From positions 1 through 64,000 of the forward strand of contig NZ_AULZ01000012.1 of the NCBI RefSeq assembly GCF_000422545.1: DNA of 64,000 nucleotides, written 5' to 3'. The notes beneath the pieces are model-generated. The model saw only the letters and a list, made by a program, of their open reading frames with translations. It made no database searches and had not been told where the DNA came from. This document shows positions 1 to 64,000 of this stretch, piece by piece. Numbering within the stretch: position 1 is the first letter of the stretch; each line of letters opens with the position of its first letter. The translations under genes were made by a program, and so were the position numbers. Source of the stretch: Desulfocurvibacter africanus subsp. africanus DSM 2603 (GTDB lineage Bacteria > Desulfobacterota > Desulfovibrionia > Desulfovibrionales > Desulfovibrionaceae).

Positions 1-600
1 CGTCGGCTGGCCGTACTCGATGCTCGAGAGCCCCGCGTCCACGGCACACCCCGCGACCTCCACCGTGGTCAGGTCCGCAGGCTCGTCGTATACGGACGAA
101 GCCACATGGCCGTAGCCGTTTTGGATCTGCTCCAGTCGTATGGCCCGCCGGGGCGTGTAGATGCCCCGCTTGTCGCCGGCCACGCTGAAATGCGTCTCGT
201 CCAGCATGGCCAGGGCGTCGGCCTCGGCCGTCCACCAGTCGCCTGCCGGGGCATCACCCTTGAGCGTGCCGTCGTCATTGAGCGCCACGTTCAGCCGGGC
301 CTTCAGGCTCGGGGCGCTGCCCCGGGCCTCGCCCAGCTCGTGCTTGAGATTCGAGAGGGCCAGCGAGGCCAGGGCGTAGTCCACCCAGCCGGCCTCGCCA
401 AACTCCGGGTTGCCCGTGTACACGTATAGCACGCCGGATCCGCGGTCCGTGCGATAGCACGGCTGCCCGACCAGCGGGCTGTCCGGAAAGCTCGCGCCCG
501 AGAACTGCGAGCGCAGCGCGTCCAGGCTGGCGCCCAGCAGCCCGTACAGTTGGCCCATGGCGGTCTGCCCGGGAATCGGTTTTTGAAAGTCTCGGCTCAT
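1..600 (-). CDS. Phage tail fibre protein, N-terminal 200 residues (runs off the left edge)
   Basis: The frame is open from the ATG at 600 to the window edge. Its product is almost the same as the first 200 residues of the fibre encoded at 1184-2620: shared blocks include GQLYGLLGASLD, FPDSPLVGQPC, ALNDDGTLKGDAP and GCAVD-GLS. It is therefore a tandem paralogue whose receptor-binding C-terminus lies outside the window. An AGGAG-like ribosome site precedes the ATG (GGAGCAATCC). It is the most distal visible gene of the flexible-tail operon, 40 bp after the chaperone gene at 641-1174. The near identity of the N-terminal halves suggests recent duplication with a constant particle-attachment part and an exchangeable distal part. 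Confidence 0.88.
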   Translation of the reverse strand, partial: MSRDFQKPIPGQTAMGQLYGLLGASLDALRSQFSGASFPDSPLVGQPCYRTDRGSGVLYVYTGNPEFGEAGWVDYALASLALSNLKHELGEARGSAPSLKARLNVALNDDGTLKGDAPAGDWWTAEADALAMLDETHFSVAGDKRGIYTPRRAIRLEQIQNGYGHVASSVYDEPADLTTVEVAGCAVDAGLSSIEYGQPT

Positions 601-640
601 GGATTGCTCCTATTCGCTGTAGGCGGATAAGGCGATGTCG

Positions 641-1174
641 CTAGACTGAAAGCTGCGGTTCCAAAGGCCATGGTGTGGCGGGATCATCCGGCCCGTTCCA
701 GGGAAAACCCTCCTGCGCCGGCACATCCCGCAGCGCCTGCCGATACTCTTGCCAACTTCGGCGCATGGCCTCGTTCGCATGGGGGTAGTCCGGCAAGGCG
801 TGGCAGTCCGAGGCCATGAGCCGTCTGTTGCGTTCGACGCGCACGGCGTCGGCGTCTTGGGCCAAGCGCACGTCCGCAGGCATCTCGGGCCGGCTCAGCC
901 TTGCCCCTGCCGGCAGCGGGCCCAGCTCAGCCATCACCCGCCCTGCATGGCTCCAGTCGTCCTCAGGCAGCCAGTAATGCTCTCCCCTCCGGTCTTCCAC
1001 GATCTCCCAGACGGAGCCTGTCCAAAGAGCAACCTGACCGGCGAAAACTGCAGGTGGCTCATCAAATACGCAGAATGCAGGCAGTGACGGAGTATTCGGC
1101 CTCCGTGGATTAGGCACCAGGGGACATCTACCCTGATATTCACCAGTGAATTGATCATATCTATGTCCATACAT
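641..1174 (-). CDS. Tail fibre assembly chaperone (Phage_tail_APC type)
   Basis: 177 residues. The C-terminal third carries the hallmark seen in all small chaperones of this window: a V-x-R-N-R-R-L start, then WQEYRQALRDVPAQ and GFPWNGPDD. In the Phage_tail_APC family this marks a protein that helps fold or trimerise the fibre encoded beside it. The N-terminal half (YWLPEDDW, SRPEMP) is shared with the 49167-49712 chaperone of the contractile-tail operon, so the two operons exchange such genes. It lies 9 bp after the fibre at 1184-2620. The family is clear; the chaperone role is inferred from position. Confidence 0.8.
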   Translation of the reverse strand: MYGHRYDQFTGEYQGRCPLVPNPRRPNTPSLPAFCVFDEPPAVFAGQVALWTGSVWEIVEDRRGEHYWLPEDDWSHAGRVMAELGPLPAGARLSRPEMPADVRLAQDADAVRVERNRRLMASDCHALPDYPHANEAMRRSWQEYRQALRDVPAQEGFPWNGPDDPATPWPLEPQLSV

Positions 1175-1183
1175 GGCGTATTC

Positions 1184-2620
1184 CTATGCGTATTTAATCC
1201 ATGCTGGGTATGCAATATTGCGAGGACGATTTTCATTTGCGGTTGGGACTACAAGAGCAGCATTAAAGCTAATCGTACTTACACCGCTCCCACTTGTTCC
1301 CACACCCCATGTTGAACCCTGCCTGGGGTTCTGAAAGGCACCTGATGCATAGTGGTTCTGATCTCTGGTAACAAATGCACCGAAAGAGCCTACAATATTG
1401 CGTATGGCGTCGGACTGCAGACTGCCATGTCCACGTCCGGCATCCACCCCACGGCCTCGATCCAGCGCGCGGACAAATTCCGCATTGATGAGCGGCACGC
1501 GAAACGTGGACACACCGTCGCCGACACTGAAGCAACCCTGCCCTGCATTTTGCCAATTGTACTCGGACACCGCAGAGGACTCGACCTTCGCCCATAATTC
1601 CGGGTAGTCGGTGCGCGGCAGGAGCTGGCCACTCGTAGCAATGCATAATGGCGGCGCATAACCGGGGATCACGTTGTAAAACAATGTGCCGATGGGAGCG
1701 CCGCCCGTGTCGTCGGCATCCATGTAGGATCGATGCCAGCGGCCAGGATATGCGCTGCCGTCTGCCGGCACGATCACGGTCCTTCCATCCGGATTGGCCA
1801 TGCTGTCGGCATGGTACCGCCACATGGAAATCTGACCCTCGATCTCGACGATAGCCAGTTCGCTGTCGGCGATGCTCGCGTGTGGCATGGCATCGAGCGC
1901 GCCGGGCGCTCCACCCGTCAGGGCCGTGAGGCGCAGGAGGACTGCCTGGCCTTGCACGGCAGCTTCCAGCTGGGCTGGAGTGGCGGCTCCGACCTTCTCC
2001 GGGGAAGGCACGTTGTAAATGTCCTGCCCATACTCCACCACGCTGAGCCCGGAATCCACGGCGCACCCCGTGACCTCCACCGTGGTCAGATCTGCCGCCT
2101 CGTCGTAAGCAATACCCTCGGCTACATGGCCGTAGCCGTTCACGGCCTGCTCGAGGCGCACGGCCCGGCCAGGCATGTAGATGCCCCGCTTGTCTCCGGC
2201 CACGCTGAACGTGGACTCGGAGACGTAGGCCAGGGCGTCGGCCTCGGCCGTCCACCAGTCGCCTGCCGGGGCATCGCCCTTGAGCGTGCCGTCGTCGTTA
2301 AGCGCTACGTTCAAGCGGGCCTTGAGGCTCGGGGCGCTGCCCCGGGCCTCGCCCAGCTCGTGCTTGAGATTCGAGAGGGCCAGCGAGGCCAGGGCGTAGT
2401 CCACCCAGCCGGCCTCGCCGAGCTCCGGGTTGCCCGTGTACACGTAGAGCACGCCGGTGCCGCGGTCCGTGCGAAAGCACGGCTGCCCGACCAGGGGGCT
2501 GTCCGGAAAGCTCGCGCCCGAGAACTGCGAGCGCAGCGTGTCCAGGCTGGCGCCCAAGAGCCCGTACAACTGGCCCATGGGAGTCTGCCCGGGAATCGGC
2601 TTTTGGTAATCTTGACTCAT
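1184..2620 (-). CDS. Phage tail fibre with tail-collar domain (flexible-tail operon, fibre 2)
   Basis: 478 residues. The N-terminal half is nearly identical to the fibre truncated at the left edge. It is followed by a middle block shared with fibre 1 (LTALTGGAPGALDA) and a C-terminal collar-like module (FYNVIPGYAPP, GDGVSTFRVPLI, EFVRALDRGRGVDAGR) ending ENRPRNIAYPAWIKYA. Collar domains of this type cap receptor-binding fibres. The start ATG follows AGGAGCTGGC. Variation is confined to the stretch between the GRG-VDAGRG block and the ENRPRN end, which suits a host-range determinant. Confidence 0.85.
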   Translation of the reverse strand: MSQDYQKPIPGQTPMGQLYGLLGASLDTLRSQFSGASFPDSPLVGQPCFRTDRGTGVLYVYTGNPELGEAGWVDYALASLALSNLKHELGEARGSAPSLKARLNVALNDDGTLKGDAPAGDWWTAEADALAYVSESTFSVAGDKRGIYMPGRAVRLEQAVNGYGHVAEGIAYDEAADLTTVEVTGCAVDSGLSVVEYGQDIYNVPSPEKVGAATPAQLEAAVQGQAVLLRLTALTGGAPGALDAMPHASIADSELAIVEIEGQISMWRYHADSMANPDGRTVIVPADGSAYPGRWHRSYMDADDTGGAPIGTLFYNVIPGYAPPLCIATSGQLLPRTDYPELWAKVESSAVSEYNWQNAGQGCFSVGDGVSTFRVPLINAEFVRALDRGRGVDAGRGHGSLQSDAIRNIVGSFGAFVTRDQNHYASGAFQNPRQGSTWGVGTSGSGVSTISFNAALVVPTANENRPRNIAYPAWIKYA

Positions 2621-2714
2621 GCCAGCTCCTATCCTGTCAGCTCTTCACCATCACCTGCCAGGCGTGGAGAACGAGGCATGCGCCCCGCCCTCCTGCGCCT
2701 GGCGTTGCCCAGGC

Positions 2715-4115
2715 CTAGTATTTGATGCAGGCCAGCAGGGCCATGTTGCGCGGCCGGGTCTCGTCGCCGCCGGTGTAGCCGGTATACGTAGTGGCGGATG
2801 CGTAGCCACTCGCATTGTCGGTATACTTGGTGCTGTTTGTTTTAACCTGCGCGCCGCCCGTATGAGTGTGGCTTTGGATTTGCTGCGCCTGGGCCGAGCC
2901 GAAGACGCGGTTAGCGTCCACGCCAGGCCGGAGGCCTGACCAGCTGCGGATGAACTCGCCGCGCAGATCGGGCAGCACGAGATGCGCGCCCGTAGTGTCG
3001 CGCGAGGTGCTGGCATGCTCCGGGTCCGTGCAGCGATAGCCCCATAGGGCCGTGGCGTTGTTCGCGTCGCCGACGTAGATCGCGGCATCCAGGGCTGTGT
3101 ACGTGCTCCGCTCCACAGCCTTGCCATCACACGACAGCCAGCCGATGGGCGCATTCTTGGAGGCGAAATGGGCGATCAGGCCGGGCGGGGGCGTATTGGC
3201 TGCCGGGAGGAGCAGCGCGCTCATCTGCTGCAGAATCCAGCGCCCAAGATTCATGCCCGCGTCGTCCGGCTTGATGATGGCTGGTTCACTCTCGGCGGCC
3301 GTGCTCGTGGCGTCAAAACGGTAGATGTGCAGCGCCCCGCCTGACACTGCCACGGCCAGGTCGTCCGCGGCGATGCCGGCCCGGGGAATGGCGTCCAGGG
3401 CGCCTGCGCTGCCGCCGATCAGCGTATTGCAGCGCAGGAAGCGGGCCTGGGCCTTGCTGTCCAGGCTGGCCTGCAAGCCGTCCACGGCCGCCACGGCGTG
3501 GCCGTGCGCGGGCATGTTGCCGGGCTCCTGCCCGAACTCCACGGCCGAGAGGTCCGTGTCCACGGTGATGCCGCCCACAACCACGCTGGTCCGGTCCGCG
3601 TCGGCGTCGTACGTGGCCGACTCGACATGCCCTGTCCCGCTTACGAACTGGGTGAGCTTGAGGGCCCTGCCGGGCAGGTAGATGGCTCGCTTGTCTCCCA
3701 CGACCGTGAACATGGAGCCCGAGGCCCAGGCCACGGCATCCGGCTCGCTGTTCCACCAGTCCGAGGCCGGAGCATTGCCCTTGAGCGTGCCGTCGTCGTT
3801 CAGGGCCACGTCCAGGCGGGCCTCGAGGGATGCCGCCGTGCCCCGAGCGTCCGTCAACTCGGTGCGCGTGGAAGAAAACAGGGACGAGGCGGAGCTGACG
3901 TCGATCCAGCCACCTTCGCCCTGGGCTTGACTGTCGGTGAACAGGTAGAGCCCGCCGCGGTCGGTGCGATAGCAGAGCTGACCGGCCGAAGGGCTGGCCG
4001 GGAAGGCCGTGCCCGAGAAGTGCGAACGCACGGCGTCGAGGCTGTCGCCGAGCAGCCCGTACAGCTGTCCGAATTTCGTTTCGCCGGAAACCGGCTTCCT
4101 GAATGCCTGACTCAT
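2715..4115 (-). CDS. Phage tail fibre with tail-collar domain (flexible-tail operon, fibre 1)
   Basis: 466 residues, starting immediately after the tip gene (stop and start almost abut) behind an AGGAGG site. It has the same N-terminal attachment block as fibres 2 and 3 (GQLYGLLGDSLDAVRSHFSG, CYRTDRGG) but clearly more diverged. The collar domain is typical: IGWLSCDGKAVERSTYTAL, then LVLPDLRGEFIRSWS, ending ETRPRNMALLACIKY. The end is shared with the 49722-51017 fibre of the contractile tail, which suggests traffic of fibre ends between the two tail types. Confidence 0.86.
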   Translation of the reverse strand: MSQAFRKPVSGETKFGQLYGLLGDSLDAVRSHFSGTAFPASPSAGQLCYRTDRGGLYLFTDSQAQGEGGWIDVSSASSLFSSTRTELTDARGTAASLEARLDVALNDDGTLKGNAPASDWWNSEPDAVAWASGSMFTVVGDKRAIYLPGRALKLTQFVSGTGHVESATYDADADRTSVVVGGITVDTDLSAVEFGQEPGNMPAHGHAVAAVDGLQASLDSKAQARFLRCNTLIGGSAGALDAIPRAGIAADDLAVAVSGGALHIYRFDATSTAAESEPAIIKPDDAGMNLGRWILQQMSALLLPAANTPPPGLIAHFASKNAPIGWLSCDGKAVERSTYTALDAAIYVGDANNATALWGYRCTDPEHASTSRDTTGAHLVLPDLRGEFIRSWSGLRPGVDANRVFGSAQAQQIQSHTHTGGAQVKTNSTKYTDNASGYASATTYTGYTGGDETRPRNMALLACIKY

Positions 4116-7100
4116 CTAGAAACCTCCTACGCGAATGTCGACGGTGCCGGTTGTCTTGGCCCCGCTGGGGTTGAAAAGGCGCACGGTGAACCTGTCGGAC
4201 TGCTTCTCCACCACGGGGTAGATGCCGGCGGTCCCGAGCACGGTGACGTTGACGTGGTATGTGCTCAGGATGATCAGGCCCAGGTCGTCGTAGAGCCGGT
4301 ACGTCCTACCCGCATTGGCGTCCGTGATCTGCACGCCCGGGAGCAGGGCGACCTGGTCCGGCGCATCGACCACCGGGCTGATGGCCATGTAGGCGAAGTA
4401 GTGCTGATACGATTCGAGCACGGTCCTGTAGCGGGCCTGGCAGGCGCGTATGCCCTTGAAATCCACGCCCGAGGTCCACAGCTCCCAGTCCGACCAGGCC
4501 AGTCCGTCCTCTGAGCAGCGGTATTCCGGCACATAGGTGCTCAGACCCGTCACGGAGGTGTCCGTGTCCAGTGGATGGGTCAGGTTGGTGCGCTCCGGGT
4601 AGCTCAGGTCCGTGGCTTCGCCGTTCACGGTCAGGCAGTCCGCCCCCATGCTCCACCGGAAGTCCGCCGGCCGTCCGAGGTCGAACACCCTGCTCGTGAA
4701 GATGCCTTCGCAGATGTCTCCGCGATAGGCCGCGATGTCCTGGTCCGTGATGCCTGGATCGAACTGGCTGTCCACGAGGCTCGGAATCCAGGCCACGCGT
4801 TCCTGCATTGGCAGCCAGACCAGCCCCTCCAGGCTCGCCTGGCCCACGTAGTCCGGGATCTCGTTCCCGCCGAGCACGACGTTGACGGCCTGCTCCAGGC
4901 TGATCGTGGCCACGGATGTGGCCGCGTCCCGGCTGTAGTTGTCGCCGTTGTCCAGGGCCTTGATCAGGAAACTGTAGGTGCCCGAGCCGGGCGGCCGCCA
5001 GCGCGCGCTGTTCTCCTGCACGCCGTCCACGCAGACCTTGGCGCTCTCCCAGGTTTCGCCATAGCGGATCTCGTAGCCCCACAAGTCCATGTCCGGGATG
5101 TGCTCCCAGCGGAAGGCGATCTCCTCGCCGGCGACATAGGCCAGGAAGCCCTCCACGTCCGAGGGCGGCGCGAGCTTGCCGAGCACGGTCACCTTGGCGG
5201 TCTGGCCATCCTCGGCAGCGCTCGTGGCCGAGACGGCCACTTCGTAGGTCCGGCCGGCCTCTAAAGGCATGTCCACGCGGAAGCTGGGCAGAAGGCTCAG
5301 GCCCATGCGCGCCCAGTCCGTCACACCGGGCTCGCGCAAGAAGACTTGCCAGGCCATGGCCATGCCGCGCCAGGACAGGTCGAGGATCGAGCGGCCCGAT
5401 CCGTCCGAGCCCATGGTCCAGACCTCCTTGGCGATAAGGCCCTCCACGGCCGGCAGACTGTTCACGGGATCCAGGGCTCCATCCGGCACGTTGCCCTCGT
5501 AGACCTCGGGCAGGTATTCCAGGGCCGTGATCCTGCGCCGCAGGTCGGACGAGCGGGTGATGGACAGCACGCGGAAGGCCTTGCTGACCCGTTTGCTTTC
5601 GCCGAAGGCGTACAGGTCCCCGGCCTGAGGCAGGCCGTGGGTCCAGTTGCCGGCCAGGCTGAGCACGGAAGTGCTTGTCTCCTGGGCCACGCCAGCTATG
5701 GCCACCTCCTCGCGCTTGTCGTCCTGGTTGCGCTTGAGCTGAAGCACGTAGCCCTTATCTCCAACCTTGCCGGGCAGGAGCGTGACCTCCCGGTCCAGCT
5801 CCACATAATCCGGCCCGGCCGAGAGGATGCGACCCGAAAAGCCCCATTGCGGCACGTCGTGCGACACGTCGATGACGTCGCCCGGCATGCAGGCGATGGC
5901 ATCGGCGTCCGCGTCGAAGGAGACCGTCAGGCTCAGGTAGCGGTTGCGGTTCAGCAGGGCCTGGGCATGGGCCAGGGCCTGGCTGCGCGAGGTGCAGCCG
6001 AAGAGCGTCTCCGCGCGTTTCTTGATGCCCTGGCTGGAGGTGTCGAAGCCGTGCTGGTACAGCTCAACGGTCTGGCGACTGTAGCCGAACGCGGCGTCGA
6101 AGTAGGTGATCTCCACCGCATTGGCGCGCTCCTGGTAGGCCAGGAACTCCTCGCGGTAGGAGTCCGCGACCATGTTGCCCATGGTGAACAGGAAGCGCTG
6201 CATGGACATGGGTGCTGTCCACGGCCGGTCCACGATGCAGGTGAACAGCGAGCCCATCTGCACGATGGTGCCCCGTCCGAGTGTCGAGAGCATGTCCAGG
6301 GCCCGGCGCAGGCTGCTCGGCGAGTCGAAGTACAGGTTGCACTCGAGCCCCTTCTCCTCGCACCACTCAGCCCAGGACTTGAAGGCCGGGTAAAGGATAC
6401 GCTCGACCGGCACGTTGCCCGCCAGCTCGCTACGCAAAAGGTCATAGCAGGCCCAGGCCGGATTGGTCGGCCGGTGCTCGGCCAGATCCTGCTCCGGATC
6501 GTACACGAGCACACTCGAGCGTTCCGCCAGGCAGGTGATGCGCGGCATGCCGCCGGAGAGCTGGTCCGTGGCCAGAGCGCGCACGGCGAGCAGGGCCGTG
6601 CCCGGGTAGCTGAAATCGTCGGTGATGGAGGTCTGCACGAACTCCAGGTAGGCGTCCGTGCCGTAGCTCTGTCCCGTGGGCGGCTGCTCGGCGAAGCGCA
6701 CGCGCACCTCGTACTCGCCGGCCTCCAGGTTGTCGAACCAGAACACCTGGCGCAGGGCCGAAGGCTTGCTGCCGAGCATCTCCACGTAATCCAGCTCGAT
6801 CTCGCCGGGAACGTAGATTGTCTCGCCGTAGATCCAGCGCCATATGTAGCGGGAACGGAAGATTCCGCCCACATGACACTGCTTATCCTTGGACGGGTTG
6901 TACCGCTCCCCCTCGACATGCGCCTGCCTGTCCTTGGAGCCGGCCTCCAGCTCCACCCATCTCGCTTCGTAGACCTGATACTCGCTATTATAGGAGTTGG
7001 CATAGCAGCCGCCGGACCAGTACCAGGTGGTGACCTTGCGCACGGTCAGGTTCCTGCCGTGCTTGCGCGTCCACTCGGTTTCGCCCTTACGGCGCATCTC

Positions 7101-8063
7101 GATGCACAGCCGGATGACCTGGCTTTCGAACTTGCCCTTCTTGCTGATCTTATACAGGCCGCCTGGGCACAGGATGCAGATGCCGAGCCCCTGGACCGTA
7201 TTGCCGGGGATCTCCCGCGCGGCCCAATCCATGTCGATCTTGGCCTGCAGCGGGATGTCCGTTCTGAGGTCGTTGAAGTGCTGGATCGGGCTCTGGTTGG
7301 CAGCACCCAGGCGCGTCTCGACCTGCACGTCCCTGAACTTGCTCGCGGGCTGGCCGTTGATCTCCACGTCGCCGATGCTCTGCAGCTCGTGGTCGGCCAC
7401 GGCCATGAGCACATGCAGGTACTGCTTGTCTCCGACTGTCTCCACGTACTTGGCGATGATGGGCGGCGCCACGCGTTGCCTGCCGTAGAGCACGGGCAGG
7501 GTCACGCCCTCGCTCGAGGCATTGGGGCTCGGGTCCCAGCCGTAAGTCGGGGAATTGCCTTGATTGCTATTGGGTCCGCCGAAATCCGGGGTCGTTGGCG
7601 GTATGAGCGCGTTCACGGCATAAGAGCCGGCAAGGCTGATCGCAGCACCAGCCATAGCACCGACCATTGCGCCTACCATTCCCGTACTGAGCCCTGTAGC
7701 AGCACTGACGCTACCAGCGAAAGCTGATCCAGCAACTACTCCACCGACCCCATAACTCACTACGGCTGCCACGATCGTCACCACGACCATGGCCACGATG
7801 CGCCAGGTGTTCTTGCTGTCGCCGCCGCCCATGGGCCGGGCCGTAACGACCACTGAGTCGTCCGCCAGGGGCACCAGGTCCAGGGCGCCCTCGGCCACCA
7901 CCCGGCCGTTGATGCAGGCCACGATGTCGAAGCCCGCGGGCGCCAGGGGGTGCAGCTCGGCCATGTAGGCCCGCAGGGGCCTGCCCGGCTCGACCTCCAC
8001 CAGCTCCGTGGAGCGCAGCGGGTCGAGCTGGTTGCGCACATAATGGATCTTCAAGCATTCCAC
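4116..8063 (-). CDS. Tail tip / host-specificity protein, lambda J family
   Basis: About 1312-1315 residues. The frame continues upstream but the likely start is GTG at 8063 or TTG at 8054, both overlapping the NlpC/P60 gene; the product then begins (V-E-C-)L-K-I-H-Y-V-R-N-Q. Near residues 75-150 is a Gly/Ala/Val-rich hydrophobic stretch typical of gpJ and gpI-like tips. The tip core follows (LPVLYGRQRV, Trp-rich centre), then fibronectin-III-like segments (AYVAGEEIAFRWEH, GYEIRYGETW) and a beta-rich end. In lambda-like tails this protein forms the tip and central fibre that contacts the receptor. Its place after terminator-tube-G/GT-tape-M-L-K is the canonical order. The exact start is uncertain. 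Confidence 0.85.
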   Translation of the reverse strand: MECLKIHYVRNQLDPLRSTELVEVEPGRPLRAYMAELHPLAPAGFDIVACINGRVVAEGALDLVPLADDSVVVTARPMGGGDSKNTWRIVAMVVVTIVAAVVSYGVGGVVAGSAFAGSVSAATGLSTGMVGAMVGAMAGAAISLAGSYAVNALIPPTTPDFGGPNSNQGNSPTYGWDPSPNASSEGVTLPVLYGRQRVAPPIIAKYVETVGDKQYLHVLMAVADHELQSIGDVEINGQPASKFRDVQVETRLGAANQSPIQHFNDLRTDIPLQAKIDMDWAAREIPGNTVQGLGICILCPGGLYKISKKGKFESQVIRLCIEMRRKGETEWTRKHGRNLTVRKVTTWYWSGGCYANSYNSEYQVYEARWVELEAGSKDRQAHVEGERYNPSKDKQCHVGGIFRSRYIWRWIYGETIYVPGEIELDYVEMLGSKPSALRQVFWFDNLEAGEYEVRVRFAEQPPTGQSYGTDAYLEFVQTSITDDFSYPGTALLAVRALATDQLSGGMPRITCLAERSSVLVYDPEQDLAEHRPTNPAWACYDLLRSELAGNVPVERILYPAFKSWAEWCEEKGLECNLYFDSPSSLRRALDMLSTLGRGTIVQMGSLFTCIVDRPWTAPMSMQRFLFTMGNMVADSYREEFLAYQERANAVEITYFDAAFGYSRQTVELYQHGFDTSSQGIKKRAETLFGCTSRSQALAHAQALLNRNRYLSLTVSFDADADAIACMPGDVIDVSHDVPQWGFSGRILSAGPDYVELDREVTLLPGKVGDKGYVLQLKRNQDDKREEVAIAGVAQETSTSVLSLAGNWTHGLPQAGDLYAFGESKRVSKAFRVLSITRSSDLRRRITALEYLPEVYEGNVPDGALDPVNSLPAVEGLIAKEVWTMGSDGSGRSILDLSWRGMAMAWQVFLREPGVTDWARMGLSLLPSFRVDMPLEAGRTYEVAVSATSAAEDGQTAKVTVLGKLAPPSDVEGFLAYVAGEEIAFRWEHIPDMDLWGYEIRYGETWESAKVCVDGVQENSARWRPPGSGTYSFLIKALDNGDNYSRDAATSVATISLEQAVNVVLGGNEIPDYVGQASLEGLVWLPMQERVAWIPSLVDSQFDPGITDQDIAAYRGDICEGIFTSRVFDLGRPADFRWSMGADCLTVNGEATDLSYPERTNLTHPLDTDTSVTGLSTYVPEYRCSEDGLAWSDWELWTSGVDFKGIRACQARYRTVLESYQHYFAYMAISPVVDAPDQVALLPGVQITDANAGRTYRLYDDLGLIILSTYHVNVTVLGTAGIYPVVEKQSDRFTVRLFNPSGAKTTGTVDIRVGGF

Positions 8064-8452
8064 GTGTAGTACCCCTTGATGCGTCCGGCCCAGAACTTGT
8101 CGCCGATATGCGACAGGATGGAGCCGGTCTTCTCCAGGCAGTGAATGAACAGGCCCTGGCCCACGTAGACCCCGAAGTGCTGCACGCTTCCGGGCGCGGC
8201 CGGGTCCAGGGCCATGCACACGGCGCAGCCCGGCTCCGGGCGCTCCACGCGCCGCCATTTGGCGGCCAGCTCGCGGGCCGCGGTCTCGCCGATGAGCTGC
8301 GTGGCAAAGGCCGACAGCGCATAGTCCGGCACCTCGTGGCCGAAACGCTGCATGGCCAGGCGGAACAGGCCCCAGCAGTCCAGGCCCTGGGCCGGGTCGC
8401 GGCCGCCGTCCACAAAGGGGATGCCGGCCAGGTCGCGCAGGTCAGGACGCAA
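8051..8452 (-). CDS. NlpC/P60 peptidoglycan hydrolase, tail assembly (gpK-like)
   Basis: 133 residues from a TTG start that overlaps the end of the L-like gene by 11 bp. The NlpC/P60 catalytic Cys is in GLDCWGLFRL (about residue 26) and the His in QHFGVYVGQG. The family cleaves D-Glu-meso-DAP links in peptidoglycan stems. In siphophage tails it sits at the tip, between L and J, and is thought to open the murein during penetration. Only the NlpC domain is present; the Mov34/JAMM half of lambda gpK is absent, so this is a short version. Confidence 0.85.
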   Translation of the reverse strand: MRPDLRDLAGIPFVDGGRDPAQGLDCWGLFRLAMQRFGHEVPDYALSAFATQLIGETAARELAAKWRRVERPEPGCAVCMALDPAAPGSVQHFGVYVGQGLFIHCLEKTGSILSHIGDKFWAGRIKGYYTWNA

Positions 8453-9080
8453 GGTACACCCCCGGCGTGCCCACGCCCGGAAAGCCGCCGAAGCGCTCCG
8501 AGTTCTTCAGCGCGCGGCAGCGGCTCAGGGTCTTGTCGCAGCCGTCCGCCTCGCCCCGATAGCCGCAGCGCGCGTCCCTAAAGCGGAAGCGGCAGGCGTT
8601 CTTGCGCAGCATGGCCGTGGGAAAGCGCAGGTCGAAGGGATTGCTCGCCCCGAGCACGAAGGTGGCCCACTTGGCGTCGGTCTTGGGCTGCTTGAGTTCG
8701 AACAGGTGCTCCACCACGGGCACGCCGCTTCCCAGGTCCGCCGTGTTGAGCACGATGATGCTCACCGTGATGGGCGAGAAGCCGAAGCGCTTCACATAGG
8801 CATCGTAGTCGTGGATGTAGCGCTCCAGGGCCCGGCTCACGTTGGAAACCTTGAGTTCGATGCGCGGCACCTCGCCCTTGGAGGTGTCGCTCAGTTCGTC
8901 GATCTCGAAGGGGAAGGCGATCCACTCCACGCCGCGCCAGGTGACGTTCTCGGTGTTGCTCACCACGCGGATGGGCTCGTCCACACCCGGCACGCTGATC
9001 TCCAGCGCCAGGAGGAAGGCCTCGCTCGTGGCGAGCCTGTTCTTCTCCTCCAGCACCACGGATGAAAGAGGGATGGGCAT
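8442..9080 (-). CDS. Minor tail protein L-like, probable Fe-S tip protein
   Basis: 212 residues. The N-terminus is a beta-rich tail-tip domain (VTWRGVEWIAFPFEIDEL, VVEHLFELKQP). The last 50 residues hold four cysteines at about 163, 172, 181 and 188 (spacing 8-8-6), as in lambda gpL, whose C-terminal domain binds a 4Fe-4S cluster. Position between M-like and NlpC genes supports the assignment. The cluster itself is inferred from the cysteine pattern. Confidence 0.82.
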   Translation of the reverse strand: MPIPLSSVVLEEKNRLATSEAFLLALEISVPGVDEPIRVVSNTENVTWRGVEWIAFPFEIDELSDTSKGEVPRIELKVSNVSRALERYIHDYDAYVKRFGFSPITVSIIVLNTADLGSGVPVVEHLFELKQPKTDAKWATFVLGASNPFDLRFPTAMLRKNACRFRFRDARCGYRGEADGCDKTLSRCRALKNSERFGGFPGVGTPGVYLAS

Positions 9081-9083
9081 GAC

Positions 9084-9425
9084 CTAGACCTCCTCCATGA
9101 GACACTGCACGGAGCGGCGGCCGGGCTTGCTGATGGTTCCCGGCAGCTCGTCCCCGCTGAAGCGGCACACATGCAGCACATGCGTCCTGGGATGCTCCCA
9201 CTCGAAGGCGCTGCCCTGGTTGTCCATGAAGAAGCCGGCCAGGATCTGGTATTCGATTTCCGGCAGCGAGCTCCAGCTGAGCGACCAGCGCCGCCTGGCC
9301 CGCGTGAACCTGGGCCGGGTCTGCACGTAGCCGGCCTCGAACTCCTGGCGCACCTGCGGCTTGTAGAGCCGCTCGTCCAGGCCGTAGTCGGGCGCGGTAA
9401 TGGATGGAAAACGCGGCAGGGCCAT
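9084..9425 (-). CDS. Minor tail protein M-like
   Basis: 113 residues, the length of lambda gpM. The start (PRFPSITAPDYGLDE) and the Trp-rich centre (RRRWSLSWSSLPEIEY) followed by FEWEHPRTHVLHVCRF match the minor tail protein M family, which joins the tape measure to the tip complex. It lies 3 bp after the tape-measure stop and 3 bp before the L-like gene. Assignment rests on family look and order. Confidence 0.75.
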   Translation of the reverse strand: MALPRFPSITAPDYGLDERLYKPQVRQEFEAGYVQTRPRFTRARRRWSLSWSSLPEIEYQILAGFFMDNQGSAFEWEHPRTHVLHVCRFSGDELPGTISKPGRRSVQCLMEEV

Positions 9426-9428
9426 ATT

Positions 9429-10448
9429 CTATCCTCCCAGGGAGGTCCGCAGACCGCCCCTGTTGCGTTCAAAGGCGTCGAGCCACAGGGAGACCACCAA
9501 TCCCTGGATGTCGTTGCTTGCCTCGGACTTGGAGACCTCGAGTTTCTCGCCGCTTTCGTTGTGGATCTCCACGCGCACGCTCTGCGGCGCGGAGTTGTCG
9601 GCCACCCGCACGCCCAGATCACCGGACGCGGTCCTGGACAGGGGCATGATGGCCTCGGGTCCGGCCTCGCCCATGAGCCCGACCCCGCGGGCAAAGGGGA
9701 AGACCGTGGGCCGGCTGACGATGCCGCCCTTGGCAAAGGCCATGACGCCCGACTGGTCGAAGGCCAGGCCATGGGCGGCATAGACCGGTTCTGCTATCGG
9801 GTAGCCGCCATAGGTTGTGCCCCCGGTCGTGCCTCCGCTTCCACTGCCCAGCCAGCCACTCAGGGCGCTGCCCAGGTAGGAGCCGACCGTCTTGGCCAGC
9901 CAGCCCGTGGCCATCTGGATGGCGATGCGCTTGAGGTCGTCGATGATCGAATCGGTCATGGACTTGAAGTTCGCCTTGCCGCCCGCTGCAACGGTCTGGA
10001 TGACCTGGCCGAATTCCTCCATGGTGTTCTTGCCGAGCGCCTTGATCTCGTCCGAGACGTCCATGGCCTTTTCGCCCCACTCCTCCATTTCCTTGATGCC
10101 GACCTGGACTCTCTCCTTGGTCTTCTCCGTGGCCCAATCCCAAGCCTGGCCGCTTTTCTCCGACAACCAGCTCCTATTCATAGATGCCTGCTGGCTCTGG
10201 GCCTCCATGTCGGCCGCGGTCACGGGCCCGGACAAATCGGAGACGGAGCCAGCGGGATTGCCGAGGCGCAGACTGCTCAGAGCGGTGCCGCCCGCGGCCA
10301 CGGTCTTTTTATGCGCTTCCGCCGTGCCGAGAGCGGCCGCGGACACCTGCTGCATTTCCTTGGTGGCCGTGCGCAGCTCGGCGCTCGCCTGAGTGAGCGT
10401 CCGGAGATCCTTTTCAGTGAACTTGTATTCATTCGTCGCGATGGCCAT
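9429..10448 (-). CDS. Tail tape measure protein, unusually short (flexible tail)
   Basis: 339 residues. It starts with a charged helical region (FTEKDLRTLTQASAELRTATKEM) and a Gly/Ser-rich middle (GWLGSGSGGTTGG). It ends with the lambda-family tape-measure signature (GEAGPEAIMPLSRTASG-LGVRV). Tape length sets tail length at about 0.15 nm per residue in studied siphophages, which would imply a tail of only about 50 nm, against 853 residues in lambda. The gene follows the frameshifted G/GT pair, as expected. No frameshift or deletion scar is visible, so the short length looks genuine. Confidence 0.8.
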   Translation of the reverse strand: MAIATNEYKFTEKDLRTLTQASAELRTATKEMQQVSAAALGTAEAHKKTVAAGGTALSSLRLGNPAGSVSDLSGPVTAADMEAQSQQASMNRSWLSEKSGQAWDWATEKTKERVQVGIKEMEEWGEKAMDVSDEIKALGKNTMEEFGQVIQTVAAGGKANFKSMTDSIIDDLKRIAIQMATGWLAKTVGSYLGSALSGWLGSGSGGTTGGTTYGGYPIAEPVYAAHGLAFDQSGVMAFAKGGIVSRPTVFPFARGVGLMGEAGPEAIMPLSRTASGDLGVRVADNSAPQSVRVEIHNESGEKLEVSKSEASNDIQGLVVSLWLDAFERNRGGLRTSLGG

Positions 10449-10496
10449 GCTTCACCGCCTGCTTGCGGCTAGGGGTTATGGCCGGCCGGGCGGGCT

Positions 10497-11119
10497 TTAA
10501 CCCGTCCGGCCGGCGCGCTCCTCGCGCTCCTGGTACATCCGCCGCAGCGCTTCGGCCTCCAGGAGCCTGATCTTGCGCCACAGGGAGCGCGTGGGCTCGA
10601 TGCCCAGCCAGTGGGCTGTCACCTCCACGGCCGGGTAGGAAAGGCCCACGGCGCCACCCGGGCCTACTCGCCACTGCGTCTGGAGCGCTGTCCACAAGGC
10701 CCAGGCCGCGCGGTTTTCGCGCGCAAGCTCGGGCGCTTTCCACTCGCACGTGGCGCATGGGGGCTGGCCTCCATGATCTGTGCGGCAGGTCTGGCAGTAG
10801 GACTGCCGCGTGGCGTCGGCCGCCCACTGCCAGACCGCTACGAGTTTTTTTCAGTGTCCGGGCTGCCGAAGGTCTCGGCCAGCACGGCCCGGTGCAGCGC
10901 GGCCACGTCCCTGTTGCTCTGTCTGGCCCTGGCCCAGGCCTCGGGGCAGGTCTGCTCCAGGGTCTCGCGCATGAGCTGCCGGCGGCCGGCGATGCGCTCA
11001 TGGTCGCTCTTGTTCTCGTCCAAAAGCTCACTCTCGCGGGCCAGATAGGCGTCGGCCGCCTCAAAGGACAGGCCGCAGAATTCCACTTCGGCCCCGGACG
11101 GCAGGGTCAGCTTGGGCAT
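10497..11119 (-). CDS. Tail assembly chaperone GT fusion made by -1 ribosomal frameshift
   Basis: Translation shifts back one base on A-AAA-AAC (10844-10850). The first 92 codons of the G frame are followed by 115 codons of the -1 frame, giving a product of about 207 residues. The extension contains C-Q-T-C and C-A-T-C 12 residues apart, a possible zinc knuckle, then a Trp-rich part (TALQTQWRVGPGG, TRSLWRKIRLLEAEAL) resembling DUF1799-type tail proteins. In lambda the G/GT pair binds the tape measure and recruits tube subunits. The extension has no start codon of its own upstream of residue W-A-L-W, which supports expression by frameshift. There is no other gene between tube and tape measure. 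Confidence 0.85.
10838..11119 (-). CDS. Tail assembly chaperone G (0-frame product)
   Basis: 93 residues, the unshifted product. It starts MPKLTLPSGAEVEF, a typical beginning for this chaperone class, has a helical body (AGRRQLMRETLEQTCPEAW) and stops six bases after the slippery heptamer. It would be made in excess over the GT fusion. The ATG follows AGGAGTCCAC. It lies directly after the tube gene, as G follows V in lambda. Confidence 0.82.
   Translation of the reverse strand: MPKLTLPSGAEVEFCGLSFEAADAYLARESELLDENKSDHERIAGRRQLMRETLEQTCPEAWARARQSNRDVAALHRAVLAETFGSPDTEKNS
10844..10850 (-). promoter_or_regulatory. -1 programmed frameshift site A AAA AAC
   Basis: On the minus strand the heptamer reads A AAA AAC in exactly the register needed for tandem slippage (0 frame GAA AAA AAC TCG TAG). 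The -1 frame is closed just upstream by TGA and open for 115 codons downstream. Position in the chaperone between tube and tape measure is the conserved site for such a shift in long-tailed phages. Confidence 0.85.
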
Positions 11120-11127
11120 GTGGACTC

Positions 11128-12072
11128 CTAATAGCCGGCCACGTCGTTGGTCAGCGTGACCACGACGGCGCTGTTGTTCACGGCGTCGTCGCCGAAGTAG
11201 GCCTTCCAGGGCAGCTGGATCTTCACGCCCTGCGGGCCCTCGATGGCCGGGGCCTGCTGTTCGAGCACGACCTCGGGGAACAGGAAGGACAGGCTGTGCG
11301 TGCCGCTGGTGAAAGACAGGCGCAGGCTCGTCTCGGCCATGTTCACGGCCTTGTTAAGCAGCGTCGCGTCCTCGAACAGGGCGCTCAGCGTGCCGCTGAT
11401 GCTGGCCACGCCCTCGGGCAGGCTGTTGCGCGTGCCCTGGCCGCCGATGACGTAGTTGCCGGTGTCCAGGCCGAAATCCATCTCCAGGGAGAACTCGGTG
11501 CAATTGGCCAGCGCTACGCCGTTTTCCTCGATCGAGGCCTGGAAGTTCTGGAAACGGTCGAAGGCGATGGCCGCCGGGTCGAGCTGGTAAGGCGTGGCCG
11601 AAGGCGCGGACTCGGTGGCGCCGACGATGCCGATGCTGGCCACGAGTTCGGCGTCGCCGCCAACGGACATGGACAGCTTGGAGGCCTTGCAGCCCGAGCA
11701 GAAGATGTACTGGCCGATGTCCTCGAAGCGCTTCTCCAGGCCGAAGCTCGGCATGGCCTCGCCAAGCTTGAAGGTATGCGTGTAGGGGCCTGCGCCGGTG
11801 GTGGCCGGCGCGCCGAACATGGCTTTGAGCCAGTTGCCCATGGCGCGCACGTCCACGGGCACGCTCAGGTCGCCGGCCACGTCCATGTTGCCGGCAAAGG
11901 GCATGACCGGATCGCGGCGGCCGGTGATGGTCTGGGCGGCCTGCAGCGTGCGCGTGCCCTTAACGCTGCAGGTGTTGAAAGGCATGGCCTTGCCGGCCTT
12001 GACGGCCGGGGCGGTCTTGTAGCTCTGCTCGAAATCGAGGAGCAGCTTGGATTTGGAACCCTTGGCCTGCAT
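11128..12072 (-). CDS. Major tail tube protein (flexible tail)
   Basis: 314 residues. The N-terminus is KGSKSKLLLDFEQSYKTAP, followed by a beta-rich body (GAGPYTHTFKLGEAMPSFGLE) typical of Phage_tube_2-type tube proteins, with a Cys pair at C-S-G-C. Hexameric rings of this protein stack around the tape measure. It lies between the terminator-like gene and the chaperones, as in lambda U-V-G. The C-terminal sixth (SGTHSLSFLFPEV) may be a surface domain. Confidence 0.8.
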   Translation of the reverse strand: MQAKGSKSKLLLDFEQSYKTAPAVKAGKAMPFNTCSVKGTRTLQAAQTITGRRDPVMPFAGNMDVAGDLSVPVDVRAMGNWLKAMFGAPATTGAGPYTHTFKLGEAMPSFGLEKRFEDIGQYIFCSGCKASKLSMSVGGDAELVASIGIVGATESAPSATPYQLDPAAIAFDRFQNFQASIEENGVALANCTEFSLEMDFGLDTGNYVIGGQGTRNSLPEGVASISGTLSALFEDATLLNKAVNMAETSLRLSFTSGTHSLSFLFPEVVLEQQAPAIEGPQGVKIQLPWKAYFGDDAVNNSAVVVTLTNDVAGY

Positions 12073-12087
12073 GATGATTTCCTCCTA

Positions 12088-12534
12088 TCAGCCTAGTGTT
12101 TTCGGTAACTTGGCGGTCACGAGCATGGTCAGCTCGAAATATCCGTCCTCGGGCGAAGTGCTCTGGGCTTCGATGGGCCCAAGCGTCTCCACGTCCACGG
12201 CGCCGCTGATGGCCGCCTGCACGCGCGGCAAAAGCTCGCTGCGCAGGCGCTTGAGGCCCCGGTACTCCGTACGGTTCGTGGTGCTCTCCACTTGGTCATC
12301 GGCCACGCCGAGCAGCACCGCGACCTGCAGTTCGTGCAGCTTGACCTCGCCCGTGACGCTCTTTTGCGGGTCGAAAGCGATGTACGGGCAGTCGAGCTTG
12401 CCGGGCTTGCTGCGCGGGTTCACGCCCACAAAGCGCGCAAGCGGCCGGCCGAAGGTGGCGCTGATCCAATCGTTCAGCTCCGTGTTGGCGGCCACGGCCG
12501 CTTCCCAGGCTGTACACAGGTCGTAGCTGTCCAT
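12088..12534 (-). CDS. Tail terminator / completion protein, first gene of the flexible-tail operon
   Basis: 148 residues from the ATG at 12534, chosen because AGGA lies eight bases upstream; longer starts read into the control region. The fold looks alpha/beta with a conserved CPYIAFDP centre and a final beta strand (YFELTMLVTAKL). Size and place just before the tube match lambda gpU/gpZ-type terminators, which cap the tube. No head gene precedes it: the control element and an opposite-strand non-phage gene come next, so the operon begins with the tail. Confidence 0.65.
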   Translation of the reverse strand: MDSYDLCTAWEAAVAANTELNDWISATFGRPLARFVGVNPRSKPGKLDCPYIAFDPQKSVTGEVKLHELQVAVLLGVADDQVESTTNRTEYRGLKRLRSELLPRVQAAISGAVDVETLGPIEAQSTSPEDGYFELTMLVTAKLPKTLG

Positions 12535-12605
12535 GCCGTCTTTCCTCGTAAGGGCTCGTAAAGGTTGTGGCCCCATGGGCCGGCCCATGGAGCAGCCCAT
12601 GGGTA

Positions 12606-12675
12606 GTCAGACAGGCGCAGGATAGTCGGGAGGACGAAAAGACGGGATGGCGTGGTGCAGGATATGCGCGCTATG
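12606..12675 (-). promoter_or_regulatory. Tail-regulon control element, copy F
   Basis: About 70 bp, 72 bp upstream of the flexible-tail operon. On the top strand it contains GTCAGACAGGCG, GGGAGG, GGGATGGCG, GGTGCAGGATATGCGCG. The same blocks in the same order and nearly the same spacing occur upstream of the contractile-tail operon and both orphan cassettes. In the direction of transcription TATCCTGC(A/G)CC occurs twice, about 40 bp apart, which could be a duplicated activator half site. There is no good -35 box, as expected for an activator-dependent promoter. Confidence 0.75.
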
Positions 12676-13020
12676 ACGGGGGCATGCGGAGCGGACTTGG
12701 CGGAAGAGGAAGGCAGAGGCCGCGGACAGCGGCCCCAGGGCTCGGGGCAGCCGCTTGACGAGCGGGATAATTCATTAGAATATTTGAAAACTTGTCTCAC
12801 CCGGCCTGCGCAACGCGTGACGTTACCCTGCGTTCCCGCGCGCCTTGCGGCAATCCGCGCGAGCGGGTCAGCAGGCCAGGCAAGTGAGGCAGGTCAGGCA
12901 GGTCAGCCAAATCAGGCAGGCAGATACGGCGAAAAAGGCCTTCGCGCACAGGCTGGGCAAGATGCACGCCTGCGCGAAGCGCAGCCGTATCGGATGTCAC
13001 TCGTACGCAAGGAGGCTGCG
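12676..13020. other. Intergenic region with CAGG-type short repeats
   Basis: No convincing gene. Between 12870 and 12930 the sequence repeats CAGGCAGGT/CAGGTCAG units, similar in texture to the low-complexity end of the HTH gene near 61.6 kb. An AT-rich patch around 12766-12800 (TAATTCATTAGAATATTTGA) may hold the promoter of the rightward gene. A ribosome site AAGGAGG lies just before 13021. Confidence 0.5.
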
Positions 13021-13434
13021 ATGAAACGTTCCGAGCAGGCCCAGTCCCAGCACGACAGCATGGCCTTCACCCTGGCCGGCTACCTGGGCCGCACGCAGGG
13101 CTGCGCCCTGGTCAAGGCCGACGGCATCTGCGGCTATGAGCGGCCGGACCCGATCAAGAGCGATGGCCAAAGCCTTGTCCCGGATCTCATGGCCTGGCGT
13201 TCGAAGCCCTCCATCGCCAAATCCGTGTCCCCCAACTACATCTGCGAGGTCGAGACCGCCTGCAGCATCAGCTCCGAGCACGCAGCCGGCCAGCTCGGGG
13301 TTTTCGCCGCCGAGGCCAAGCGGGTCGGGGCGGAGTTCATCCTGCTGGTGCCCAAGGCCGTGGTGCCTGTCGCGCGCGATGTCCTCACCAAGCTCGGCAT
13401 CCACAACGCCAAGATCATGTCCCTGTCGGAATAG
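13021..13434 (+). CDS. Hypothetical protein, possible PD-(D/E)XK-like fold
   Basis: 137 residues from the ATG after AAGGAGGCTGCG; the frame is open further upstream but has no better start. VPDLMAW followed 22 residues later by YICEVETA, then a helix (AAGQLGVFAAEAKRVGA) and a strand (FILLVPKAVV), resembles the core of nuclease-like PD-(D/E)XK proteins in which the Lys is replaced. It lies opposite the flexible-tail operon. I cannot name a family. The stop codon is the first triplet of a MITE-like repeat. Confidence 0.6.
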   Translation: MKRSEQAQSQHDSMAFTLAGYLGRTQGCALVKADGICGYERPDPIKSDGQSLVPDLMAWRSKPSIAKSVSPNYICEVETACSISSEHAAGQLGVFAAEAKRVGAEFILLVPKAVVPVARDVLTKLGIHNAKIMSLSE

Positions 13435-13540
13435 AGCATTTTGCTTTTGAGAATGCTCTGCAAGCCCTGCGCAGGTGCAGGCGCAATTCACTTGCGCCGT
13501 CAACGCCGGAGCAGGCGTCTTCAAGCAAATTGCATTTGAA
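13432..13540 (+). repeat. MITE-like repeat, copy 1 (diverged)
   Basis: Begins with the TAG stop of the upstream gene and reads TAGAGCATTTTGC, then a hairpin AGAGCATTTT/AGAATGCTCT, CTGCAAGCC, and GGCGCAATTCACTTGCGCC. The right end is degenerate (AAGCAAATTGCATTTGA). It is the most decayed of four near-full-length copies. Confidence 0.8.
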
Positions 13541-13650
13541 ATGGGGGGTCCAGGGGAATCATTCCCCTGGTGGGAGGGTCTGGGAGGGCAAAGCCCTGCC
13601 CAGTTTCTGTCAGTTCTTGTGCAAAACGCTCAACAAGCAATCTGCCATAC

Positions 13651-13676
13651 AAAGGCCCCGGTCGCCCGGGGCCTTT
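13651..13676. terminator. Bidirectional terminator
   Basis: Perfect 11-bp arms AAAGGCCCCGG / CCGGGGCCTTT with a TCGC loop, lying between converging genes. About 80-100 bp upstream is another strong hairpin (CCAGGGGAATcATTCCCCTGG at 13551-13571). Confidence 0.75.
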
Positions 13677-13735
13677 GTGTATCGATTGGTCGCAACAGCC
13701 GGCGGACCTGCCGGCAGCGTCACACCAGGGGCTGG

Positions 13736-15763
13736 CTAGGCGTCCTTCAGCTCCTCCACCAGGCGTTTGAGCACCTGGGCTTGGCCGGCCAGCTCCATGA
13801 CGGCCTTGGCCGCCTCGCCCATGGCCTGGGCCGTCTCCGAGGAGATGGCGCTGACCTGCTCCACGGCGCGGCTGATCTCCTCGCTGGCCGTGGACTGCTG
13901 CTCCGAGGCCGTGGCGATGCCGCGCACCTGGTCCGAAGCCTTTTCCACCAGCTGCACGATCTCCCGCAGGGCCTCGCCGGATTCGCGGGCCAGCTGGGTG
14001 GCCTGCTCGATGGTCTGCACCGAGCGGTCCACGTTGTCCATGTTCTTGCGCGTGCCCTGCTGCACGCCGCGGATGGCGTTGCCGACCTCGGTGGTGGCCT
14101 GCATGGTCTTCTCGGCCAGCTTGCGCACCTCGTCGGCCACCACGGCGAAGCCGCGCCCGGCATCTCCGGCGCGGGCCGCCTCGATGGCCGCATTGAGGGC
14201 CAGCAGGTTGGTCTGGTCGGCGATGTCCGAGATGACGTTCATGATCCGGCCGATGGCCTCGGCCTGCCGTCCCAGATCCTCCATGTCCTTCTTGAGCGCC
14301 ACGGACTGGTTCTGCACCTCGCCTATGCCGGCCAAAACCCGGCCCACGATGGCCGCGCCCGCCTCGGCCTTGGTGCGCGCCCTGTCCGAGACCGCGGCCG
14401 CGTCGCCGGCGTTCCTGGCCACCTCGAGCACCGAGGCGTTCATCTCCTCCATGGTCGTGGCCGTCTCGCCGATGCGCTTGGACTGCTCGTCCACGCCCTT
14501 GTCCGACTGCTCGATCTGCGCCGACAGCTCCTCCGAGGACGAAGACACGACCTCGACCACGCCCTCCAGCCTGGCCGCGGCCTGCAGCATGCCTTCGCGC
14601 TTGGCCGACTCGGCCTGGGCCTTGGCCTGCTGGGCCTCCTGCGTGGCCTTGCGGGCCTGCTCGGCCTGCGCCTCGGCCTCGCGGGTCTTGGCCTCGGCCT
14701 GGGCGAACATGCTGCGCAGGTTCTCGACCATGCGCCCGAGCGCCTGGGCCAGCATGCCGATCTCGTCGCGATTGGTGACCGTCAGGGTCTGGTCCAGCTG
14801 GCCGTCGGCCACCCTGGAGGCAAACTCGGCGGCGCGGATGATGGGTTTGGTCAGGGAGCGGGCAACGACCACGGAAAGGCCGAGCATGAGCAGGCCCACG
14901 AGCGCGGAAATCAGGATCACGGAGCTCGTGATGCTCTGCTGGGTGGTCTCGATGACGTCGCGCCGTATGCCGATGAAGAACATGCCCGCGGTCTTGCCGT
15001 TAGCGGCTATGATGGGCCAGTAGGCCGTGTCGTGGTCACTGCCCAGGATCTTGTTGCGGCCGATGAAGGGCTGCGCGCGCTGGATCACGGTCTCCAGGAC
15101 CACGGGGTTGTCCATCTTCGTGCCCACGGCCCGCTTGCCGTTCACTTGGATGGTGGTGGAGGCCCGCGTGTCACCATCAAAGAGCGTACATTCCACTCCC
15201 AAGCGCTGCTTGATGGAGTCCACGAACTTCAGGGAGGCCAGGTCGATGCCGGGCGTGATCACGCCCACGATCCGGCCGTCCAGGCGCACGGGCTGGCCCG
15301 CGCGCAGGGACAATTTGACCACCCTGCCCGGCTCCATGCCCACCGAGGCCTGGCCGTTGAGCGCCTTTTGCACATTGGTCTGATTGAGGATGGAGTCCCC
15401 GGCCTTGTCCGAGTGGCCGCGCGCCAGGACCGAACCGCGGCTGTCGGCGATGGTGATGAATTCGACCCCCGAGGAGCCCATGACCTCCCGGGCGTAGCCG
15501 CGCAGGAAGGCGGCGTCGCCCTGGTCCAGGGCCCTGGCCACGTCAGGGTTCTCGGCCATGAGCTTGGCCACGGTCGACAGCATCAGCGCGTTGTCCCGGA
15601 CCTCATGGTCCAGGCTGTTCATGTAGGTCCGGAGACGCTGCAGGGACTCGGCGTCGAATTCCTTGCTCACGTAATGGTTCACGCCGAACACGATACAGCT
15701 TGCCAATAGGACGATGGTGCTTAGGCAAACGCCCAGGATCTTCCAGAAAAATGATATGCGCAC
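13736..15763 (-). CDS. Methyl-accepting chemotaxis protein
   Basis: 675 residues from a GTG start behind GGAGGG. Residues 7-28 form the first membrane segment. A periplasmic Cache-type sensor follows ([23 protein letters not shown]-like strand pattern). A second membrane segment lies near residues 280-300 ([20 protein letters not shown]), then HAMP, and then the signalling hairpin with the highly conserved tip around [21 protein letters not shown] long Ala/Glu-rich coiled coil separates HAMP and the signalling domain. It senses an unknown ligand and controls CheA; nothing links it to the tail genes. It lacks an obvious CheR-tethering pentapeptide at the C-terminus. Confidence 0.95.
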
Positions 15764-16333
15764 AGGTTCCCTCCGAATACCGCATCAGGTAGCAAGCACT
15801 CAGTACCGGTACATCCAATGCACCATACGTACTGTCCCAAACGCCCTCGAAGCACAGGCCTGCGACAGGCCAAACATTGCTCTGGAACGAGGCATCAACG
15901 CCTCGTGAATTTCGAATCACATATTGCAAATGGTGCCGCAGGCTCCTGCGGCCGGATGTTCAGCTTGCCCTTGCCGCACTGTTTCCGGCAGGAGATGCGG
16001 CAAGTACTTTGAGCGTAAATGCAATTTGTCCTGTATCACCAGCCAAAAGCTTACTCAGGCTTTGAAACTATCTATTGATTTCTTAAAAGCTGTTTATATA
16101 AGAGCACTTCCCAACAGAAAAGGCAACCTTCTGTCAAGTTGATAAAAAATAACAACAACCTGCGCTGTGGCCATAGATTTCCAGGCAGAAACACCCTTGT
16201 GGGATAAGTATTTACAGGGATCACCGCGCATGCCTTCATGGCCTGGCCGAGCAGACCGCCAGGTCATTATTTATTTGGCCTGCGCGCCAGGATGGCTTGC
16301 CGGGTCGCTCTGGCGGGGCTACCATGTTCGATT
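15764..16333. other. Intergenic region, no gene seen
   Basis: Contains two short hairpins (CGAGGCatcaacGCCTCG near 15890; GCCGCAGGctCCTGCGGC near 15940) and an AT-rich part from 16060 to 16160 that could carry the promoter of the nuclease gene. No coding frame with family features was found. Confidence 0.5.
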
Positions 16334-16861
16334 ATGCGCGGCATTGCCCTGCTCATGCTCCAGATCGGGCTCCTGGCCATGTTCCTGATCGGGCCCCTGC
16401 CCTGGCCCGGGCTTTGCTATGCCCTGCCGGCCAAAGTCATCAAGGTCAGCGACGGCGACACCCTGACCGTGCTCACCGAGGATAAGCGCCAGGTACGCGT
16501 GCGGCTGTTCGGCATCGACTGCCCGGAGAAGAAGCAGGCCTACGGCAGCAGGGCCACGGAATTCACCAGAGAAATGGCCGCCCTGCAGGACGTGGACGTG
16601 CAGGAGCTGGACGTGGACCGCTACGGCCGCATCATCGGGCGCATCACCCTGGAGGACGGCCGCGTGCTCAACGCCGAGATCGTGGCCCATGGCTGGGCCT
16701 GGGTCTATCGGGCATACTGCAAGATGGCCGAATGCACGGCCTGGCTGCAGTTGGAGGCCCGCGCCAGGCAGCAGCGGATCGGGCTGTGGCAGGGCAAGGA
16801 CCCCGTGCCGCCCTGGGAATGGCGCAAGGCTCGGCGCGAGGAGCGGCGCAAGAAAAAGTAA
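16334..16861 (+). CDS. Secreted thermonuclease-family (SNase-like) nuclease
   Basis: 175 residues from the ATG at 16334; upstream in-frame ATGs exist (16292, 16238), but this start gives a clean signal peptide (MRGIALLMLQIGLLAMFLI) ending near CYA. The SNase OB-fold is plain: VIKVSDGDTLTVL, RVRLFGIDCPE (first catalytic Arg; Glu follows in the EKKQ turn), DVDRYGRIIGRI (second catalytic Arg) and LNAEIVAHGWAWVYR. The family hydrolyses DNA and RNA with Ca2+. The Lys/Arg tail (RREERRKKK) is unusual for an exported form. The gene converges on the first orphan tail cassette. Confidence 0.9.
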   Translation: MRGIALLMLQIGLLAMFLIGPLPWPGLCYALPAKVIKVSDGDTLTVLTEDKRQVRVRLFGIDCPEKKQAYGSRATEFTREMAALQDVDVQELDVDRYGRIIGRITLEDGRVLNAEIVAHGWAWVYRAYCKMAECTAWLQLEARARQQRIGLWQGKDPVPPWEWRKARREERRKKK

Positions 16862-16903
16862 GGCCCCGGCTTCACGCCGAGGCCCTGTGATTTCCAGTCT
16901 CGC

Positions 16904-17281
16904 CTAGCCGCCCGCCGGCGGCTGCGCCGGCTGCTCGGGCCAGGGGCAGGCCGCATCATCCGGCCCGGCCCAGGGGAAGCCCTGCTGCTCGGGCATGTCC
17001 CGCAAGGCCTGCCGATAGTCTTGCCAGGCCTGCCGCGCGGCATCGCCCGCGTGGGGATAGTCGTTCAGGGCGTAGCGATCCGTGGCCGCCAGCCGGCGGT
17101 CGCGCTCGGCGCGGATGGCGGTGGCGAGCACATCCGTGGGCCACACCCAAGCGCCGTCCTGCCAATTCTGCCGGGCGTCTTGAGGCGCGCTTGGTACTAT
17201 TAGGCCGCCGTCAGGCGCGTGCACGCCTGGCCCGAAGGCGCCGATGTAGTTGCCGCTTGCATCGATGTAATGCTTGGTCAT
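16904..17281 (-). CDS. Tail fibre assembly chaperone (APC), orphan cassette 1
   Basis: 125 residues. The APC hallmark is complete: IRAERDRRLAATDRYALNDY, WQDYRQALRDMPEQQGFPWA, DDAACPWPEQ. The N-terminal part (YIDASGNYIGAFGPG) looks like the fibre-contacting half. Its ATG overlaps the stop of the fibre gene in ATGA fashion, which implies coupled translation and a one-to-one partnership with that fibre. Confidence 0.85.
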   Translation of the reverse strand: MTKHYIDASGNYIGAFGPGVHAPDGGLIVPSAPQDARQNWQDGAWVWPTDVLATAIRAERDRRLAATDRYALNDYPHAGDAARQAWQDYRQALRDMPEQQGFPWAGPDDAACPWPEQPAQPPAGG

Positions 17282-19581
17282 GCGTACGCCCTCACAATCA
17301 ATTTCCAGTTCGCCAGAGTTATATTCAACCGTGCGGTGGTGCTTTTGCTTAATATGGTTGGCACTCCATTTCCCACCTTCACGAAAAGATTTGTCGCTGT
17401 AGGAACTACAACCAAACCCCTGCCCGTCGAGCCATCATCATCAGGCGCCGGACCAATTATAACCTCGTCGCCTACACTGTAGCTGCCTTCCGCCACTACA
17501 CACTTAATTCGGCATTGTACTACTTTAGGATCGACTGGGTTAAGAGCGGAATCCACTAGGCCATGCGCCAGAGTGATTGAGCCATTCAGCACCATTATCT
17601 GGGGTTCTGAAACGTATGCCGACTGAAATACAACCCCGCTCTTGTCCGCCTTCCCAGCCACCTCGCTGGCCAGGGCCAGCATGTCCACTGTGCCGGAGTA
17701 GACAGGCACGCTGGCCGCCTGGATGCAGGGTAGCCAGGAGACGGACTTGGGTTGGGTTTCGTCGTTGCCGAAGGCTGTGATGTAGCTGGTAGAAGTAACG
17801 CTTGGCGTCTCTGTATCGCTTGCAGGCAAGACAGTGGTTGAACCACCGACACCGACCGTACGGCTTACCCTAATAGGGTGATTATGCTGTTTAATCCCAT
17901 CCGCCTGCCACGTACCCACGCCCCGCCCGTTGCTCGGATCAGCGCCGCGCACGAAATCGCGCAGCCTGGGCAGGCGGAATGTGTTCACGCCGTCGCCGTC
18001 CGAGAAGTAGCCGACCGACGTTTGCGCCGCCGCCTGGCCCTGCCATTCGGCTTCCGTAATCAGCAGTCCCGAGTTCTGCGCGTACTCCCAGAGCTGCGGC
18101 CAAGTGGTCCGGCTGACGCTCGCGCCGTCGTTGACGGCCAGCATGCCCGGCAAAGGCGTGGTGCCCGGCACCCAGATCATGGTGCCCACGGGCAGGCCGC
18201 TGCTCAAGCCCTCTCCGCCCGTCCCGCTGCTCAGCCTGGCCACCTCGGCTGCCAAGGCCAGCATGTCCACGGTGCCCGAGTTGACCGGCAGGCTGGCGGC
18301 CTGGATGCAGGGCAGCCAGTTGATGGACTTGGGGCGGGTTTCGAAGCCGCCAGAAGATCCGGTAGTAAGGCCTTGGGTTACAAGAGCGCCAGATAGTGTG
18401 GTTCCAGACCCTGCTGAACCTATGTTGAACCAAGAGGATGACAATTGATGGTTGTGTGCCTTGAACTCATCCCCCTGCCACAACCCCACCGGCCTGCCAT
18501 TGCTCGGATCAGCGCCGCGCAGGTAGTCCACGAGCTTGGGCAATCTGAAGGTCGTCGAACCGTCGCCGTCCGAGAAATTGCCGACCGAGGAATGCACCGA
18601 GGCCTGGGCTTGCCACTCGGTATCCGTGACGAGCAGCCCGGAGGCTTGCGCGAACTCCCACAGCTCGGGCCAGGTAGAGCGGCCGATGACGTCGCCCGCG
18701 TTGACGGCCAGCATGCCGGGAGGCGGCGTGGTGCCCGGCACCCAGACCACCGTGCCCACGGGCAGGCCCATGGCCGCGCCCACCACGCTCCACTCGCCCC
18801 AGCCCCCATTCACGCGCCTGCGCCACCAGCCCGGATGGCCCGCGTCGTCCACGCTCCACACGAGCTGCGTGCGGCCGCTATCGGCCGGCTGGACCATGGT
18901 CTGCACAAAGCCCTGCACGCCTGCCGGCATGTCTGCGGGCAGGTGCGTGGCCTGGCCTTTCTGCACCGCATACAGGCTGTTGCGCTCGATGGCGTCCAGG
19001 TCGCCCGTATAAGCCGTGTGCCGGCCGTCGAGCCCGAAGCCCCGATAACTGTCGCTGTGCGCGGCCAGCCGGCCATCGCTGTAGGCCTTGGCCGCGATCT
19101 CGGCCTCGTCGGCCTGCGCTTCCGCGTAGCCCCGCGTGGCCAGCACCACGGCCGGGTCCACCTTGAGCGTGACCACGCTGGTGTTGCTCACCTGCACTAT
19201 CAGCCGGATGTACAGGTCCTTGCCCGCGCCGTCGGCCAGCTGCGGCTTGTAGGTTTGCGGGTACTTGCCCACGGCGATCAGGTCGTTGTCCACGTCGAAC
19301 AGGCCGGCCTCGCGCACCGTGAAGTTGCCCACGCTGGTCGGGATGACCAGCTCGGCCACCAGCCAGCTGGCGTTCTGCGGGTCCACGTTCAGCGCGTTGA
19401 CCGGCCCGCGCCAGGCCTCGCTTTTCAGCGCTGTCTGCGTTTCCGTGGGCTCGTAGTAGCCGCCGCTCACACCCTGGCCCACGGCCATGTGCGTCAGGCT
19501 CACGCTCTGGCCCAGGGCCAGGGCGTTGGCCAGCTTGGCGTGGCCCACCTTGGTGAGGATCGTATAGAACTGCTCGGCCAT
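17278..19581 (-). CDS. Tail fibre with knob and two collar modules, orphan cassette 1
   Basis: 767 residues. The first 150 residues match the DUF3751 fibre N-terminus that attaches to the P2-type baseplate (FYTILTKVGHAKLANALALG, FTVREAGLFD). Then comes a knob-like repeat (YTGDLDAIERNSLYAV, MPAGVQGFVQTMVQPADSG, HPGWWRRR) resembling the pyocin_knob domain. Two copies of one collar module follow (VGTVVWVPGTTPPPGMLAV and VGTMIWVPGTTPLPGMLAV), each ending LRGADPSNGR or VRGADPSNGR before a variable stretch and a W-L-P-C-I-Q-A-A-S end. A C-terminal beta-rich tip of about 110 residues follows. The internal duplication is unusual. Start is behind AGGAGACGATTC. Confidence 0.88.
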   Translation of the reverse strand: MAEQFYTILTKVGHAKLANALALGQSVSLTHMAVGQGVSGGYYEPTETQTALKSEAWRGPVNALNVDPQNASWLVAELVIPTSVGNFTVREAGLFDVDNDLIAVGKYPQTYKPQLADGAGKDLYIRLIVQVSNTSVVTLKVDPAVVLATRGYAEAQADEAEIAAKAYSDGRLAAHSDSYRGFGLDGRHTAYTGDLDAIERNSLYAVQKGQATHLPADMPAGVQGFVQTMVQPADSGRTQLVWSVDDAGHPGWWRRRVNGGWGEWSVVGAAMGLPVGTVVWVPGTTPPPGMLAVNAGDVIGRSTWPELWEFAQASGLLVTDTEWQAQASVHSSVGNFSDGDGSTTFRLPKLVDYLRGADPSNGRPVGLWQGDEFKAHNHQLSSSWFNIGSAGSGTTLSGALVTQGLTTGSSGGFETRPKSINWLPCIQAASLPVNSGTVDMLALAAEVARLSSGTGGEGLSSGLPVGTMIWVPGTTPLPGMLAVNDGASVSRTTWPQLWEYAQNSGLLITEAEWQGQAAAQTSVGYFSDGDGVNTFRLPRLRDFVRGADPSNGRGVGTWQADGIKQHNHPIRVSRTVGVGGSTTVLPASDTETPSVTSTSYITAFGNDETQPKSVSWLPCIQAASVPVYSGTVDMLALASEVAGKADKSGVVFQSAYVSEPQIMVLNGSITLAHGLVDSALNPVDPKVVQCRIKCVVAEGSYSVGDEVIIGPAPDDDGSTGRGLVVVPTATNLFVKVGNGVPTILSKSTTARLNITLANWKLIVRAYA

Positions 19582-19591
19582 GAATCGTCTC

Positions 19592-20260
19592 CTAGCTCAG
19601 GGGATAAATGGTTACGGTTTCCACGCACTGATATCCGGTGCCCAGGCGCAGCACGCCCGTGGACTGCACCTCCCGCGTGCTCCACGGGTAGACCGTGATA
19701 GCCTCGCCGCCGAGCATGGCCCCGGCCAGGCACAGCTGGGCCTTGCCCGTAAGGAATATCTTCAGCCCGGTCATGTGCGAGCGGGCCGCCTTGTACTCGT
19801 CCACGAGTTTTTCCAGCAGCTCGTACATGCCCTGGTCCAGGCCCTGGTTGCCGATCTCCAGCACCTCCACGCGGAAGGTGCCGGGCTCGCCGCCGTACTC
19901 GAACCAGCGCTCGATGAACGCGCGCATGCCCAGCAGCTCGAAGACCCGGCGCACGGCGAACAGCGTGCCCTTGGTGCGGTGGATCTCGGCGGCCTGCGCA
20001 ATGAGCGCGCGCTGCTCCTCCTCGCCCGCGGCCAGCAGCCAGCCCTCGTGGCCGTCCAGGTGCTCCTCCCAGGCCAGCAGGGACAAGAGCGGCTCGTCCA
20101 GTTCGTCCAGCCTGGGCCGGATGAGCACCCTGGCCAGCTCGTCCTGCACGGCCAGGTACTCCTGCTGCAGGGCCCTGGTCGCGGCCTGCACGGCCGGATC
20201 GTGCCGGATGGACACGGGCACGAGGTCGAGCAGGTCCACCTCGCGCAGGCTCCTACTCAT
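19592..20260 (-). CDS. Tail protein I (P2 gpI family), orphan cassette 1
   Basis: 222 residues. LDELDEPLLSLLAWEEHLDG, IHRTKGTLFAVRRVFELLG and WFEYGGEPGTFRVEV are the conserved core of the P2 gpI family, which with gpJ forms the outer baseplate wedge that holds the fibre. The start overlaps the stop of the J gene (both within 20253-20260). It is clearly diverged from the I proteins of the other two units, so the cassette is not a recent copy. Confidence 0.88.
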   Translation of the reverse strand: MSRSLREVDLLDLVPVSIRHDPAVQAATRALQQEYLAVQDELARVLIRPRLDELDEPLLSLLAWEEHLDGHEGWLLAAGEEEQRALIAQAAEIHRTKGTLFAVRRVFELLGMRAFIERWFEYGGEPGTFRVEVLEIGNQGLDQGMYELLEKLVDEYKAARSHMTGLKIFLTGKAQLCLAGAMLGGEAITVYPWSTREVQSTGVLRLGTGYQCVETVTIYPLS

Positions 20261-21383
20261 CTTCCAGGCCTCCGTAGTTGACGCCGGGCGTGCCCTCCTG
20301 GGCCACCTGCCAGCGCTCCAGGGTCCTGAAGGCCGGGCTGGCGATGTCCACGCGCTTGGCGCCCGCGGCCATGCACAGGGCGGACAGTTTGGAGGGGTTT
20401 ATGTCGCGGCCGAGCCTGCCCCGCTGCCAGGAGCGGTAGTCGCTCACGGCCTGCTGCACGGCCTGCTGGATCTGCTTCACGAAGGGCGCGTTGGCCGAGT
20501 CGAGCCAGTAGGTCAGCTGCAGGTCGTAGGGCACTGCCTCGGGCGGCTGCACGACCACCTGGTCCGTGTCCGGCCGGCGCTCCTCCGGGTCGAGCATGGC
20601 CGCCACCGCGTCCAGGATCGGCTTGTCGGCAATGGGATCGGGCACCAGGCCGCCCTTGAGCAGCGGCCGCACGTTCACCACGCAGGGCTCGGGCGAATAC
20701 ACGGCCACGTCGATGATGTCCTGGTGCGCGCTCATGGCCCAGTAGCGGTAGGCCCCGCGCGGCCCGGCCAGGCTGTAGCCCTCGGGCGCCTGGCGGATGC
20801 GCTCGCGATAGGCCTCGTCCGTCTCCACGTCCGCGCCGCCCGTGGTCGTGGTCGTGTTGGCCACCTTGGCCACGTGGGCCAGCGGGTCCACCAGGCGGTT
20901 GACCTGGCTGGGCAGCAGGCCATTGCCCTGGCTGCCCGCCTCCAGGCAGACCGCCTCAACGTCGACCCACTCGTCTTTGGCCTTGATCTCGGAGTATCCG
21001 CTCGTGGCGAACATGAGTTGGCCGTCCGGTGTTGCGCGGGTGCCGGCCGGGATGGCCACGGGATAATCGAGCGGCGTGGTGAGCGAAAAACGCAGCGTGG
21101 TCATGGCTGGCGCGGCCGCCAGGCGCGCGGTCTGGCGCTCCGCGCCCTTGTGGTCCAGGAACGCGCCGCTTGCGTAGCGCAAGAGGTTCATCTTGCCCGT
21201 GTGGTCGATGATGACCCGCTGGCGCGTGATGACCTCGGCCACGAACTCCAGCCACAGCCGCTCCGGGTTGCCTGGATAGAGCGTGCGGCCGGTTATGGCC
21301 TGGTGCGTGGCCAGCAGCCACTCGCGCACCTTGGCCGCGTCGGTCTCGCAGAACGAGACCTCGGGCAGGCTGGCCAGGGACAT
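20253..21383 (-). CDS. Baseplate J-like protein, orphan cassette 1
   Basis: 376 residues from the ATG at 21383 behind AGGAGG; the longer frame upstream is rejected. Start LPEVSFCETDAAKVREWLL and end YGGLEDE frame a baseplate_J core (VAIPAGTRATPDGQLMFAT, GNGLLPSQVNRLVDP, RGRLGRDINPSKL). The same start and end occur in the J proteins of the other two units. It is the first gene after a control element, so the cassette begins with the baseplate wedge, not with the fibre. W, V, D, tube and sheath partners are absent here and must come from elsewhere. Confidence 0.9.
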   Translation of the reverse strand: MSLASLPEVSFCETDAAKVREWLLATHQAITGRTLYPGNPERLWLEFVAEVITRQRVIIDHTGKMNLLRYASGAFLDHKGAERQTARLAAAPAMTTLRFSLTTPLDYPVAIPAGTRATPDGQLMFATSGYSEIKAKDEWVDVEAVCLEAGSQGNGLLPSQVNRLVDPLAHVAKVANTTTTTGGADVETDEAYRERIRQAPEGYSLAGPRGAYRYWAMSAHQDIIDVAVYSPEPCVVNVRPLLKGGLVPDPIADKPILDAVAAMLDPEERRPDTDQVVVQPPEAVPYDLQLTYWLDSANAPFVKQIQQAVQQAVSDYRSWQRGRLGRDINPSKLSALCMAAGAKRVDIASPAFRTLERWQVAQEGTPGVNYGGLEDE

Positions 21384-21476
21384 GCGCTTTCCTCCTTTGG
21401 GCAGCCGCAAGCGGCCGCCACGTTGCACAGGTGCGTGGGGTGCCTGGGGTCCCGGCCCAGGTGGGCCGACCGGGTT

Positions 21477-21548
21477 GATCAGGCAGGCGCGAGACTACGC
21501 TGGAGGGCGGAAAGGCGGGATGGCGCGGTGCAGACTATGCGTGCAAAT
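21477..21548 (-). promoter_or_regulatory. Tail-regulon control element, copy J1
   Basis: 94 bp upstream of the J gene of orphan cassette 1. It matches copy J2 at about 61 of 70 positions by hand alignment and shares the GGGATGGCGCGGTGCAG core with the F and R copies. In transcription sense TAGTCT occurs twice about 40 bp apart. The second could serve as a weak -10. Confidence 0.75.
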
Positions 21549-21930
21549 TGCGTGTAGGGGCGGGTAGGCACGGTCTCGGCGAGGCGCAACGGCGCCCCCG
21601 GCCCCCCCGCATTTTTTGCTCGCGGCCAGGACGGCCCGAGTCACAATCGTGCAGGACAGCACGATTGGACGTCGCCGCCTCGGGCGACGCCCGTAGAGCG
21701 AGGGCCGGGGCGGTGAAGATATTGGACCTGGTGCGATGAGTCGGATTCGCCCCGGGAACCCGCGCCCACGCGCAATGTGCAGGCGGCCGTGCCTGATGCG
21801 GCAGGGGCCTGCCGGCATGCGCGGTAGATAAATGACGGGCCGGGGGCCTGCTTGTAGACTGATCTATTCTGATGTAAGCTGGCTATATAATAGTCAATTG
21901 CTTCAGCGAACGAATTATAAGGAGACGCAC
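21549..21930. promoter_or_regulatory. Intergenic region with hairpins and lipoprotein promoter
   Basis: Holds a half copy of the REP palindrome (GTAGGGGCGGG at 21554-21564), a perfect hairpin CAATCGTGC-aggaca-GCACGATTG near 21650, and a strong -10 box TATAAT at 21886-21891 with only a weak -35. The -10 lies 40 bp before the lipoprotein ATG and is the likely promoter for it. No gene is seen in the stretch. Confidence 0.55.
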
Positions 21931-22527
21931 ATGCGCAGATGGCCTCTTCCCCTGCTCCTTTTGCTCGTCCTGACCCTGCTGGCCGCAGGCTGCGCCCAGC
22001 AGAAGATGATGCGCAACACGCCGGACGGCAAATTCGTGTACAACCGCTTCACCATCCATACCTTCCGCGACAGCAGCAAGGACCTGGTGGCCAGCTACGC
22101 GAACTACACCGACCCGGCCATCACCGTCCCGAACATCGAACACAAGACCTTCCCGCCCAACACGCACTTCCGCGTGGAGAAGTGGAATCGCGGCTTCAAG
22201 CTCATCCAGGCCGAGACCGGCGAGGTCATCTATTACGAATACAGCCCCAAGCGCACCCAGATGGATGTCCTGCCCTACATGGACCTGGTCTTCTCACCCA
22301 CGCCCGTCAGCCTGGACGGCCTGACCGAGCTGGACAAGCAGGGCCTCAAGGCCGGCAAGGCCATGAAGGGCATGACCAAGCCCGGTGTCATGGCCGCCCT
22401 GGGCTACCCATCCCCGCATAGCACGCTGAGCCTCGACGCCGACAAGTGGGTCTACTGGACCAACCGCTTCGGCACGCGCGCCATCTTCTTCGAGAACGGC
22501 CTGGTCGTGTCCGTCAGCGGCCAGTAG
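21931..22527 (+). CDS. Outer-membrane lipoprotein with BamE/OmlA-like C-terminus
   Basis: 198 residues; ATG behind AAGGAG. The signal peptide has lipobox L-A-A-G-C, with acylation at Cys 18. The C-terminal part (MTKPGVMAALGYPSPHS, WVYWTNRFGTRAIFFENGLV) follows the two-helix/three-strand pattern of SmpA/OmlA (BamE) domains, which act in the beta-barrel assembly machine or as general lipoprotein scaffolds. The middle part is unassigned. It is monocistronic, facing the kinase gene. Confidence 0.75.
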   Translation: MRRWPLPLLLLLVLTLLAAGCAQQKMMRNTPDGKFVYNRFTIHTFRDSSKDLVASYANYTDPAITVPNIEHKTFPPNTHFRVEKWNRGFKLIQAETGEVIYYEYSPKRTQMDVLPYMDLVFSPTPVSLDGLTELDKQGLKAGKAMKGMTKPGVMAALGYPSPHSTLSLDADKWVYWTNRFGTRAIFFENGLVVSVSGQ

Positions 22528-22565
22528 CCCTTCGCAGACAAGCCGAGAGAGGGCCCGGCCTGCGT

Positions 22566-22595
22566 GTAGGGGCGGGTCTCAAACCCGCCCCTGCT
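22566..22595. repeat. REP-like palindrome between convergent genes
   Basis: GGGGCGGGTCTCAAACCCGCCCC-type palindrome, two bases before the stop codon of the kinase gene and 40 bp after the lipoprotein stop. It probably also serves as a terminator for both. Confidence 0.75.
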
Positions 22596-22596
22596 T

Positions 22597-25500
22597 CTAC
22601 CCGGACGCCCTGCCGGCCACGTCGCGCAGCACGGTATTGAACTCCTCGATCCTGATCGGCTTGGCCAGGTAGCCGTCCATGCCTGCCGCAAGGAAGCGCT
22701 TCCTGTCGCCATCCAGGGCGTAGGCTGTCAGGGCGATCACGGGGATGTCCGTTTTGCCGGCCTCGCCGGCCCGAATCCGTTGCACGGCCTGCAGGCCGTT
22801 CATGTCGGGCATGCGGATGTCCATGAGCACAAGGTCATACTCCGCCTGCCGCAGTGCCTGCAGGGCTTCAAGGCCGGTGCCGACGATGCTGGCCGTATGG
22901 CCCTGCATGCCGAGCAGCTCCCTGATGAGCACCTGGTTGATCTGATTGTCCTCGGCAACCAGGACCCGCAGGCGCCTGCCTTGCACGCCTGGTCCGCACG
23001 CGGGGGCAGCGTCGGGCAGGGTCGGCTGCTGTGGGACGCAGAACACCGCCGTGAAGCTGAACGTGCTGCCCTGGCCGGCAACGCTCTCGGCCCAGATTGT
23101 GCCCTGCATCATTTCCACCAGGCGCTTGGAAATGCACAGGCCCAGGCCCGTGCCGCCGAATTTGACATGCGCCGAGGTCAGGGCCTGGGTGAAAGACTCG
23201 AACAAATGGGGAAGCTTGTCCTGCGGAATTCCGATGCCCGTGTCGGCGATGGAGAAGATGAGCCCCAAGCCCGCAGGGCAGTAGGGGCGGGTTTCAAACC
23301 CGCCCGTGCTCAGGCCCAGATCGACCGAAACCGAGCCGCGCTCCGTGAACTTGAGGGCATTGCCCACCAGGTTGGCAAGCACCTGGCGCAGACGGCCCTG
23401 GTCGCCTGCGAGCCGGTCCGGAATCCGCGGGTCCATGCGCCAGGACACATCGAGGCCCTTGCGCCTGCCGAGCATGGCCAGCGGCTCGATGGTCGATTCC
23501 ATGACCTCACGCAGGCTGAACGGCTCGTTCTTCAGCTCCGCCTTGCCTGCCTCGATCTTGGCCAGGTCCAGGATGTCGTTGATGATATCCAAAAGCGTAT
23601 GGCCCGACTGCTTGGCCAGCTCAAGGTACTTGCATTGCTTTTTATCGGCGCAGGCCATGTGCGCCAGCTCGATCATGCCCAGGACGCCGTTGAGCGGAGT
23701 CCGCAGTTCGTGGGACATGTGCGCCAGGAACATGGATTTGGCCCGGCTCGCCGCCTCGGCCTCGGTTTGCGCCCGCCTGATCTCCTCCTCGGCCCGTTTG
23801 CGCGCCGTGACGTCGTGCATGATGCAGTGCGTCTGCCGGAAGCGGCCCTGCTCGTCGGTGCTGATCTTGCCGTAAAAGGCAGCAATGAAGCGGCTGCCAT
23901 CCTTGCGGACCATCTCGAACTCGGCACCGGAGATCTCGCCGCATTGCTTGAATGCGGCGAAGGATTCCGCCAGGTATGCGGCGGATTCCGCCACGAACCT
24001 GCCGAACCGCTGGCCAATGACATCCTCGCGGCTGTAGCCCATGGCTTCGAGCCAGGCATGGTTGACCTCAAGGTAGCATCCGCGCGCGTCCAGGGATTGG
24101 TAGCCCAGCGGGACGCTCTCGTAGAGCAGCCGGTAGTGCTCCCTGCTGCTGCGCAGCTCCTGCTCGGTCTGCTTGAGTTCCGAAATGTCCCGACTGATGG
24201 CCAGCACGGTTTCGACTTCGCCTGTGCGGGAGAACTCCGGGACAAGACATACCTGCAGGGTCACTGGCCTGCCCTGTCCGGACGCAGCCAGCTCGAGCAG
24301 CCCCGGCTTTCCGCTGTCGAAGACAGTCTTGAGCGCACGCCTGGCCTTTGCCAGGTTTTCTACGCTGAAACCCCGCTCATGGAAGGCTTTGCCGACGATT
24401 TCCCTGGGCAGTAATCCGGTAGCCTTTGTCACGGCTTGATTTACATAGGTAAACCGGGAGTCGCGGCCGATCCGCGCGATGATGTCCGAGGTGTTCTCGA
24501 CAATGGCCCGCCACTCCACCTCGCGCTTGCGAATTGCATCGTGGCGCCGCTGCTGCATGGTGAAATCGCTGGCTGCCGCCAGCACGCATTGCTGCCCCTC
24601 GACCTCCATGAGTTCGGCGGAGATGACCAAGGTCTTTATCTCGCCGGACTTGCACCTGTACCTCACCAGCCGGCTGCGCAGCGAGCCTCTTTCTTTCAGC
24701 TGTGCGGCAAGCAGGTTGCGCTGGGCCGGCTCTGCCCAGAGTTGAAACTCAAAGGCGCTCTTGCCGGTGGCTTCCTCCCTGCTGTAGCCGAGCAGCTTGC
24801 TGAAAGCCTCGTTCACGTCGAGGTAGACACCATCCTGCAGCGTCGAGATGGCCAGGATCGCCGGACTCAGGTGGAAGATCCTTCTGAACTTCTCGTCACT
24901 CTGCTCACGGGCCTTCTCCGCCCACCTGCGCTCGGTCAGGTCATAGGCCACGCCGATGAGGCCGCTGATGATGCCGCGCGCGTCGCGCCTCGGCTCGATG
25001 GTCACATCCCAGCACGTCTCCCTGCCCCTGAAGCGGATCACGACCTCCTGCCGGATAGCCCGGCCGGATTCGATCAGCTCCGAAACCAGGGCCTGCACTT
25101 CGCTGGCATCCTCGGGCTTGATGAGTTCCTGGAGTGTCTTGCCGATGATCTCCTCGGCCGTGAGCCCGAAGGGCGGATTGAAAACCCAGCTGAAACGCTG
25201 GTCCATGTCCGCGGCAAAAACCATCACCGGCGTATGGGCCAGGGCCACCTGGAAGCTCTCGTCGCTTTCGCGCAGGGCAGCCTCGGCCTTGCGGGTTTTT
25301 GTCACATCACGGGCAATGGCGACCACCCCGCTGACGGCTCCCTGCTCATCCCGGATGGGACTGGCCCTGTATTCCCTGTGCCGCACTTCGCCGCTCTCCG
25401 GGAGCAGTACGGCTTCATCGCCGTGCACCGTCTCTCCCGCCAGCGCGCGGCGCAAAGGGGACTCGGCTGGCGAAAGGAGTGCCGCCTGTGTCTTGAATAT

Positions 25501-25752
25501 CGGCAGAGGTGAATCGGCTTCCGCCCGTTGGAGCGGGGGCAGGCCGGCCCTGGCGAGAGACAGGAAATCCCGCGCAGCCTTGTTCAGAGGCCGCGCGAAG
25601 CTTTCGTCGGGAGCGCAGAACCAGATCTCATCGCTGGCCGATTCAACCAGGCTGGCCAGAAGGTCGCGTTCCCTGCCGAGTTCACGCAGACGTTCTTTCA
25701 GCAGGGCTGCTTCCGCAAGCAGCTCCTGGCGGCTTTTCTCGATGCCCGGCAT
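22597..25752 (-). CDS. Hybrid sensor histidine kinase (multi-PAS, HisKA, HATPase, receiver)
   Basis: 1051 residues, cytoplasmic, no membrane segment. The order is a short coiled coil, then about five PAS/PAC repeats (each ending like GVVAIARDVTKTRKAE), HisKA with the phospho-acceptor His in FLAHMSHELRTPLNG, HATPase with N box LVGNALKFTERG and G boxes ADTGIGIP and GTGLGL, and a receiver domain with the acceptor Asp in DLVLMDIRMPDMNG. The output partner is not in the window. Between the N box and the first G box an extra segment (STGGFETRPYCPAG) is encoded by an inserted REP palindrome. Start behind GAGAGG. Confidence 0.95.
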   Translation of the reverse strand: MPGIEKSRQELLAEAALLKERLRELGRERDLLASLVESASDEIWFCAPDESFARPLNKAARDFLSLARAGLPPLQRAEADSPLPIFKTQAALLSPAESPLRRALAGETVHGDEAVLLPESGEVRHREYRASPIRDEQGAVSGVVAIARDVTKTRKAEAALRESDESFQVALAHTPVMVFAADMDQRFSWVFNPPFGLTAEEIIGKTLQELIKPEDASEVQALVSELIESGRAIRQEVVIRFRGRETCWDVTIEPRRDARGIISGLIGVAYDLTERRWAEKAREQSDEKFRRIFHLSPAILAISTLQDGVYLDVNEAFSKLLGYSREEATGKSAFEFQLWAEPAQRNLLAAQLKERGSLRSRLVRYRCKSGEIKTLVISAELMEVEGQQCVLAAASDFTMQQRRHDAIRKREVEWRAIVENTSDIIARIGRDSRFTYVNQAVTKATGLLPREIVGKAFHERGFSVENLAKARRALKTVFDSGKPGLLELAASGQGRPVTLQVCLVPEFSRTGEVETVLAISRDISELKQTEQELRSSREHYRLLYESVPLGYQSLDARGCYLEVNHAWLEAMGYSREDVIGQRFGRFVAESAAYLAESFAAFKQCGEISGAEFEMVRKDGSRFIAAFYGKISTDEQGRFRQTHCIMHDVTARKRAEEEIRRAQTEAEAASRAKSMFLAHMSHELRTPLNGVLGMIELAHMACADKKQCKYLELAKQSGHTLLDIINDILDLAKIEAGKAELKNEPFSLREVMESTIEPLAMLGRRKGLDVSWRMDPRIPDRLAGDQGRLRQVLANLVGNALKFTERGSVSVDLGLSTGGFETRPYCPAGLGLIFSIADTGIGIPQDKLPHLFESFTQALTSAHVKFGGTGLGLCISKRLVEMMQGTIWAESVAGQGSTFSFTAVFCVPQQPTLPDAAPACGPGVQGRRLRVLVAEDNQINQVLIRELLGMQGHTASIVGTGLEALQALRQAEYDLVLMDIRMPDMNGLQAVQRIRAGEAGKTDIPVIALTAYALDGDRKRFLAAGMDGYLAKPIRIEEFNTVLRDVAGRASG
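23281..23306. repeat. REP palindrome read in frame inside the kinase gene
   Basis: GTAGGGGCGGG-TTTC-AAACCCGCCC, the same palindrome as the intergenic copies at 22.6, 41.6 and 47.1 kb. On the coding strand it is translated as GGFETRP. It falls in the variable loop between the N box and the first G box of the HATPase domain, where extra residues are tolerated. Confidence 0.85.
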
Positions 25753-25794
25753 AACCTCTCCAAACCAGGGCGCGCAGCCCAGCTGCAGGTATTT

Positions 25795-25922
25795 TAGAGC
25801 AGATTGCCTTTAAGACGCCCGCTCCGGCGCTGACGGCACAAGTGAATTGCGCCTGCGACGAAGCTAGCGGCAAGCCATGCCGACGCACGGCTTGCAGAGC
25901 ATTTTTAAAGCAAAATGCTCTA
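25795..25922 (-). repeat. MITE-like repeat, copy 2 (full length, reverse orientation)
   Basis: 128 bp. Ends read TAGAGCAGATTGCCTTT on the top strand at the left and, on the other strand, TAGAGCATTTTGCTTT: imperfect terminal inverted repeats. The interior has the GCAAGCC..GGCTTGC hairpin and GGCGCAATTCACTTG. It lies 40 bp upstream of the kinase gene and is the only copy not attached to a stop codon. Confidence 0.85.
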
Positions 25923-26022
25923 GTGTGCGAATATATGATATTATACTGCAAGTTTATCTTACGCGTGTCAACGCTATGACCGCATTGGGTCCCACCTGGA
26001 TATACCGCAGCGAACAAGCCAT

Positions 26023-26391
26023 TCATGACCTGGCAATTCCGTCTTGCAGGAACTCCACGCGGCTTTGTCCGTATTCGTCGGCATCCGTGCCCGGTGCTTC
26101 CAGCTGACCCAATAGGCTGTCCAGCTTGCCTTGATGCTGAGTGACAGTGCTGGCCCGCAAAAGACTTGGGTTGCATTGCTTCCCCCGCTGGCCATTTGCA
26201 ATGCCCTGCGTGGTCCTGGCGGCGTTTGCAGCTGACCAGCTTGGCTCCCGGCCCTCCCGTCCCTCCGCTCCCCCGGCTCCTCCAGCTTCCTTTGCTGGTT
26301 GAACGCGGCAAGGTGTCAGGCCAGGCCCCGTGGTCCTGCGCCTTTCGTTCGAGCCAAGCCCTCGGTCCGCGAAAGCGGTCAGGGCCCGGTT
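26023..26391 (-). pseudogene. Possible gene remnant without start codon
   Basis: A 122-codon open frame with no ATG or plausible alternative start. The product begins NRALTAFADRGLGSNERRR, has a Gly-rich middle (EAGGAGGAEGREGRE) and ends HQGKLDSLLGQLEAPG then VEFLQDGIARS. The ending looks like a genuine protein end and the Gly-rich linker recalls the HTH gene at 61.5 kb. The rest of the region from 25923 to 26704 shows no gene; it is AT-rich from 26500 onward, where the promoter of the next operon should lie. Confidence 0.3.
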
Positions 26392-26704
26392 TCAATCCAG
26401 AACGTGCCTGCCGGAGCCGACGCGTGCGCAACAGCTTGATCGCAGGCGCAGCTTGCGACTGCATAAGCAGGTTGGATGCATGTGCTGGCCCTCGCCCGGA
26501 GTTTATTATAATTGACATGATATCCGCCAGCCATGTGTTTCGACGCATATGCACGTGCAATTGTCTCAATTGACAGAGACTCTGTGCATGAGCTAATTTA
26601 TTCACACGCACATACGATTTTTGCACATGCACAGCCAAAGATGAATAACCATCCTTGGGCGGCATGGTAATCAATGCCAATTGTCTACCGACATGGAGGA
26701 CAAT

Positions 26705-27757
26705 ATGTTTTTTTGTTTCCAAGCAACTCTGCGCAGAGCGCATAAGTACTATAAAAATGAATTTCCGTGGCACATATTGGCTGCATGTATTCAAGTCGTC
26801 CTGCTGGCAGTCACTCTTACATGCCCTGCCCGGGCTGTCAGTCTGCCCGCCTGGTATCTGAATCCACCGCAAAGCGATGAACAGGCCTTGTATGGCGCGG
26901 GCGAGGGTTCAAACTTCCAGGAAGCGCGACATGCAGCCTTGAATGCCATTGCGGAGGAGATCTCAGTCACCATCACGTCCAAAATGGAGCGACGCGAAAA
27001 CCTGTCCCAGAATAACAGCACATCGAGTTACGACAAGCAGGTCAACCAGAGACTCACCGCCGAAATACAGAAGATCCGTTTCAATAACGCAGAAGTCATT
27101 ATGAATGAGGCCACGGGCGGCAAGGTCTATGTTCTCGTGTCAGTGGACAGGGCCGCCCTGGCCGAGAGCCAGAAGGCCGAGCTGGAGCGCAAGCTGGCAG
27201 CCACGGACGAGCTGTATAAAAGCAGCAAGAATGATCCGATTTACAGGAAATTCCAGAAGCTGAAGACGATAGACACCGGGAAAGCCGGCATACTGTCGCT
27301 GCTGGCGATCATGCAGGGCCTTGATGGTTCCTATGACCTGAATCCGATCCATGCAAAGCTGAAAACGTATGCGCGGGACTACCTTGCAATCAAGGACCAG
27401 CTGGTCGTTTATATCCAGCCCGACAAAACAATGCCGCAGATCAAGGATGTGCTTGAGGCCGCCTTTTCGGCTGCAGCCATAAAAGTCAGCTCGAATCCCC
27501 CGGGTAAGAATCCGAACGCCTTGGTCGTCCACTATGCGACGGAGCTGCAGAACAGGGAAGTCTACTCGTCCAAGATGACCAAGCTGGCGGTTACGGTCAA
27601 GACGCAGGCCAGCAGCGGGGATATCGTCGCCACGAGCAAAATAGAGAGCAGCGGAAGTTCCCTGGCGGATTTCGACAAGTCCGCCGCCGCGGCCCTGAAC
27701 GGATTCGCCAAGCGAGTGGACGAGGTCGGCGTAATCAACATTATCGGACTCAATTGA
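26705..27757 (+). CDS. Secreted LPP20-family protein
   Basis: 350 residues from the ATG behind GGAGGACAAT. A long N-terminal hydrophobic segment (residues 21-43) may be a signal or anchor; no lipobox. LPAWYLNPPQSDEQALYGAGEG, then the Ala-rich helix EARHAALNAIAEEISVTI, is the LPP20 signature, proteins often found with flagellar-rotation or outer-membrane complexes. A charged helix follows (KAELERKLAATDELY), then a C-terminal CsgG-like beta/alpha part. First gene of a three-gene run with a CsgG-like and a second LPP20 lipoprotein, so a shared envelope complex is likely. Function unknown. Confidence 0.75.
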   Translation: MFFCFQATLRRAHKYYKNEFPWHILAACIQVVLLAVTLTCPARAVSLPAWYLNPPQSDEQALYGAGEGSNFQEARHAALNAIAEEISVTITSKMERRENLSQNNSTSSYDKQVNQRLTAEIQKIRFNNAEVIMNEATGGKVYVLVSVDRAALAESQKAELERKLAATDELYKSSKNDPIYRKFQKLKTIDTGKAGILSLLAIMQGLDGSYDLNPIHAKLKTYARDYLAIKDQLVVYIQPDKTMPQIKDVLEAAFSAAAIKVSSNPPGKNPNALVVHYATELQNREVYSSKMTKLAVTVKTQASSGDIVATSKIESSGSSLADFDKSAAAALNGFAKRVDEVGVINIIGLN

Positions 27758-27800
27758 TCTCCTGAATCCCTATACCATGCTATAACAAACGAGAAGAGCA

Positions 27801-28802
27801 ATGCGGCTGTTACTATTGATGACGCTTACTCTATGCCTCAGCTTTGCAGGATGCGCCCCGACAATCTCCAATCTCGGTGAATACCATGCCATCCAGATGT
27901 CGCAAGCCGACTTTATGCCCGCTCCCGAACAATTAAAGAGCGCAAAAACAAAGATAGTCGTATTCCCGCTTTCCGAAAGCAACATCGCCATAGCCCAAAA
28001 GTCCAACCTGGGTACCGTGACCGCAGGCGCAGTTGAGAATCAGCTCTCCGGTGGCGCGGTTGAGCTTGTCGACAGGCAGAGCGCGGAAAAGCTGCAGCAG
28101 GAAGTGATGCTCTCCGAGATCAACAACCATGGGACCTACAATGGCCCGCAAGTCGCGGATTTCGCCATCTCGGGAAATGTGGACAAGGCCACGTTTGGCT
28201 ATAAATATTCCGAGGCGTATACAACGCGCGACAGCAAGGGCAACACCAGCTACCATCCAGCCCAATTCACCTACAGTGCGAATGTTTCCGGAAAAATAAA
28301 GATCATCCAGCTGCCCTCCTTGGAAGTGGTGAAGACCATCGCGTTCGCCGACTCCGTCGGCATGTCCGAGGACGCCCACGGCAGGGTGCCTACCCAGGAC
28401 AGCGGCACCCCGCTTGTAGTCAAGGCGGCAACCGACGCCATCCACTCCGCCCGCATCGACCTGAAGAACTACTTTGCCAAGAAGGGCTATGTCCTCGAAA
28501 AGCGCACCAAGAAAGATGATGCCATCTACAAGATCAATCTTGGTTCCGAGGACGGCCTGATGACCGGCGATATCTGCCAGATCTACACGATCAACAGGAC
28601 CGTCAATGCCATCACCCAGGAAGAGAGCACGGAAGAGCTCTTGCTGGGAGAAGGCACGGTATCCAACCAGATGGGAGCCAACTACAGCTGGCTCATTATC
28701 GATGATGCCGACCTGCAGGCGCCCATCCGGCTAGGCGATTACGTCAAGGCCAAGTACTCCAAGGGTTTTCTTGAAGGCTTCTCGCTTGACGCACTGAAAT
28801 AA
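27801..28802 (+). CDS. CsgG/LpoB-like lipoprotein, copy A
   Basis: 333 residues. Signal peptide with lipobox F-A-G-C (Cys 18). KIVVFPLSES, ELVDRQSAEKLQQEVMLSE and ADFAISGNVDKATF follow the strand-helix pattern of the CsgG/LpoB fold, whose members form outer-membrane secretion rings or activate penicillin-binding proteins. The C-terminal 90 residues (NLGSEDGLMTGDICQIY, RLGDYVKAKYS) resemble a FlgT-like C-terminal domain. It lies 43 bp after the LPP20-like gene. A close paralogue is at 32138. Confidence 0.8.
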   Translation: MRLLLLMTLTLCLSFAGCAPTISNLGEYHAIQMSQADFMPAPEQLKSAKTKIVVFPLSESNIAIAQKSNLGTVTAGAVENQLSGGAVELVDRQSAEKLQQEVMLSEINNHGTYNGPQVADFAISGNVDKATFGYKYSEAYTTRDSKGNTSYHPAQFTYSANVSGKIKIIQLPSLEVVKTIAFADSVGMSEDAHGRVPTQDSGTPLVVKAATDAIHSARIDLKNYFAKKGYVLEKRTKKDDAIYKINLGSEDGLMTGDICQIYTINRTVNAITQEESTEELLLGEGTVSNQMGANYSWLIIDDADLQAPIRLGDYVKAKYSKGFLEGFSLDALK

Positions 28803-28823
28803 CCAACAGGATCGAGGTAGCAC

Positions 28824-29408
28824 ATGAATCTTTGCAAGGCTTTTATCGCCCTGTTCACTTTGGCACTCATTGCCGGTTGCGCAGCAACTGAAGAGAAAGC
28901 CGCGGATGCCCCCATAGCAGGTGACGCCGGTGTCCTTGCAGGCGCGCCGCAATGGGTTTTCAATCCGGAGCGCGAGGGCCTGATCACTGAAATCGGCTCG
29001 GCCCCCAAGAGCCTGGGCGGCTTTCAGGCCCAGCGCACGGAAGCCCTCGGCAATGCCAGGGACGCCCTGGCCCGCCTGCTGAGCGTCAAGGTCCAGAACT
29101 CCCTGAAGAACTTCTCGCAGCAGACCGGCGTGGGCGATGACCAGACCATGGACAAGGTCGTCGTGAGCACCTCCAACCAGCTGGCCAAGGTCGAGCTGAA
29201 CGGCGCGGGACAAAAGGAACTCTGGATCGGCAAAGACGGCACCATGTACGTCCTGGTCGCCCTGGAGTCCGACAAGGTTGCGGCTGCCATGAAAAAGCTC
29301 GCCGTGAGCAGCTTCAAGAACGAGAACGCCCTGTGGCAGCAGTTCCAGGCCCAGAAGGCCCAGGATCAGCTGAGCCTTGAAATCGAGAAAGAGTTCAACA
29401 AGCAGTAG
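28824..29408 (+). CDS. LPP20-family lipoprotein
   Basis: 194 residues, lipobox I-A-G-C (Cys 19), ATG behind GAGGTAGCAC. GAPQWVFNPEREGLITEIGSAP is an LPP20-type opening, followed by an Ala-rich helix (NARDALARLLSVKVQN) and a beta stretch (MYVLVALESDKVAAAMKKL). It ends the three-gene run; a terminator follows 11 bp later. With the two preceding genes it probably forms an outer-membrane LPP20/CsgG-type assembly, like FlgP/FlgO/FlgT clusters; no flagellar gene is nearby. Confidence 0.78.
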   Translation: MNLCKAFIALFTLALIAGCAATEEKAADAPIAGDAGVLAGAPQWVFNPEREGLITEIGSAPKSLGGFQAQRTEALGNARDALARLLSVKVQNSLKNFSQQTGVGDDQTMDKVVVSTSNQLAKVELNGAGQKELWIGKDGTMYVLVALESDKVAAAMKKLAVSSFKNENALWQQFQAQKAQDQLSLEIEKEFNKQ

Positions 29409-29419
29409 ACCGCTTGCAG

Positions 29420-29444
29420 GGGGCTGGACTTCCAGCCCCTTTTT
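29420..29444 (+). terminator. Rho-independent terminator of the LPP20/CsgG operon
   Basis: GGGGCTGGA-CT-TCCAGCCCC followed by five T residues, 11 bp after the last stop codon. Confidence 0.9.
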
Positions 29445-29590
29445 CGTTGCCGGAAAGCCTCATACATTGCACGTGTTGGCGTGTCTGACTTGGCAACAGC
29501 AGTAGCTCCAGCCATTGTCAGCGGGGCCTGGAGATGTCGTAATGACACGGATCTTAACTAACGGGATGCACTACTAAGCGGAGGTCACGT

Positions 29591-29947
29591 ATGTTGTTTG
29601 TGCAGTTCAAGAATCCAAGGACAGGGGAACTGAAGCAGGTCAAGATCGGCTGGAGCTGGACCCTTTTCTTTTTCAGTGGCTTTCTCGGCATTCCCTTGTT
29701 CATGCGCAAGCTGACCACCTGGGGTGCGCTCATGGCGGGCTTGTGGTTCCTCAATATGGTCACGAGCATCTACGAGCCTGATGCAGTGGCGATATTCACG
29801 CTTCTATTCATTGGCTTTGCTGGCTTCTTTGGCGCGAAGGGCAACGAAATGACGGCCAAGAACTATCTGGATAACGGCTGGGAGATAGTCGATCCCAGCA
29901 GCGACTTCGTGAAGATGGCCAAACTGAAGTGGAAGATGGCCAGCTGA
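29591..29947 (+). CDS. Small membrane protein (DUF2628-like)
   Basis: 118 residues, ATG behind GGAGG. The first 20 residues are soluble (FKNPRTGELKQVKIGWSWT). Two or three hydrophobic segments follow (LFFFSGFLGIPLF, ALMAGLWFLNMVTSI, VAIFTLLFIGFAGFFGA), then a C-terminal cytoplasmic part with N-Y-L-D-N-G-W-E. The K(I/V)GWSWT then FF-GF opening and the NYL--GW end are the usual pattern of DUF2628-type proteins of unknown function. Monocistronic. Confidence 0.7.
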   Translation: MLFVQFKNPRTGELKQVKIGWSWTLFFFSGFLGIPLFMRKLTTWGALMAGLWFLNMVTSIYEPDAVAIFTLLFIGFAGFFGAKGNEMTAKNYLDNGWEIVDPSSDFVKMAKLKWKMAS

Positions 29948-30334
29948 TCAGCCGTCGCACTGAAGAACTGCGGTCCACAGCCTGTTGATGACTCGGAACA
30001 AGGCACGGTTGTGAATACATAGTTGCTTCAGCCTCGGGGAGCGCGGCCTGACCATCACGCAAAAGCTTTTCACATGTTATTCCTGCGCGGCCGCGCTCTC
30101 TCCCATTCAAGGAATGGGCTTATATGCAAACAATGACCAACGTGTGAAACAGCAAACTAGATAATTAGTCCAACACACACGTAATACAAATTTATTTATT
30201 CTTGCAGCCTCTAGGTACACACCAAATAGACATACTTATCCATACAATACATTAAGCAGACTATCACAATGCAGAAATGCAAGAATAGGCCTGGAATCTG
30301 GTTCCAGGACCACATCTTCCAAAGGGGTCCATGC
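29948..30334. other. Intergenic region, AT-rich, no gene seen
   Basis: From about 30120 to 30270 the sequence is markedly AT-rich and lacks open frames with start and ribosome site. It probably holds the promoter of the downstream exported protein. No repeat copy or hairpin of note. Confidence 0.5.
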
Positions 30335-31747
30335 ATGCGATTTCTGATCACTCTGGTTCTCTTGTGCGCCATGGCCTGCGTCTCTGGACTTGCCCAGGCC
30401 TTCGAGGAGGACGCCCCGGCATTTCCCAGCCTGAAGCCCATCCTGTCCCTGAGTCATTCCAAGCGGATAACCGACATCGACTTCAGCGACAGGCACATCG
30501 TCTCTGGATCCAAGGATGGCGAGGTCAAGCTGTTCGCCCGCGACGGCAGGCTCCTCTCAAGCTCCAAGATGCATTCCGATCCCGTTCTGGGCGTGGCCTT
30601 CCTGGGAGAGGATACCGTCGTCTCCGTCGACCGTTCCCGAGCCATACTCTGGAACCCGGCCCAGGAGGATCGCAGGGCGATCAGGTTCCGGGACAAGAAC
30701 AAAGAGGACATCCGCATCGATGTCCTGGGCTTCTCGGACAGATTCAGTCTCCTGGCCGTGGCCAAGGCTGGCCTGCTGCAGGTCATGGATCTGAAAAACG
30801 GCTACCTCCTGCACGAATTCACGGACATAGCCATTCCGGTTTCCATCGACATTTCAGCCTCGGGCAGGTTCCTTTGCCTGGTGAGCAACGGCTACCCGCA
30901 CGACTTCATCTATATCTTCGATCTGGAACGAGGCGCCTTGGCCAACAAGCTGCAGCATGATCGCACCGTGCGTCGCGCCTCCTTTTTCGACGACGGCCGC
31001 ATCATCGTCCTGCAGAACCGAAGCGGCAAGCCTGATACCGATTTGCGGCTGGTGGACCTGCAGACGCAAGCCGATCTCCTTTCCTACAAGCCCGACCACG
31101 AGCAGATCCATTCCGCCATTCCGTTCTTCGGAGACCTGCTGGTCCATGCCGACGACGTATGCGAGCTGGTTTCGCTCGCGGAGCGGAAGACAACGCCCCT
31201 CTTCAAGCCCAACCTGCCCTCCACGTCAAATGCGAACAGCCTCAAACTGGACCAGGAGTCCGGCCTGCTCGCGCTGTTGACGGACAATGGCACAGCCTTC
31301 ATCTACCGCCTTGAACATGGGCAGGCGAGCGCAACGCCCGCGCCAGCCACAAGCCCTGCGCAACCCAAGGCTAGCCTGCCCGAGCCCCAGACCGGCAGGC
31401 CTGCCGCCGAAGCGCCGCAAGCGTCTCCGGCCCTGATCCTGGGTGCCGATCAGCAGCAGGGTCCTGCCCCGCTTACGGTGAAGCTCGATATCCAGCTGAG
31501 CCGCTTCAGGGAGCCAGTGCGCAAGATGGCCATCGCCTTCGGTGACGGCACGTCGGAATCGCTGCCACCGGACACACGCAGCTGCAGCCATGTCTACGCA
31601 AAGCCCGGCACCTACAAGCTGCAAGTGGCGGTGCAGACCGAGGGCGGCGCAGTTGTCTCCAATGCCGTGACAATCTCGGTCAAACCGCTCACCTTTGACA
31701 CGTTCTCCAAGGATATGGACAAGGAATTCCAGGAGTTCAAACAATAA
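30335..31747 (+). CDS. Exported protein with WD40-like propeller and C-terminal PKD domain
   Basis: 470 residues from the ATG after AAAGGGG; the frame is open 22 codons further up but this start gives a signal peptide ending AQA. Residues about 35-330 show repeated strand blocks (HIVSGSKDGEVKLFARDG, VVSVDRSRAILWNP) typical of a seven-bladed WD40-like propeller. A Pro/Ala linker (PAPATSPAQPKASLPEPQ) leads to a PKD-type domain (AIAFGDGTSESLPPDT, HVYAKPGTYKLQVAV). It probably mediates envelope protein contacts. The stop codon opens a truncated MITE-like repeat. Not part of a recognisable operon. Confidence 0.75.
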   Translation: MRFLITLVLLCAMACVSGLAQAFEEDAPAFPSLKPILSLSHSKRITDIDFSDRHIVSGSKDGEVKLFARDGRLLSSSKMHSDPVLGVAFLGEDTVVSVDRSRAILWNPAQEDRRAIRFRDKNKEDIRIDVLGFSDRFSLLAVAKAGLLQVMDLKNGYLLHEFTDIAIPVSIDISASGRFLCLVSNGYPHDFIYIFDLERGALANKLQHDRTVRRASFFDDGRIIVLQNRSGKPDTDLRLVDLQTQADLLSYKPDHEQIHSAIPFFGDLLVHADDVCELVSLAERKTTPLFKPNLPSTSNANSLKLDQESGLLALLTDNGTAFIYRLEHGQASATPAPATSPAQPKASLPEPQTGRPAAEAPQASPALILGADQQQGPAPLTVKLDIQLSRFREPVRKMAIAFGDGTSESLPPDTRSCSHVYAKPGTYKLQVAVQTEGGAVVSNAVTISVKPLTFDTFSKDMDKEFQEFKQ

Positions 31748-31791
31748 AGCATCTTGCTTTTGAAAATGCTCTGCAAGCCATGCGTCGGCAA
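31745..31791 (+). repeat. MITE-like repeat, copy 3 (truncated)
   Basis: TAAAGCATCTTGCTTTTG then AAAATGCTCTGCAAGCCATG and CGTCGGCAAGC, after which similarity stops. Only the left third is left. Its first triplet is the TAA stop of the PKD-protein gene. Confidence 0.75.
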
Positions 31792-31862
31792 GCTGCTCCA
31801 AGCGCGGCCAAGCTGGCAGGCGGGGCAGGGCATGGCGATGGCTTGCTCCCTGTCATGGGATC

Positions 31863-31957
31863 ATAACACCTTGACCGGACTGTGCTTCTATGACATCTGG
31901 ACAATCTATATTCACCCAAGCTGTTGAATCCATAGCCGAAGGCAAGCAGAAGATCAC
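31863..31957 (+). repeat. 95-bp repeat, left copy (pairs with 33465-33557)
   Basis: Begins ATAACACCTTGACCGG, contains ATGACATCTG, CTATAT and CCCAAG, and ends AGAAGATCAC. The right copy has the same blocks in the same order with scattered changes. The two copies flank the duplicated CsgG-like gene. No coding sense is apparent. Confidence 0.7.
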
Positions 31958-31991
31958 GGGCACGAGCACGGAACAGCCTTGAGAAACGTGT

Positions 31992-32101
31992 CTTCAGGCC
32001 AGCACCGGGGATATCGTCGCCACAAGTAAGATCGAGAGCAGCGGAAGTTCCCTGGCGAATTTCGACAAGTCTGCCGCCGCAGTCCTGAATGGATTCGCCA
32101 T
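31992..32101 (+). pseudogene. Truncated copy of the 3' end of the LPP20-family gene
   Basis: Closely matches the end of the gene at 26705-27757: QASSGDIVATSKIESSG is encoded there and the nearly identical DNA is here, down to AATGGATTCGCCA. The rest of the gene is missing. It lies 36 bp upstream of the second CsgG-like gene, exactly where the intact gene lies relative to the first, so the pair was duplicated and the first member then lost. Confidence 0.88.
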
Positions 32102-32137
32102 CCCCCATTCCTCTATTTCCCGACAAGCGAGGGAGCG

Positions 32138-33142
32138 ATGCGGTTGTCCTTGCTGATGATTATGGGGCTGTGTTTAAGCCTTGCAGGATGCGCCCCTACA
32201 ATTTCAAACCTTGCTGAATATCGTGCAATTCCGCTATCGCAGGCTGATTACTTGCCCTCTGTTGAACAATTGAAGACCCAAAAGATAAAGATAGTCGTGT
32301 TTCCGCTCTCTGAAGGTGCTACCCACATGGCCAAACGATCCAACCTTGGCACTGTGACTGCTGAAACAATTGAGAGCAAACTGTCCGGTGGAACGGTTGA
32401 AATTGTAGACCGCCAGAGCGCTAAAAAGCTGCAACAGGAAGTCATGCTCTCCGAGATCACTAACCAGGGTACCTATAATGGCCCGGAAGTAGCAGATTTC
32501 GCCATCTCGGGAAATATAGACAAAGCCACTTTCGGCTATCAATATACGGCAGCATATACATACCGTGACAGCCAGGGCAAGACATACGATTATCCAGCCG
32601 CATACCACTTTAGTGCGATTGTTTCTGGAAAGATCAAGATCTTCCAGCTACCTTCGCTAAAAGTCGTGAAGACCATCACCTTTACCGACTCCGTCGGCAT
32701 GTCCGAGGACGCACACGACAGGGTGATTACGGGGCGCACCGGCACCGCTCTTGTAATCCAGGCGGCTACTGATGCCATTCACTCTGCCCGTTTCGAGCTG
32801 AAGAACTTCTTTGCCAAAAAGGGTTATGTCCTCGAAAAGCGCGCCAAGAAGAATGATAAGGCCATATACAAGGTCAATCTGGGCACAGAGGACGGCCTGA
32901 AGACCGGCGACGTCTGCCAGATCTACACGCTCAGCAAGTCTGTTAATGCCCTTACCCGGGAAGAGAGCACAGAAGAGTTCTTGCTGGGAGAAGGTAAAGT
33001 GTCCAACCAAATGGGGGCTAATTATAGCTGGCTTGTCGTCAGGGATTCAGATCTGCAGTCACCCATCCGGCTTGGCGATTACGTCAAGGCCAAGTACTCC
33101 AAGAGTCTTTTAGAGGTCCTCGGACTCGACACTACGGATTAG
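32138..33142 (+). CDS. CsgG/LpoB-like lipoprotein, copy B
   Basis: 334 residues, ATG behind AGGGAGCG. Lipobox L-A-G-C (Cys 18). Paralogous along its length to copy A (ISGNIDKATFGYQYTAAYT, VGMSEDAHDRVITG, NQMGANYSWLVV). Codon use is somewhat more AT-rich than in copy A, especially in the first 500 bases, so the copies have drifted or B was re-imported. It has lost both LPP20 partners; it could still work with the products of the first cluster. Its TAG stop is the first triplet of a MITE-like repeat. Confidence 0.8.
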   Translation: MRLSLLMIMGLCLSLAGCAPTISNLAEYRAIPLSQADYLPSVEQLKTQKIKIVVFPLSEGATHMAKRSNLGTVTAETIESKLSGGTVEIVDRQSAKKLQQEVMLSEITNQGTYNGPEVADFAISGNIDKATFGYQYTAAYTYRDSQGKTYDYPAAYHFSAIVSGKIKIFQLPSLKVVKTITFTDSVGMSEDAHDRVITGRTGTALVIQAATDAIHSARFELKNFFAKKGYVLEKRAKKNDKAIYKVNLGTEDGLKTGDVCQIYTLSKSVNALTREESTEEFLLGEGKVSNQMGANYSWLVVRDSDLQSPIRLGDYVKAKYSKSLLEVLGLDTTD

Positions 33143-33268
33143 GGCATTTTGCTTTGAAAATGCTCTGCAAGCCGTGCGTCGGCATGGCTTGCCGCCGCGC
33201 GTAGGCGCAGGCGCAATTCACTTGCGCCGCGGGCGCCGGAGCGGGCGTCTTAAAAGCAATCTGCTCTA
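33140..33268 (+). repeat. MITE-like repeat, copy 4 (full length)
   Basis: TAGGGCATTTTGCTTTG at the left, AAAAGCAATCTGCTCTA at the right. Internal hairpins GCAAGCCGTGC/GCATGGCTTGC and GGCGCAATTCACTTGCGCC are intact. It starts on the stop codon of the CsgG-like copy B. Confidence 0.88.
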
Positions 33269-33464
33269 TTGCCCGAGGATTCCTCCCGTGTCTTGCCCTG
33301 ACGGTCTCTGTCGAATCAGCCGGCCACATGGCGTGCATCCGGATTGCCGTGGAGCACGGCTCATCATCAATGCCCGCGCCATCCGCAAACCTCGCACAGC
33401 CCCAGGCGGGCCACCTTATCCCCCCTTCGATCCAGCAAGCCGATCCTTTAGTATCTGAAATATT

Positions 33465-33557
33465 ATAACAGCTTGACCGAACTGGCCTTCCATGACATCT
33501 GCTTGCCTATATAACCCAAGTCGCTAAAACCATAGGCAAAGATCAGCGAAAGATCAC
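33465..33557 (+). repeat. 95-bp repeat, right copy
   Basis: ATAACAGCTTGACCGAACTG, then ATGACATCTGC, CTATATAACCCAAG and a final AGATCAC. It is homologous to 31863-31957. The remaining intergenic sequence (33269-33797) shows no gene with family features. Confidence 0.7.
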
Positions 33558-33731
33558 TTGCGCCCCCGCTCCCCCTGAAGTGCGCTTTCCGGAGCCTTGT
33601 CGATGTCCCGTTTTTTTTTCGCTGCGGCTTGGCCGGTAAACAGATCGGACCACCGGCATTGCCGCCACGGCTTGGGAATGGCGGAGAACTGGGGGGAGCC
33701 ATCCAGGGTCCTCGAAGGCTATGCACCATTC

Positions 33732-33749
33732 AAGCTCTCATGAGAGCTT
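33732..33749. promoter_or_regulatory. Perfect 18-bp palindrome upstream of an exported protein
   Basis: AAGCTCTCATGAGAGCTT, about 50 bp before the ATG at 33798. A perfect palindrome of this size at this distance suggests a dimeric regulator site or a 5' leader hairpin. Confidence 0.5.
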
Positions 33750-33797
33750 CATGCATATCCATTGGCGCACGAACTTCAACGTTAAGGAAGTCCCGAC

Positions 33798-34595
33798 ATG
33801 TTCAGAACAATGCTTGCATTACTTATTGCCCTATTGATCCCAAGCCAATGCCTTGCCTGGGAGGAGTTGTTCATGTGCGTCAACATACGTGAACCCATGG
33901 ATCGCTATGGAAATCGTCCGGCTCCAGTGCCATATCCACAGTGCAAAGTCGAAATGTGGCATTACGATGAGGACGACAAGAGGGTTTCGGATAAAATGCT
34001 TACCATGAACGAACATGGCTGCCTTACAATCAAGTGGTCCAGCATTCCCAGAAGCGCGCCCTTTACAGAGTATTGGCTGACGCCGGTTGTGGATGAGTCG
34101 AAGTATAGTCCTAATGGGTTTATTTTTTACCTTACTAAGGGGAAACCTGAGACCTTGCACGCCAGCCTTTCCGCCGACATACGCGAGCCCGAGCCGGCGC
34201 CGGTCGCCGCTGCGCAGCCCAAGGCCGCCGAGCCCAAGGCTGCGACGGCAAGCAGCGCACAGCCGAAGGCAGAATCAAAAACCGCCGCGCCCAAGGCTGC
34301 AACTAAAGGCAAGGCACAGCCGAAGGCCGCCAAGACTCAGGCTGCAAAGACCACCAGCATTCAGCCGGCCGCCGAGCCCAAGGCTGCAACGTCAAGCAGC
34401 CAACAGCCGGCAGCCGAAACCCAGGCTGCAGCGACAAGCAGCACGCAGCCGGCCGTCGAGCCACAGGTTACAACGACAAGTAGCGCAGAGCCGGCCGCCG
34501 AGCCCCAGGCCCAGGCGGAAAGCGAGGATTCGGGCATTGTGCCGACCATCAAAGAGCTGCCCGGCGTGGCCAAAAAGCTGGGCTCCTTTTTTTAA
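33798..34595 (+). CDS. Exported protein with Ala/Pro/Lys-rich repeat tail
   Basis: 265 residues, ATG behind AAGGAAG. Signal peptide with cleavage after C-L-A. Residues 21-125 form a compact domain with three cysteines (LFMCVNIREPM, YPQCKVEMWHYDEDD, EHGCLTIKW). Then about ten degenerate repeats of the type QPAAEPKAATSSS up to residue 240, and an amphipathic end (TIKELPGVAKKLGSFF). The tail is the kind of flexible, periplasm-spanning linker seen in TonB-like or cell-wall-threading proteins. No family recognised. Confidence 0.65.
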   Translation: MFRTMLALLIALLIPSQCLAWEELFMCVNIREPMDRYGNRPAPVPYPQCKVEMWHYDEDDKRVSDKMLTMNEHGCLTIKWSSIPRSAPFTEYWLTPVVDESKYSPNGFIFYLTKGKPETLHASLSADIREPEPAPVAAAQPKAAEPKAATASSAQPKAESKTAAPKAATKGKAQPKAAKTQAAKTTSIQPAAEPKAATSSSQQPAAETQAAATSSTQPAVEPQVTTTSSAEPAAEPQAQAESEDSGIVPTIKELPGVAKKLGSFF

Positions 34596-34661
34596 GCGTC
34601 CGGACTTCGAGCCGCGGACATGATCCGATTCATGGTGCACGTTTGTTCTCGGAGAATCGAA

Positions 34662-34694
34662 GGCCCGGAGGATGCATCCTCCGGGCCTCTCTTT
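34662..34694. terminator. Terminator: 26-bp perfect palindrome and T-run
   Basis: GGCCCGGAGGATG/CATCCTCCGGGCC followed by TCTCTTTT. It lies between the exported protein and the converging chaperone gene of orphan cassette 2. Confidence 0.8.
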
Positions 34695-34738
34695 TCATCA
34701 TGTTCGTCAAGCTGGCCCGGGACGCTTCCGGCTGGCGC

Positions 34739-35164
34739 CTACACCGGCTCGCTCGGCCATGGGCAGGCCGCATCCTCCGGCCCGGCCCACGGAAACCCCG
34801 CCTGCTCGGGCAGGTCGCGCAGGGCCTGGATGTAGGTCATCAGCGCGCTGTAGCGGCCGATGTCGAGCGTGGCCGGCAAACCCAGCTCCTGCTCGTCGCG
34901 GTGCCGATCACGCATCCACAGCACAGCCGCCAGCCGCCTGTCCCGCTCGGCGCGGATGGCGGCGGACAGATGTTCGATGCTCGGCGCCGGCGGCTTCACG
35001 GCCACGGGCCGGCCGCCAGGGCCGGGCTGGATGCTGCAACCCTGGGACTGGGCGTCGAGCAGGGCGCGGTGCTCCTCGGTGGTGATCTCCACGGCGTCGG
35101 AGGGGATGGCATGGAGGCCAGCGACACCGAAACCAGACAGCGTCGCCGAGTAGAAGGTATTCAT
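34739..35164 (-). CDS. Tail fibre assembly protein (Caudo_TAP type), orphan cassette 2
   Basis: 141 residues, ATG behind GGAGTGAGACT. The N-terminus (FYSATLSGFGVAGLHAIP, VEITTEEHRALLDAQSQG) is typical of the Caudo_TAP fibre-assembly family; the C-terminus is the shared APC end (YIQALRDLPEQAGFPWAGP, DAACPWPSEP). It thus joins the two known chaperone types in one chain. It follows fibre B by 12 bp and presumably serves it. Confidence 0.8.
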   Translation of the reverse strand: MNTFYSATLSGFGVAGLHAIPSDAVEITTEEHRALLDAQSQGCSIQPGPGGRPVAVKPPAPSIEHLSAAIRAERDRRLAAVLWMRDRHRDEQELGLPATLDIGRYSALMTYIQALRDLPEQAGFPWAGPEDAACPWPSEPV

Positions 35165-35176
35165 AGTCTCACTCCT

Positions 35177-37384
35177 TTAGCGACCGATAACAATATATTG
35201 TCCTCCAGACGCCTGCTGTGAACTGTTATGGAATGTTGCCTGTGACAGGGACGGGAATATTTTAAAATTCATTGCTACTGCCGCAGAAGTTGAGCTGGAA
35301 TTCGCGCAACAAACAGCGACTAAGTTATTCGCTGGGAATGCGATCGGAAGAGTTATGGTGATAATCGAATTAGCGGCTATTATGGGAATTTGACCCCACT
35401 GCAGAATCAACCCGCTCGGCAACCGCTGCCAGCCGCTTGAGCCGAACGACTGCGTGAACTCCACATGATCCACCTTCCCCGCCATCTCGCCGGCCAGGGA
35501 CAGCATGTCCACCGTGCCGGAGTAGACAGGCACGCTGGCCGCCTGGATGCAGGGCAGCCAGTTGACCTCGGGACTGTGGGTTTCGCCGCTGCCGGTGGGA
35601 CGTGTCAAAATTCCATGTGTATCTGCAGTTGTATTCAAGGAGCCTTCCGCGTTCGAAAGGTCGTTCGTTGAAGGACCCCACGTAGGGACCTCGCTCAATA
35701 TTGTCTCGCTATCACCGTTCATTGGCACATAGAGTTGTTCAGTGGCATGGGGGCGGAACAGACCCACGCCCCTGCCCCCCACCGGATCAGCGCCGCGCAG
35801 GTAGTCCACGATACGCGGCAGACGGAAGGTCGTGCTGCCGTCGCCGTCCGAGAAGTAGCCCACGGACGACTGCGCCGCGGCCTGGGCCTGCCACTCGGTT
35901 TCCGTGATGAGCAGCCCGGACGACTGCACGTAGGCCCACAGGTCCGGCCAGGTGGTACGGCTGACGCTCGCGCCGTCGTTGATGGCCAGCATGCCCGCCA
36001 AGGCCGTGGTGCCCGGAACCCAGAGCACCGTGCCCACGGGGATGCCGCTGCCCTGGCCCGAGCCGCTGCTCAGCCTGGCCACCTCGCTGGCCAAGGCGGC
36101 CATGTCCACGTACGAGGCGTTCAGGGCAGCGCCAAAGGCCTTGATGACGTAGGGGAAGGCCACGTTGCGCGGGCGGGTTTCGGTGCCGCCGGTTGCGCCT
36201 GTCGTATAAGTGTAGCTAGCACCAACACTGGCACGCCAGACACTAGAGGCACCATTGGCCAAATTTAGCGCCTCATGCATTGAAGTGTGTGTATGGCTCT
36301 GCAGTTCATCCTCCTGCGCACTGCCATGCTCCCTGCCCACATCCACCCAGCGCTCATCGTCCAAACCGCGCACGAACTCGCCGCGCAACTCGGGCAGGAG
36401 CATGTAGGCTCCGTCCGTGGCCCGCGAGCCGTCCGGGTTGGCCGTGTCCGTGAACCTGTAGCCGCAGGCGGCCGTGGGGTTCAGCTCGTCGCCGCAGTAC
36501 AGGGCCTCGGTCAGCTGCGGGTACGTGTTGCACAGGAACGGCGCGCCGTTGCAGCGCAAATAGCCCGCCGGGGTCGCCCGGCCGGCCATGGGCATGATCG
36601 CGCCCACGGGCACGCCGTCGCCGCTGCCCACCACGCGCCACGCGCCCCACTCCCCGCTCAAACGCCTGCGCCACCAGCCCGGATGGTCCGCGTCGTCCAC
36701 GCTCCAGATGAGCTGTGTGCGGCTCTCGCCGTCCGGCTGGACCATGCTGTGCACAAAGCCCTGCACGCCGGCCGGCATGTCTGCCGGCGCGTGCTGCACG
36801 CTCTCGCGGCTCACGGCATACAGGCTGTTGCGCGTAATCGCGTCCAGGTCGCCCGTGTACTGCTCGTGCCGACCGGAGAAAGCGAAGCCCCGGAAGGTGT
36901 CGGCGTGCTCGGCCAGGTCGGTCACGTGGGCAAAGACCAGGCTGCCGTCCATGATCGCCGTGACATTGGCGGCCGAGCTGGTGGCCACGAGCAGGTTCGT
37001 GGCCATCTCGATGTGCGTGGCCCCGCCGTCCGGGGGCAGGTAGTCGGGCTGCTCGGCATAGGCCACCTGGTAGAGGATCTCGCCCTCGTCCGGGTCATCG
37101 GCGAACACGCCGATCTCGCGCACCAGGAAGCCCTCGGCCAGCCCAGTGTTGGTCATCTGCACGCTGATCCTGTGCTGGCCGTCGCCCGTGTCCGCCACCC
37201 CCTGGATGGGCAGCGTCATCTTCTCGGACACTAGCCCGGTCAGGGCCGCCGGGTCCGTGCCCTGCGGCCACACGCCGTCGCCCACGGCCGCGCGCATGAA
37301 CTGGAGCGCGATGCCACGCGTGGCGATCTTGTCCTGCAGGTTTGCGCCGGCCGTGGTCAGCACCAGCCCGTTGAAATTGGCCAT
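35177..37384 (-). CDS. Tail fibre B with knob and two collar modules, orphan cassette 2
   Basis: 735 residues, ATG behind AGGAGTAAGGACT. DUF3751-like N-terminus (FNGLVLTTAGANLQDKIATRG, GFLVREIGVFADD), knob-like repeat (YTGDLDAITRNSLYAV, MPAGVQGFVHSMVQPDG, HPGWWRRRL), a first collar module of the LPELRGEFVRGLDDERW type, and a second of the VPGTTALAGMLAIND type, each followed by a variable segment. C-terminal beta-rich tip with QSFGSSGWQRLPSG. The first collar end (ENVAF-type, TETRPRNVAFPYVIKAFG) differs from the second, so the gene looks like a fusion of two fibre ends. Confidence 0.87.
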   Translation of the reverse strand: MANFNGLVLTTAGANLQDKIATRGIALQFMRAAVGDGVWPQGTDPAALTGLVSEKMTLPIQGVADTGDGQHRISVQMTNTGLAEGFLVREIGVFADDPDEGEILYQVAYAEQPDYLPPDGGATHIEMATNLLVATSSAANVTAIMDGSLVFAHVTDLAEHADTFRGFAFSGRHEQYTGDLDAITRNSLYAVSRESVQHAPADMPAGVQGFVHSMVQPDGESRTQLIWSVDDADHPGWWRRRLSGEWGAWRVVGSGDGVPVGAIMPMAGRATPAGYLRCNGAPFLCNTYPQLTEALYCGDELNPTAACGYRFTDTANPDGSRATDGAYMLLPELRGEFVRGLDDERWVDVGREHGSAQEDELQSHTHTSMHEALNLANGASSVWRASVGASYTYTTGATGGTETRPRNVAFPYVIKAFGAALNASYVDMAALASEVARLSSGSGQGSGIPVGTVLWVPGTTALAGMLAINDGASVSRTTWPDLWAYVQSSGLLITETEWQAQAAAQSSVGYFSDGDGSTTFRLPRIVDYLRGADPVGGRGVGLFRPHATEQLYVPMNGDSETILSEVPTWGPSTNDLSNAEGSLNTTADTHGILTRPTGSGETHSPEVNWLPCIQAASVPVYSGTVDMLSLAGEMAGKVDHVEFTQSFGSSGWQRLPSGLILQWGQIPIIAANSIITITLPIAFPANNLVAVCCANSSSTSAAVAMNFKIFPSLSQATFHNSSQQASGGQYIVIGR

Positions 37385-37389
37385 AGTCC

Positions 37390-37464
37390 TTACTCCTCGT
37401 GCGAATATGTGGTGTTGCGCAGGGTCATGCTCATGGCCCGGCTGATGGTCTTGCGGATCGCTCC
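37390..37464 (-). pseudogene. Scar: C-terminal 24 codons of a tail protein I gene
   Basis: Frame ending AIRKTISRAMSMTLRNTTYS, then HEE and stop, matching the end of the I protein of this cassette (VHMGLRYTIHSQ) in position and style. It begins immediately after the stop codon of the small chaperone gene and ends just before the ribosome site of fibre B. The rest of the I gene is gone. Confidence 0.6.
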
Positions 37465-37465
37465 C

Positions 37466-37720
37466 CTACCCTTGCGTCGGCGTCAGGCTCGGCTGCTCGG
37501 GCCAGGGCGCCGTGTCCGGCCCATCCCACGGAAACCCGGCCTGCTCGGGCAGGTCGCGCAGAGCCTGGCGGTAATCGAGCCAGGCCTGGAGCAGGGCCGT
37601 GTCGGCATGCGGATAGTCTGGCAGGACAAAGCGGTCCGAGGCGGTCAGGCATCGGTCGCGCTCGGCGCGGATGGCAGCGACTGCCTGGGCTTTCACCTTA
37701 ACTGAGTTGATGATGATCAT
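37466..37720 (-). CDS. Small tail assembly chaperone (APC), orphan cassette 2
   Basis: 84 residues: only the APC half (IRAERDRCLTASDRFVLPDY, WLDYRQALRDLPEQAGFPWD). The start ATG overlaps the stop of the small gene upstream (ATGA), so the two are translated together and may be the two halves of a chaperone that is one chain elsewhere. It follows fibre A. Confidence 0.78.
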   Translation of the reverse strand: MIIINSVKVKAQAVAAIRAERDRCLTASDRFVLPDYPHADTALLQAWLDYRQALRDLPEQAGFPWDGPDTAPWPEQPSLTPTQG

Positions 37721-37926
37721 GCCCCCTCCCCATATCCATCAGGATTGCTGAAATCCGCCTCCCAGGCGTCCCGGTTGGTTCGGTCTGTGGGAAGAGCCGA
37801 TGTATCCACAAGAAGGTATGGTACGCTGGCCGGGACGAACCGATGCGCGTATTCCAACACGTCGCCACCAACTGGATGAATTATGCGCACGCCTCCCTGG
37901 CCATTTGGGATTATTACAACTTGCAT
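37717..37926 (-). CDS. Small protein, N-terminal half of a split fibre chaperone
   Basis: 69 residues, MQVVIIPNGQGGVRIIHP then YLLVDTSALPTDRTNRDAWE. The D-x-S-x-LP-x-D-R-x-x-R-D-A-W pattern usually forms the front part of phage proteins whose back part is an APC segment. Here the APC part is the next gene, with ATGA overlap. It lies 9 bp after fibre A. Confidence 0.7.
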   Translation of the reverse strand: MQVVIIPNGQGGVRIIHPVGGDVLEYAHRFVPASVPYLLVDTSALPTDRTNRDAWEADFSNPDGYGEGA

Positions 37927-37935
37927 ATCAGCCTC

Positions 37936-39621
37936 CTACCTAAAAATGGCCAAAGCTACATTTTGAGAATCAAAGGCAATGCTGCCGGTGTAAACATACA
38001 CATCGAACCCGCTGACAGTCTTATTGGCTACCTCAATCACTTGTTGCACTGTATTAGCCGTTCCATAGTTGTCTGAACCCACGACGGAATAGTCCGTGTC
38101 CGGCATATTCATTGCGAACTGCACCGTGTAATTGCCAGTCCCGTTATCAATGACACCGGCGATGTTCCCGCCAGCACGCACGACTGGAATGCCAGCTCCA
38201 TTTATGCACGCCCAGGCCCGACAGGCGAACATGGGCAAGGAACTAACGTCAGGCAGCTCGTTGCGATTAATTTTCCCCGCCACCTCGCCGGCCAGCTCCA
38301 GCATGTTAACCGTGCCGGAGTCCACTGGCAGGCTGGCCGCCTGGATGCAGGGCAGCCAGTTGATGGTCTTGGGGCGGTTCTCGTCGGCGGTCGGGACGAC
38401 GCGGGAAGCTCGAAAGTCAAAAGCAGCTCTATTGTTTCCTGCAGTGCCGCCCGAGAGGGAATCATTTGAGTTAAATGTGCGGGATAGAGCCCCCGACCAA
38501 TTTTGCCCTTGCCCCCACAGAGCTCCTGTCATACTCCCAGTAATGTCCCTGATTGCATCTGCCTGCCACGCACCCACATCCCGCCCGTTGCTCGCATCAG
38601 CTCCGCGCAGATAATCCCGCAGCCTGGGCAGCCGGAAGCTCGTGGCGCCGTCGCCGCTCGAAAAACAGCCCACGCTCGACTGTGTCGCGGCCTGGGCCTG
38701 CCATTCGGCCTCGGTCAGCAGCAGCCCCGAGGCCTGGACGAACTTCCACAGCTCGGGCCAGCTCGTGCGGCTGACGCTCGCGCCGGTGTTCACGGCCAGC
38801 ATGCCGGGCGGCGGGGTCGTGCCCGGCACCCACAGCACCGTGCCCACGGGCAGACCGCCTCCGCCCACTACGCGCCATGTGCCCCAGATCCCGGCCGCGC
38901 GCCTGCGCCACCAGCCCGGATGCTCGGGATCGTCCACGCTCCACAAAAGCTGCGTGCGCGCCGCGCCGTCCGGCTGGACCATGGTCTGCACAAAGCCCTG
39001 CACGCCTGCCGGCATGTCCGTGGGCGCGTGCTGCACAGTGTCGCGGCTGACCGCATACAGACTGTTGCGCTCGATGGCGTCCAGGTCGCCCGTGTAGGCC
39101 TCGTGCCTGCCGCTCAACGCAAAGCCCTTGAAGCTGTCGGCGTGCGCCGCCAAATCCGCCTTGGTCGCGTAGACCAGCCCCTGGTTGATGATCGCCGTGA
39201 CGCTCGATGCCGAGCCCGTGACCACGTGCAGGTCCAGGCTCATCTCGATGTGCGTGGCCCCACCGTCCGGCGGCAAATAGTCCGGGTTGCTCGCGCTGCT
39301 GACCTGGTACAGGATCTCGCCCAGGTCCGGGTCGCTGGCGAACACGCCCAGCTCGCGCAGCATGAAGCCCGTGGCCAGGCTCGTGTTGTCCACGAGCAGG
39401 CTGAGCGTGTGCTGGCCTTGGCCCGTGTCGGCCAGGCCCTGGATGGGCAGGCTCTGCTTCTCGGATACGAGCGCCGTCAGGCTCGTGGGGTCCAGACCTT
39501 GCAGCCACATGCCGTCGCCCAGGGCCGCGCGCGTGAACGTAAGCGTCACGCCGCGCGTGGCGATCTTGTCCTGCAGGTCCGCGCCGGCCCTTGTCAGGAC
39601 CAGCCCGCTGAAATTGGCCAT
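37936..39621 (-). CDS. Tail fibre A with knob and collar module, orphan cassette 2
   Basis: 561 residues from the ATG at 39621 behind AGGAGG; the longer frame upstream overlaps the I gene and is rejected. DUF3751-like N-terminus almost the same as in fibre B (FSGLVLTRAGADLQDKIATRG). Then the knob-like repeat (YTGDLDAIERNSLYAV, HPGWWRRRAAGIWGTW), one collar module (VGTVLWVPGTTPPPGMLAV, LRGADASNGRDVGAW), a variable segment, W-L-P-C-I-Q-A-A-S and a C-terminal beta-rich tip. It is the fibre directly after protein I, so it is the one expected to be mounted on this cassette's wedge. Confidence 0.88.
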   Translation of the reverse strand: MANFSGLVLTRAGADLQDKIATRGVTLTFTRAALGDGMWLQGLDPTSLTALVSEKQSLPIQGLADTGQGQHTLSLLVDNTSLATGFMLRELGVFASDPDLGEILYQVSSASNPDYLPPDGGATHIEMSLDLHVVTGSASSVTAIINQGLVYATKADLAAHADSFKGFALSGRHEAYTGDLDAIERNSLYAVSRDTVQHAPTDMPAGVQGFVQTMVQPDGAARTQLLWSVDDPEHPGWWRRRAAGIWGTWRVVGGGGLPVGTVLWVPGTTPPPGMLAVNTGASVSRTSWPELWKFVQASGLLLTEAEWQAQAATQSSVGCFSSGDGATSFRLPRLRDYLRGADASNGRDVGAWQADAIRDITGSMTGALWGQGQNWSGALSRTFNSNDSLSGGTAGNNRAAFDFRASRVVPTADENRPKTINWLPCIQAASLPVDSGTVNMLELAGEVAGKINRNELPDVSSLPMFACRAWACINGAGIPVVRAGGNIAGVIDNGTGNYTVQFAMNMPDTDYSVVGSDNYGTANTVQQVIEVANKTVSGFDVYVYTGSIAFDSQNVALAIFR

Positions 39622-39632
39622 TTGTCTGCCTC

Positions 39633-40277
39633 CTACTGCGAATGGATGGTGTAGCGCAGGCCCATGTGCACGGCCCCGCCGATGAAGGTCTTGCCCGACC
39701 TGGCCGACAGGCTCGGTACGGCCGGGCCGATGGTCTGGCGCAGGCCCATGTGCACGCCGCAGCCGATGTGCAGCGTGCCCTGGCTCACGCGCGGCACGCG
39801 GATGACCGTGAAGCGGCTGCGCAGGTTCTTGCCCAGGTTCACGGCCTGGCTGATCTTCTCGTAGGTCCGGCCTTCCGTGACCGTGGAGTGCACGAGCACG
39901 CGAAAGGTGTAGGGCAGGCCGCCATACTCGAACCACTCCTGCATCTCGACTTCGGCCAAGGGGGCCAGCAGCCGCTCCACGGCCCAGGGCGTGCCTTTGG
40001 TGCGGTGCACGGCCAGGGCGTCGCGGATGGCCTGGCGCTTCTGCGCCTCGCTCCACTTCGGGTCCCACAGGTCCGCGTGCAGCTCGGCCGCCAGATGGGC
40101 CAGCAGGGGCTCGCGCAGCTCGTCCAGGCGGGTGCGCACGTCGATGCTGCGCGCGGCCGTCGTCACGGCCTGCAGCTCCGCGTCCAAGGACTTGGCAGCG
40201 GCCTGATAGGTCGCGTCGCGCCGTAAAGGTTCAGGCAGCAGCTCGGCCAGGGAGATGTCCGCCAGGATTTTACTCAT
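39633..40277 (-). CDS. Tail protein I (P2 gpI family), orphan cassette 2
   Basis: 214 residues from the ATG at 40277, overlapping the stop of J. RTRLDELREPLLAHLAAELH, VHRTKGTPWAVERLLAPL and WFEYGGLPYTFRVLVHS are the conserved core. The C-terminus carries a short internal duplication (GCGVHMGLRQTI and GGAVHMGLRYTI). Much closer to the I protein of the contractile-tail operon than to that of cassette 1. Confidence 0.88.
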   Translation of the reverse strand: MSKILADISLAELLPEPLRRDATYQAAAKSLDAELQAVTTAARSIDVRTRLDELREPLLAHLAAELHADLWDPKWSEAQKRQAIRDALAVHRTKGTPWAVERLLAPLAEVEMQEWFEYGGLPYTFRVLVHSTVTEGRTYEKISQAVNLGKNLRSRFTVIRVPRVSQGTLHIGCGVHMGLRQTIGPAVPSLSARSGKTFIGGAVHMGLRYTIHSQ

Positions 40278-41394
40278 CTTCCGGGTCCCCCCAGGCCACA
40301 TGCACGTGGTCCGCGCCGGGCACCACGGCCAGCTCAGAGGGCGCAAGGCTCGTGTACACCGGGCTGGTGACCTGGCAGCGCTTGGCTCCCGCGGCCTTGA
40401 CCCGGTAGACGAGCTCCGAGGGGTCGATGTCGCGGCCGAGCCGGCCGCGCTGCCACAGGATGTAGTCATCCACGGCCTTATTCACGGCCGCGTGGATGGC
40501 TTCCTCGGCCAGGGCGTCCTCCTTGCGCAGCCAGTAGGTCAGCTCGATTGCGTACTGCACCTGCGAGGGCGGCAGGACCGCGACATGGTCCGTGAGCGGC
40601 CGCACCTGTTTGTTCGTGAGCACTTTGGCCACGTCAGCGCAGAAGCTCGGGCTGGGCACCTGCCCCCCGCTCAACAGGGGGTAGACCTCGACCCTTCCGT
40701 CGCTCGGGCTGAGCACGGCCACGTCCTCGATGAGCGCCGAGGCGCTCTTGGCCCAGAACACGTAGGCCCCCTCGGGCCCGGCCACGGAAAAGGACTCGGG
40801 CGCCAGGGCGATGCGCTCGCGCAAACGCTCGTCGTCCTCGACATCCGCCCCGCCGCTGCTCTCGGTCGTGTTGATAACGGCCGTGACCCGCTCGTGCGGG
40901 TCCACGAGCCTGGCGATCTGTCTGGCCACATAGCCGTTGCCGATCGCGCCCGCCTCCAGGCACTCGGCCTCCACCTCCACGCTCGTCTGGCCGATGGGGA
41001 TGTCCTTGGCCTCGCGCGTGGCGAACATGAGCTGGCCGTCGGGCGTGGCTCGCGTGCCCTTGGGGATGCGCACCACGAAGGACTGCGACGTGGGCATGGA
41101 GAAGCACAGCCGGACCGTCGCCGGGCTGGCCGGCAAGCGTTCCACGAAGGGTGCGGCCTTGTGGTCCAGGGCCGCGCCGCGCGCATAGGCCAAGAGGCCC
41201 TGGCGGCCAGTGTCGTCGATGATGACCCGCTGCTGGCTGATGATCGCGGCCAGGGCCTCCAGGAACAGCCGTTCCGGCGCGCCTGGCGCCAGGCTGCGGC
41301 CGGTGATGCCCTGGTGCGTCAGCAGGATGGCGTCCCTGACCTTGGCCGCGTCGGTCTCGCAGAAGGAGACCTCGGGCAGGTTTGTGAGGTTCAC
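40270..41394 (-). CDS. Baseplate J-like protein, orphan cassette 2
   Basis: 374 residues from a GTG behind GGAGAACATAGC. Its first 50 residues (LPEVSFCETDAAKVRDAILL, SLAPGAPERLFLEALAAII) are nearly those of the contractile-operon J at 51710, while the middle differs (GQTSVEVEAECLEAGAIG). The baseplate_J core IPKGTRATPDGQLMFAT and the RGRLGRDIDPSEL helix are intact, so the protein looks functional. First gene after a control element. Confidence 0.9.
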   Translation of the reverse strand: MNLTNLPEVSFCETDAAKVRDAILLTHQGITGRSLAPGAPERLFLEALAAIISQQRVIIDDTGRQGLLAYARGAALDHKAAPFVERLPASPATVRLCFSMPTSQSFVVRIPKGTRATPDGQLMFATREAKDIPIGQTSVEVEAECLEAGAIGNGYVARQIARLVDPHERVTAVINTTESSGGADVEDDERLRERIALAPESFSVAGPEGAYVFWAKSASALIEDVAVLSPSDGRVEVYPLLSGGQVPSPSFCADVAKVLTNKQVRPLTDHVAVLPPSQVQYAIELTYWLRKEDALAEEAIHAAVNKAVDDYILWQRGRLGRDIDPSELVYRVKAAGAKRCQVTSPVYTSLAPSELAVVPGADHVHVAWGDPEDE

Positions 41395-41486
41395 GCTATG
41401 TTCTCCTTCGGACGGCTCCAGGCGGCAGCGCCTGCGGGCAGGCCCGCCAGCCGTAATGTGTGTATGATCCCGGCCCGGATGGACCG

Positions 41487-41556
41487 GTCAGGCAGGCGCG
41501 AGACTACGTGAGAGGGAAGAAAGGCGGGATGGCGCAATGCAGACTATGCGTGCAGA
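41487..41556 (-). promoter_or_regulatory. Tail-regulon control element, copy J2
   Basis: 93 bp upstream of the J gene of orphan cassette 2. GGTCAGGCAGGCGCGAGACT, GGCGGGATGGCG and TGCAGACTATGCG are in common with copy J1. The REP palindrome follows directly, as a half copy does at J1, so the two cassettes share upstream sequence beyond the element. Confidence 0.75.
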
Positions 41557-41562
41557 TTACCT

Positions 41563-41604
41563 GTAGGGGCGGGTTGTAAGGGCGGGTTTGAAACCCGCCC
41601 CTAC
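41563..41604. repeat. REP-like palindrome with extended left arm
   Basis: GTAGGGGCGGG, TTGTAA, then GGGCGGGTTTGAAACCCGCC and a closing CCTAC. It lies between the J2 control element and the sigma-factor gene, and may insulate the divergent transcripts. Confidence 0.75.
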
Positions 41605-41684
41605 TATCCATGCGCCGCAAACAAGGATAACGTCCGTATCAATACTCGGGGCACGTCAGGGTTGGAGAGTGTTGGGGGTGGGGC

Positions 41685-43103
41685 TTGCTCAGCTACCAGG
41701 AGTTGCTGCGAAACAGCCTGCGGGGCGACAGTCAGGCCTTCTCTGAGGTGGTCAGGCGCTTTTCGGGGATGGCCCGGGCCTTGGCCGCGCGGCAGATGCG
41801 CAGCGACGCGGGGCTTGCCGAAGACGCCGTGCAGGAGGCCTTCCTGAAGGCCTACCTCAGCCTGCCGAGCCTGCGCTCGCTGGACGCGTTCCCTGCCTGG
41901 CTCCGCTCGATACTGACTACCTGCTGCGCGCAGATGCTGCGCTCCAGAGTGCGCGACGTTTCTCTCACGGACCTGGGAGAAGTCGAGGACCTGCCCTCGG
42001 ATGAGCTGGACCCCATGGAGCATTACGCCAGGCTCCAGACCAGGGACATGGTGCTGACCACCCTGGCCTCCCTCGACGGAATCTATCGCGAGGCGGCCGT
42101 GCAGCGTTACGTCCATGGTCGGCCCTACGAGGAGATCTCGGCCGCCCTGGGCGTGCCGGTGGGAACCATCAAGCGCCGCCTGCATGAAGTCAGGGAGCAG
42201 CTCCTGCGCAAGCTTGCAGGAGAGGAGACCTCGACCATCCGGGTCGGCTACCTGCCCATCTCCGACCATCTTCTGGCCATGGTGGCGCACCAGCGCCACG
42301 ACCAGGCGAACTTCGGCATCATGCTGCGCAAGTTCCTGTCCTGGACCAGCCTGGCCAAGGCACTGGTCAACGGCACGTTGGATGCGGCCATGATCATGGC
42401 CCCCTTGGCCATGGTCCTGCGCAACAGGGGCGCGCCCCTGCGCTATGTCCTGGACTGCCACCACGAAGGCAGCGCGATTACCGTGCGCAAGGCCCTGCTC
42501 GGCCGGAAAGCGGCGGGACAGGATTGGGCTCGGGTCCTGGACGGCGCGACCATCGGGCTGCCACACGCCAGATCCACCCATGGCGTGCTCCTCAAATCCG
42601 CTCTCGGCTTCGGCAAGGACGAGCCCGGAACCCCGCGCGCCAAATACCTCAGTCCGCCGTTCCTGCAGCAGCCGTTCAGGCGTGGCGAGATCGACGGTTT
42701 CTTCTGCGCAGAGCCCTGGAGCACGCTCTCCGAGTCGCGAGGCGAGGGAGCCGTGCTGGTGCGCTCGGGCACGATCGTGCCGGGGCATACCTGCTGTGTG
42801 CTCGTGGTTACCCAGGCTTTTGCCGGGCAAAGGCCGCAGCTGGTTTGCGAGTACCTCCGCCTGCTCAGGTCCGCCGGAGAGTACGTCCACGCCCGCCCCC
42901 GGGAGAGCGCGGACATCCAGTCCCGCTATACCGGCGTGGACGTGACCGCCGCAAGACATGTGCTCGAGAGCGGATTCATCTCCTACCGCGATCTTGATCC
43001 TGACCAGGCCAGGGCGGAACAGTCCATGCAGCTGGCAGTCCAGGCCGGGATTCTCGACCGGCCGTGCAGCCTGGCGGATTTCCTTGCCCCGGGTGTTGCA
43101 TAG
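41685..43103 (+). CDS. ECF sigma factor fused to a NrtA/NasS-like ligand-binding domain
   Basis: 472 residues, TTG start after a G-rich stretch. Residues about 10-90 are sigma region 2 (LAEDAVQEAFLKAYLSLPSL), 124-178 region 4 with the helix-turn-helix (YEEISAALGVPVGTIKRRLH). From 184 to the end is a type-2 periplasmic-binding fold without signal peptide: IRVGYLPISDHLLAMVA, LSWTSLAKALVNGTLDAAMI, MAPLAM, HHEGSAITV, IVPGHTCCVLVV. This domain belongs to the NMT1/NrtA/CmpA group, which includes the cytosolic nitrate sensor NasS. A sigma factor with a built-in ligand sensor would couple ligand directly to promoter use, with no anti-sigma factor. The ligand is unknown; the neighbours suggest an oxyanion. 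Confidence 0.85.
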   Translation: MLSYQELLRNSLRGDSQAFSEVVRRFSGMARALAARQMRSDAGLAEDAVQEAFLKAYLSLPSLRSLDAFPAWLRSILTTCCAQMLRSRVRDVSLTDLGEVEDLPSDELDPMEHYARLQTRDMVLTTLASLDGIYREAAVQRYVHGRPYEEISAALGVPVGTIKRRLHEVREQLLRKLAGEETSTIRVGYLPISDHLLAMVAHQRHDQANFGIMLRKFLSWTSLAKALVNGTLDAAMIMAPLAMVLRNRGAPLRYVLDCHHEGSAITVRKALLGRKAAGQDWARVLDGATIGLPHARSTHGVLLKSALGFGKDEPGTPRAKYLSPPFLQQPFRRGEIDGFFCAEPWSTLSESRGEGAVLVRSGTIVPGHTCCVLVVTQAFAGQRPQLVCEYLRLLRSAGEYVHARPRESADIQSRYTGVDVTAARHVLESGFISYRDLDPDQARAEQSMQLAVQAGILDRPCSLADFLAPGVA

Positions 43104-43262
43104 GCCCCTTTTTTTCCGCTCCGTACTCACCCGCACTGTTTTCCTTCCGCTTCAGCGAACCTTTTCCGCGCCGCCCGCATCTCTTGAATGGGAGCCATGG
43201 TCGGAGCGGATGCCGTTCCGGGCCATCCCACGGAATCATCCCGATCACCGGCAGGGAGCACC

Positions 43263-44081
43263 ATGATCGAAGTCCGAGTCACCAGACCGAGGAGGAGGGA
43301 GTTCCTGCCCGACGTCTATCGGCCCGGAGTCATCTCCCTGTCCCGTATCCTGTGGGGCTCCTTGGGCGGCGGGCTGCTCTTGTCCCTCATTGCAATCCTG
43401 GCCGGCAGCTGCGGTATCGGCGTGCTTTACCCTCCCCTGGCCGCGACCTGCTTCATCAACGCGACATGCGCCTACCTGCGGGTGGCGCGTCCCAAGTCGG
43501 TCATCGTCGGCCATTTCATCGCCACGGTGGGCGGCCTGCTGGGCGTCCACGCGGGTGAATGGGCTCTGGGCGGCACGTCCCTGGCTGTCCCGGCCAAGCT
43601 CGGCCTGGCAGTGCTCCTGGCCTCGGCCCTCATGCAGATCCTCGATGCGGATCATCCTCCGGCAGCCGCAACGGCGGCGATCCCGGCCATCCTTCCCCTG
43701 CCCGCCCCGGATCTGCTCCTGCCCCTGCACATGGCCTGGGGCGGCGTCCTTGCGGTTGTTTTCTCGGTGGCCTGGAACCGGATCTGGTTCGAGTGCCCGG
43801 CTCCGGACGAATCCGGACGCAGAACATGGTTCAGGCTGGGCATGGACAAGCCCGATATCGCCGGGGCCGGAACATGCGTCCTGGCTTCAGTCCTCATGTG
43901 CGCCAGGCCATGGAGCGAAGGGCTGTACGCCGCCGGCCTCGCCTTCATGCTGGCCGGCCTGGCCGTCCTGTCGCTGCATCATTTCTTCAGCGTGAAGCTG
44001 GTCAGGAGCGCTGCAGCGGAACGTCCCTGCAGCGCGGGAGGATGCGCCGGGCCGGCTGCCGAGGAAACGGGTCCGGATTAG
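43263..44081 (+). CDS. HPP-family integral membrane protein
   Basis: 272 residues, ATG behind GGGAGCACC. Six or so hydrophobic segments. The family signature appears as LYPPLAATCFINATCAYL and ILDADHPPAAATAAIP (H-P-P after D-A-D). HPP proteins of plants and cyanobacteria move nitrite across membranes. A four-cysteine-poor, acidic tail follows the last segment. It lies between the sigma-sensor fusion and the molybdoenzyme, so uptake or export of the substrate or product of the enzyme is the simplest reading. Confidence 0.82.
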   Translation: MIEVRVTRPRRREFLPDVYRPGVISLSRILWGSLGGGLLLSLIAILAGSCGIGVLYPPLAATCFINATCAYLRVARPKSVIVGHFIATVGGLLGVHAGEWALGGTSLAVPAKLGLAVLLASALMQILDADHPPAAATAAIPAILPLPAPDLLLPLHMAWGGVLAVVFSVAWNRIWFECPAPDESGRRTWFRLGMDKPDIAGAGTCVLASVLMCARPWSEGLYAAGLAFMLAGLAVLSLHHFFSVKLVRSAAAERPCSAGGCAGPAAEETGPD

Positions 44082-44179
44082 AGCCTGTCGAAGAGCGCGG
44101 GCAAAGCTTACGCCTTGCGGAGGAGAAAAAAGCCAGGACGGCATTTTTCACCAGTCTGTCAACAGATCAGGAGGATGGT

Positions 44180-46315
44180 ATGCTCAGAGATGGTTGGGTC
44201 CCCACGATGTGCTACCAGTGCAAGGCCGAATGCGCCATCCTGGCGCGGGTGGAGGATGGCGTCCTCAAGGAGGTTCGCGGCAATCCCCGGGGCCGGGGCA
44301 AGGCGTGCGTCAAGGGCATGGCCGGAGTCTCGCTGCAGTACAATGCCGATCGCCTGACGCAGCCCCTGCGCCGGGTGGGCAGGCGCGGGGAGGGCCGCTT
44401 CGAGCCGTGCGGCTGGGATGAGGCGCTGGACGCCATCGCCGGCAAGCTCCAGGAGCTGCGCGATCGCGGCGAGGCCCACAAGCTCACGGCGAGCTTCTTC
44501 CCCCACTCGATCACCGACCCCAAGTGGCGGTTCCTGAACGCGTACGGCGGGTTCATCAATACCGCCCTGCCGCACTGCGATTCGGCCAAGATCGTGGCCT
44601 TCATCAAGGCCATGGGCGGAGTGCCGAACCATCACATCCCACCGGCCTTCTTCACCGTGCCCAAGGGCGGGATCATGATCATGGCCGGCCGCCACGCCTT
44701 CGGCTGCCTCGACGACGCCTCCGTGCCCCGGGACATCCTCGAGGCCAAGGCGCGGGGCGCCATCCTCGTGGTGCTGGATCCCCTGTTCACCGCGGATGCC
44801 GCCAAGGCGGACTGGTGGATTCCCATCAGGCCCTCGGGGGACACGGCCCTGTTCACCGGCATGACCCACCACATCGTCATGAACGGCCTGCACAACAAGT
44901 CCTTCGTCGAGAACTGGGTGCGCGAGGGCGATTTCGAGCGGCTCAAGGACTACCTCGCCGACAAGACCCCCGAGGCCATGTCGCGCATTTGCGACGTGCC
45001 GGCCAAGGACATCATCAAGCTGGCCGAGATGTGCGCCGCGGCGCCTTCCGTGGGCGTGGACAGTTTCAAGGGCATCATGCTCGGCCAGGCCATGGATTTC
45101 GGCCATGCCTGGACCAACTTCCTGGCCGTGACCGGCAACATCGACAACCCCGGCGGCCAGCCCCTGCCCGACCTGACTCCGCTCGCGCCCGTGGAGCCGG
45201 TCCCTCCCGCCCCGAACCTGCATGAGCGCGGCTGGCACCGCACCGGACCGGACAAGGACAAGTTCGCCAAGTACTCGTTCATCATGGAGCCGACCTGGTA
45301 CCAGGCCCAGGCCATCAAGAACGGCGACCTGAAGGTGCTCGTCGTCGCGGAGTGCAATCCGGCCCTGACCGAGATGGGCCAGGAGGAATGGCGCAGCGCC
45401 GCGACCATGACCGACTCCAAGGGGAATTACCTCCTGGAGATGCTGGTCAGCTACGAGATCATGCTCTCTGAGACGTCCAGGTACGCGGACTATGTCCTCC
45501 CGGACAAGACCTACTTCGAGCGCTGGGAGCTCCTGTACATGCCCTGGTGGTACAACTTCGGCCAGGGCATCGGCCTGCGGCAGCCCGTGGTCGAGGCGCC
45601 CGAGGGTTGCCGCCACTCCAACGAGGTCTTCATCGAACTCGGCAAGCGGCTCTGCCCCGAGTACTTCGCCTTCAAGGACGACGTCGAGTTCTACGACAGG
45701 CAGCTGACGGGGCTCGGGCTTTCGGTCAAAAAGCTCCAGGACCTGGGCGGCTTGTGGTCTCCCGGCACCCTGGGCTTTCGCAAGTACGAGAAGGCGGGGG
45801 GATTCGGAACGCCCAGCGGGAAGGTGCACCTCTACTGGGAGGACCTGGAGGAGGTCGGCCAGGCCCTGCCACGGGTCGACCTGGCCCCCGAGTACAGGGT
45901 CGATGCCGAGCAGTACCCCTATGTCCTGCTCTCCTACCGGACCATATTCCATCAGGGCTCGGGACAGTGGACCCACAACAACCCGCAGCTGCGCGACCCT
46001 GTCGGCGGCTTCAGGGACAACCCGCTGCTCATCAACACCGCCACGGCCCGCAAGGAGGGCATCAAGGACGGCGACCTGGTCACCCTGCGCTCGCGTAGCG
46101 GGCAGGTCCGCGTGCGGGCCAAGTGCACCGAGCGCATCCGGCCGGACTGCCTGGGCCTGCACCACGGCTTCGGCTCCAGCATAGGCCGGGTGGCTGCCGG
46201 CGGCGGAGGCGTGAGCGACAATGCCCTTATCCCGGACTCCGGGACGACGCTGGATTGGCAAGACCTGGTCGGCGGCGAGTCGCATGTCTCGACCCGCGTA
46301 CGCCTGGAGCATTAG
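44180..46315 (+). CDS. Cytoplasmic molybdopterin oxidoreductase, catalytic subunit (DMSO reductase superfamily)
   Basis: 711 residues, ATG behind AGGAGG. Cys 11, 14, 18 and 43 (C-x2-C-x3-C-x24-C) bind a 4Fe-4S cluster. Cys 133 in ALPHCDSAKIV is at the position of the Mo ligand. The pterin-binding part (GVDSFKGIMLGQAMDFGHAW, SNEVFIELGKRLCPEYF) and the C-terminal beta-barrel (GIKDGDLVTLRSRSGQVRV) are complete. There is no twin-arginine signal, so it acts in the cytoplasm. The substrate cannot be told from sequence: neighbours allow a nitrate-reductase-like role, but many relatives act on thiosulfate, arsenate or organic substrates. Its TAG stop opens a MITE-like repeat that separates it from the Fe-S subunit. 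Confidence 0.88.
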   Translation: MLRDGWVPTMCYQCKAECAILARVEDGVLKEVRGNPRGRGKACVKGMAGVSLQYNADRLTQPLRRVGRRGEGRFEPCGWDEALDAIAGKLQELRDRGEAHKLTASFFPHSITDPKWRFLNAYGGFINTALPHCDSAKIVAFIKAMGGVPNHHIPPAFFTVPKGGIMIMAGRHAFGCLDDASVPRDILEAKARGAILVVLDPLFTADAAKADWWIPIRPSGDTALFTGMTHHIVMNGLHNKSFVENWVREGDFERLKDYLADKTPEAMSRICDVPAKDIIKLAEMCAAAPSVGVDSFKGIMLGQAMDFGHAWTNFLAVTGNIDNPGGQPLPDLTPLAPVEPVPPAPNLHERGWHRTGPDKDKFAKYSFIMEPTWYQAQAIKNGDLKVLVVAECNPALTEMGQEEWRSAATMTDSKGNYLLEMLVSYEIMLSETSRYADYVLPDKTYFERWELLYMPWWYNFGQGIGLRQPVVEAPEGCRHSNEVFIELGKRLCPEYFAFKDDVEFYDRQLTGLGLSVKKLQDLGGLWSPGTLGFRKYEKAGGFGTPSGKVHLYWEDLEEVGQALPRVDLAPEYRVDAEQYPYVLLSYRTIFHQGSGQWTHNNPQLRDPVGGFRDNPLLINTATARKEGIKDGDLVTLRSRSGQVRVRAKCTERIRPDCLGLHHGFGSSIGRVAAGGGGVSDNALIPDSGTTLDWQDLVGGESHVSTRVRLEH

Positions 46316-46441
46316 AGCATTTGCTTTTGAAAATGCTCTGCAAGCCATGCGTCGGCATGGCTTGCCGCCGCGCGTAGGCGCAGGCGCAATCCACTTGCGC
46401 CGCGAGCGCCGGAGCGTGCTTCTTAAAAGCAGTCTGCTTTA
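46313..46441 (+). repeat. MITE-like repeat, copy 5 (full length), between the two enzyme subunit genes
   Basis: TAGAGCATTTGCTTTTG at the left, AAAAGCAGTCTGCTTTA at the right, internal hairpin GCAAGCCATGC/GCATGGCTTGC perfect. The first triplet is the stop codon of the catalytic subunit; the ribosome site GAGGAGG of the Fe-S subunit begins at its right edge. Confidence 0.9.
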
Positions 46442-46454
46442 GAGGAGGATCGCC

Positions 46455-47012
46455 ATGAATCAGCTCAGCCTGGCCATAGACCTGTCACGGTGCATCGGCT
46501 GCAAGACGTGTGTGGCGGCTTGCCGCAATTACCACGGGCTCACGGACCACGCTTCGGACATGCCCGGGAAGATGCCGTACTACCTGCGTGTGGAGAGCAG
46601 GCGGGAGGGGAGCTTCCCCAACCTCAAACTGGAATCCTGGGTTGTGCCTTGCCAGCACTGCAACAACGCGCCCTGCGTCAAGGCCTGCAAGTCCGGCTCA
46701 ATCAGCAAGGACGAGCAGACCGGCATCGTGCGCATCGACCAGGGCAAGTGCCAGGGCTCGGGGGACTGCCTCAAGGCCTGCCCCTACGGGGTAATCCAGT
46801 TCGATGCGGCGCGCAACAAGGCCCACAAGTGCGATATGTGCTGGGATCTTGTGCATGGCGGGCAGAAGCCAGTCTGTGCCCAGGTCTGCCTCACCGATGC
46901 CATCCGCTTCGGCGAGAAGCAGCTCCTGCGCATGGAGTTGAAGGCCGAGGGCAAGGAAATCCTCAAGCGCATGAGCGCTCAGTCCGTGCTCTATTACCGC
47001 GATTCGGTGTAG
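46455..47012 (+). CDS. Four-cluster ferredoxin subunit of the molybdoenzyme (DmsB/NrfC-like)
   Basis: 185 residues, ATG behind GAGGAGG. Sixteen-Cys-type electron conduit: Cys 13/16/19/23, 66/69/74/78, 99/105/109, 126/129/141/145. In the third group the motif reads C-x2-S-x2-C-x3-C-P: the second Cys (position 102) is Ser, so that cluster should be 3Fe-4S or missing, as known for NarH-type subunits where one ligand is changed. There is no membrane anchor gene next to it, so electrons come from or go to a soluble partner. Confidence 0.9.
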   Translation: MNQLSLAIDLSRCIGCKTCVAACRNYHGLTDHASDMPGKMPYYLRVESRREGSFPNLKLESWVVPCQHCNNAPCVKACKSGSISKDEQTGIVRIDQGKCQGSGDCLKACPYGVIQFDAARNKAHKCDMCWDLVHGGQKPVCAQVCLTDAIRFGEKQLLRMELKAEGKEILKRMSAQSVLYYRDSV

Positions 47013-47061
47013 CAGTTGCTGTTGGAGGCGGCCCGCCTGGGCCGCCCTCGTCTGGTCCGAT

Positions 47062-47104
47062 GTAGGGGCGGTTTTGTAAGGGCGGGTTTCAAACCCGCCC
47101 CTAC
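47062..47104. repeat. REP-like palindrome with extended left arm
   Basis: GTAGGGGCGG, TTTTGTAA, then GGGCGGGTTTCAAACCCGCC and CCTAC. Same layout as the 41.6 kb copy. It follows the Fe-S subunit by 50 bp and may end that transcript together with the GGCGGCCC/GGGCCGCC hairpin just before it. Confidence 0.78.
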
Positions 47105-47144
47105 GCGTGGTCGCCTCGTCATTTCCGGCTTCGAAAGATTCGGG

Positions 47145-47256
47145 CCGCGCTTACGCCGGCTCACCCGGCCCCTGCGGGCCGCATCACTCGGCCCGGCCCA
47201 GGGAAACCCAGCCTGCTGCGGCAGGTCGCGCAGGGCCTGGCGATAGGCTGCACCCT
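47145..47256 (-). pseudogene. Remnant of a tail fibre chaperone (APC) gene
   Basis: About 37 codons reading EGAAYRQALRDLPQQAGFPW then AGPSDAARRGR, which is the APC hallmark, followed by a frame that no longer ends properly and preceded by unrelated sequence. A former fibre cassette must have stood here; the TA pair begins where it breaks off. Confidence 0.8.
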
Positions 47257-47276
47257 CCTTGACTGAGGCCTGTCTT

Positions 47277-47303
47277 CTTATTAAGGTTAATAAGCTTAAT
47301 AAG
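47277..47303. promoter_or_regulatory. Operator of the RelBE-type pair
   Basis: CTTATTAA-GG-TTAATAAG is an inverted repeat, followed directly by a third half site (C-TTAATAAG). It ends one base before the AGGAGG ribosome site of the antitoxin. Ribbon-helix-helix antitoxins repress their own promoter through such spaced half sites. Confidence 0.65.
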
Positions 47304-47317
47304 CAGGAGGAAGGACT

Positions 47318-47551
47318 GTGCCGCAAATGCATTCCGTCCAGTTGCCAGACGATCTATCCAAGCGTCTGGCCGCCCTGGCCCAGGCCACCAAGAGGCCCAA
47401 GAGCTATTTCATGCGCGAGGCCCTGGAGCGCGCGCTCGGGGACCTGGAAGACGCCTACCTGGCCGAGACCGCCTACGAGAACTTCGTGAAGAGCGGCGAG
47501 AAGCCCATCCCGCTGGAGGTAGTGGAGCAAGACCTTGGCCTGGCGGATTAG
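47318..47551 (+). CDS. Ribbon-helix-helix antitoxin (RelB/CopG-type)
   Basis: 77 residues from GTG, chosen because AGGAGG lies seven bases upstream. HSVQLPDDLSKRLAALA (strand and first helix) and RPKSYFMREALERAL (second helix) form the ribbon-helix-helix; the acidic tail (EKPIPLEVVEQDLGL) is the toxin-wrapping part. It overlaps the toxin gene by 17 bp. Predicted to neutralise the toxin and repress the pair. Confidence 0.9.
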   Translation: MPQMHSVQLPDDLSKRLAALAQATKRPKSYFMREALERALGDLEDAYLAETAYENFVKSGEKPIPLEVVEQDLGLAD

Positions 47552-47801
47552 CTTCACGCCGCAGGCGCACAAGGAGCTGAACAAACTGGGCGCACGGGAG
47601 GCCGGGCGCATCACGGAGTTTTTGCGCGAGCGGGTCGCGCCGAGCCCGCGAGCCCTGGGCGGTCCACTCAAAGGCCATTTGCGGGAATTCTGGAGATGGC
47701 GGCTGGGGGATTACCGCATCCTGGCCAGGCTCGAAGATGACGAGCTGCTCGTCCTGGTGGTGCGGGTAGGCAATCGCAACAAGATCTACGACAAGCCCTA
47801 A
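47535..47801 (+). CDS. RelE-family toxin
   Basis: 88 residues from TTG, inside the end of the antitoxin gene. ISFTPQAHKELNKLG, LREFWRWRLGDYRILARLED and VLVVRVGNRNKIYDKP match RelE, an mRNA interferase acting in the ribosome A site; the basic and C-terminal R-x-G-N-R-x-x-I-Y residues are kept, so it should be active. Inserted next to a broken fibre-chaperone gene. Confidence 0.9.
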   Translation: MAWRISFTPQAHKELNKLGAREAGRITEFLRERVAPSPRALGGPLKGHLREFWRWRLGDYRILARLEDDELLVLVVRVGNRNKIYDKP

Positions 47802-47926
47802 TACTAACACCTGCGACAGCAGACTTTGCCTCCCGCTGAACCCCTTCAGCTCCGTAGACAGCCTACTTGACGGCCTTTTCAAACTCGGGGCATAGTCCGT
47901 TCTGTAGGTGTAGCGTGCCACGGTAA

Positions 47927-48184
47927 AACTACACGCGATCTCATGTTGGAGGTTGGTGTCCGCTTTCCGAAGACGACCCATGCCACAGACACCATGGCCA
48001 GCTCATATTCAGATGCCCAATCTGCGATGATGTTCATTATTATGGAGGCGGAGGTTCATTCCTTGTCGATGGGAATGGAAACAGATCTCCCCACTGCATA
48101 AAGAAAACTGACTACTCCTATTCATCTACGCTCCGCAAAGTTGATGATCCAGAACCCGCGGGAGGGTTCCCAAACAGCGCATGA
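47927..48184 (+). pseudogene. 5'-truncated gene for a zinc-binding phage-type protein
   Basis: 85 open codons with no start codon after an in-frame TAA. The product contains HGQLIFRCPICDDVHYYGGG and, later, GNRSPHCIKKTDYS, then DDPEPAGGFPNSA. C-x2-C-x3-H and the downstream H-C are the usual zinc ligands of small phage and plasmid proteins of the type CPxC-x-x-x-H-x-G--R--HC. Base composition is lower in GC than the neighbours. Likely the surviving end of an imported gene. The rest of 47802-48320 shows nothing else. Confidence 0.5.
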
Positions 48185-48320
48185 TGTCTGTCGCTTCAGG
48201 TAGTTTTACTACAAGATTTTTTTACGATCACGGCATCACACCAGGTCCTTGAATAAACTCGTTTTCTATCGCTGCCATAATACCAGCTGCAGACCCTAAA
48301 ACCTGAAAGGTATCTCCATT

Positions 48321-49154
48321 ATGATCCATGTCTCACTGACCTCGACATCCTTTCGGATGCCCATCGTCTACTACACGCTCATCTCCTTGCTGCGACAAAG
48401 GCAGGTTGAGTATCGGCTGTACCTATGGCTCTCGCGAGAGCCTTTTGCCTTGGACAAGGGGGTGGACGCGATACCGGATGAAATCGCGGAGCTTCAATCG
48501 GATATGTTCCACGTCGGGTTCGCACCAAACACCGGCTCCTACAGAAAGTTGCTCCCCCTTCTACAGATCGTCTCGGCCCCGGATGACTTGATCGTCATCG
48601 CTGACGACGATGTGATCTATAATCGGAATTGGCTGGACCGGCTGGGTAATGCCGCCGAGGCTCGTCCGCGCGACATTGTCTGTTGCCGCGCGCGGCAGCC
48701 CAGAAGGAACGCTCTGGGAGGGCTCCGGCCCTACAAGAAGTGGCCCTATGTAAACCGCGAACTTCGCGACAAGCGGCTCTTGCCCATAGGCGTGGGAGGT
48801 GTGGCCTACAGGCGCGGCTTCTTCCCAGACCTGTCCATATTTGATGGCTGCAACGAACTGGCCTTCTGCAAGGATGACCTTTTCCTCAAGTTCTGCACGC
48901 ATGCACATATTGAGTCTGTCACGCGTATCGCCAACGGCGAGAGCCTCTTCTCCATTATCGAGACTGGAGAAACCTTGTTCAGCCTGAACAAGCGGTCCTA
49001 CCCGCGCTTCGGCAAGTCGGACGGGCTGCTGGCAGGTCTGGTCCGCACGAAGCGCTCGGCCAGCGTACTGCGCTCCCTGGGATTGTTGACCACCGAGAAC
49101 GATAAGACCAACCAGGTGCTCGCAGATCATTTTGGATTCAATCCCTACCAGTGA
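48321..49154 (+). CDS. Glycosyltransferase (GT-A fold, DDD motif)
   Basis: 277 residues; weak ribosome site (AAAGGT). IVYYTLISLLRQRQVEYRLY is the first strand-helix unit and LIVIADDDVIYNRNWL carries the metal-binding D-D-D (95-97). GVGGVAYRRGFFPDL and FCKDDLFLKF complete a GT2-like acceptor region. It would transfer a nucleotide-sugar to a glycan or protein. It lies 12 bp from, and converges on, the fibre chaperone of the contractile tail. It may modify the producer's own surface polysaccharide (self-protection) or a fibre; both are inference. Confidence 0.72.
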   Translation: MIHVSLTSTSFRMPIVYYTLISLLRQRQVEYRLYLWLSREPFALDKGVDAIPDEIAELQSDMFHVGFAPNTGSYRKLLPLLQIVSAPDDLIVIADDDVIYNRNWLDRLGNAAEARPRDIVCCRARQPRRNALGGLRPYKKWPYVNRELRDKRLLPIGVGGVAYRRGFFPDLSIFDGCNELAFCKDDLFLKFCTHAHIESVTRIANGESLFSIIETGETLFSLNKRSYPRFGKSDGLLAGLVRTKRSASVLRSLGLLTTENDKTNQVLADHFGFNPYQ

Positions 49155-49166
49155 GCCCCGAAAATT

Positions 49167-49712
49167 CTATCCAAGGGCCTTAGGCTCGCCCGGCCACGGG
49201 CAAGCCGCATCGTCCGGCCCGGCCCACGGAAATCCCGCCTGCGCGGGCAGGTCGCGCAGGGCCTGGCGATAAGCTGCCCATGCGGCGCGCCCGGCCTCGG
49301 CAATAGTGTAGTCCGCCATCATGAGGTAGTCGCAGGCCGAGAGCCTGCGGTCGCGCTCGTCGCGCACGGCAACTGCCAGCCGCTCCAGGCGCATATCCTC
49401 GGGCATCTCGGGCCTGATCATCGTGGCACCCACGGGCAGCGCCCCCAGGTCCTCCATGCTGCGCCCCTCATGCTGCCAATCGTCCTCGGGCAGCCAGTAG
49501 CGCTCACCTCGATGGTCCTCGACAAGTTCCCAGCCCTGGCCTGTCCAGCAGGCCGCATGGCCGGCAGGAACCTCGGGCGGCGTCTGCTCCGTGGCCCGGG
49601 AGGGAATCAGGTAGCGCGGCTCGCCGGCTAGTTCGGTTTCCAGGGGGTCGAGGTCGGCTGGCGTGCTGCTCAGGTACTCATGCGTTTCTAAATGATAATG
49701 ATATATATGCAT
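49167..49712 (-). CDS. Tail fibre assembly chaperone (APC), contractile-tail operon
   Basis: 181 residues. N-terminal part IYHYHLETHEYLSSTPADLD and YLIPSRATEQTPPEVPAG is a fibre-tip-like opening; RYWLPEDDWQHEGRSMED and VRDERDRRLSACDYLMMADY, AYRQALRDLPAQAGFPWAGP form the shared chaperone end. Close relative of the 641-1174 chaperone of the flexible tail. Last gene of the operon, 9 bp after the fibre. Confidence 0.85.
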   Translation of the reverse strand: MHIYHYHLETHEYLSSTPADLDPLETELAGEPRYLIPSRATEQTPPEVPAGHAACWTGQGWELVEDHRGERYWLPEDDWQHEGRSMEDLGALPVGATMIRPEMPEDMRLERLAVAVRDERDRRLSACDYLMMADYTIAEAGRAAWAAYRQALRDLPAQAGFPWAGPDDAACPWPGEPKALG

Positions 49713-49721
49713 AACCGACTC

Positions 49722-51017
49722 CTAGTATTTTATGCAGGCCAGCAGGGCCATGTTGCGGGGGCGAGTCTCAACTCCACCTACAGTGCTTGACGAGATTCCC
49801 TGCCAATTCGAGCTTTGATTATCTCTGTCGAGTGACCAGCCTCCTGGTCCACCTTCCCAGTGCGCATAGATCTGCGGATTGTGGTTGTGTGCTCTGAACG
49901 CATCCGCCTGTGCACTGCCAAAGACTCGCCCGATATCGGCCCCCCGTCCGTCATCCCACCCCCTGACGAACTCTCCGCGCAGATCCGGCAGTTTGAATGT
50001 CGTGCTCCCGTCTCCAGCTCCAAAAGATGTGCCGATGGCCGCGAACAAGCCGGCATAGGTTGCGCGGCCCACAGCCGCGCCGTTGCACTTGAGCCAGCCC
50101 TCGGGCGAGCTGCTGCGCGCGAAGAAGGCCACGGTCCCGGCCGGCGTAGCGGCATTGATATCTGCCTTGCGGGCTATGTCGTCATCGGCAAGCGGCGCGG
50201 CGACTTTGGCCCGGCCCGCGCTGTCGCGCAGCATATAAGCGCCGGCAGTGGCCGCGCTCGTGGCTCCCAGCACTGCCAGGGCCGTCTCGGGCCGCGCGAG
50301 CACCCAGCGGCCGGGGTTTGCCTCGGCGCTGTCCGGCGTGATGACTTCGGGCACTGCCTCGTCAGCCAGGCTGTCCTTGTCGAAGCGGTAGAAGGTGAGC
50401 ACTCCGGGCGAAGTCTCCACCACGGCCAGCTCTTTGGCCTTGCACTCGCCCCAGGAGATGGCGTCCAAAGCCCCTGCCACGCCGCCGGTCAGGGCCGTGA
50501 GCCGAGCGAACCGGGCGTGGTTCTCCACGTCGCGCTTGGTGGCGATGACCAGCGTGTCTTCGAGCACAGCTCGAACCTGCACGCCGGCGGCCGAGCGCAT
50601 CAGGAAGGTGAAATCGAGCTCCACCAGGTTGTTGCCGCCCTGGGCCGGGATGTAGTCGGCCTGCGCCGGGTCCTCGACGTGCGTGACCATGTACAGGATC
50701 TCGTCCGAGCTCTGGGGCAGGTCCGGGTCCCGGGCGAACACGCCGCACTCCTGCCAGTCAAAGCCCGCGGCCAGTCCGATGTTGCTCAGGACTCCGTGGA
50801 CTTCGAACGAGCCGTCGCCGCGCGCCACGGGCTCGCCCACGGCCACGCGCGTCTGCTCGGCCAAAAGCGCCGTGAGCGTGGACGGGTCCGTGCCTTCGGG
50901 CCAGATCCCGGAGCCCGCGGCCAGGTTCGTGAGGTCGAGGACCGAGCCGGCGAAGGCCAGCTTGTTGTCCAGGGCCAGGCCCTGGAGGGTCTTGGTAAAT
51001 GTAGCGAAATTCGGCAT
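49722..51017 (-). CDS. Tail fibre with collar domain, contractile-tail operon
   Basis: 431 residues, ATG behind AAAGGAGC. DUF3751-like N-terminus (FATFTKTLQGLALDNKLAFAG, GFDWQECGVFARDPD). It lacks the knob-like repeat of the orphan-cassette fibres. Middle block LTALTGGVAGALDAISWG is the one found in the flexible-tail fibres. Collar domain GTVAFFARSSSPEGWLKCNG, TFKLPDLRGEFVRGWDDGRG, end VETRPRNMALLACIKY. So the resident fibre is a mosaic of contractile-type base and flexible-type tip, and shorter than the fibres of both orphan cassettes. Confidence 0.87.
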   Translation of the reverse strand: MPNFATFTKTLQGLALDNKLAFAGSVLDLTNLAAGSGIWPEGTDPSTLTALLAEQTRVAVGEPVARGDGSFEVHGVLSNIGLAAGFDWQECGVFARDPDLPQSSDEILYMVTHVEDPAQADYIPAQGGNNLVELDFTFLMRSAAGVQVRAVLEDTLVIATKRDVENHARFARLTALTGGVAGALDAISWGECKAKELAVVETSPGVLTFYRFDKDSLADEAVPEVITPDSAEANPGRWVLARPETALAVLGATSAATAGAYMLRDSAGRAKVAAPLADDDIARKADINAATPAGTVAFFARSSSPEGWLKCNGAAVGRATYAGLFAAIGTSFGAGDGSTTFKLPDLRGEFVRGWDDGRGADIGRVFGSAQADAFRAHNHNPQIYAHWEGGPGGWSLDRDNQSSNWQGISSSTVGGVETRPRNMALLACIKY

Positions 51018-51038
51018 TGCTCTGCTCCTTTAGCTGAC

Positions 51039-51166
51039 GTTGAACGAGTCCGTCCTGGACTCGTTCAACTCCGTAATGGTGTAGTAAAACTCCACCATTA
51101 CGGACGATTGCTTCGCACCCGGTGGGCCGTCCTGGCCCTGACAGCCCGTTTTCAACGGGCTGTCAG
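51039..51166 (-). promoter_or_regulatory. Three strong hairpins between protein I and the fibre gene
   Basis: H1 51039-51069: GTTGAACGAGTCC with its exact complement, loop of five. H2 51070-51104: TCCGTAATGGTG with its complement, abutting H1. H3 51138-51166: CTGACAGCCCGTT with its complement, loop of three, including the stop codon of protein I. All arms are perfect. No T-run follows, so they are more likely to slow or process the transcript, or to be recombination landmarks, than to end it. Confidence 0.8.
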
Positions 51167-51717
51167 GACAGTGTCAGGCGATAGCCCGCATGGAGGATGC
51201 CGACCATGCCGGCCTTGCCCGTGCTCTCGCGGGGCAGGCGGATGGCCTCGAAGTGGCTGCGCACGTTCTTGACCTCGTTCACGGCCTTGCGGATGTCCTG
51301 GTAGAGCGCTTCGCTTCCGACCTGTGTGTCCACGAGCACGCGAAAGGTGTACGGGGCTCCGCCGTACTCGAACCACTCCTCCATGCGCACGGCGGCAAAC
51401 GGCGCCAGGGCCAGGCGCACGGCCTGGGCCGTGCCCTTGTAGCGGTGCACCTGCACCGCGTTGCGCACGGCCGTGCGTTTGCGCGCAAGGCTCCAGTCAG
51501 GGTCCCACACGTCCACGTGCAGCCTCGCGGCCAGGTGGGTCAGCACGGCCTCGTCCAGCTCGTCGATGCGCGCCCACAGGAGGCTATTGCGGCTGGAGGC
51601 GAGCACGCCGCGCAGCCTGGCGTCCAGGGCCAGGGCCGCGGCCCTGACGGCTTCGTCGCCGCTAAGAGATGGCGGCAGGAACTCCAGCAGGCCGACCTCG
51701 ACAAGCTTCCTACTCAT
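51163..51717 (-). CDS. Tail protein I (P2 gpI family), contractile-tail operon
   Basis: 184 residues from the ATG overlapping the J stop. RIDELDEAVLTHLAARLHVD, VHRYKGTAQAVRLALAPF and WFEYGGAPYTFRVLVDT give the family. It is the shortest of the three I proteins and ends without the extra C-terminal domain of the other two, just inside hairpin H3. It links J to the fibre in the outer baseplate. Confidence 0.88.
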   Translation of the reverse strand: MSRKLVEVGLLEFLPPSLSGDEAVRAAALALDARLRGVLASSRNSLLWARIDELDEAVLTHLAARLHVDVWDPDWSLARKRTAVRNAVQVHRYKGTAQAVRLALAPFAAVRMEEWFEYGGAPYTFRVLVDTQVGSEALYQDIRKAVNEVKNVRSHFEAIRLPRESTGKAGMVGILHAGYRLTLS

Positions 51718-52828
51718 CCTCCAGGCCTCCATAGCTCACATTCTTGCTGCCGAGCCGGGCCACCTGGCTCAGGTCCAGGGCCGTGTAGGCCGGAGAGGCG
51801 ACCTCCGCCCGCTTGGCCCCGGCAGCCCTGATGCGGCCGATCAGCTCGGACGGATTCAGGTCCCGGCCGAGCCTGGCCGACTGCCAGGCCACGTACTCGT
51901 CCACGGCCGCGTTCACCGCGGCCTGGATGGAGGCCAGGGCCAGCTTGTCCTCGGCATAGACCCAGTAGGTCACGTCCAGGTCGAAGGGCACGGGCGTCGG
52001 GGCCAGGACCTCCACGCTGTCCGTGAGCGGCCGGCGCTTCTCGGCCGTGAGCGCATCCTTGACAAGGTCGAGGATGTCCTGGCCCGGGATCTCGCCGCCG
52101 GCCAGCAGCAGCCGGACCTCGACCACGCCCGGAGCCGGCGAGTGCACGGACACGTCCGAGACCAGCGCGCTGGCGCTCTTGGCCCAGTACACGTAGGCCC
52201 CGGCCGGGCCGGCCGTGGAGAACGACTCGGGTGAGATGACCACGCGCTCGCGGAAGTGCTCGTCATCCTCCTCGTCGCAGCCGCCCGCGCTCTCGGTCGT
52301 GTTCGTCACGGCCGTGACGTCGAGCAGCGCGTCCATGAGACGGTTGATCTGGCCGGTCACGTAGCCGTTGCCGAGCGTGCCGGCTTCCCGGCATCGGGCC
52401 GTCACGTCCACGTGGAATTTGTTGGCCTCTATCTCGGCCGGGGCCGTGGTCTCGAAGACGAGCACATGGTCGGGCGTGGCCCGCGTGCCGGCCGGTATGG
52501 CCACGGGGTACTCCGGGGCCTGGGGCCTGGAGAAACGTAGCGTTACCTGAGCCGGGACAGCGGGCAGGCGCTGCACGTCCGAGAGCACCCCGATGTGGTC
52601 CAGGTACTCGCCGTCGGCCAGGGCCACGAGGTTGCGCTTGCCGGCCAGGTCGATGAGCACGTTCTGCTGCACGACGATCGCGGCCAGGGCCTCCAGGAAC
52701 AGCCGCTCCGGCGCGCCGGGCGCCAGGCTGCGGCCCGTGAATCCCTGATGCGCGAGCAGGATTGCGTCCCTGACCTTGGCCGCGTCGGTCTCGCAAAAGG
52801 ACACCGCGGGCAGGGTCTTGAGGTTCAC
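51710..52828 (-). CDS. Baseplate J-like protein, contractile-tail operon
   Basis: 372 residues, GTG start overlapping the W stop. LPAVSFCETDAAKVRDAILL, IPAGTRATPDHVLVFET, GNGYVTGQINRLMD and ARLGRDLNPSEL form the J core. It is the resident wedge protein that the two orphan cassettes duplicate. It starts in the same way as J of cassette 2 but differs in the middle third. Confidence 0.92.
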   Translation of the reverse strand: MNLKTLPAVSFCETDAAKVRDAILLAHQGFTGRSLAPGAPERLFLEALAAIVVQQNVLIDLAGKRNLVALADGEYLDHIGVLSDVQRLPAVPAQVTLRFSRPQAPEYPVAIPAGTRATPDHVLVFETTAPAEIEANKFHVDVTARCREAGTLGNGYVTGQINRLMDALLDVTAVTNTTESAGGCDEEDDEHFRERVVISPESFSTAGPAGAYVYWAKSASALVSDVSVHSPAPGVVEVRLLLAGGEIPGQDILDLVKDALTAEKRRPLTDSVEVLAPTPVPFDLDVTYWVYAEDKLALASIQAAVNAAVDEYVAWQSARLGRDLNPSELIGRIRAAGAKRAEVASPAYTALDLSQVARLGSKNVSYGGLEDE

Positions 52829-53157
52829 AGCACGCCCTCCTTGACCCGGATGCGCAGCACTGGCTTAAGCCGCCCCTCGCCCGCGTCCGTGGCGTCGTTG
52901 CGCCAGTCGATGCGCGCCACGCTCACGCGCGGCTCGTAACGTTGCACGGCCTGCACCATGGACGCCGCGCAGCGGGCCTTGGCCTCGGGCGTGGGCGCGT
53001 CTAGCCAGCCCATGTCCACGCCGAAGGCGCGGTCCAGGACCACGCTGCCCTTGGGCGTGCCCAGGATGACGCGCACGTTCTGCAGAATTTCGGTCAGCCC
53101 GGTCGCCCCGATTACCAGCGGCACGGGCGTGGTCGTGACTTCGATTTCAGCGCTCAT
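52825..53157 (-). CDS. Baseplate wedge protein W (GPW/gp25 family)
   Basis: 110 residues. GLTEILQNVRVILGTPKGSV and FGVDMGWLDAPTPEAKARC, then YEPRVSVARIDW, is the gp25-like lysozyme-fold wedge protein that nucleates sheath attachment. It has no counterpart in either orphan cassette. Overlaps U by four bases (ATGA type). Confidence 0.92.
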   Translation of the reverse strand: MSAEIEVTTTPVPLVIGATGLTEILQNVRVILGTPKGSVVLDRAFGVDMGWLDAPTPEAKARCAASMVQAVQRYEPRVSVARIDWRNDATDAGEGRLKPVLRIRVKEGVL

Positions 53158-53540
53158 GCGTACTCCATGAATTTGGCCTGCAGCTCGACCACCATGGGCT
53201 TGCCCTTGCCGGTCGTCTGTTTCCAGGATTCCGAAAGCTCCACGAGCACGAAGGTGCCCAGGTTCACGCCGCCGATGATGAGCGGCTGCTCCTCAGCCTC
53301 GGACAGGCAATCCTCCAGAAGCTCCAGCTCCTCGGCCGGATCGGCCAGGAAGGCCGTGTCCAGGCGCATGCGCAGGCTCACCTCGGCCAGGTCCCGGCCC
53401 AGGGTCTGCAGGCGCGGCCTGCCGTCGAGCACCTCGTGCCGCGCGTGGCGCAGGCCCTGCCTGCGCTCCAGGTCGCGGAAGGTGCGCGTGCCCAGGCTGG
53501 ACACTTCAAAGGCAATGGACCCGAAACTGCCTACCTGCAT
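53154..53540 (-). CDS. Tail protein U (P2 gpU family)
   Basis: 128 residues. FGSIAFEVSSLGTRTFRDLE, LGRDLAEVSLRMRLDTAF and LIIGGVNLGTFVLVELSES follow P2 gpU, a tail completion or hub-associated protein. In P2 the gene lies next to X and D; here it stands between V and W. Confidence 0.85.
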   Translation of the reverse strand: MQVGSFGSIAFEVSSLGTRTFRDLERRQGLRHARHEVLDGRPRLQTLGRDLAEVSLRMRLDTAFLADPAEELELLEDCLSEAEEQPLIIGGVNLGTFVLVELSESWKQTTGKGKPMVVELQAKFMEYA

Positions 53541-53549
53541 GGGGTTCTC

Positions 53550-53741
53550 CTATTTGTGCGCCGTGGCCGGCGGGACGGTCGGCGTGCCGCCGATGTCCTC
53601 CAGCTTCTGCAACTCGGCATAGATACCCTTGGCCACGCACTCGACGAAGAGTTGCAGCCCGGAATATGTGGTGTCGAACAGGTCATGGCCTTCCATTTCT
53701 CTCAGGATGGCATCCTTGATGGCCTGGGCGTTCGTCGCCAT
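53550..53741 (-). CDS. Small tail-operon protein of unknown function
   Basis: 63 residues from the ATG behind AAGGAGGAG. MATNAQAIKDAILREMEGHD and a second helix (LFVECVAKGIYAELQKLEDI) suggest a small helical protein. It is in the operon between V and U. No family recognised. The 130 bp before it hold hairpins only. Confidence 0.65.
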   Translation of the reverse strand: MATNAQAIKDAILREMEGHDLFDTTYSGLQLFVECVAKGIYAELQKLEDIGGTPTVPPATAHK

Positions 53742-53780
53742 GCGCTCCTCCTTGTGCTGGGCGCTGTCGTCACACTGTCT

Positions 53781-53872
53781 TGGAGAGGGCTCTGCCCTCT
53801 CCATTCCCGACAGGGGCGGGTGGGGTCCGGGGAGGGCAAAGCCCTTTCCGGTTCATGGCCAGATGGCCCTAA
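53781..53872. repeat. Hairpin cluster related to 13.55-13.62 kb
   Basis: TGGAGAGGGCTCTGCCCTCTCCA is a perfect hairpin; then GGGGAGGGCAAAGCCCTTTCC, which shares GGGAGGGCAAAGCCCT with the sequence near 13.59 kb. It interrupts the tail operon between V and the small gene. Confidence 0.6.
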
Positions 53873-54589
53873 CTACATGCTCGCAAACACCACCGCGGAC
53901 TTCTGCGGGTGCTTTATGCCGAGCACGGCGCAGATGCAGTTGCCGGTGACCACGCCGTCCAGCGGCGTCACGGACCCGCCCGGACTGACGAGCGAAATCT
54001 TCGGCGCGCTGACCGTGGCCTCGCCCGTGACCGTGATGTTCAGGGTCCCGCCCACGGTTCCGGTCTGGTTGCCCGTCACGCTCACGCTCTGGTCACCGCC
54101 CACCGTGGCCGTGAAGTTCTTGACCACATCGAGCTGCATGTTGCCGCCTTTGCCGGGTTCCTCGCTTTCGCTGACCGAGAGCCGCGCGTCGCCCAGGACC
54201 GAGCCCGTCAGCGTGTGCTCCTTGCGGTCGTACTCCAGGCTCGTGCCGTCACTGAACGTCACGTGCCATTTGTCCGCGCTGGCCACGGGCACGGTGTCCC
54301 GGCTGGAGTAGAAGCTGCCGAGCACGAAGCCCGTCTCCAGGCCCATGGGCAGGAACACGCACAGGACCTGCTCGCCCACGTCGGGCATGGCGTAGTCCTT
54401 GTCCGCATGGGTCTTGCGCACGAGCACGGGCAGGTCGTGCGTGATGAGGCCGTCCGCGTTGCCGGGCGTGGCCAGGCGCACCTGCGCCGTGCCCCTGGCC
54501 GCGTCCACGGACGTAACCTCGCCGACCTGCACGCTCTGGTTGAGCCTGGCCTCCAGGCTGCGGATCCTGCGTTCGATGTCCTTCAGCAT
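53873..54589 (-). CDS. Baseplate spike protein V (P2 gpV / Mu gp45 family)
   Basis: 238 residues. An N-terminal helix (DIERRIRSLEARLNQ) is followed by an OB-fold (VGEVTSVDAARGTAQVRLAT, VGEQVLCVFLPMGLETGFVL) and then a repetitive beta-helix (GGDQSVSVTGNQTGTVGGTL, NITVTGEATVSAP). This is the trimeric needle that punctures the outer membrane. The end (VTGNCICAVLGIKHPQKSAV) lacks the H-x-H iron-binding tip of P2 gpV but has one His. Confidence 0.9.
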   Translation of the reverse strand: MLKDIERRIRSLEARLNQSVQVGEVTSVDAARGTAQVRLATPGNADGLITHDLPVLVRKTHADKDYAMPDVGEQVLCVFLPMGLETGFVLGSFYSSRDTVPVASADKWHVTFSDGTSLEYDRKEHTLTGSVLGDARLSVSESEEPGKGGNMQLDVVKNFTATVGGDQSVSVTGNQTGTVGGTLNITVTGEATVSAPKISLVSPGGSVTPLDGVVTGNCICAVLGIKHPQKSAVVFASM

Positions 54590-54590
54590 G

Positions 54591-55610
54591 TCAGTACTCC
54601 AGTATCTTGCGGATGCTCAGGTCCGTGCGAAAGCCGCCGGATGCGTCCAGGCTGTGCACGCACTGCTCGATGAACCAGTTGGGTTTGTCGAACGACCCGA
54701 AACCCTTGAGCTTCACGACCATGCCCGCCGCCAGCCCCGGCTGGCCCATGAGCGGGATGTCGCCGCTTAAGGCGTCCTTGTTGGCCTCGCGCAGCTCGGC
54801 CCGGGCCCGCTCCTGGGCCCCGGCCAGGGACTCCACGCGGCCCTGCACGTGCAGGGTCTGGCCCACGGCCGGCGCGTCGGTCGGCGTGAATGTGTGCAGC
54901 TGGTTCTCGGCCTTGCTCACGTCCTTCCAGATGACCGCGCAGGCCCGGTACGTCCCGCTGGTCCTGTATGCCAGCGAGTAGCCGGACAGCGTGGCCACGC
55001 CGCGCTCGATGGTCATGGCCGGAGCCTGGGCCTCCTGGTCCTTGGGCGAGTAGACCACGAGCTTTCCGTCGTGGACCTTGAGCTCCAGGCTGCGCTCGCG
55101 GCACAGCCTGTCCAGGAAGGACAGGTCCGACTCGTCGCGCTGGTCCAACCGCTCGAAGGTGCAGGCCGTGGGGGCCTGCCAGTCGAGCGATATCTTGGCC
55201 TCCTTGGCGATCTGTCCGGCCACGGCCTTGAGGCTCGTGGACTTCCAGCCCCTGCTGCGCGACTCCTGGCGCAGGGCCTGGGTGAGGAAGGCGCTGGAGG
55301 CCTTGATCTCGACCACGTCCGGCGCGCCGCTGAAGCGCACCTCGTCCACCTCGAAGCTGCCCAGGCGCAGCTCGTGATTGTCCTTGGGCCCGTGCCAGTC
55401 CGTGGCGACGAGCACGGCCTCCACGCGCTCCGTGGGCTGCGGCAGCCAGTCGCCGCGCCACAGCCCCTCGTCGTCTCGCAGGCGGATGGTCAGGTCGTCG
55501 GCCATGCCGCCGGCATGGTCCGTGTAGCTGGCGCTTAGCAGGTACGCGGCCAGGTCCTTGCTGATGTCCTTGCCCTGGTAGGTAATGCGCATGACTGCCT
55601 GGCGCATCAT
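54591..55610 (-). CDS. Baseplate hub protein D (late control D family)
   Basis: 339 residues, start overlapping the stop of X. ITYQGKDISKDLAAYLLSAS, DDLTIRLRDDEGLWRGDWLP, RDESDLSFLDRLCRERSLEL and the C-terminal KPNWFIEQCVHSLDASGGFR are hallmarks of the D family (gp27-like hub). It carries the spike on one side and receives the tube on the other. Confidence 0.93.
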   Translation of the reverse strand: MMRQAVMRITYQGKDISKDLAAYLLSASYTDHAGGMADDLTIRLRDDEGLWRGDWLPQPTERVEAVLVATDWHGPKDNHELRLGSFEVDEVRFSGAPDVVEIKASSAFLTQALRQESRSRGWKSTSLKAVAGQIAKEAKISLDWQAPTACTFERLDQRDESDLSFLDRLCRERSLELKVHDGKLVVYSPKDQEAQAPAMTIERGVATLSGYSLAYRTSGTYRACAVIWKDVSKAENQLHTFTPTDAPAVGQTLHVQGRVESLAGAQERARAELREANKDALSGDIPLMGQPGLAAGMVVKLKGFGSFDKPNWFIEQCVHSLDASGGFRTDLSIRKILEY

Positions 55611-55819
55611 CGCCTCCAGGGCGGCAGCGTGGCCGCGGGCGCGGCAGCCGGCAGTTCGGGGACGTTGAGAACCACGCCGGCCGAGAACACGGCCACCTCC
55701 TGCTGCTGCGGGTTGGCCGCCAGCAGCAGGTGCATGCGCGTCTCGTCATTCCACAGGCGATAGGCGATGAGATCCCAGGTGTCGCCCTGGGTCGTGGTGT
55801 ATGGGTTAGGCAAAAGCAC
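55607..55819 (-). CDS. Tail protein X (LysM-like)
   Basis: 70 residues. YTTTQGDTWDLIAYRLWNDE and LLLAANPQQQEVAVFSAG, then VVLNVPELP, is a LysM-like module as in P2 gpX, thought to contact peptidoglycan or the tube end. Overlaps both neighbours. Confidence 0.9.
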   Translation of the reverse strand: MLLPNPYTTTQGDTWDLIAYRLWNDETRMHLLLAANPQQQEVAVFSAGVVLNVPELPAAAPAATLPPWRR

Positions 55820-57287
55820 GGCTCTGTTCCTCGCGCATGATCTCGCGCATAGCCTCGCGGACCACGGTCTTTATCCCACGCGCGTCGGCCCGCAGGCCCT
55901 GGTCCACGGCCGCGCGGACCGCCTCCGGGTTCTGCGCGCCGGCCGCGATGCTGATGGTCGGGGAGTAGTTGAGCGCCACATAGCCGCCGGATTGGGGCGA
56001 CAGGGCCGAAGCAGAGACAGGCAGGGCCTGGGGCGAGGCCTGGGCCATGTTGAACGACTGGTCCAGAGGCCGGTTGTTTATGCTTGTGCCGAGCTGCGAC
56101 GCGGCAGGAGCAGGCTTGACCGCGCCGACTCCGGCCGAGCTCCGGGCGCCGGTCACCATTGTGATGCTTGGGGATTGCTTGAAATCCACTCCGCCCTGCC
56201 CTGCCCGCTTTGCCGGCCCGTTGCTGATGCTTGCACCCAGGTTCGCGCCGCGCGGCGCGGCAGGCACGATCGTGGTCACGCCCTGCGCATTCCCGATCGG
56301 CCTGCTTTTCATCCACGGGTCCGGGGGCGTCTTAAGGCCGCGTTGGATGGCAATCTCGATGTCTATTTTCCTGAGCGTCTTGTCGTGTTCCTCGCGGTCT
56401 TCTCGATAGAAACTGCCCGCCTTGGCCCGCGAGACCCGCCGCCTCTGCTCCATGAGCAGGGCTTCGTCGGTCTGCATCTTGGTCAGGTAGTCGGCGCCGG
56501 CATCCCGGTTCAGATAGAATTTGAGGGTTTGCCAGGAATTCAAGCGATCCTGGACTCCCAGCTTGCCTATGGGCGACTTCGTGTAATCCGACAGAAGCCC
56601 GATGAAAGTCCCGAGCCCTGCGCCCGCCAACAGCCCCTGCGGGCCGACGCGTGCTCCAAGCTCTGCGCCCTTGGTCCCGCCTTGCCAAGCGCTCGCCAGG
56701 GTCTCATCCCAGCCATGCCGCTTGGGCGGAGGGACTGTGTCGATCAAGGGCCTGCGGCGTGCGATCTCCGCCTCGGCCCTCTGCCTCCAGGGCTCCTTGT
56801 AATCGAGATCCAGTTTGTCCAGCGCCTTGCGCGTCTCCCGGATGTCCGCATCAATGAAATCCTTGTACGGAGTGCGCCCTCTCGCACGTTCGAGATTCTC
56901 CAGACGGCGCGTCAATCCTTGCCTGGTATGCATGTTTGCTTCGAATTCCTTCCGCCCATCCTCGTCGAACATGTACTTGAGGGATTCCATGGGCCGCAGC
57001 CAGCCCTGCTGCTCAAGGTTGGCCCAGGGCAGCAGCTCTGCTTCGAGCTGAACCAGGCCTCCCAGCGCCCCACCCTTGAAGGCGCCCACCGACTTGCTCA
57101 AGCCGCCGAGCTTAGCGCCGAGCTTGGCGGACTCCCGGATGCGCTTGAAGCTGTCGATCAGCTCGCTCTCGGGCAGTTCATCCAGAATCTGATCGAACAG
57201 GAGGCCGATACTGTCCCCAAGCTCCACTTTCAGAGCGGGACTGCCCTTCCCGGCTGCGCTGTCCTGCGTACTTTTATTCTCAGCCAT
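55806..57287 (-). CDS. Tape measure protein, contractile tail
   Basis: 493 residues. Helical, charged N-terminal half (LDKLDLDYKEPWRQRAEAEI, KAGSFYREDREEHDKTLRKI) with a Gly-rich hinge (GPQGLLAGAGLGTFIGLLSD); C-terminal part Ser/Ala-rich ending in helices (VVREAMREIMREEQS). By tape-measure scaling the tail would be about 75 nm. It is shorter than the 815 residues of P2 gpT. It follows E/E+E' as in P2. Confidence 0.8.
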   Translation of the reverse strand: MAENKSTQDSAAGKGSPALKVELGDSIGLLFDQILDELPESELIDSFKRIRESAKLGAKLGGLSKSVGAFKGGALGGLVQLEAELLPWANLEQQGWLRPMESLKYMFDEDGRKEFEANMHTRQGLTRRLENLERARGRTPYKDFIDADIRETRKALDKLDLDYKEPWRQRAEAEIARRRPLIDTVPPPKRHGWDETLASAWQGGTKGAELGARVGPQGLLAGAGLGTFIGLLSDYTKSPIGKLGVQDRLNSWQTLKFYLNRDAGADYLTKMQTDEALLMEQRRRVSRAKAGSFYREDREEHDKTLRKIDIEIAIQRGLKTPPDPWMKSRPIGNAQGVTTIVPAAPRGANLGASISNGPAKRAGQGGVDFKQSPSITMVTGARSSAGVGAVKPAPAASQLGTSINNRPLDQSFNMAQASPQALPVSASALSPQSGGYVALNYSPTISIAAGAQNPEAVRAAVDQGLRADARGIKTVVREAMREIMREEQSRAFA

Positions 57288-57407
57288 GCTTCAGCTCCCC
57301 GCCGCTCGCCTCGCGGCGGCCATTGGACCTGGCGAAGTCGCTCGCCGGCTTGTGTGGGGCCTGGCGGCCCGGGCTGTGTGCCCAGGCCGCCAGGCGCATG
57401 CTCTCCG

Positions 57408-57829
57408 CTATCCTGGACTGCCGGGCCGGCCGTCGGTTGGAATCGCTTCCAGCCACTCGGCCAGCTCCCGCATGTCCAGCTCCAGGCACTCGCCTAATCC
57501 CCAGCCTGCGTAGCGGCAGAGGGCGAGGACGGCTCGCCGGAGTTCGAGCTCCGGGACAAAAAACCGTCCCCTGCGTAAGCCTCCTGCAGCTTGGCGTAGT
57601 CCGCGATCTCCAGCTCCTCGATGCTCTGCACGGGCACTCCGGCCAGCACGGCGAACAGGCAGATCTCGGTCTCCTCGTTGCCGTGCTCGCGGCCGTAGGA
57701 CTCGCGGGCCAGCCTGGCCGCGGCCAGGCGGTCGCGCACCTTGCGGCTCACGCGCAGGCTGAGCTGGCTGGTCTTTTGGCCGTCCACGTCCACCGGGGTG
57801 TCCAGGGTGATGCTGCGTATGTCGCTCAC
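57408..57829 (-). CDS. Tail chaperone E+E' made by -1 frameshift
   Basis: Slippage on T-TTT-TTG (57557-57563) joins 91 codons of E to 49 codons of the -1 frame, giving 140 residues. The extension reads VPELELRRAVLALCRYAGWG, then LGECLELDMRELAEWLEAIP, which resembles the GpE-type E' domain (helix then E-L-x-x-W). P2 uses the same heptamer at the same place. A CCGGAG/CTCCGG stem starts a few bases downstream and could stimulate the shift. E+E' binds the tape measure. Confidence 0.88.
57494..57829 (-). CDS. Tail chaperone E (0-frame product)
   Basis: 111 residues. ITLDTPVDVDGQKTSQLSLR and CLFAVLAGVPVQSIEELEIA, DYAKLQEAY, are the conserved E/Mu gp41-like chaperone blocks. The unshifted frame runs 20 codons past the heptamer (SRSSNSGEPSSPSAATQAGD). 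It lies after the tube gene, before the tape measure. Confidence 0.88.
   Translation of the reverse strand: MSDIRSITLDTPVDVDGQKTSQLSLRVSRKVRDRLAAARLARESYGREHGNEETEICLFAVLAGVPVQSIEELEIADYAKLQEAYAGDGFLSRSSNSGEPSSPSAATQAGD
57557..57563 (-). promoter_or_regulatory. -1 programmed frameshift site T TTT TTG
   Basis: The 0 frame reads GGT TTT TTG TCC CGG; the heptamer is in the correct register. CCGGAG-ctcgaa-CTCCGG, three bases downstream, is a potential stimulator. Confidence 0.87.
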
Positions 57830-57838
57830 GTGCGCCCC

Positions 57839-58357
57839 TTACATGCCCAGCTGGGTGCGGACCTCGGCGAGCTGATCCTCGCCGCCCACCTTGTGGATGT
57901 AGTTGAGCTTGTCGATCTCAAGCTCCTCCTTCCCGTTCAGTTCGACCTTCAAGTAGGTCGTCTCGAACACGTACTCGGCGTCCATGGGCTTGCCCACCTC
58001 GAGCTTGCCCAGGCCGCTCTTCTTGGGCAGGCCCTTGACGATCACGCGCAGGGGCATGGGCGTAAGGCGCCCGGAGCCGCCGTCATGGACCTGGATGGAG
58101 CCGCGCAGCTCCAGGTGCACGGCCGAAGCCTTGCCAAGGCGCAGGGCCGCGGCCGTGACCGTGCGGAACTTGATGGTCGTGGTCATGGACTTGAAGTGGC
58201 CCATGACCGGGCTTTCGTACTCGCCGGCGATGCCCGCGCCCGAGACCGTCTCGGTCATGAGCTCGGGCTCGGGGAGCTGGGCGTCCACGACGCCAAGCAG
58301 GACTTCGCCGTCCTGGTAGCAGCGGAAGCCGATGATCTTCTCGGGAATCTTGCTCAT
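57839..58357 (-). CDS. Major tail tube protein (P2 FII family)
   Basis: 172 residues. KIIGFRCYQDGEVLLGVVDA, ELMTETVSGAGIAGEYESPV and MKSM-type GHFKSMTTTIKFRTV are the FII pattern; the end VELNGKEELEIDKLNYIHKV with GED-Q-L completes it. It forms the rigid inner tube that is driven through the target envelope. Confidence 0.93.
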   Translation of the reverse strand: MSKIPEKIIGFRCYQDGEVLLGVVDAQLPEPELMTETVSGAGIAGEYESPVMGHFKSMTTTIKFRTVTAAALRLGKASAVHLELRGSIQVHDGGSGRLTPMPLRVIVKGLPKKSGLGKLEVGKPMDAEYVFETTYLKVELNGKEELEIDKLNYIHKVGGEDQLAEVRTQLGM

Positions 58358-58369
58358 GGCTTTGGCCTC

Positions 58370-59836
58370 CTAGCCGAACAGGGCCTGCAGGTAGCTCGGG
58401 TCGTATTCGAGCACGAACTCGATGTCCCGGGCCGGCGCAGGCGGGTTGAGGTACACGTGGAAGCGCAGCACGCCGTCCATGATGTCGGTCACGGGGTTCT
58501 CGGCCTCCAGGAAGGTCACGCGGCCGCCGTTGATGATCTCGCGGCTGGTCAGCCCGTTCAGGTTCACGTTCTCGCTGTCCACGATGGTCTGGATGAGCCG
58601 GCGCCGGATGGGCCAGTCCACCTTCTGGAAGTAGGTCAGGATGAGCCGGTTGGCGTACCAGCCGAAGAAGCGGCGGATGGGAATCCAGGCGTCCTTGGGA
58701 TCGGTCACGCTCGGGTAGGCCGCGGTGCGGTTGCCCCAGGCCTTCCAGCCGCCGTCCCAGTTGATGGCCGTGATGATGCCCTGGCCGTTCAGGTAGTTGG
58801 CCTGGTCCAGGCCCAGGTACACGTCCACGCCACCAGCCTTGGCGCCCTCGATCATGAGTCGATTGTTGCTCGGGCTGCGGTAGGGGATGTCGTCGTTGTC
58901 CGCGTCGATGGAGGCCATGAGCGCGGCCAGGTGCGTGGACAGGTGGTGCTGCACGCCGCTCACGCTGACCTTGGGCCAGCAGACTACCAGGTTCTCGGAG
59001 GTCAGGTTGTTGATCTCCTTGTTCTTGGTCGCGTCGGCGTACTTGCTCACCACGGTATCGTCGATGTCCACCAGGGCGATGGCCCGGAACAGGGAGTTGA
59101 TGCCCTCGCACTTGGCGTCCATGGCAATGGCCACGCCAGCCTGCATGCTGAACCTGGGGGCCACGATCTGGCCGGGCACCAGGCGCAGGCGCGGGAAGAC
59201 CTCGTGCACGAGCTCAAGGCCCGTGCGCTTGCCCGTCTCGGCGTCCACGCCGCCGATGACGTCGTTGCCCGTGACCTTGGAGGGGTCGCCGTACTCGTAG
59301 CTGACCTGCAGGCTGGCGCCCGTCGGGATGGCGGACTTAGGAGCCTCGGGGTCCACGGGGTCCTTGGGGCGTGTGATGGTGCCCAGGGCCAGGTCCACAG
59401 TGTAGTCCGGGCCCAGCACGTAGGTCGTCAGGCCGTCCTGGCTGCTGACCACGGGATTGGCCACCAGGCCGACGTGGGCCAGCTGGGCCGTGCCCGAACC
59501 GTTCAGGGTCACGGCCTCGGCCGCCACGGCGGTCTTGTGCGTGCTCGGGTCGAAGACGTTGATGCACACCAGCGGGCCCACGCCGTACAGGCCGAAGGCC
59601 ACCTTGGCCACCTCGCACAGGGTGTAGGCGGACAGGTCATCGCTCCAGCCGAGCTGGTCCACGAACTCTGCGTAGGTGGAGCACAGCACGGGCTGGTTGA
59701 CCGGCCTGGCCTTGCCCGCATCGAGCAGGTGCACCGGAGCGGAGCCGAAGGCCACGATGAGCCCGGCGCTCACGCTCCTGGGCGGCAAAAGGGATGTCGG
59801 GATCTCGGATGCATAGACGCCATGCTTGTAGCTCAT
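58370..59836 (-). CDS. Contractile tail sheath protein (P2 FI family)
   Basis: 488 residues. YKHGVYASEIPTSLLPPRSV, PLVCINVFDPSTHK, WPKVSVSGV, and the C-terminal VKIGNY-like handshake region (NGGRVTFLEAENPVTDIMDG, LRFHVYLNPPAPARDIEFVL, YDPSYLQALF) identify the sheath. The presence of an intact sheath next to a tube and baseplate set with no head genes is the main evidence for an R-type particle. Confidence 0.95.
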   Translation of the reverse strand: MSYKHGVYASEIPTSLLPPRSVSAGLIVAFGSAPVHLLDAGKARPVNQPVLCSTYAEFVDQLGWSDDLSAYTLCEVAKVAFGLYGVGPLVCINVFDPSTHKTAVAAEAVTLNGSGTAQLAHVGLVANPVVSSQDGLTTYVLGPDYTVDLALGTITRPKDPVDPEAPKSAIPTGASLQVSYEYGDPSKVTGNDVIGGVDAETGKRTGLELVHEVFPRLRLVPGQIVAPRFSMQAGVAIAMDAKCEGINSLFRAIALVDIDDTVVSKYADATKNKEINNLTSENLVVCWPKVSVSGVQHHLSTHLAALMASIDADNDDIPYRSPSNNRLMIEGAKAGGVDVYLGLDQANYLNGQGIITAINWDGGWKAWGNRTAAYPSVTDPKDAWIPIRRFFGWYANRLILTYFQKVDWPIRRRLIQTIVDSENVNLNGLTSREIINGGRVTFLEAENPVTDIMDGVLRFHVYLNPPAPARDIEFVLEYDPSYLQALFG

Positions 59837-59839
59837 GGG

Positions 59840-60187
59840 CTAGACCTCCATCCTGGCCACGGCGGCATGGGCCCGGGCCAGCTCGGATTTGGGGTTGCGC
59901 AGCATTTGCCTGGCCTCGCCGACTTTGCCGAGCGGCACGATGAGGCTGGCGAACTCGGCCGAGGCCTGGGCCAGGGCCTGGACTTGGGCGGGCAGGATTC
60001 CGCCGCTGAACACGGTGTTGCGCTGCAGGTGCAGCCGGCCCAGCCTGGCCGGGCCGATGTACATGACGGCCTCGGCAGGCGCGGGCGCGGCCCGGGTCAC
60101 CGATCTGGACCTGGGCCTGGCCGCAGGCTTGCCCGAAGTCTCGGGACTAGCCTTGCTCCTGCTGGTCCTGGCCGTAGTCTTGGCCAT
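59840..60187 (-). CDS. Small tail protein before the sheath (Mu gp38-position)
   Basis: 115 residues, ATG behind AGGAGGATTTCT. The first 40 residues are basic and low complexity (TSRSKASPETSGKPAARPRS). Then a compact domain (VMYIGPARLGRLHLQRNTVF, SLIVPLGKVGEARQML). Mu has DUF2635 (gp38) here; the R-N-T-V-F-S-G and P-L-(A/G) features agree with that type of tail protein. It overlaps the terminator-like gene. Confidence 0.65.
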   Translation of the reverse strand: MAKTTARTSRSKASPETSGKPAARPRSRSVTRAAPAPAEAVMYIGPARLGRLHLQRNTVFSGGILPAQVQALAQASAEFASLIVPLGKVGEARQMLRNPKSELARAHAAVARMEV

Positions 60188-60665
60188 AGAAATCCTCCTC
60201 TTGGGGTTGCTCCGGCGCAGGGGTGCGCCAGGTGGTCACGATGCTGGCCCGGCCAAAGGGGCAGGCAGCCTCCTCGTCCAGCAGGCTGTCCATGGGCAGC
60301 GTCAGCTCCCAGCCGTCGATCCGACGCGTCTCGCGCAGCACCAGGCGCACGCGCGCCAGGAGGTTGAGCACGTACGCTTGGACCTCCTGCACGTCCTGGC
60401 CGGCCTGGGCATTCGCGCCGTAAACGCCCACCTCGATGCGCACGGTCTCCAGGCTGGCCCCCTCCTCGTCCTGCCCCGCGCTCCAGCGCAGGAGAACATA
60501 GGGATAGGCCTCGGCTTCAGGGCCCGCATCGAGCGAGGGCGGCGGCAGCCAGCCCAGGTGCACCACGGGCGCGGCGCGCACGGTCTGGTTCACGGCCGGC
60601 AGGCGCACATCGGCCAGGCGCTCCTGCAGGAGCCCTTTCAGGCTGTCCATGAGCAAGGCGATCAT
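60147..60665 (-). CDS. Tail terminator-like protein (Mu gp37 position)
   Basis: 172 residues from the ATG behind GGGAGGCGCGGCC; the longer frame upstream overlaps another gene and is rejected. MIALLMDSLKGLLQERLADV, PYVLLRWSAGQDEEGASLET, VEVGVY-type IRIEVGVYGANAQAGQDVQE and ELTLPMDSLLDEEAACPFGR resemble gp37/DUF1834-class proteins that cap contractile tails. In a headless particle the cap is the upper end. Confidence 0.65.
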   Translation of the reverse strand: MIALLMDSLKGLLQERLADVRLPAVNQTVRAAPVVHLGWLPPPSLDAGPEAEAYPYVLLRWSAGQDEEGASLETVRIEVGVYGANAQAGQDVQEVQAYVLNLLARVRLVLRETRRIDGWELTLPMDSLLDEEAACPFGRASIVTTWRTPAPEQPQEEDFYGQDYGQDQQEQG

Positions 60666-60880
60666 GGCCGCGCCTCCCTTGATGCATCGGATGGCTGGGA
60701 CGGCTGAGATGGACGGGACGGATACCGGCGCAGAAACTGGCGCAAACACCGGCCAAGCTGCTGGTGCAGGCGCCGAAATAGCCGGCTGGGCCAAATGGAC
60801 CGGATGGGCCCAAGGAGCCCAAGGAGCATCACGGGCAGGACGCCCTGCTCCGAGATCGTGCGCAAAGCAAAGCTGTGCAT
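60662..60880 (-). CDS. Small protein, first gene of the contractile-tail operon
   Basis: 72 residues, MHSFALRTISEQGVLPVMLL then GLLGPIRSIWPSRLFRRLHQ, with a basic Ser/Pro tail. AAGGGAG lies five bases before the ATG and the stop overlaps the next ATG (ATGA), so it is translated. The hydrophobic front and basic back could place it at a membrane, but it is not a recognisable holin. Confidence 0.6.
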   Translation of the reverse strand: MHSFALRTISEQGVLPVMLLGLLGPIRSIWPSRLFRRLHQQLGRCLRQFLRRYPSRPSQPSQPSDASREARP

Positions 60881-60922
60881 GCGGTCTCCCTTGTGGCTTG
60901 GTGCGGCCCCGGATATGGGGCG

Positions 60923-60993
60923 GTCAGACAGACGGGAGACTAACCGGGAGGAGCAAAAGAGAGGATGGCGCGGTGCAGGATATGCGCGCTACT
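60923..60993 (-). promoter_or_regulatory. Tail-regulon control element, copy R
   Basis: 43 bp upstream of the contractile-tail operon. GGTCAGACAGACGGGAG, CCGGGAGG, AGGATGGCGCGGTGCAG, GATATGCGCGCTA: the second half is nearly identical to copy F, with a one-base shift in the first half. A GA-rich run (61010-61048) separates it from the regulator genes. Confidence 0.78.
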
Positions 60994-61045
60994 TCGGGGG
61001 GATAGGCGGGATAAGAGGAGGAGAAGAGGAGAAGGAAAATGAAAG

Positions 61046-61067
61046 AGGCGGCCCATGTAGGCCGCCT
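61046..61067 (-). terminator. Terminator of the regulator operon
   Basis: AGGCGGCC-tacatg-GGCCGCCT with a T-rich stretch (CTTTCATTTTCC) after it on the minus strand, 64 bp after the stop codon of the 93-residue gene. It insulates the regulator transcript from the tail promoter. Confidence 0.7.
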
Positions 61068-61130
61068 TCTTGATGGCTTGCATTCCAACCCCGGCCGCCG
61101 GGGTCGCGGCAGGCTTTCGAGCCCGCCCGC

Positions 61131-61412
61131 TCAATCCTTCCCTGCGCTGCGCTGATTCTGGTCCTGCCGCTGGTCCCTGTCCCAGCGGCGCTGGGCCAGG
61201 AGTTCCATGCGCAGCCGGTGGATGAGCCGCGCGTGCTGGTCCAGGGACTCCTGCTGGCGGACCACCATGCGTTCCAGGGCTTCCAGGCGCGGGGCGAACG
61301 CGGTGTCCCCTGGCGCGTCGTGTGCGTCAGGCAGGTCATGCGCGTCGGACGCATCGGGCGCCTCATGCGCGTCAGGCACATGAGGCGCGGCGGGCTCGGG
61401 GTGGGCAGGCAT
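61131..61412 (-). CDS. Hypothetical protein with Asp/Ala/His-rich front and coiled-coil back
   Basis: 93 residues, ATG behind AAGGAG. Front: repeats of D-A-H and D-A-P (VPDAHEAPDASDAHDLPDAH). Back: a charged helix (LEALERMVVRQQESLDQHAR, LIHRLRMELLAQRRW). It follows the HTH gene by 59 bp on the same strand and is likely co-transcribed. No family recognised. Confidence 0.65.
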   Translation of the reverse strand: MPAHPEPAAPHVPDAHEAPDASDAHDLPDAHDAPGDTAFAPRLEALERMVVRQQESLDQHARLIHRLRMELLAQRRWDRDQRQDQNQRSAGKD

Positions 61413-61471
61413 GCTGCTGACTCCTTGCGCGCAGGGCCGCGGGGCCCGTGCGGAGCGTGCTCCGTGCGCTG

Positions 61472-61885
61472 TTAGCGGTTCGCGGCATGCTCGGGTGCCG
61501 CATCGTCCGGCCGGGCTTCGTCCTTGGGCTTGTTGTCATCGCCGGCTATTCCAGCTGGCCCACCTGGCCCACCTGGCCCGCCCGACTTGGCCGGCCTGTC
61601 CGGCCTGTCCAAGTTGTCCAACCTTTCCAGCTTGGCCGGCCTGTCCGTTCTGTCCGTTCCGTCTGTTCTGTCAGGCCTGTCGGGCCTGGCCGGCGCCAGC
61701 AGCTCCTCGGGCACGCCCTGGGCCAGGAGCGCATCGCGCAGCCGCTTGGACGGCCTGGCGCCATGCTTGAGCACGAGCGTGATCCACGAGCGGTCGCAGC
61801 CGACCTTGCGGGCCAGCTTGTTGCGCGACGTCCTGTTCTCCACGAGGTAGCGCTCGATCATGAGGTGGCGCTCAAGCTCAGTCAT
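61472..61885 (-). CDS. Small HTH protein, candidate activator of the tail regulon
   Basis: 137 residues from the ATG at 61885 (GGAAG upstream); an earlier in-frame ATG at 61963 would run through the operator region. The first 70 residues form a helix-turn-helix (MTELERHLMIERYLVENRTS, NKLARKVGCDRSWITLVLKH, RLRDALLAQGVPEELL). The rest is low complexity: repeated D-R-P-D-R and R-T-D, then a G-G-P-G-G-P-G-G-P collagen-like run. Divergent from the repressor across a 181-bp region. By analogy with pyocin PrtN/PrtR it could activate the shared control elements when freed from repression. Confidence 0.6.
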   Translation of the reverse strand: MTELERHLMIERYLVENRTSRNKLARKVGCDRSWITLVLKHGARPSKRLRDALLAQGVPEELLAPARPDRPDRTDGTDRTDRPAKLERLDNLDRPDRPAKSGGPGGPGGPAGIAGDDNKPKDEARPDDAAPEHAANR

Positions 61886-62066
61886 TTCGCTTGCTTCCGG
61901 ATGGTAAACATGTTTAGTTCGCGCGGCTAATGCCTTACTGTTATTGACAACATGTCTTGTCAATTTATCTTGCCGTCTATACGCTTGCGGCGCGATGTGT
62001 CAATGTGTTTTGAAATTTATGTCGCTTCTGGACGCAATGTCATACTTTTTGTCAATGTAGCAGGGT
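61886..62066. promoter_or_regulatory. Divergent operator/promoter region between HTH gene and repressor
   Basis: TTGACAA-catgtc-TTGTCAA (61944-61963) is an inverted repeat whose arms also look like back-to-back -35 boxes. TGTCAATGTG (61998-62007) and TTGTCAATGTAG (62049-62060) repeat one arm with the same TGTCAATGT core. AAACATGTTT lies at 61907-61916. Three or four copies of TGTCAA in 120 bp, between a repressor and its divergent target, are the natural operator set. Confidence 0.68.
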
Positions 62067-62819
62067 ATGAAACAGACTTCCGATTTCGCCGTATTCATGC
62101 GCAGGGCCCTGGCCGAGACCGGCGCCAGGAGCGGACCGGACCTGGCGCGCTTCCTGGGCATATCGCGGCAGGCCTTCAACTCGGCCAAGCTGCGCAACAG
62201 CATCCCGGACAGCTGGCTGACCACGCTGCGCCATAAAGGCATCGACGCCGACAAGCTGCTGCGCCCGGAAGACGGGCATACCGCCGCGGCCGAGGCCGAG
62301 GGGCTGGCCAGGGCGGTCATCCACAGCGCCCAGGGCGGCTGTGCAAGCATGCTCCTGCCGCCCGGGGCCTCGCCGTTCGGCGTGGTGCACGGGTCCAGCG
62401 AGGCGGGCGGCAGGCACCAGGCCAGCTTCTGGTACTCGCCTCCGCTCATCCTGCCCTGGCTCACGGAAGGCAACGAAATCGCCTTCTCCCAGCCGCGCAC
62501 CGCCCATGCCTTCGAGCGGGACTGGCTGGCCAGGCGCGGCGAGTGGACCAAGGTGGTCGCCCTGGAGGTGACCGGCGAGGACATGCTGCCGGAGATCGCG
62601 CCGGGCAACATGGTCTTCCTGGACACGAGCCAACGCCAGCCGGTCCACGGCGAGACCTACGCCATCGGCGTCGACCGCACGCTGCTCCTGCGCCGCCTGG
62701 GCATCCACCAGGGCAAGCCGATGTTCATGCCCGCACGCCAGGACGCGGCCGATCCGCTGCCCTTGGACACGGTGGTGGTCGTGGGCAAGATCCTGTTCTC
62801 CTGCCGCGGGGTCAGGTAG
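62067..62819 (+). CDS. CI-type phage repressor with S24-like domain lacking the catalytic pair
   Basis: 250 residues. N-terminal HTH of the CI class (FMRRALAETGARSGPDLARF, GISRQAFNSAKLRNSIP). C-terminal LexA/S24 fold (VVALEVTGEDMLPEIAPGNM, VHGETYAIGVDRTLLLRRLG). Where active members have G-x-S-M the protein has E-D-M (Asp 172), and where they have the Lys it has Arg-Arg (209-210). So RecA-assisted self-cleavage should not occur; release from repression would need another route. It is the PrtR counterpart in this layout. Confidence 0.88.
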   Translation: MKQTSDFAVFMRRALAETGARSGPDLARFLGISRQAFNSAKLRNSIPDSWLTTLRHKGIDADKLLRPEDGHTAAAEAEGLARAVIHSAQGGCASMLLPPGASPFGVVHGSSEAGGRHQASFWYSPPLILPWLTEGNEIAFSQPRTAHAFERDWLARRGEWTKVVALEVTGEDMLPEIAPGNMVFLDTSQRQPVHGETYAIGVDRTLLLRRLGIHQGKPMFMPARQDAADPLPLDTVVVVGKILFSCRGVR

Positions 62820-62860
62820 CGGGCCGCCCTGCTCGGCCGGGCGAGCATGCCGCCGCGCCA

Positions 62861-62890
62861 CATTCGGCCATATTCGGCTATATTCGGAAT
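62861..62890 (+). repeat. Three direct 10-bp repeats after the repressor gene
   Basis: CATTCGGCCA, TATTCGGCTA, TATTCGGAAT stand head to tail with exactly one helical turn per unit. From 62908 to 62983 the motif GGCTGAATT or its relatives recurs (two short palindromes such as GGCTGAATTTCAGCC). Nothing codes in 62820-63138 that I can support. Confidence 0.6.
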
Positions 62891-63138
62891 GACTCCGCGG
62901 GATTAATGGCTGAATTGTGATCGCTTGGCGGCTGAATTTCAGCCAGCTGGTGGTTGAAATTCAGCCACTTGCCGGCCGACATCCACCACATTTCAAGGGT
63001 CTGCAAGCACTGCAGGCGGATGTTGGAGAGCCGTTCGTCAGAGGCATCCTGCTCTATAACGGCGCCCAGGGCGCACAGGTGGTCTCGTTCGGCCCCAGGC
63101 TGCTGGCTGTTCCGCTGGCACTGCTTGCCGTGGCCTGA

Positions 63139-63273
63139 TTGAGGCCGGCCGGGTTGTGCGCCTGCAAATCCTTCGACTGCTCCTTCAACCGGGATTACGA
63201 GTGCACGGCTTCCTCCATCCAGGTCGGGATGAAGCAAAGCCAGCCGGATTGCCTAACGTTCCAGCGGCGTTAA
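63139..63273 (+). CDS. Small Cys-rich DUF1540-like protein
   Basis: 44 residues if TTG at 63139 is used (another TTG at 63154); no ATG is in frame and the ribosome site is poor, so the gene may be 5'-truncated. The product has GLCACKSFDCSFNRDYECTA then SIQVGMKQSQPDCLTFQ: the C--C-x-(Y/F)-N----C-x-A--I-x-V------D-C-x-T-F pattern is that of DUF1540, a small metal-binding-looking family of unknown role. Confidence 0.5.
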   Translation: MRPAGLCACKSFDCSFNRDYECTASSIQVGMKQSQPDCLTFQRR

Positions 63274-63590
63274 AGGTTCTTCCCGAGTCCAGGGGGAGGC
63301 TCCCCCCCAATGCCAATCAGTGCCAATCGAAAGTGCAAATCTGCGGCGAGTTGCTGGCGATTTACTCGTGCGGAGCAAGCTCTCCGCGTGCTCCCTACAT
63401 GCCACATGGGACCTCTGTCCGCTGTGCTGCCGAAGCCGATCCCCCGCCGCGATCTCCCTGACCTCGGCCAGGCTTGTGAAGAAATGGAAGTCCAGCACCT
63501 CGAAAAATAACAAGAATGATTGCGTCGCCCATGCCTTTGAGCGGGATGGCGGGCCTCCGAGCAGGTGGCCACATCGTGGGAGAGGAGGGG

Positions 63591-63953
63591 TTAAACGGCC
63601 AAGCCCTTGCGGAGCTTGTAGCGCGCAGGCTTTGTCAGAACGGTAGTGTCGAGACTGTCGAAGTTGTTCCTGTAGAAATCAGCGGAGATGCTCTGCAAAT
63701 CCTCGCAGGCATCTTCCACCCTCTTGGCAGACTGAAGCACCAGCTTCCGGCCATCAAAGAGCATCTGCATGAATCGGTTGCTGGTGTTGCCGACAGTCAT
63801 CAGCAGATCAAAGACCACTAGACCGATGTAGCTGACCCGGCTCAGTTCGTTTTCCACTTCCTGCAACTGATCCAGCGGGTTGATATGAGAAAGGGAGAAG
63901 ATCAAGAAACCACAATCCGGGTTCGGAATCTTCTTCATCTCGTAGAGTTTCAT
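63591..63953 (-). CDS. RnlB-like antitoxin
   Basis: 120 residues. INPLDQLQEVENELSRVSYI then GLVVFDLLMTVGNTSNRFMQ matches, by my recollection, the E. coli RnlB pattern N-P-L--L-E-I-E--L ... FDLL--G---NRF. RnlB inhibits the RNA-cleaving toxin RnlA; in RnlAB the antitoxin gene follows the toxin gene. Here the ATG overlaps the stop of an upstream gene (ATGA) that runs off the edge, as expected. Composition is less GC-rich than the tail genes, which suggests separate acquisition. Confidence 0.5.
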   Translation of the reverse strand: MKLYEMKKIPNPDCGFLIFSLSHINPLDQLQEVENELSRVSYIGLVVFDLLMTVGNTSNRFMQMLFDGRKLVLQSAKRVEDACEDLQSISADFYRNNFDSLDTTVLTKPARYKLRKGLAV

Positions 63954-64000
63954 GGCTTTTCCAACAATTCTCGGCTGTAGTAATCAATTAATGCGAGAGC
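63950..64000 (-). CDS. C-terminal end of the gene upstream of the RnlB-like antitoxin
   Basis: Sixteen codons and a stop, ALALIDYYSRELLEKP, whose TGA overlaps the ATG of the next gene. Helical, charged end. If the RnlB call is right this is the end of an RnlA-type toxin; the 16 residues alone cannot show it. Confidence 0.5.
   Translation of the reverse strand, partial: ALALIDYYSRELLEKP

Follow-up and report, generated by a model that had tools for sequence, protein, structure and literature searches.

How could a sigma factor, which directs RNA polymerase to particular promoters, come under the control of a small molecule without an anti-sigma partner? A gene in the 64,000-nucleotide stretch of the Desulfocurvibacter africanus subsp. 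africanus DSM 2603 genome that we analysed (contig NZ_AULZ01000012.1; hereafter, the window) raises this question, an earlier note made from the sequence alone having read sigma regions 2 and 4 and a periplasmic-binding-type domain on one chain. The chain was confirmed to carry regions 2 and 4 of an ECF sigma factor followed immediately by a cytosolic periplasmic-binding-like domain. Its gene (41685–43103; all coordinates are window positions and all features lie on the + strand) is a single open frame of 472 aa; its TTG start lines up with the ATG of L112, the closest homologue. Three Pfam matches, all exceeding the curated cut-offs, define sigma region 2 (41751–41951; residues 23–89; PF04542 Sigma70_r2, 3.3e-9), sigma region 4 (42045–42203; residues 121–173; PF08281 Sigma70_r4_2, 1.8e-10), and an NMT1_2-type ligand-binding domain (42219–43103; residues 179–472), of which residues 179–406 match PF13379 NMT1_2 at 1.6e-28. 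Regions 1 and 3 are absent, as is characteristic of ECF factors, and the chain scores 73.3 bits with TIGR02937 (cut-off 42.9). The DxVQ core of region 2 is invariant in all 20 rows of the fusion alignment, and the recognition helix in region 4 of the window protein reads GTIKRRLHEVR. Lying downstream of the sigma domains on the same chain, the binding domain has no signal peptide. In an AlphaFold2 model with the 20-row alignment as input (mean pLDDT 79, pTM 0.67), the last sigma helix (residues 159–181) is followed by the binding domain, whose first strand starts at 184, so that the junction is direct, within three residues.

Three further genes follow the fusion gene in the window: an HPP membrane protein and putative small-anion channel (43263–44081; PF04982 TM_HPP, 4.8e-22, 78.7 bits against a cut-off of 27.2), a cytoplasmic molybdopterin oxidoreductase of 711 aa (44180–46315; PF00384, PF01568, PF04879), and a 4Fe-4S electron-transfer subunit of 185 aa (46455–47012; PF13247, 1.1e-26). 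The HPP neighbour and the cytoplasmic molybdoenzyme with its Fe-S subunit were both as the earlier note had described them: inspection of the N terminus of the molybdoenzyme revealed a 4Fe-4S domain and no visible export leader.

The same note had raised two doubts about the fusion, namely that a frameshift or sequencing error might have joined two genes and that homologues might lack it. The search for the domain pair and the listing of neighbours that it proposed dispelled the first of these. Among 149 Desulfovibrionaceae genomes, full-length fusions were found at 20 loci in 19 genomes (window included), and the 19 further proteins, 36–61% identical to the window protein, are all encoded in full-length open frames, which rules out a frameshift or assembly artefact as the origin of the fusion. 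A second, phylum-wide sample of 395 genomes yielded no full-length fusion outside the Desulfovibrionaceae; in a scan of genome contigs, three loci among the matches listed covered both parts of the fusion and the others the sigma part only. A separate profile search for the molybdoenzyme returned 20 copies, in exactly those 19 of 149 genomes that carry the fusion. The order fusion, molybdoenzyme, Fe-S protein is constant throughout the 20 loci, the channel gene standing either between fusion and molybdoenzyme or 3′ of the Fe-S gene, and the remaining neighbours differ between genera. No conserved anti-sigma gene was found in the neighbourhoods of the 20 loci, in agreement with the proposed lack of an anti-sigma partner. 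The second doubt was borne out once only: all 20 loci of the family have the fusion, and G265, a genome from another family, carries the molybdoenzyme, Fe-S and HPP genes without it. Because the G265 molybdoenzyme nests among those of fusion carriers in the tree, this operon looks like the result of transfer or of sigma loss; as it persists without the sigma factor, the latter is not indispensable.

Promoter mapping had been proposed upstream of both 43263 and 44180. A promoter was predicted before the former and none before the latter. The window element (43155–43182) comprises a -35 GCGAAC (43155–43160), an 18-nt spacer and a -10 ATCT (43179–43182), and the gap 3′ of the fusion gene contains the same arrangement in 20/20 loci: [G/C][C/G][G/T]AAC, exactly 18 nt, and NTC[T/C] (N being A, C or G), mostly with a T-rich run after the -35 element. 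Every gap thus contains a -35 of the AAC type and a -10 of the TC type, whose recognition by the sigma factor is predicted. Dinucleotide shuffles of the same gaps gave a mean of 0.17 and a maximum of 3 matching loci, a figure that is optimistic since the pattern was defined on these very 20 gaps. Harder to explain away than the shuffle figure are the constant spacing, other spacers from 12 to 25 matching in 0 to 4 loci, and the single-site results. A stricter pattern, sought across ~370 kb on both strands, has a single occurrence in each of 19 loci, always in the post-fusion gap, and the twentieth (L118) fails it by one position. In the 4.4-Mb genome of the window, the pattern of the window type is matched perfectly at one site (43155–43183) and with two mismatches at one further site, no more than the reversed control gives. 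The perfect or best matches in five other genomes were likewise the operon promoters, bar the genome of L118, in which another two-mismatch site ties with the operon promoter. The element is absent from the sigma-less operon of G265. Position 2 of the -35 element also covaries with the recognition helix, being C with KRR in 4/4 loci (window, L112, L113, L114) and G with KK or RK in 16/16, although these groups are also clades and the rows therefore not independent; such covariation would be expected between a sigma factor and a promoter of its own. Judging from these sequence patterns, we regard it as very likely that this sigma factor uses the promoter predicted in the post-fusion gap. The region 5′ of the fusion gene contains an ECF element in 0/20 loci, on which ground autoregulation of the sigma gene was rejected; sigma-70-like sites in the same region were no better than shuffles, a few loci excepted.

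The fusion, the operon, the promoter element, the co-occurrence and the channel exchange described below can all be read from the DNA, and from them we propose that the fusion quite probably serves a single operon as its dedicated ECF sigma factor, a one-component system gated by a ligand. Its cytosolic binding domain would close on a small molecule, and closure would alter the ability of the sigma domains to grip RNA polymerase or the -35 element, reaching them because the binding domain follows the recognition helix of region 4 without a break. When the state is permissive, the holoenzyme would start at its private promoter, 3′ of the sigma gene and 5′ of the structural genes, giving as output a small-anion channel (HPP or FNT), the cytoplasmic molybdoenzyme, and the Fe-S subunit; the promoter at 43155 would be the sole predicted output of the switch. 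The level of the sigma factor would be set elsewhere and its activity by the ligand; with no copy of this promoter before the sigma gene, the circuit would be a simple switch without positive feedback. That ligand binding gates the sigma factor at all seems likely to us. Its sign can be argued by analogy: NasS and NasT dissociate with nitrate or nitrite (PMC3795266) and the regulatory domain of CmpC frees its ATPases on binding nitrate (PMC13249358), and as both release a partner upon ligand binding, we lean towards the ligand acting as an activator or inducer over the opposite sign. The earlier proposal of a self-contained module gained strength from the conservation across all 20 loci, the exchange of channels and the dedicated predicted promoter.

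What, then, might the sensor bind? The earlier note had likened it to NrtA and NasS, a close relationship that comparison did not support. The nearest relatives of the sensor are the Staphylococcus aureus binding protein 3UN6 and proteins of the SsuA/TauA type, Foldseek searches with the C-terminal part returning 3UN6 (TM 0.86 by target), TauA, SsuA, the CmpC regulatory domain and NrtA; NrtA is distant (phmmer E 0.001). The Lys shared by NrtA, NrtC and CmpC domains at the last pocket motif, which coordinates nitrate in NrtA, is Cys in 20/20 fusions, arguing that the NrtA-type nitrate pocket is not conserved. NasS, by comparison, retains every nitrate-coordinating residue of NrtA (PMC3795266). 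A NasS-like nitrate sensor is thus a weak proposition and nitrate or nitrite as its ligand a guess. The motifs of the sensor subfamily (L-P-I-T/S-D-H-L, S-W, H-x-x-G-S, S-T/V-H, and H-x-C-C) recur in ABC binding proteins adjoining CO dehydrogenase genes at four loci (L162, L163, L164 and, with some motif changes, L171), as well as in receiver-NMT1_2-CheW proteins and a stand-alone cytosolic version beside CheX. We tend to favour a ligand that is substrate or product of the molybdoenzyme, and give about even chances to a monovalent anion of nitrite or formate size, to which the swap of channels points.

This swap concerns two unrelated channel families. The channel is an HPP protein at 14/20 loci (two of the 14 genes being cut by contig ends) and a formate/nitrite transporter (FNT, PF01226) at 6/20, two of the six being assigned by Pfam and the others by similarity. 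Well-supported branches in the molybdoenzyme and fusion trees force at least two exchanges between them. That unrelated channels replace each other suggests that the operon needs to move a small anion; it is this replacement that speaks for a possible transport of nitrite by HPP.

Two readings of the module build on this anion, nitrate/nitrite and one-carbon anions being the main ligand candidates and formate or bicarbonate no less eligible than nitrate or nitrite. Either of the latter two, specifically, being the ligand is a tentative idea, and a whole module in which the sensor binds nitrate or nitrite, the molybdoenzyme reduces nitrate in the cytoplasm, and nitrite passes through HPP or FNT is possible, if doubtful. 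HPP proteins have been linked to nitrite transport and the FNT family includes NirC (PMC7438415), an HPP gene of D. desulfuricans rises with NO (PMC5701242), NasC-type nitrate reductase is among the matches of the molybdoenzyme, and the superfamily of the sensor also contains the nitrate-sensing NasS and CmpC domains. However, besides the 3UN6/SsuA-type affinity of the sensor and its exchanged Lys, the molybdoenzyme is closer to other families: its NCBIfam ranking is headed by PhsA/PsrA, followed by formate dehydrogenase and then DMSO and nitrate reductases, all scores being far below the subfamily cut-offs, none of which is reached (254.6 bits against 694 for the PhsA model). Nor are strong matches to the nitrite reductase NrfA enriched among carriers (10/19 against 80/130 non-carriers; 0/5 of FNT-type genomes), so that NrfA is not a required partner, and nitrate reduction with export of nitrite to NrfA was rejected as a general role. 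The strict threshold of the NapA NCBIfam model gave no match in any genome of the family and is hence uninformative on co-occurrence.

A one-carbon module, with formate or bicarbonate sensed, a formate dehydrogenase-like molybdoenzyme, and formate moved by FNT or HPP, is an unlikely reading, albeit one with which several features agree: the closest transport relatives of the sensor are those beside CO dehydrogenase genes, the FNT proteins of the operon score higher with FocA than with NirC, and formate dehydrogenase is the second-best family for the molybdoenzyme. Against it, HPP proteins are not known to carry formate, and formate dehydrogenases have His directly after the Mo-ligand Cys, whereas the probable ligand here, Cys133 (HCDS), is followed by Asp; nor does the molybdoenzyme reach any family cut-off. 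PhsA/PsrA (PDB 2VPW, the best PDB match with E 1.1e-59) is the closest characterised family by sequence, sharing the aligned Cys ligand and a 4Fe-4S partner; unlike its exported, membrane-anchored representatives, the enzyme has no visible leader in the window and no anchor gene in the 20 operons.

We consider it improbable that the binding domain does not gate by small molecule at all and is instead a docking or autoinhibitory platform or a thiol or metal sensor. It does contain invariant His and Cys residues, its closest structure, 3UN6, was solved with zinc, and CorE-type ECF factors sense metals via C-terminal cysteines (PMC8999054); yet the same residues occur in the ABC binding proteins and the receiver-CheW fusions, and so mark a binding-protein subfamily and not a sigma-specific switch. 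Moreover, 43 columns are invariant in the sensor part against 12 in the sigma part, as expected of a conserved pocket. Our reading taken furthest, in which a Venus-flytrap domain behind region 4 directly decides whether RNA polymerase uses one private promoter, with no anti-sigma factor, kinase or autoregulation and so far in Desulfovibrionaceae only, appears reasonably likely on balance.

By definition, the fusion falls among the ECF sigma factors that have C-terminal regulatory extensions, a known kind with which it has in common regions 2 and 4 only and an extra C-terminal domain on the sigma chain that would stand in for an anti-sigma factor. At least 26 ECF groups have extensions, 15 of them unstudied, and those listed in a review are SnoaL, TPR, cysteine-rich and anti-sigma-like domains, a binding-protein extension not being mentioned there (PMC8999054). 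Here, in contrast, a complete binding protein with two lobes and ~290 residues forms the extension, and the target is seemingly one promoter. Our literature search, with most subscription papers and the 2021 ECF reclassification outside its scope, found no description of a sigma/binding-protein fusion; new in this analysis is the ECF-type promoter in the post-fusion gap. In NasS-NasT, too, a cytosolic binding-protein-type sensor controls a molybdoenzyme operon, but NasS acts in trans on an RNA-binding protein (the ANTAR antiterminator NasT), whereas the fusion sensor, whose pocket comes from another subfamily, would act in cis on a sigma factor. The C-terminal regulatory domain of CmpC/NrtC is likewise a cytosolic NrtA-like domain fused to its target, from which ligand releases inhibition (PMC13249358); that target, however, is an ABC ATPase and not RNA polymerase, and the Lys of its last motif is replaced in the fusion. 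The receiver-NMT1_2-CheW proteins of Desulfobacterota use the same binding-domain subfamily as a cytosolic sensor, with chemotaxis coupling as output instead of transcription.

As the extension is of the classical two-lobed type, its ligand should be findable by standard titration, and with a target promoter that is predicted and nearly unique, a minimal in vitro system could test whether a ligand controls a sigma factor directly. Another potential use of the sigma-sensor is as an orthogonal sigma switch induced by a small molecule. For the Desulfovibrionaceae themselves, the natural exchange of HPP and FNT offers a test of whether both channel families share one job, and knowing the ligand would give a lead to the substrate on which a cytoplasmic molybdoenzyme of sulfate reducers acts.

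The NMT1_2 domain, the periplasmic-binding-like sensor part of the sigma factor fusion, recurs in proteins of quite different design. Two loci elsewhere encode response regulators that combine a receiver domain with NMT1_2 and CheW (L161, 3629-5566; L169, 5386-7305)—CheV-like chemotaxis proteins with a cytosolic ligand-binding domain built in. Members of the same sensor subfamily also serve as binding proteins of ABC transporters (L162, 6901-11424; likewise in L163, L164, and L171), and in all four of these loci a CO dehydrogenase gene immediately adjoins the transporter.

Within the operon, the gap separating the molybdoenzyme gene from that of its Fe-S subunit is occupied by a 127-base repeat (46314-46440), of which the genome holds at least 40 copies with an identity of at least 91% (from 374 first-look candidates). 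Since the corresponding gap in L112, the locus with the nearest homolog of the fusion, measures only 29 bases, the element seems to have been inserted between the two genes. A palindrome, GGGCGGGTTTNNAACCCGCCC, lies on either side of the operon (41580-41600 and 47080-47100); with further copies in the window at 22570 and 23285, it is an interspersed repeat, and possibly marks the route by which the operon entered its present site. Directly downstream of the operon, two small overlapping ORFs of 74 and 88 amino acids (47327-47801) resemble, on visual inspection, a toxin-antitoxin pair whose second gene is RelE-like; an NCBIfam search with the first ORF returned no match.

Copies of a phage-tail cassette enclose the operon. 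The combination of baseplate J-like protein, tail protein I, and tail fibers occurs three times in the window (17278-21383, 35177-41394, and 49167-60665), and a tail sheath is encoded at 58370-59836. The repeated fiber cassettes suggest that this is a tailocin or tail-fiber switching locus. A second, lambda-like tail module with central tail fiber J and a minor tail protein is found at the window start (4116-12600).
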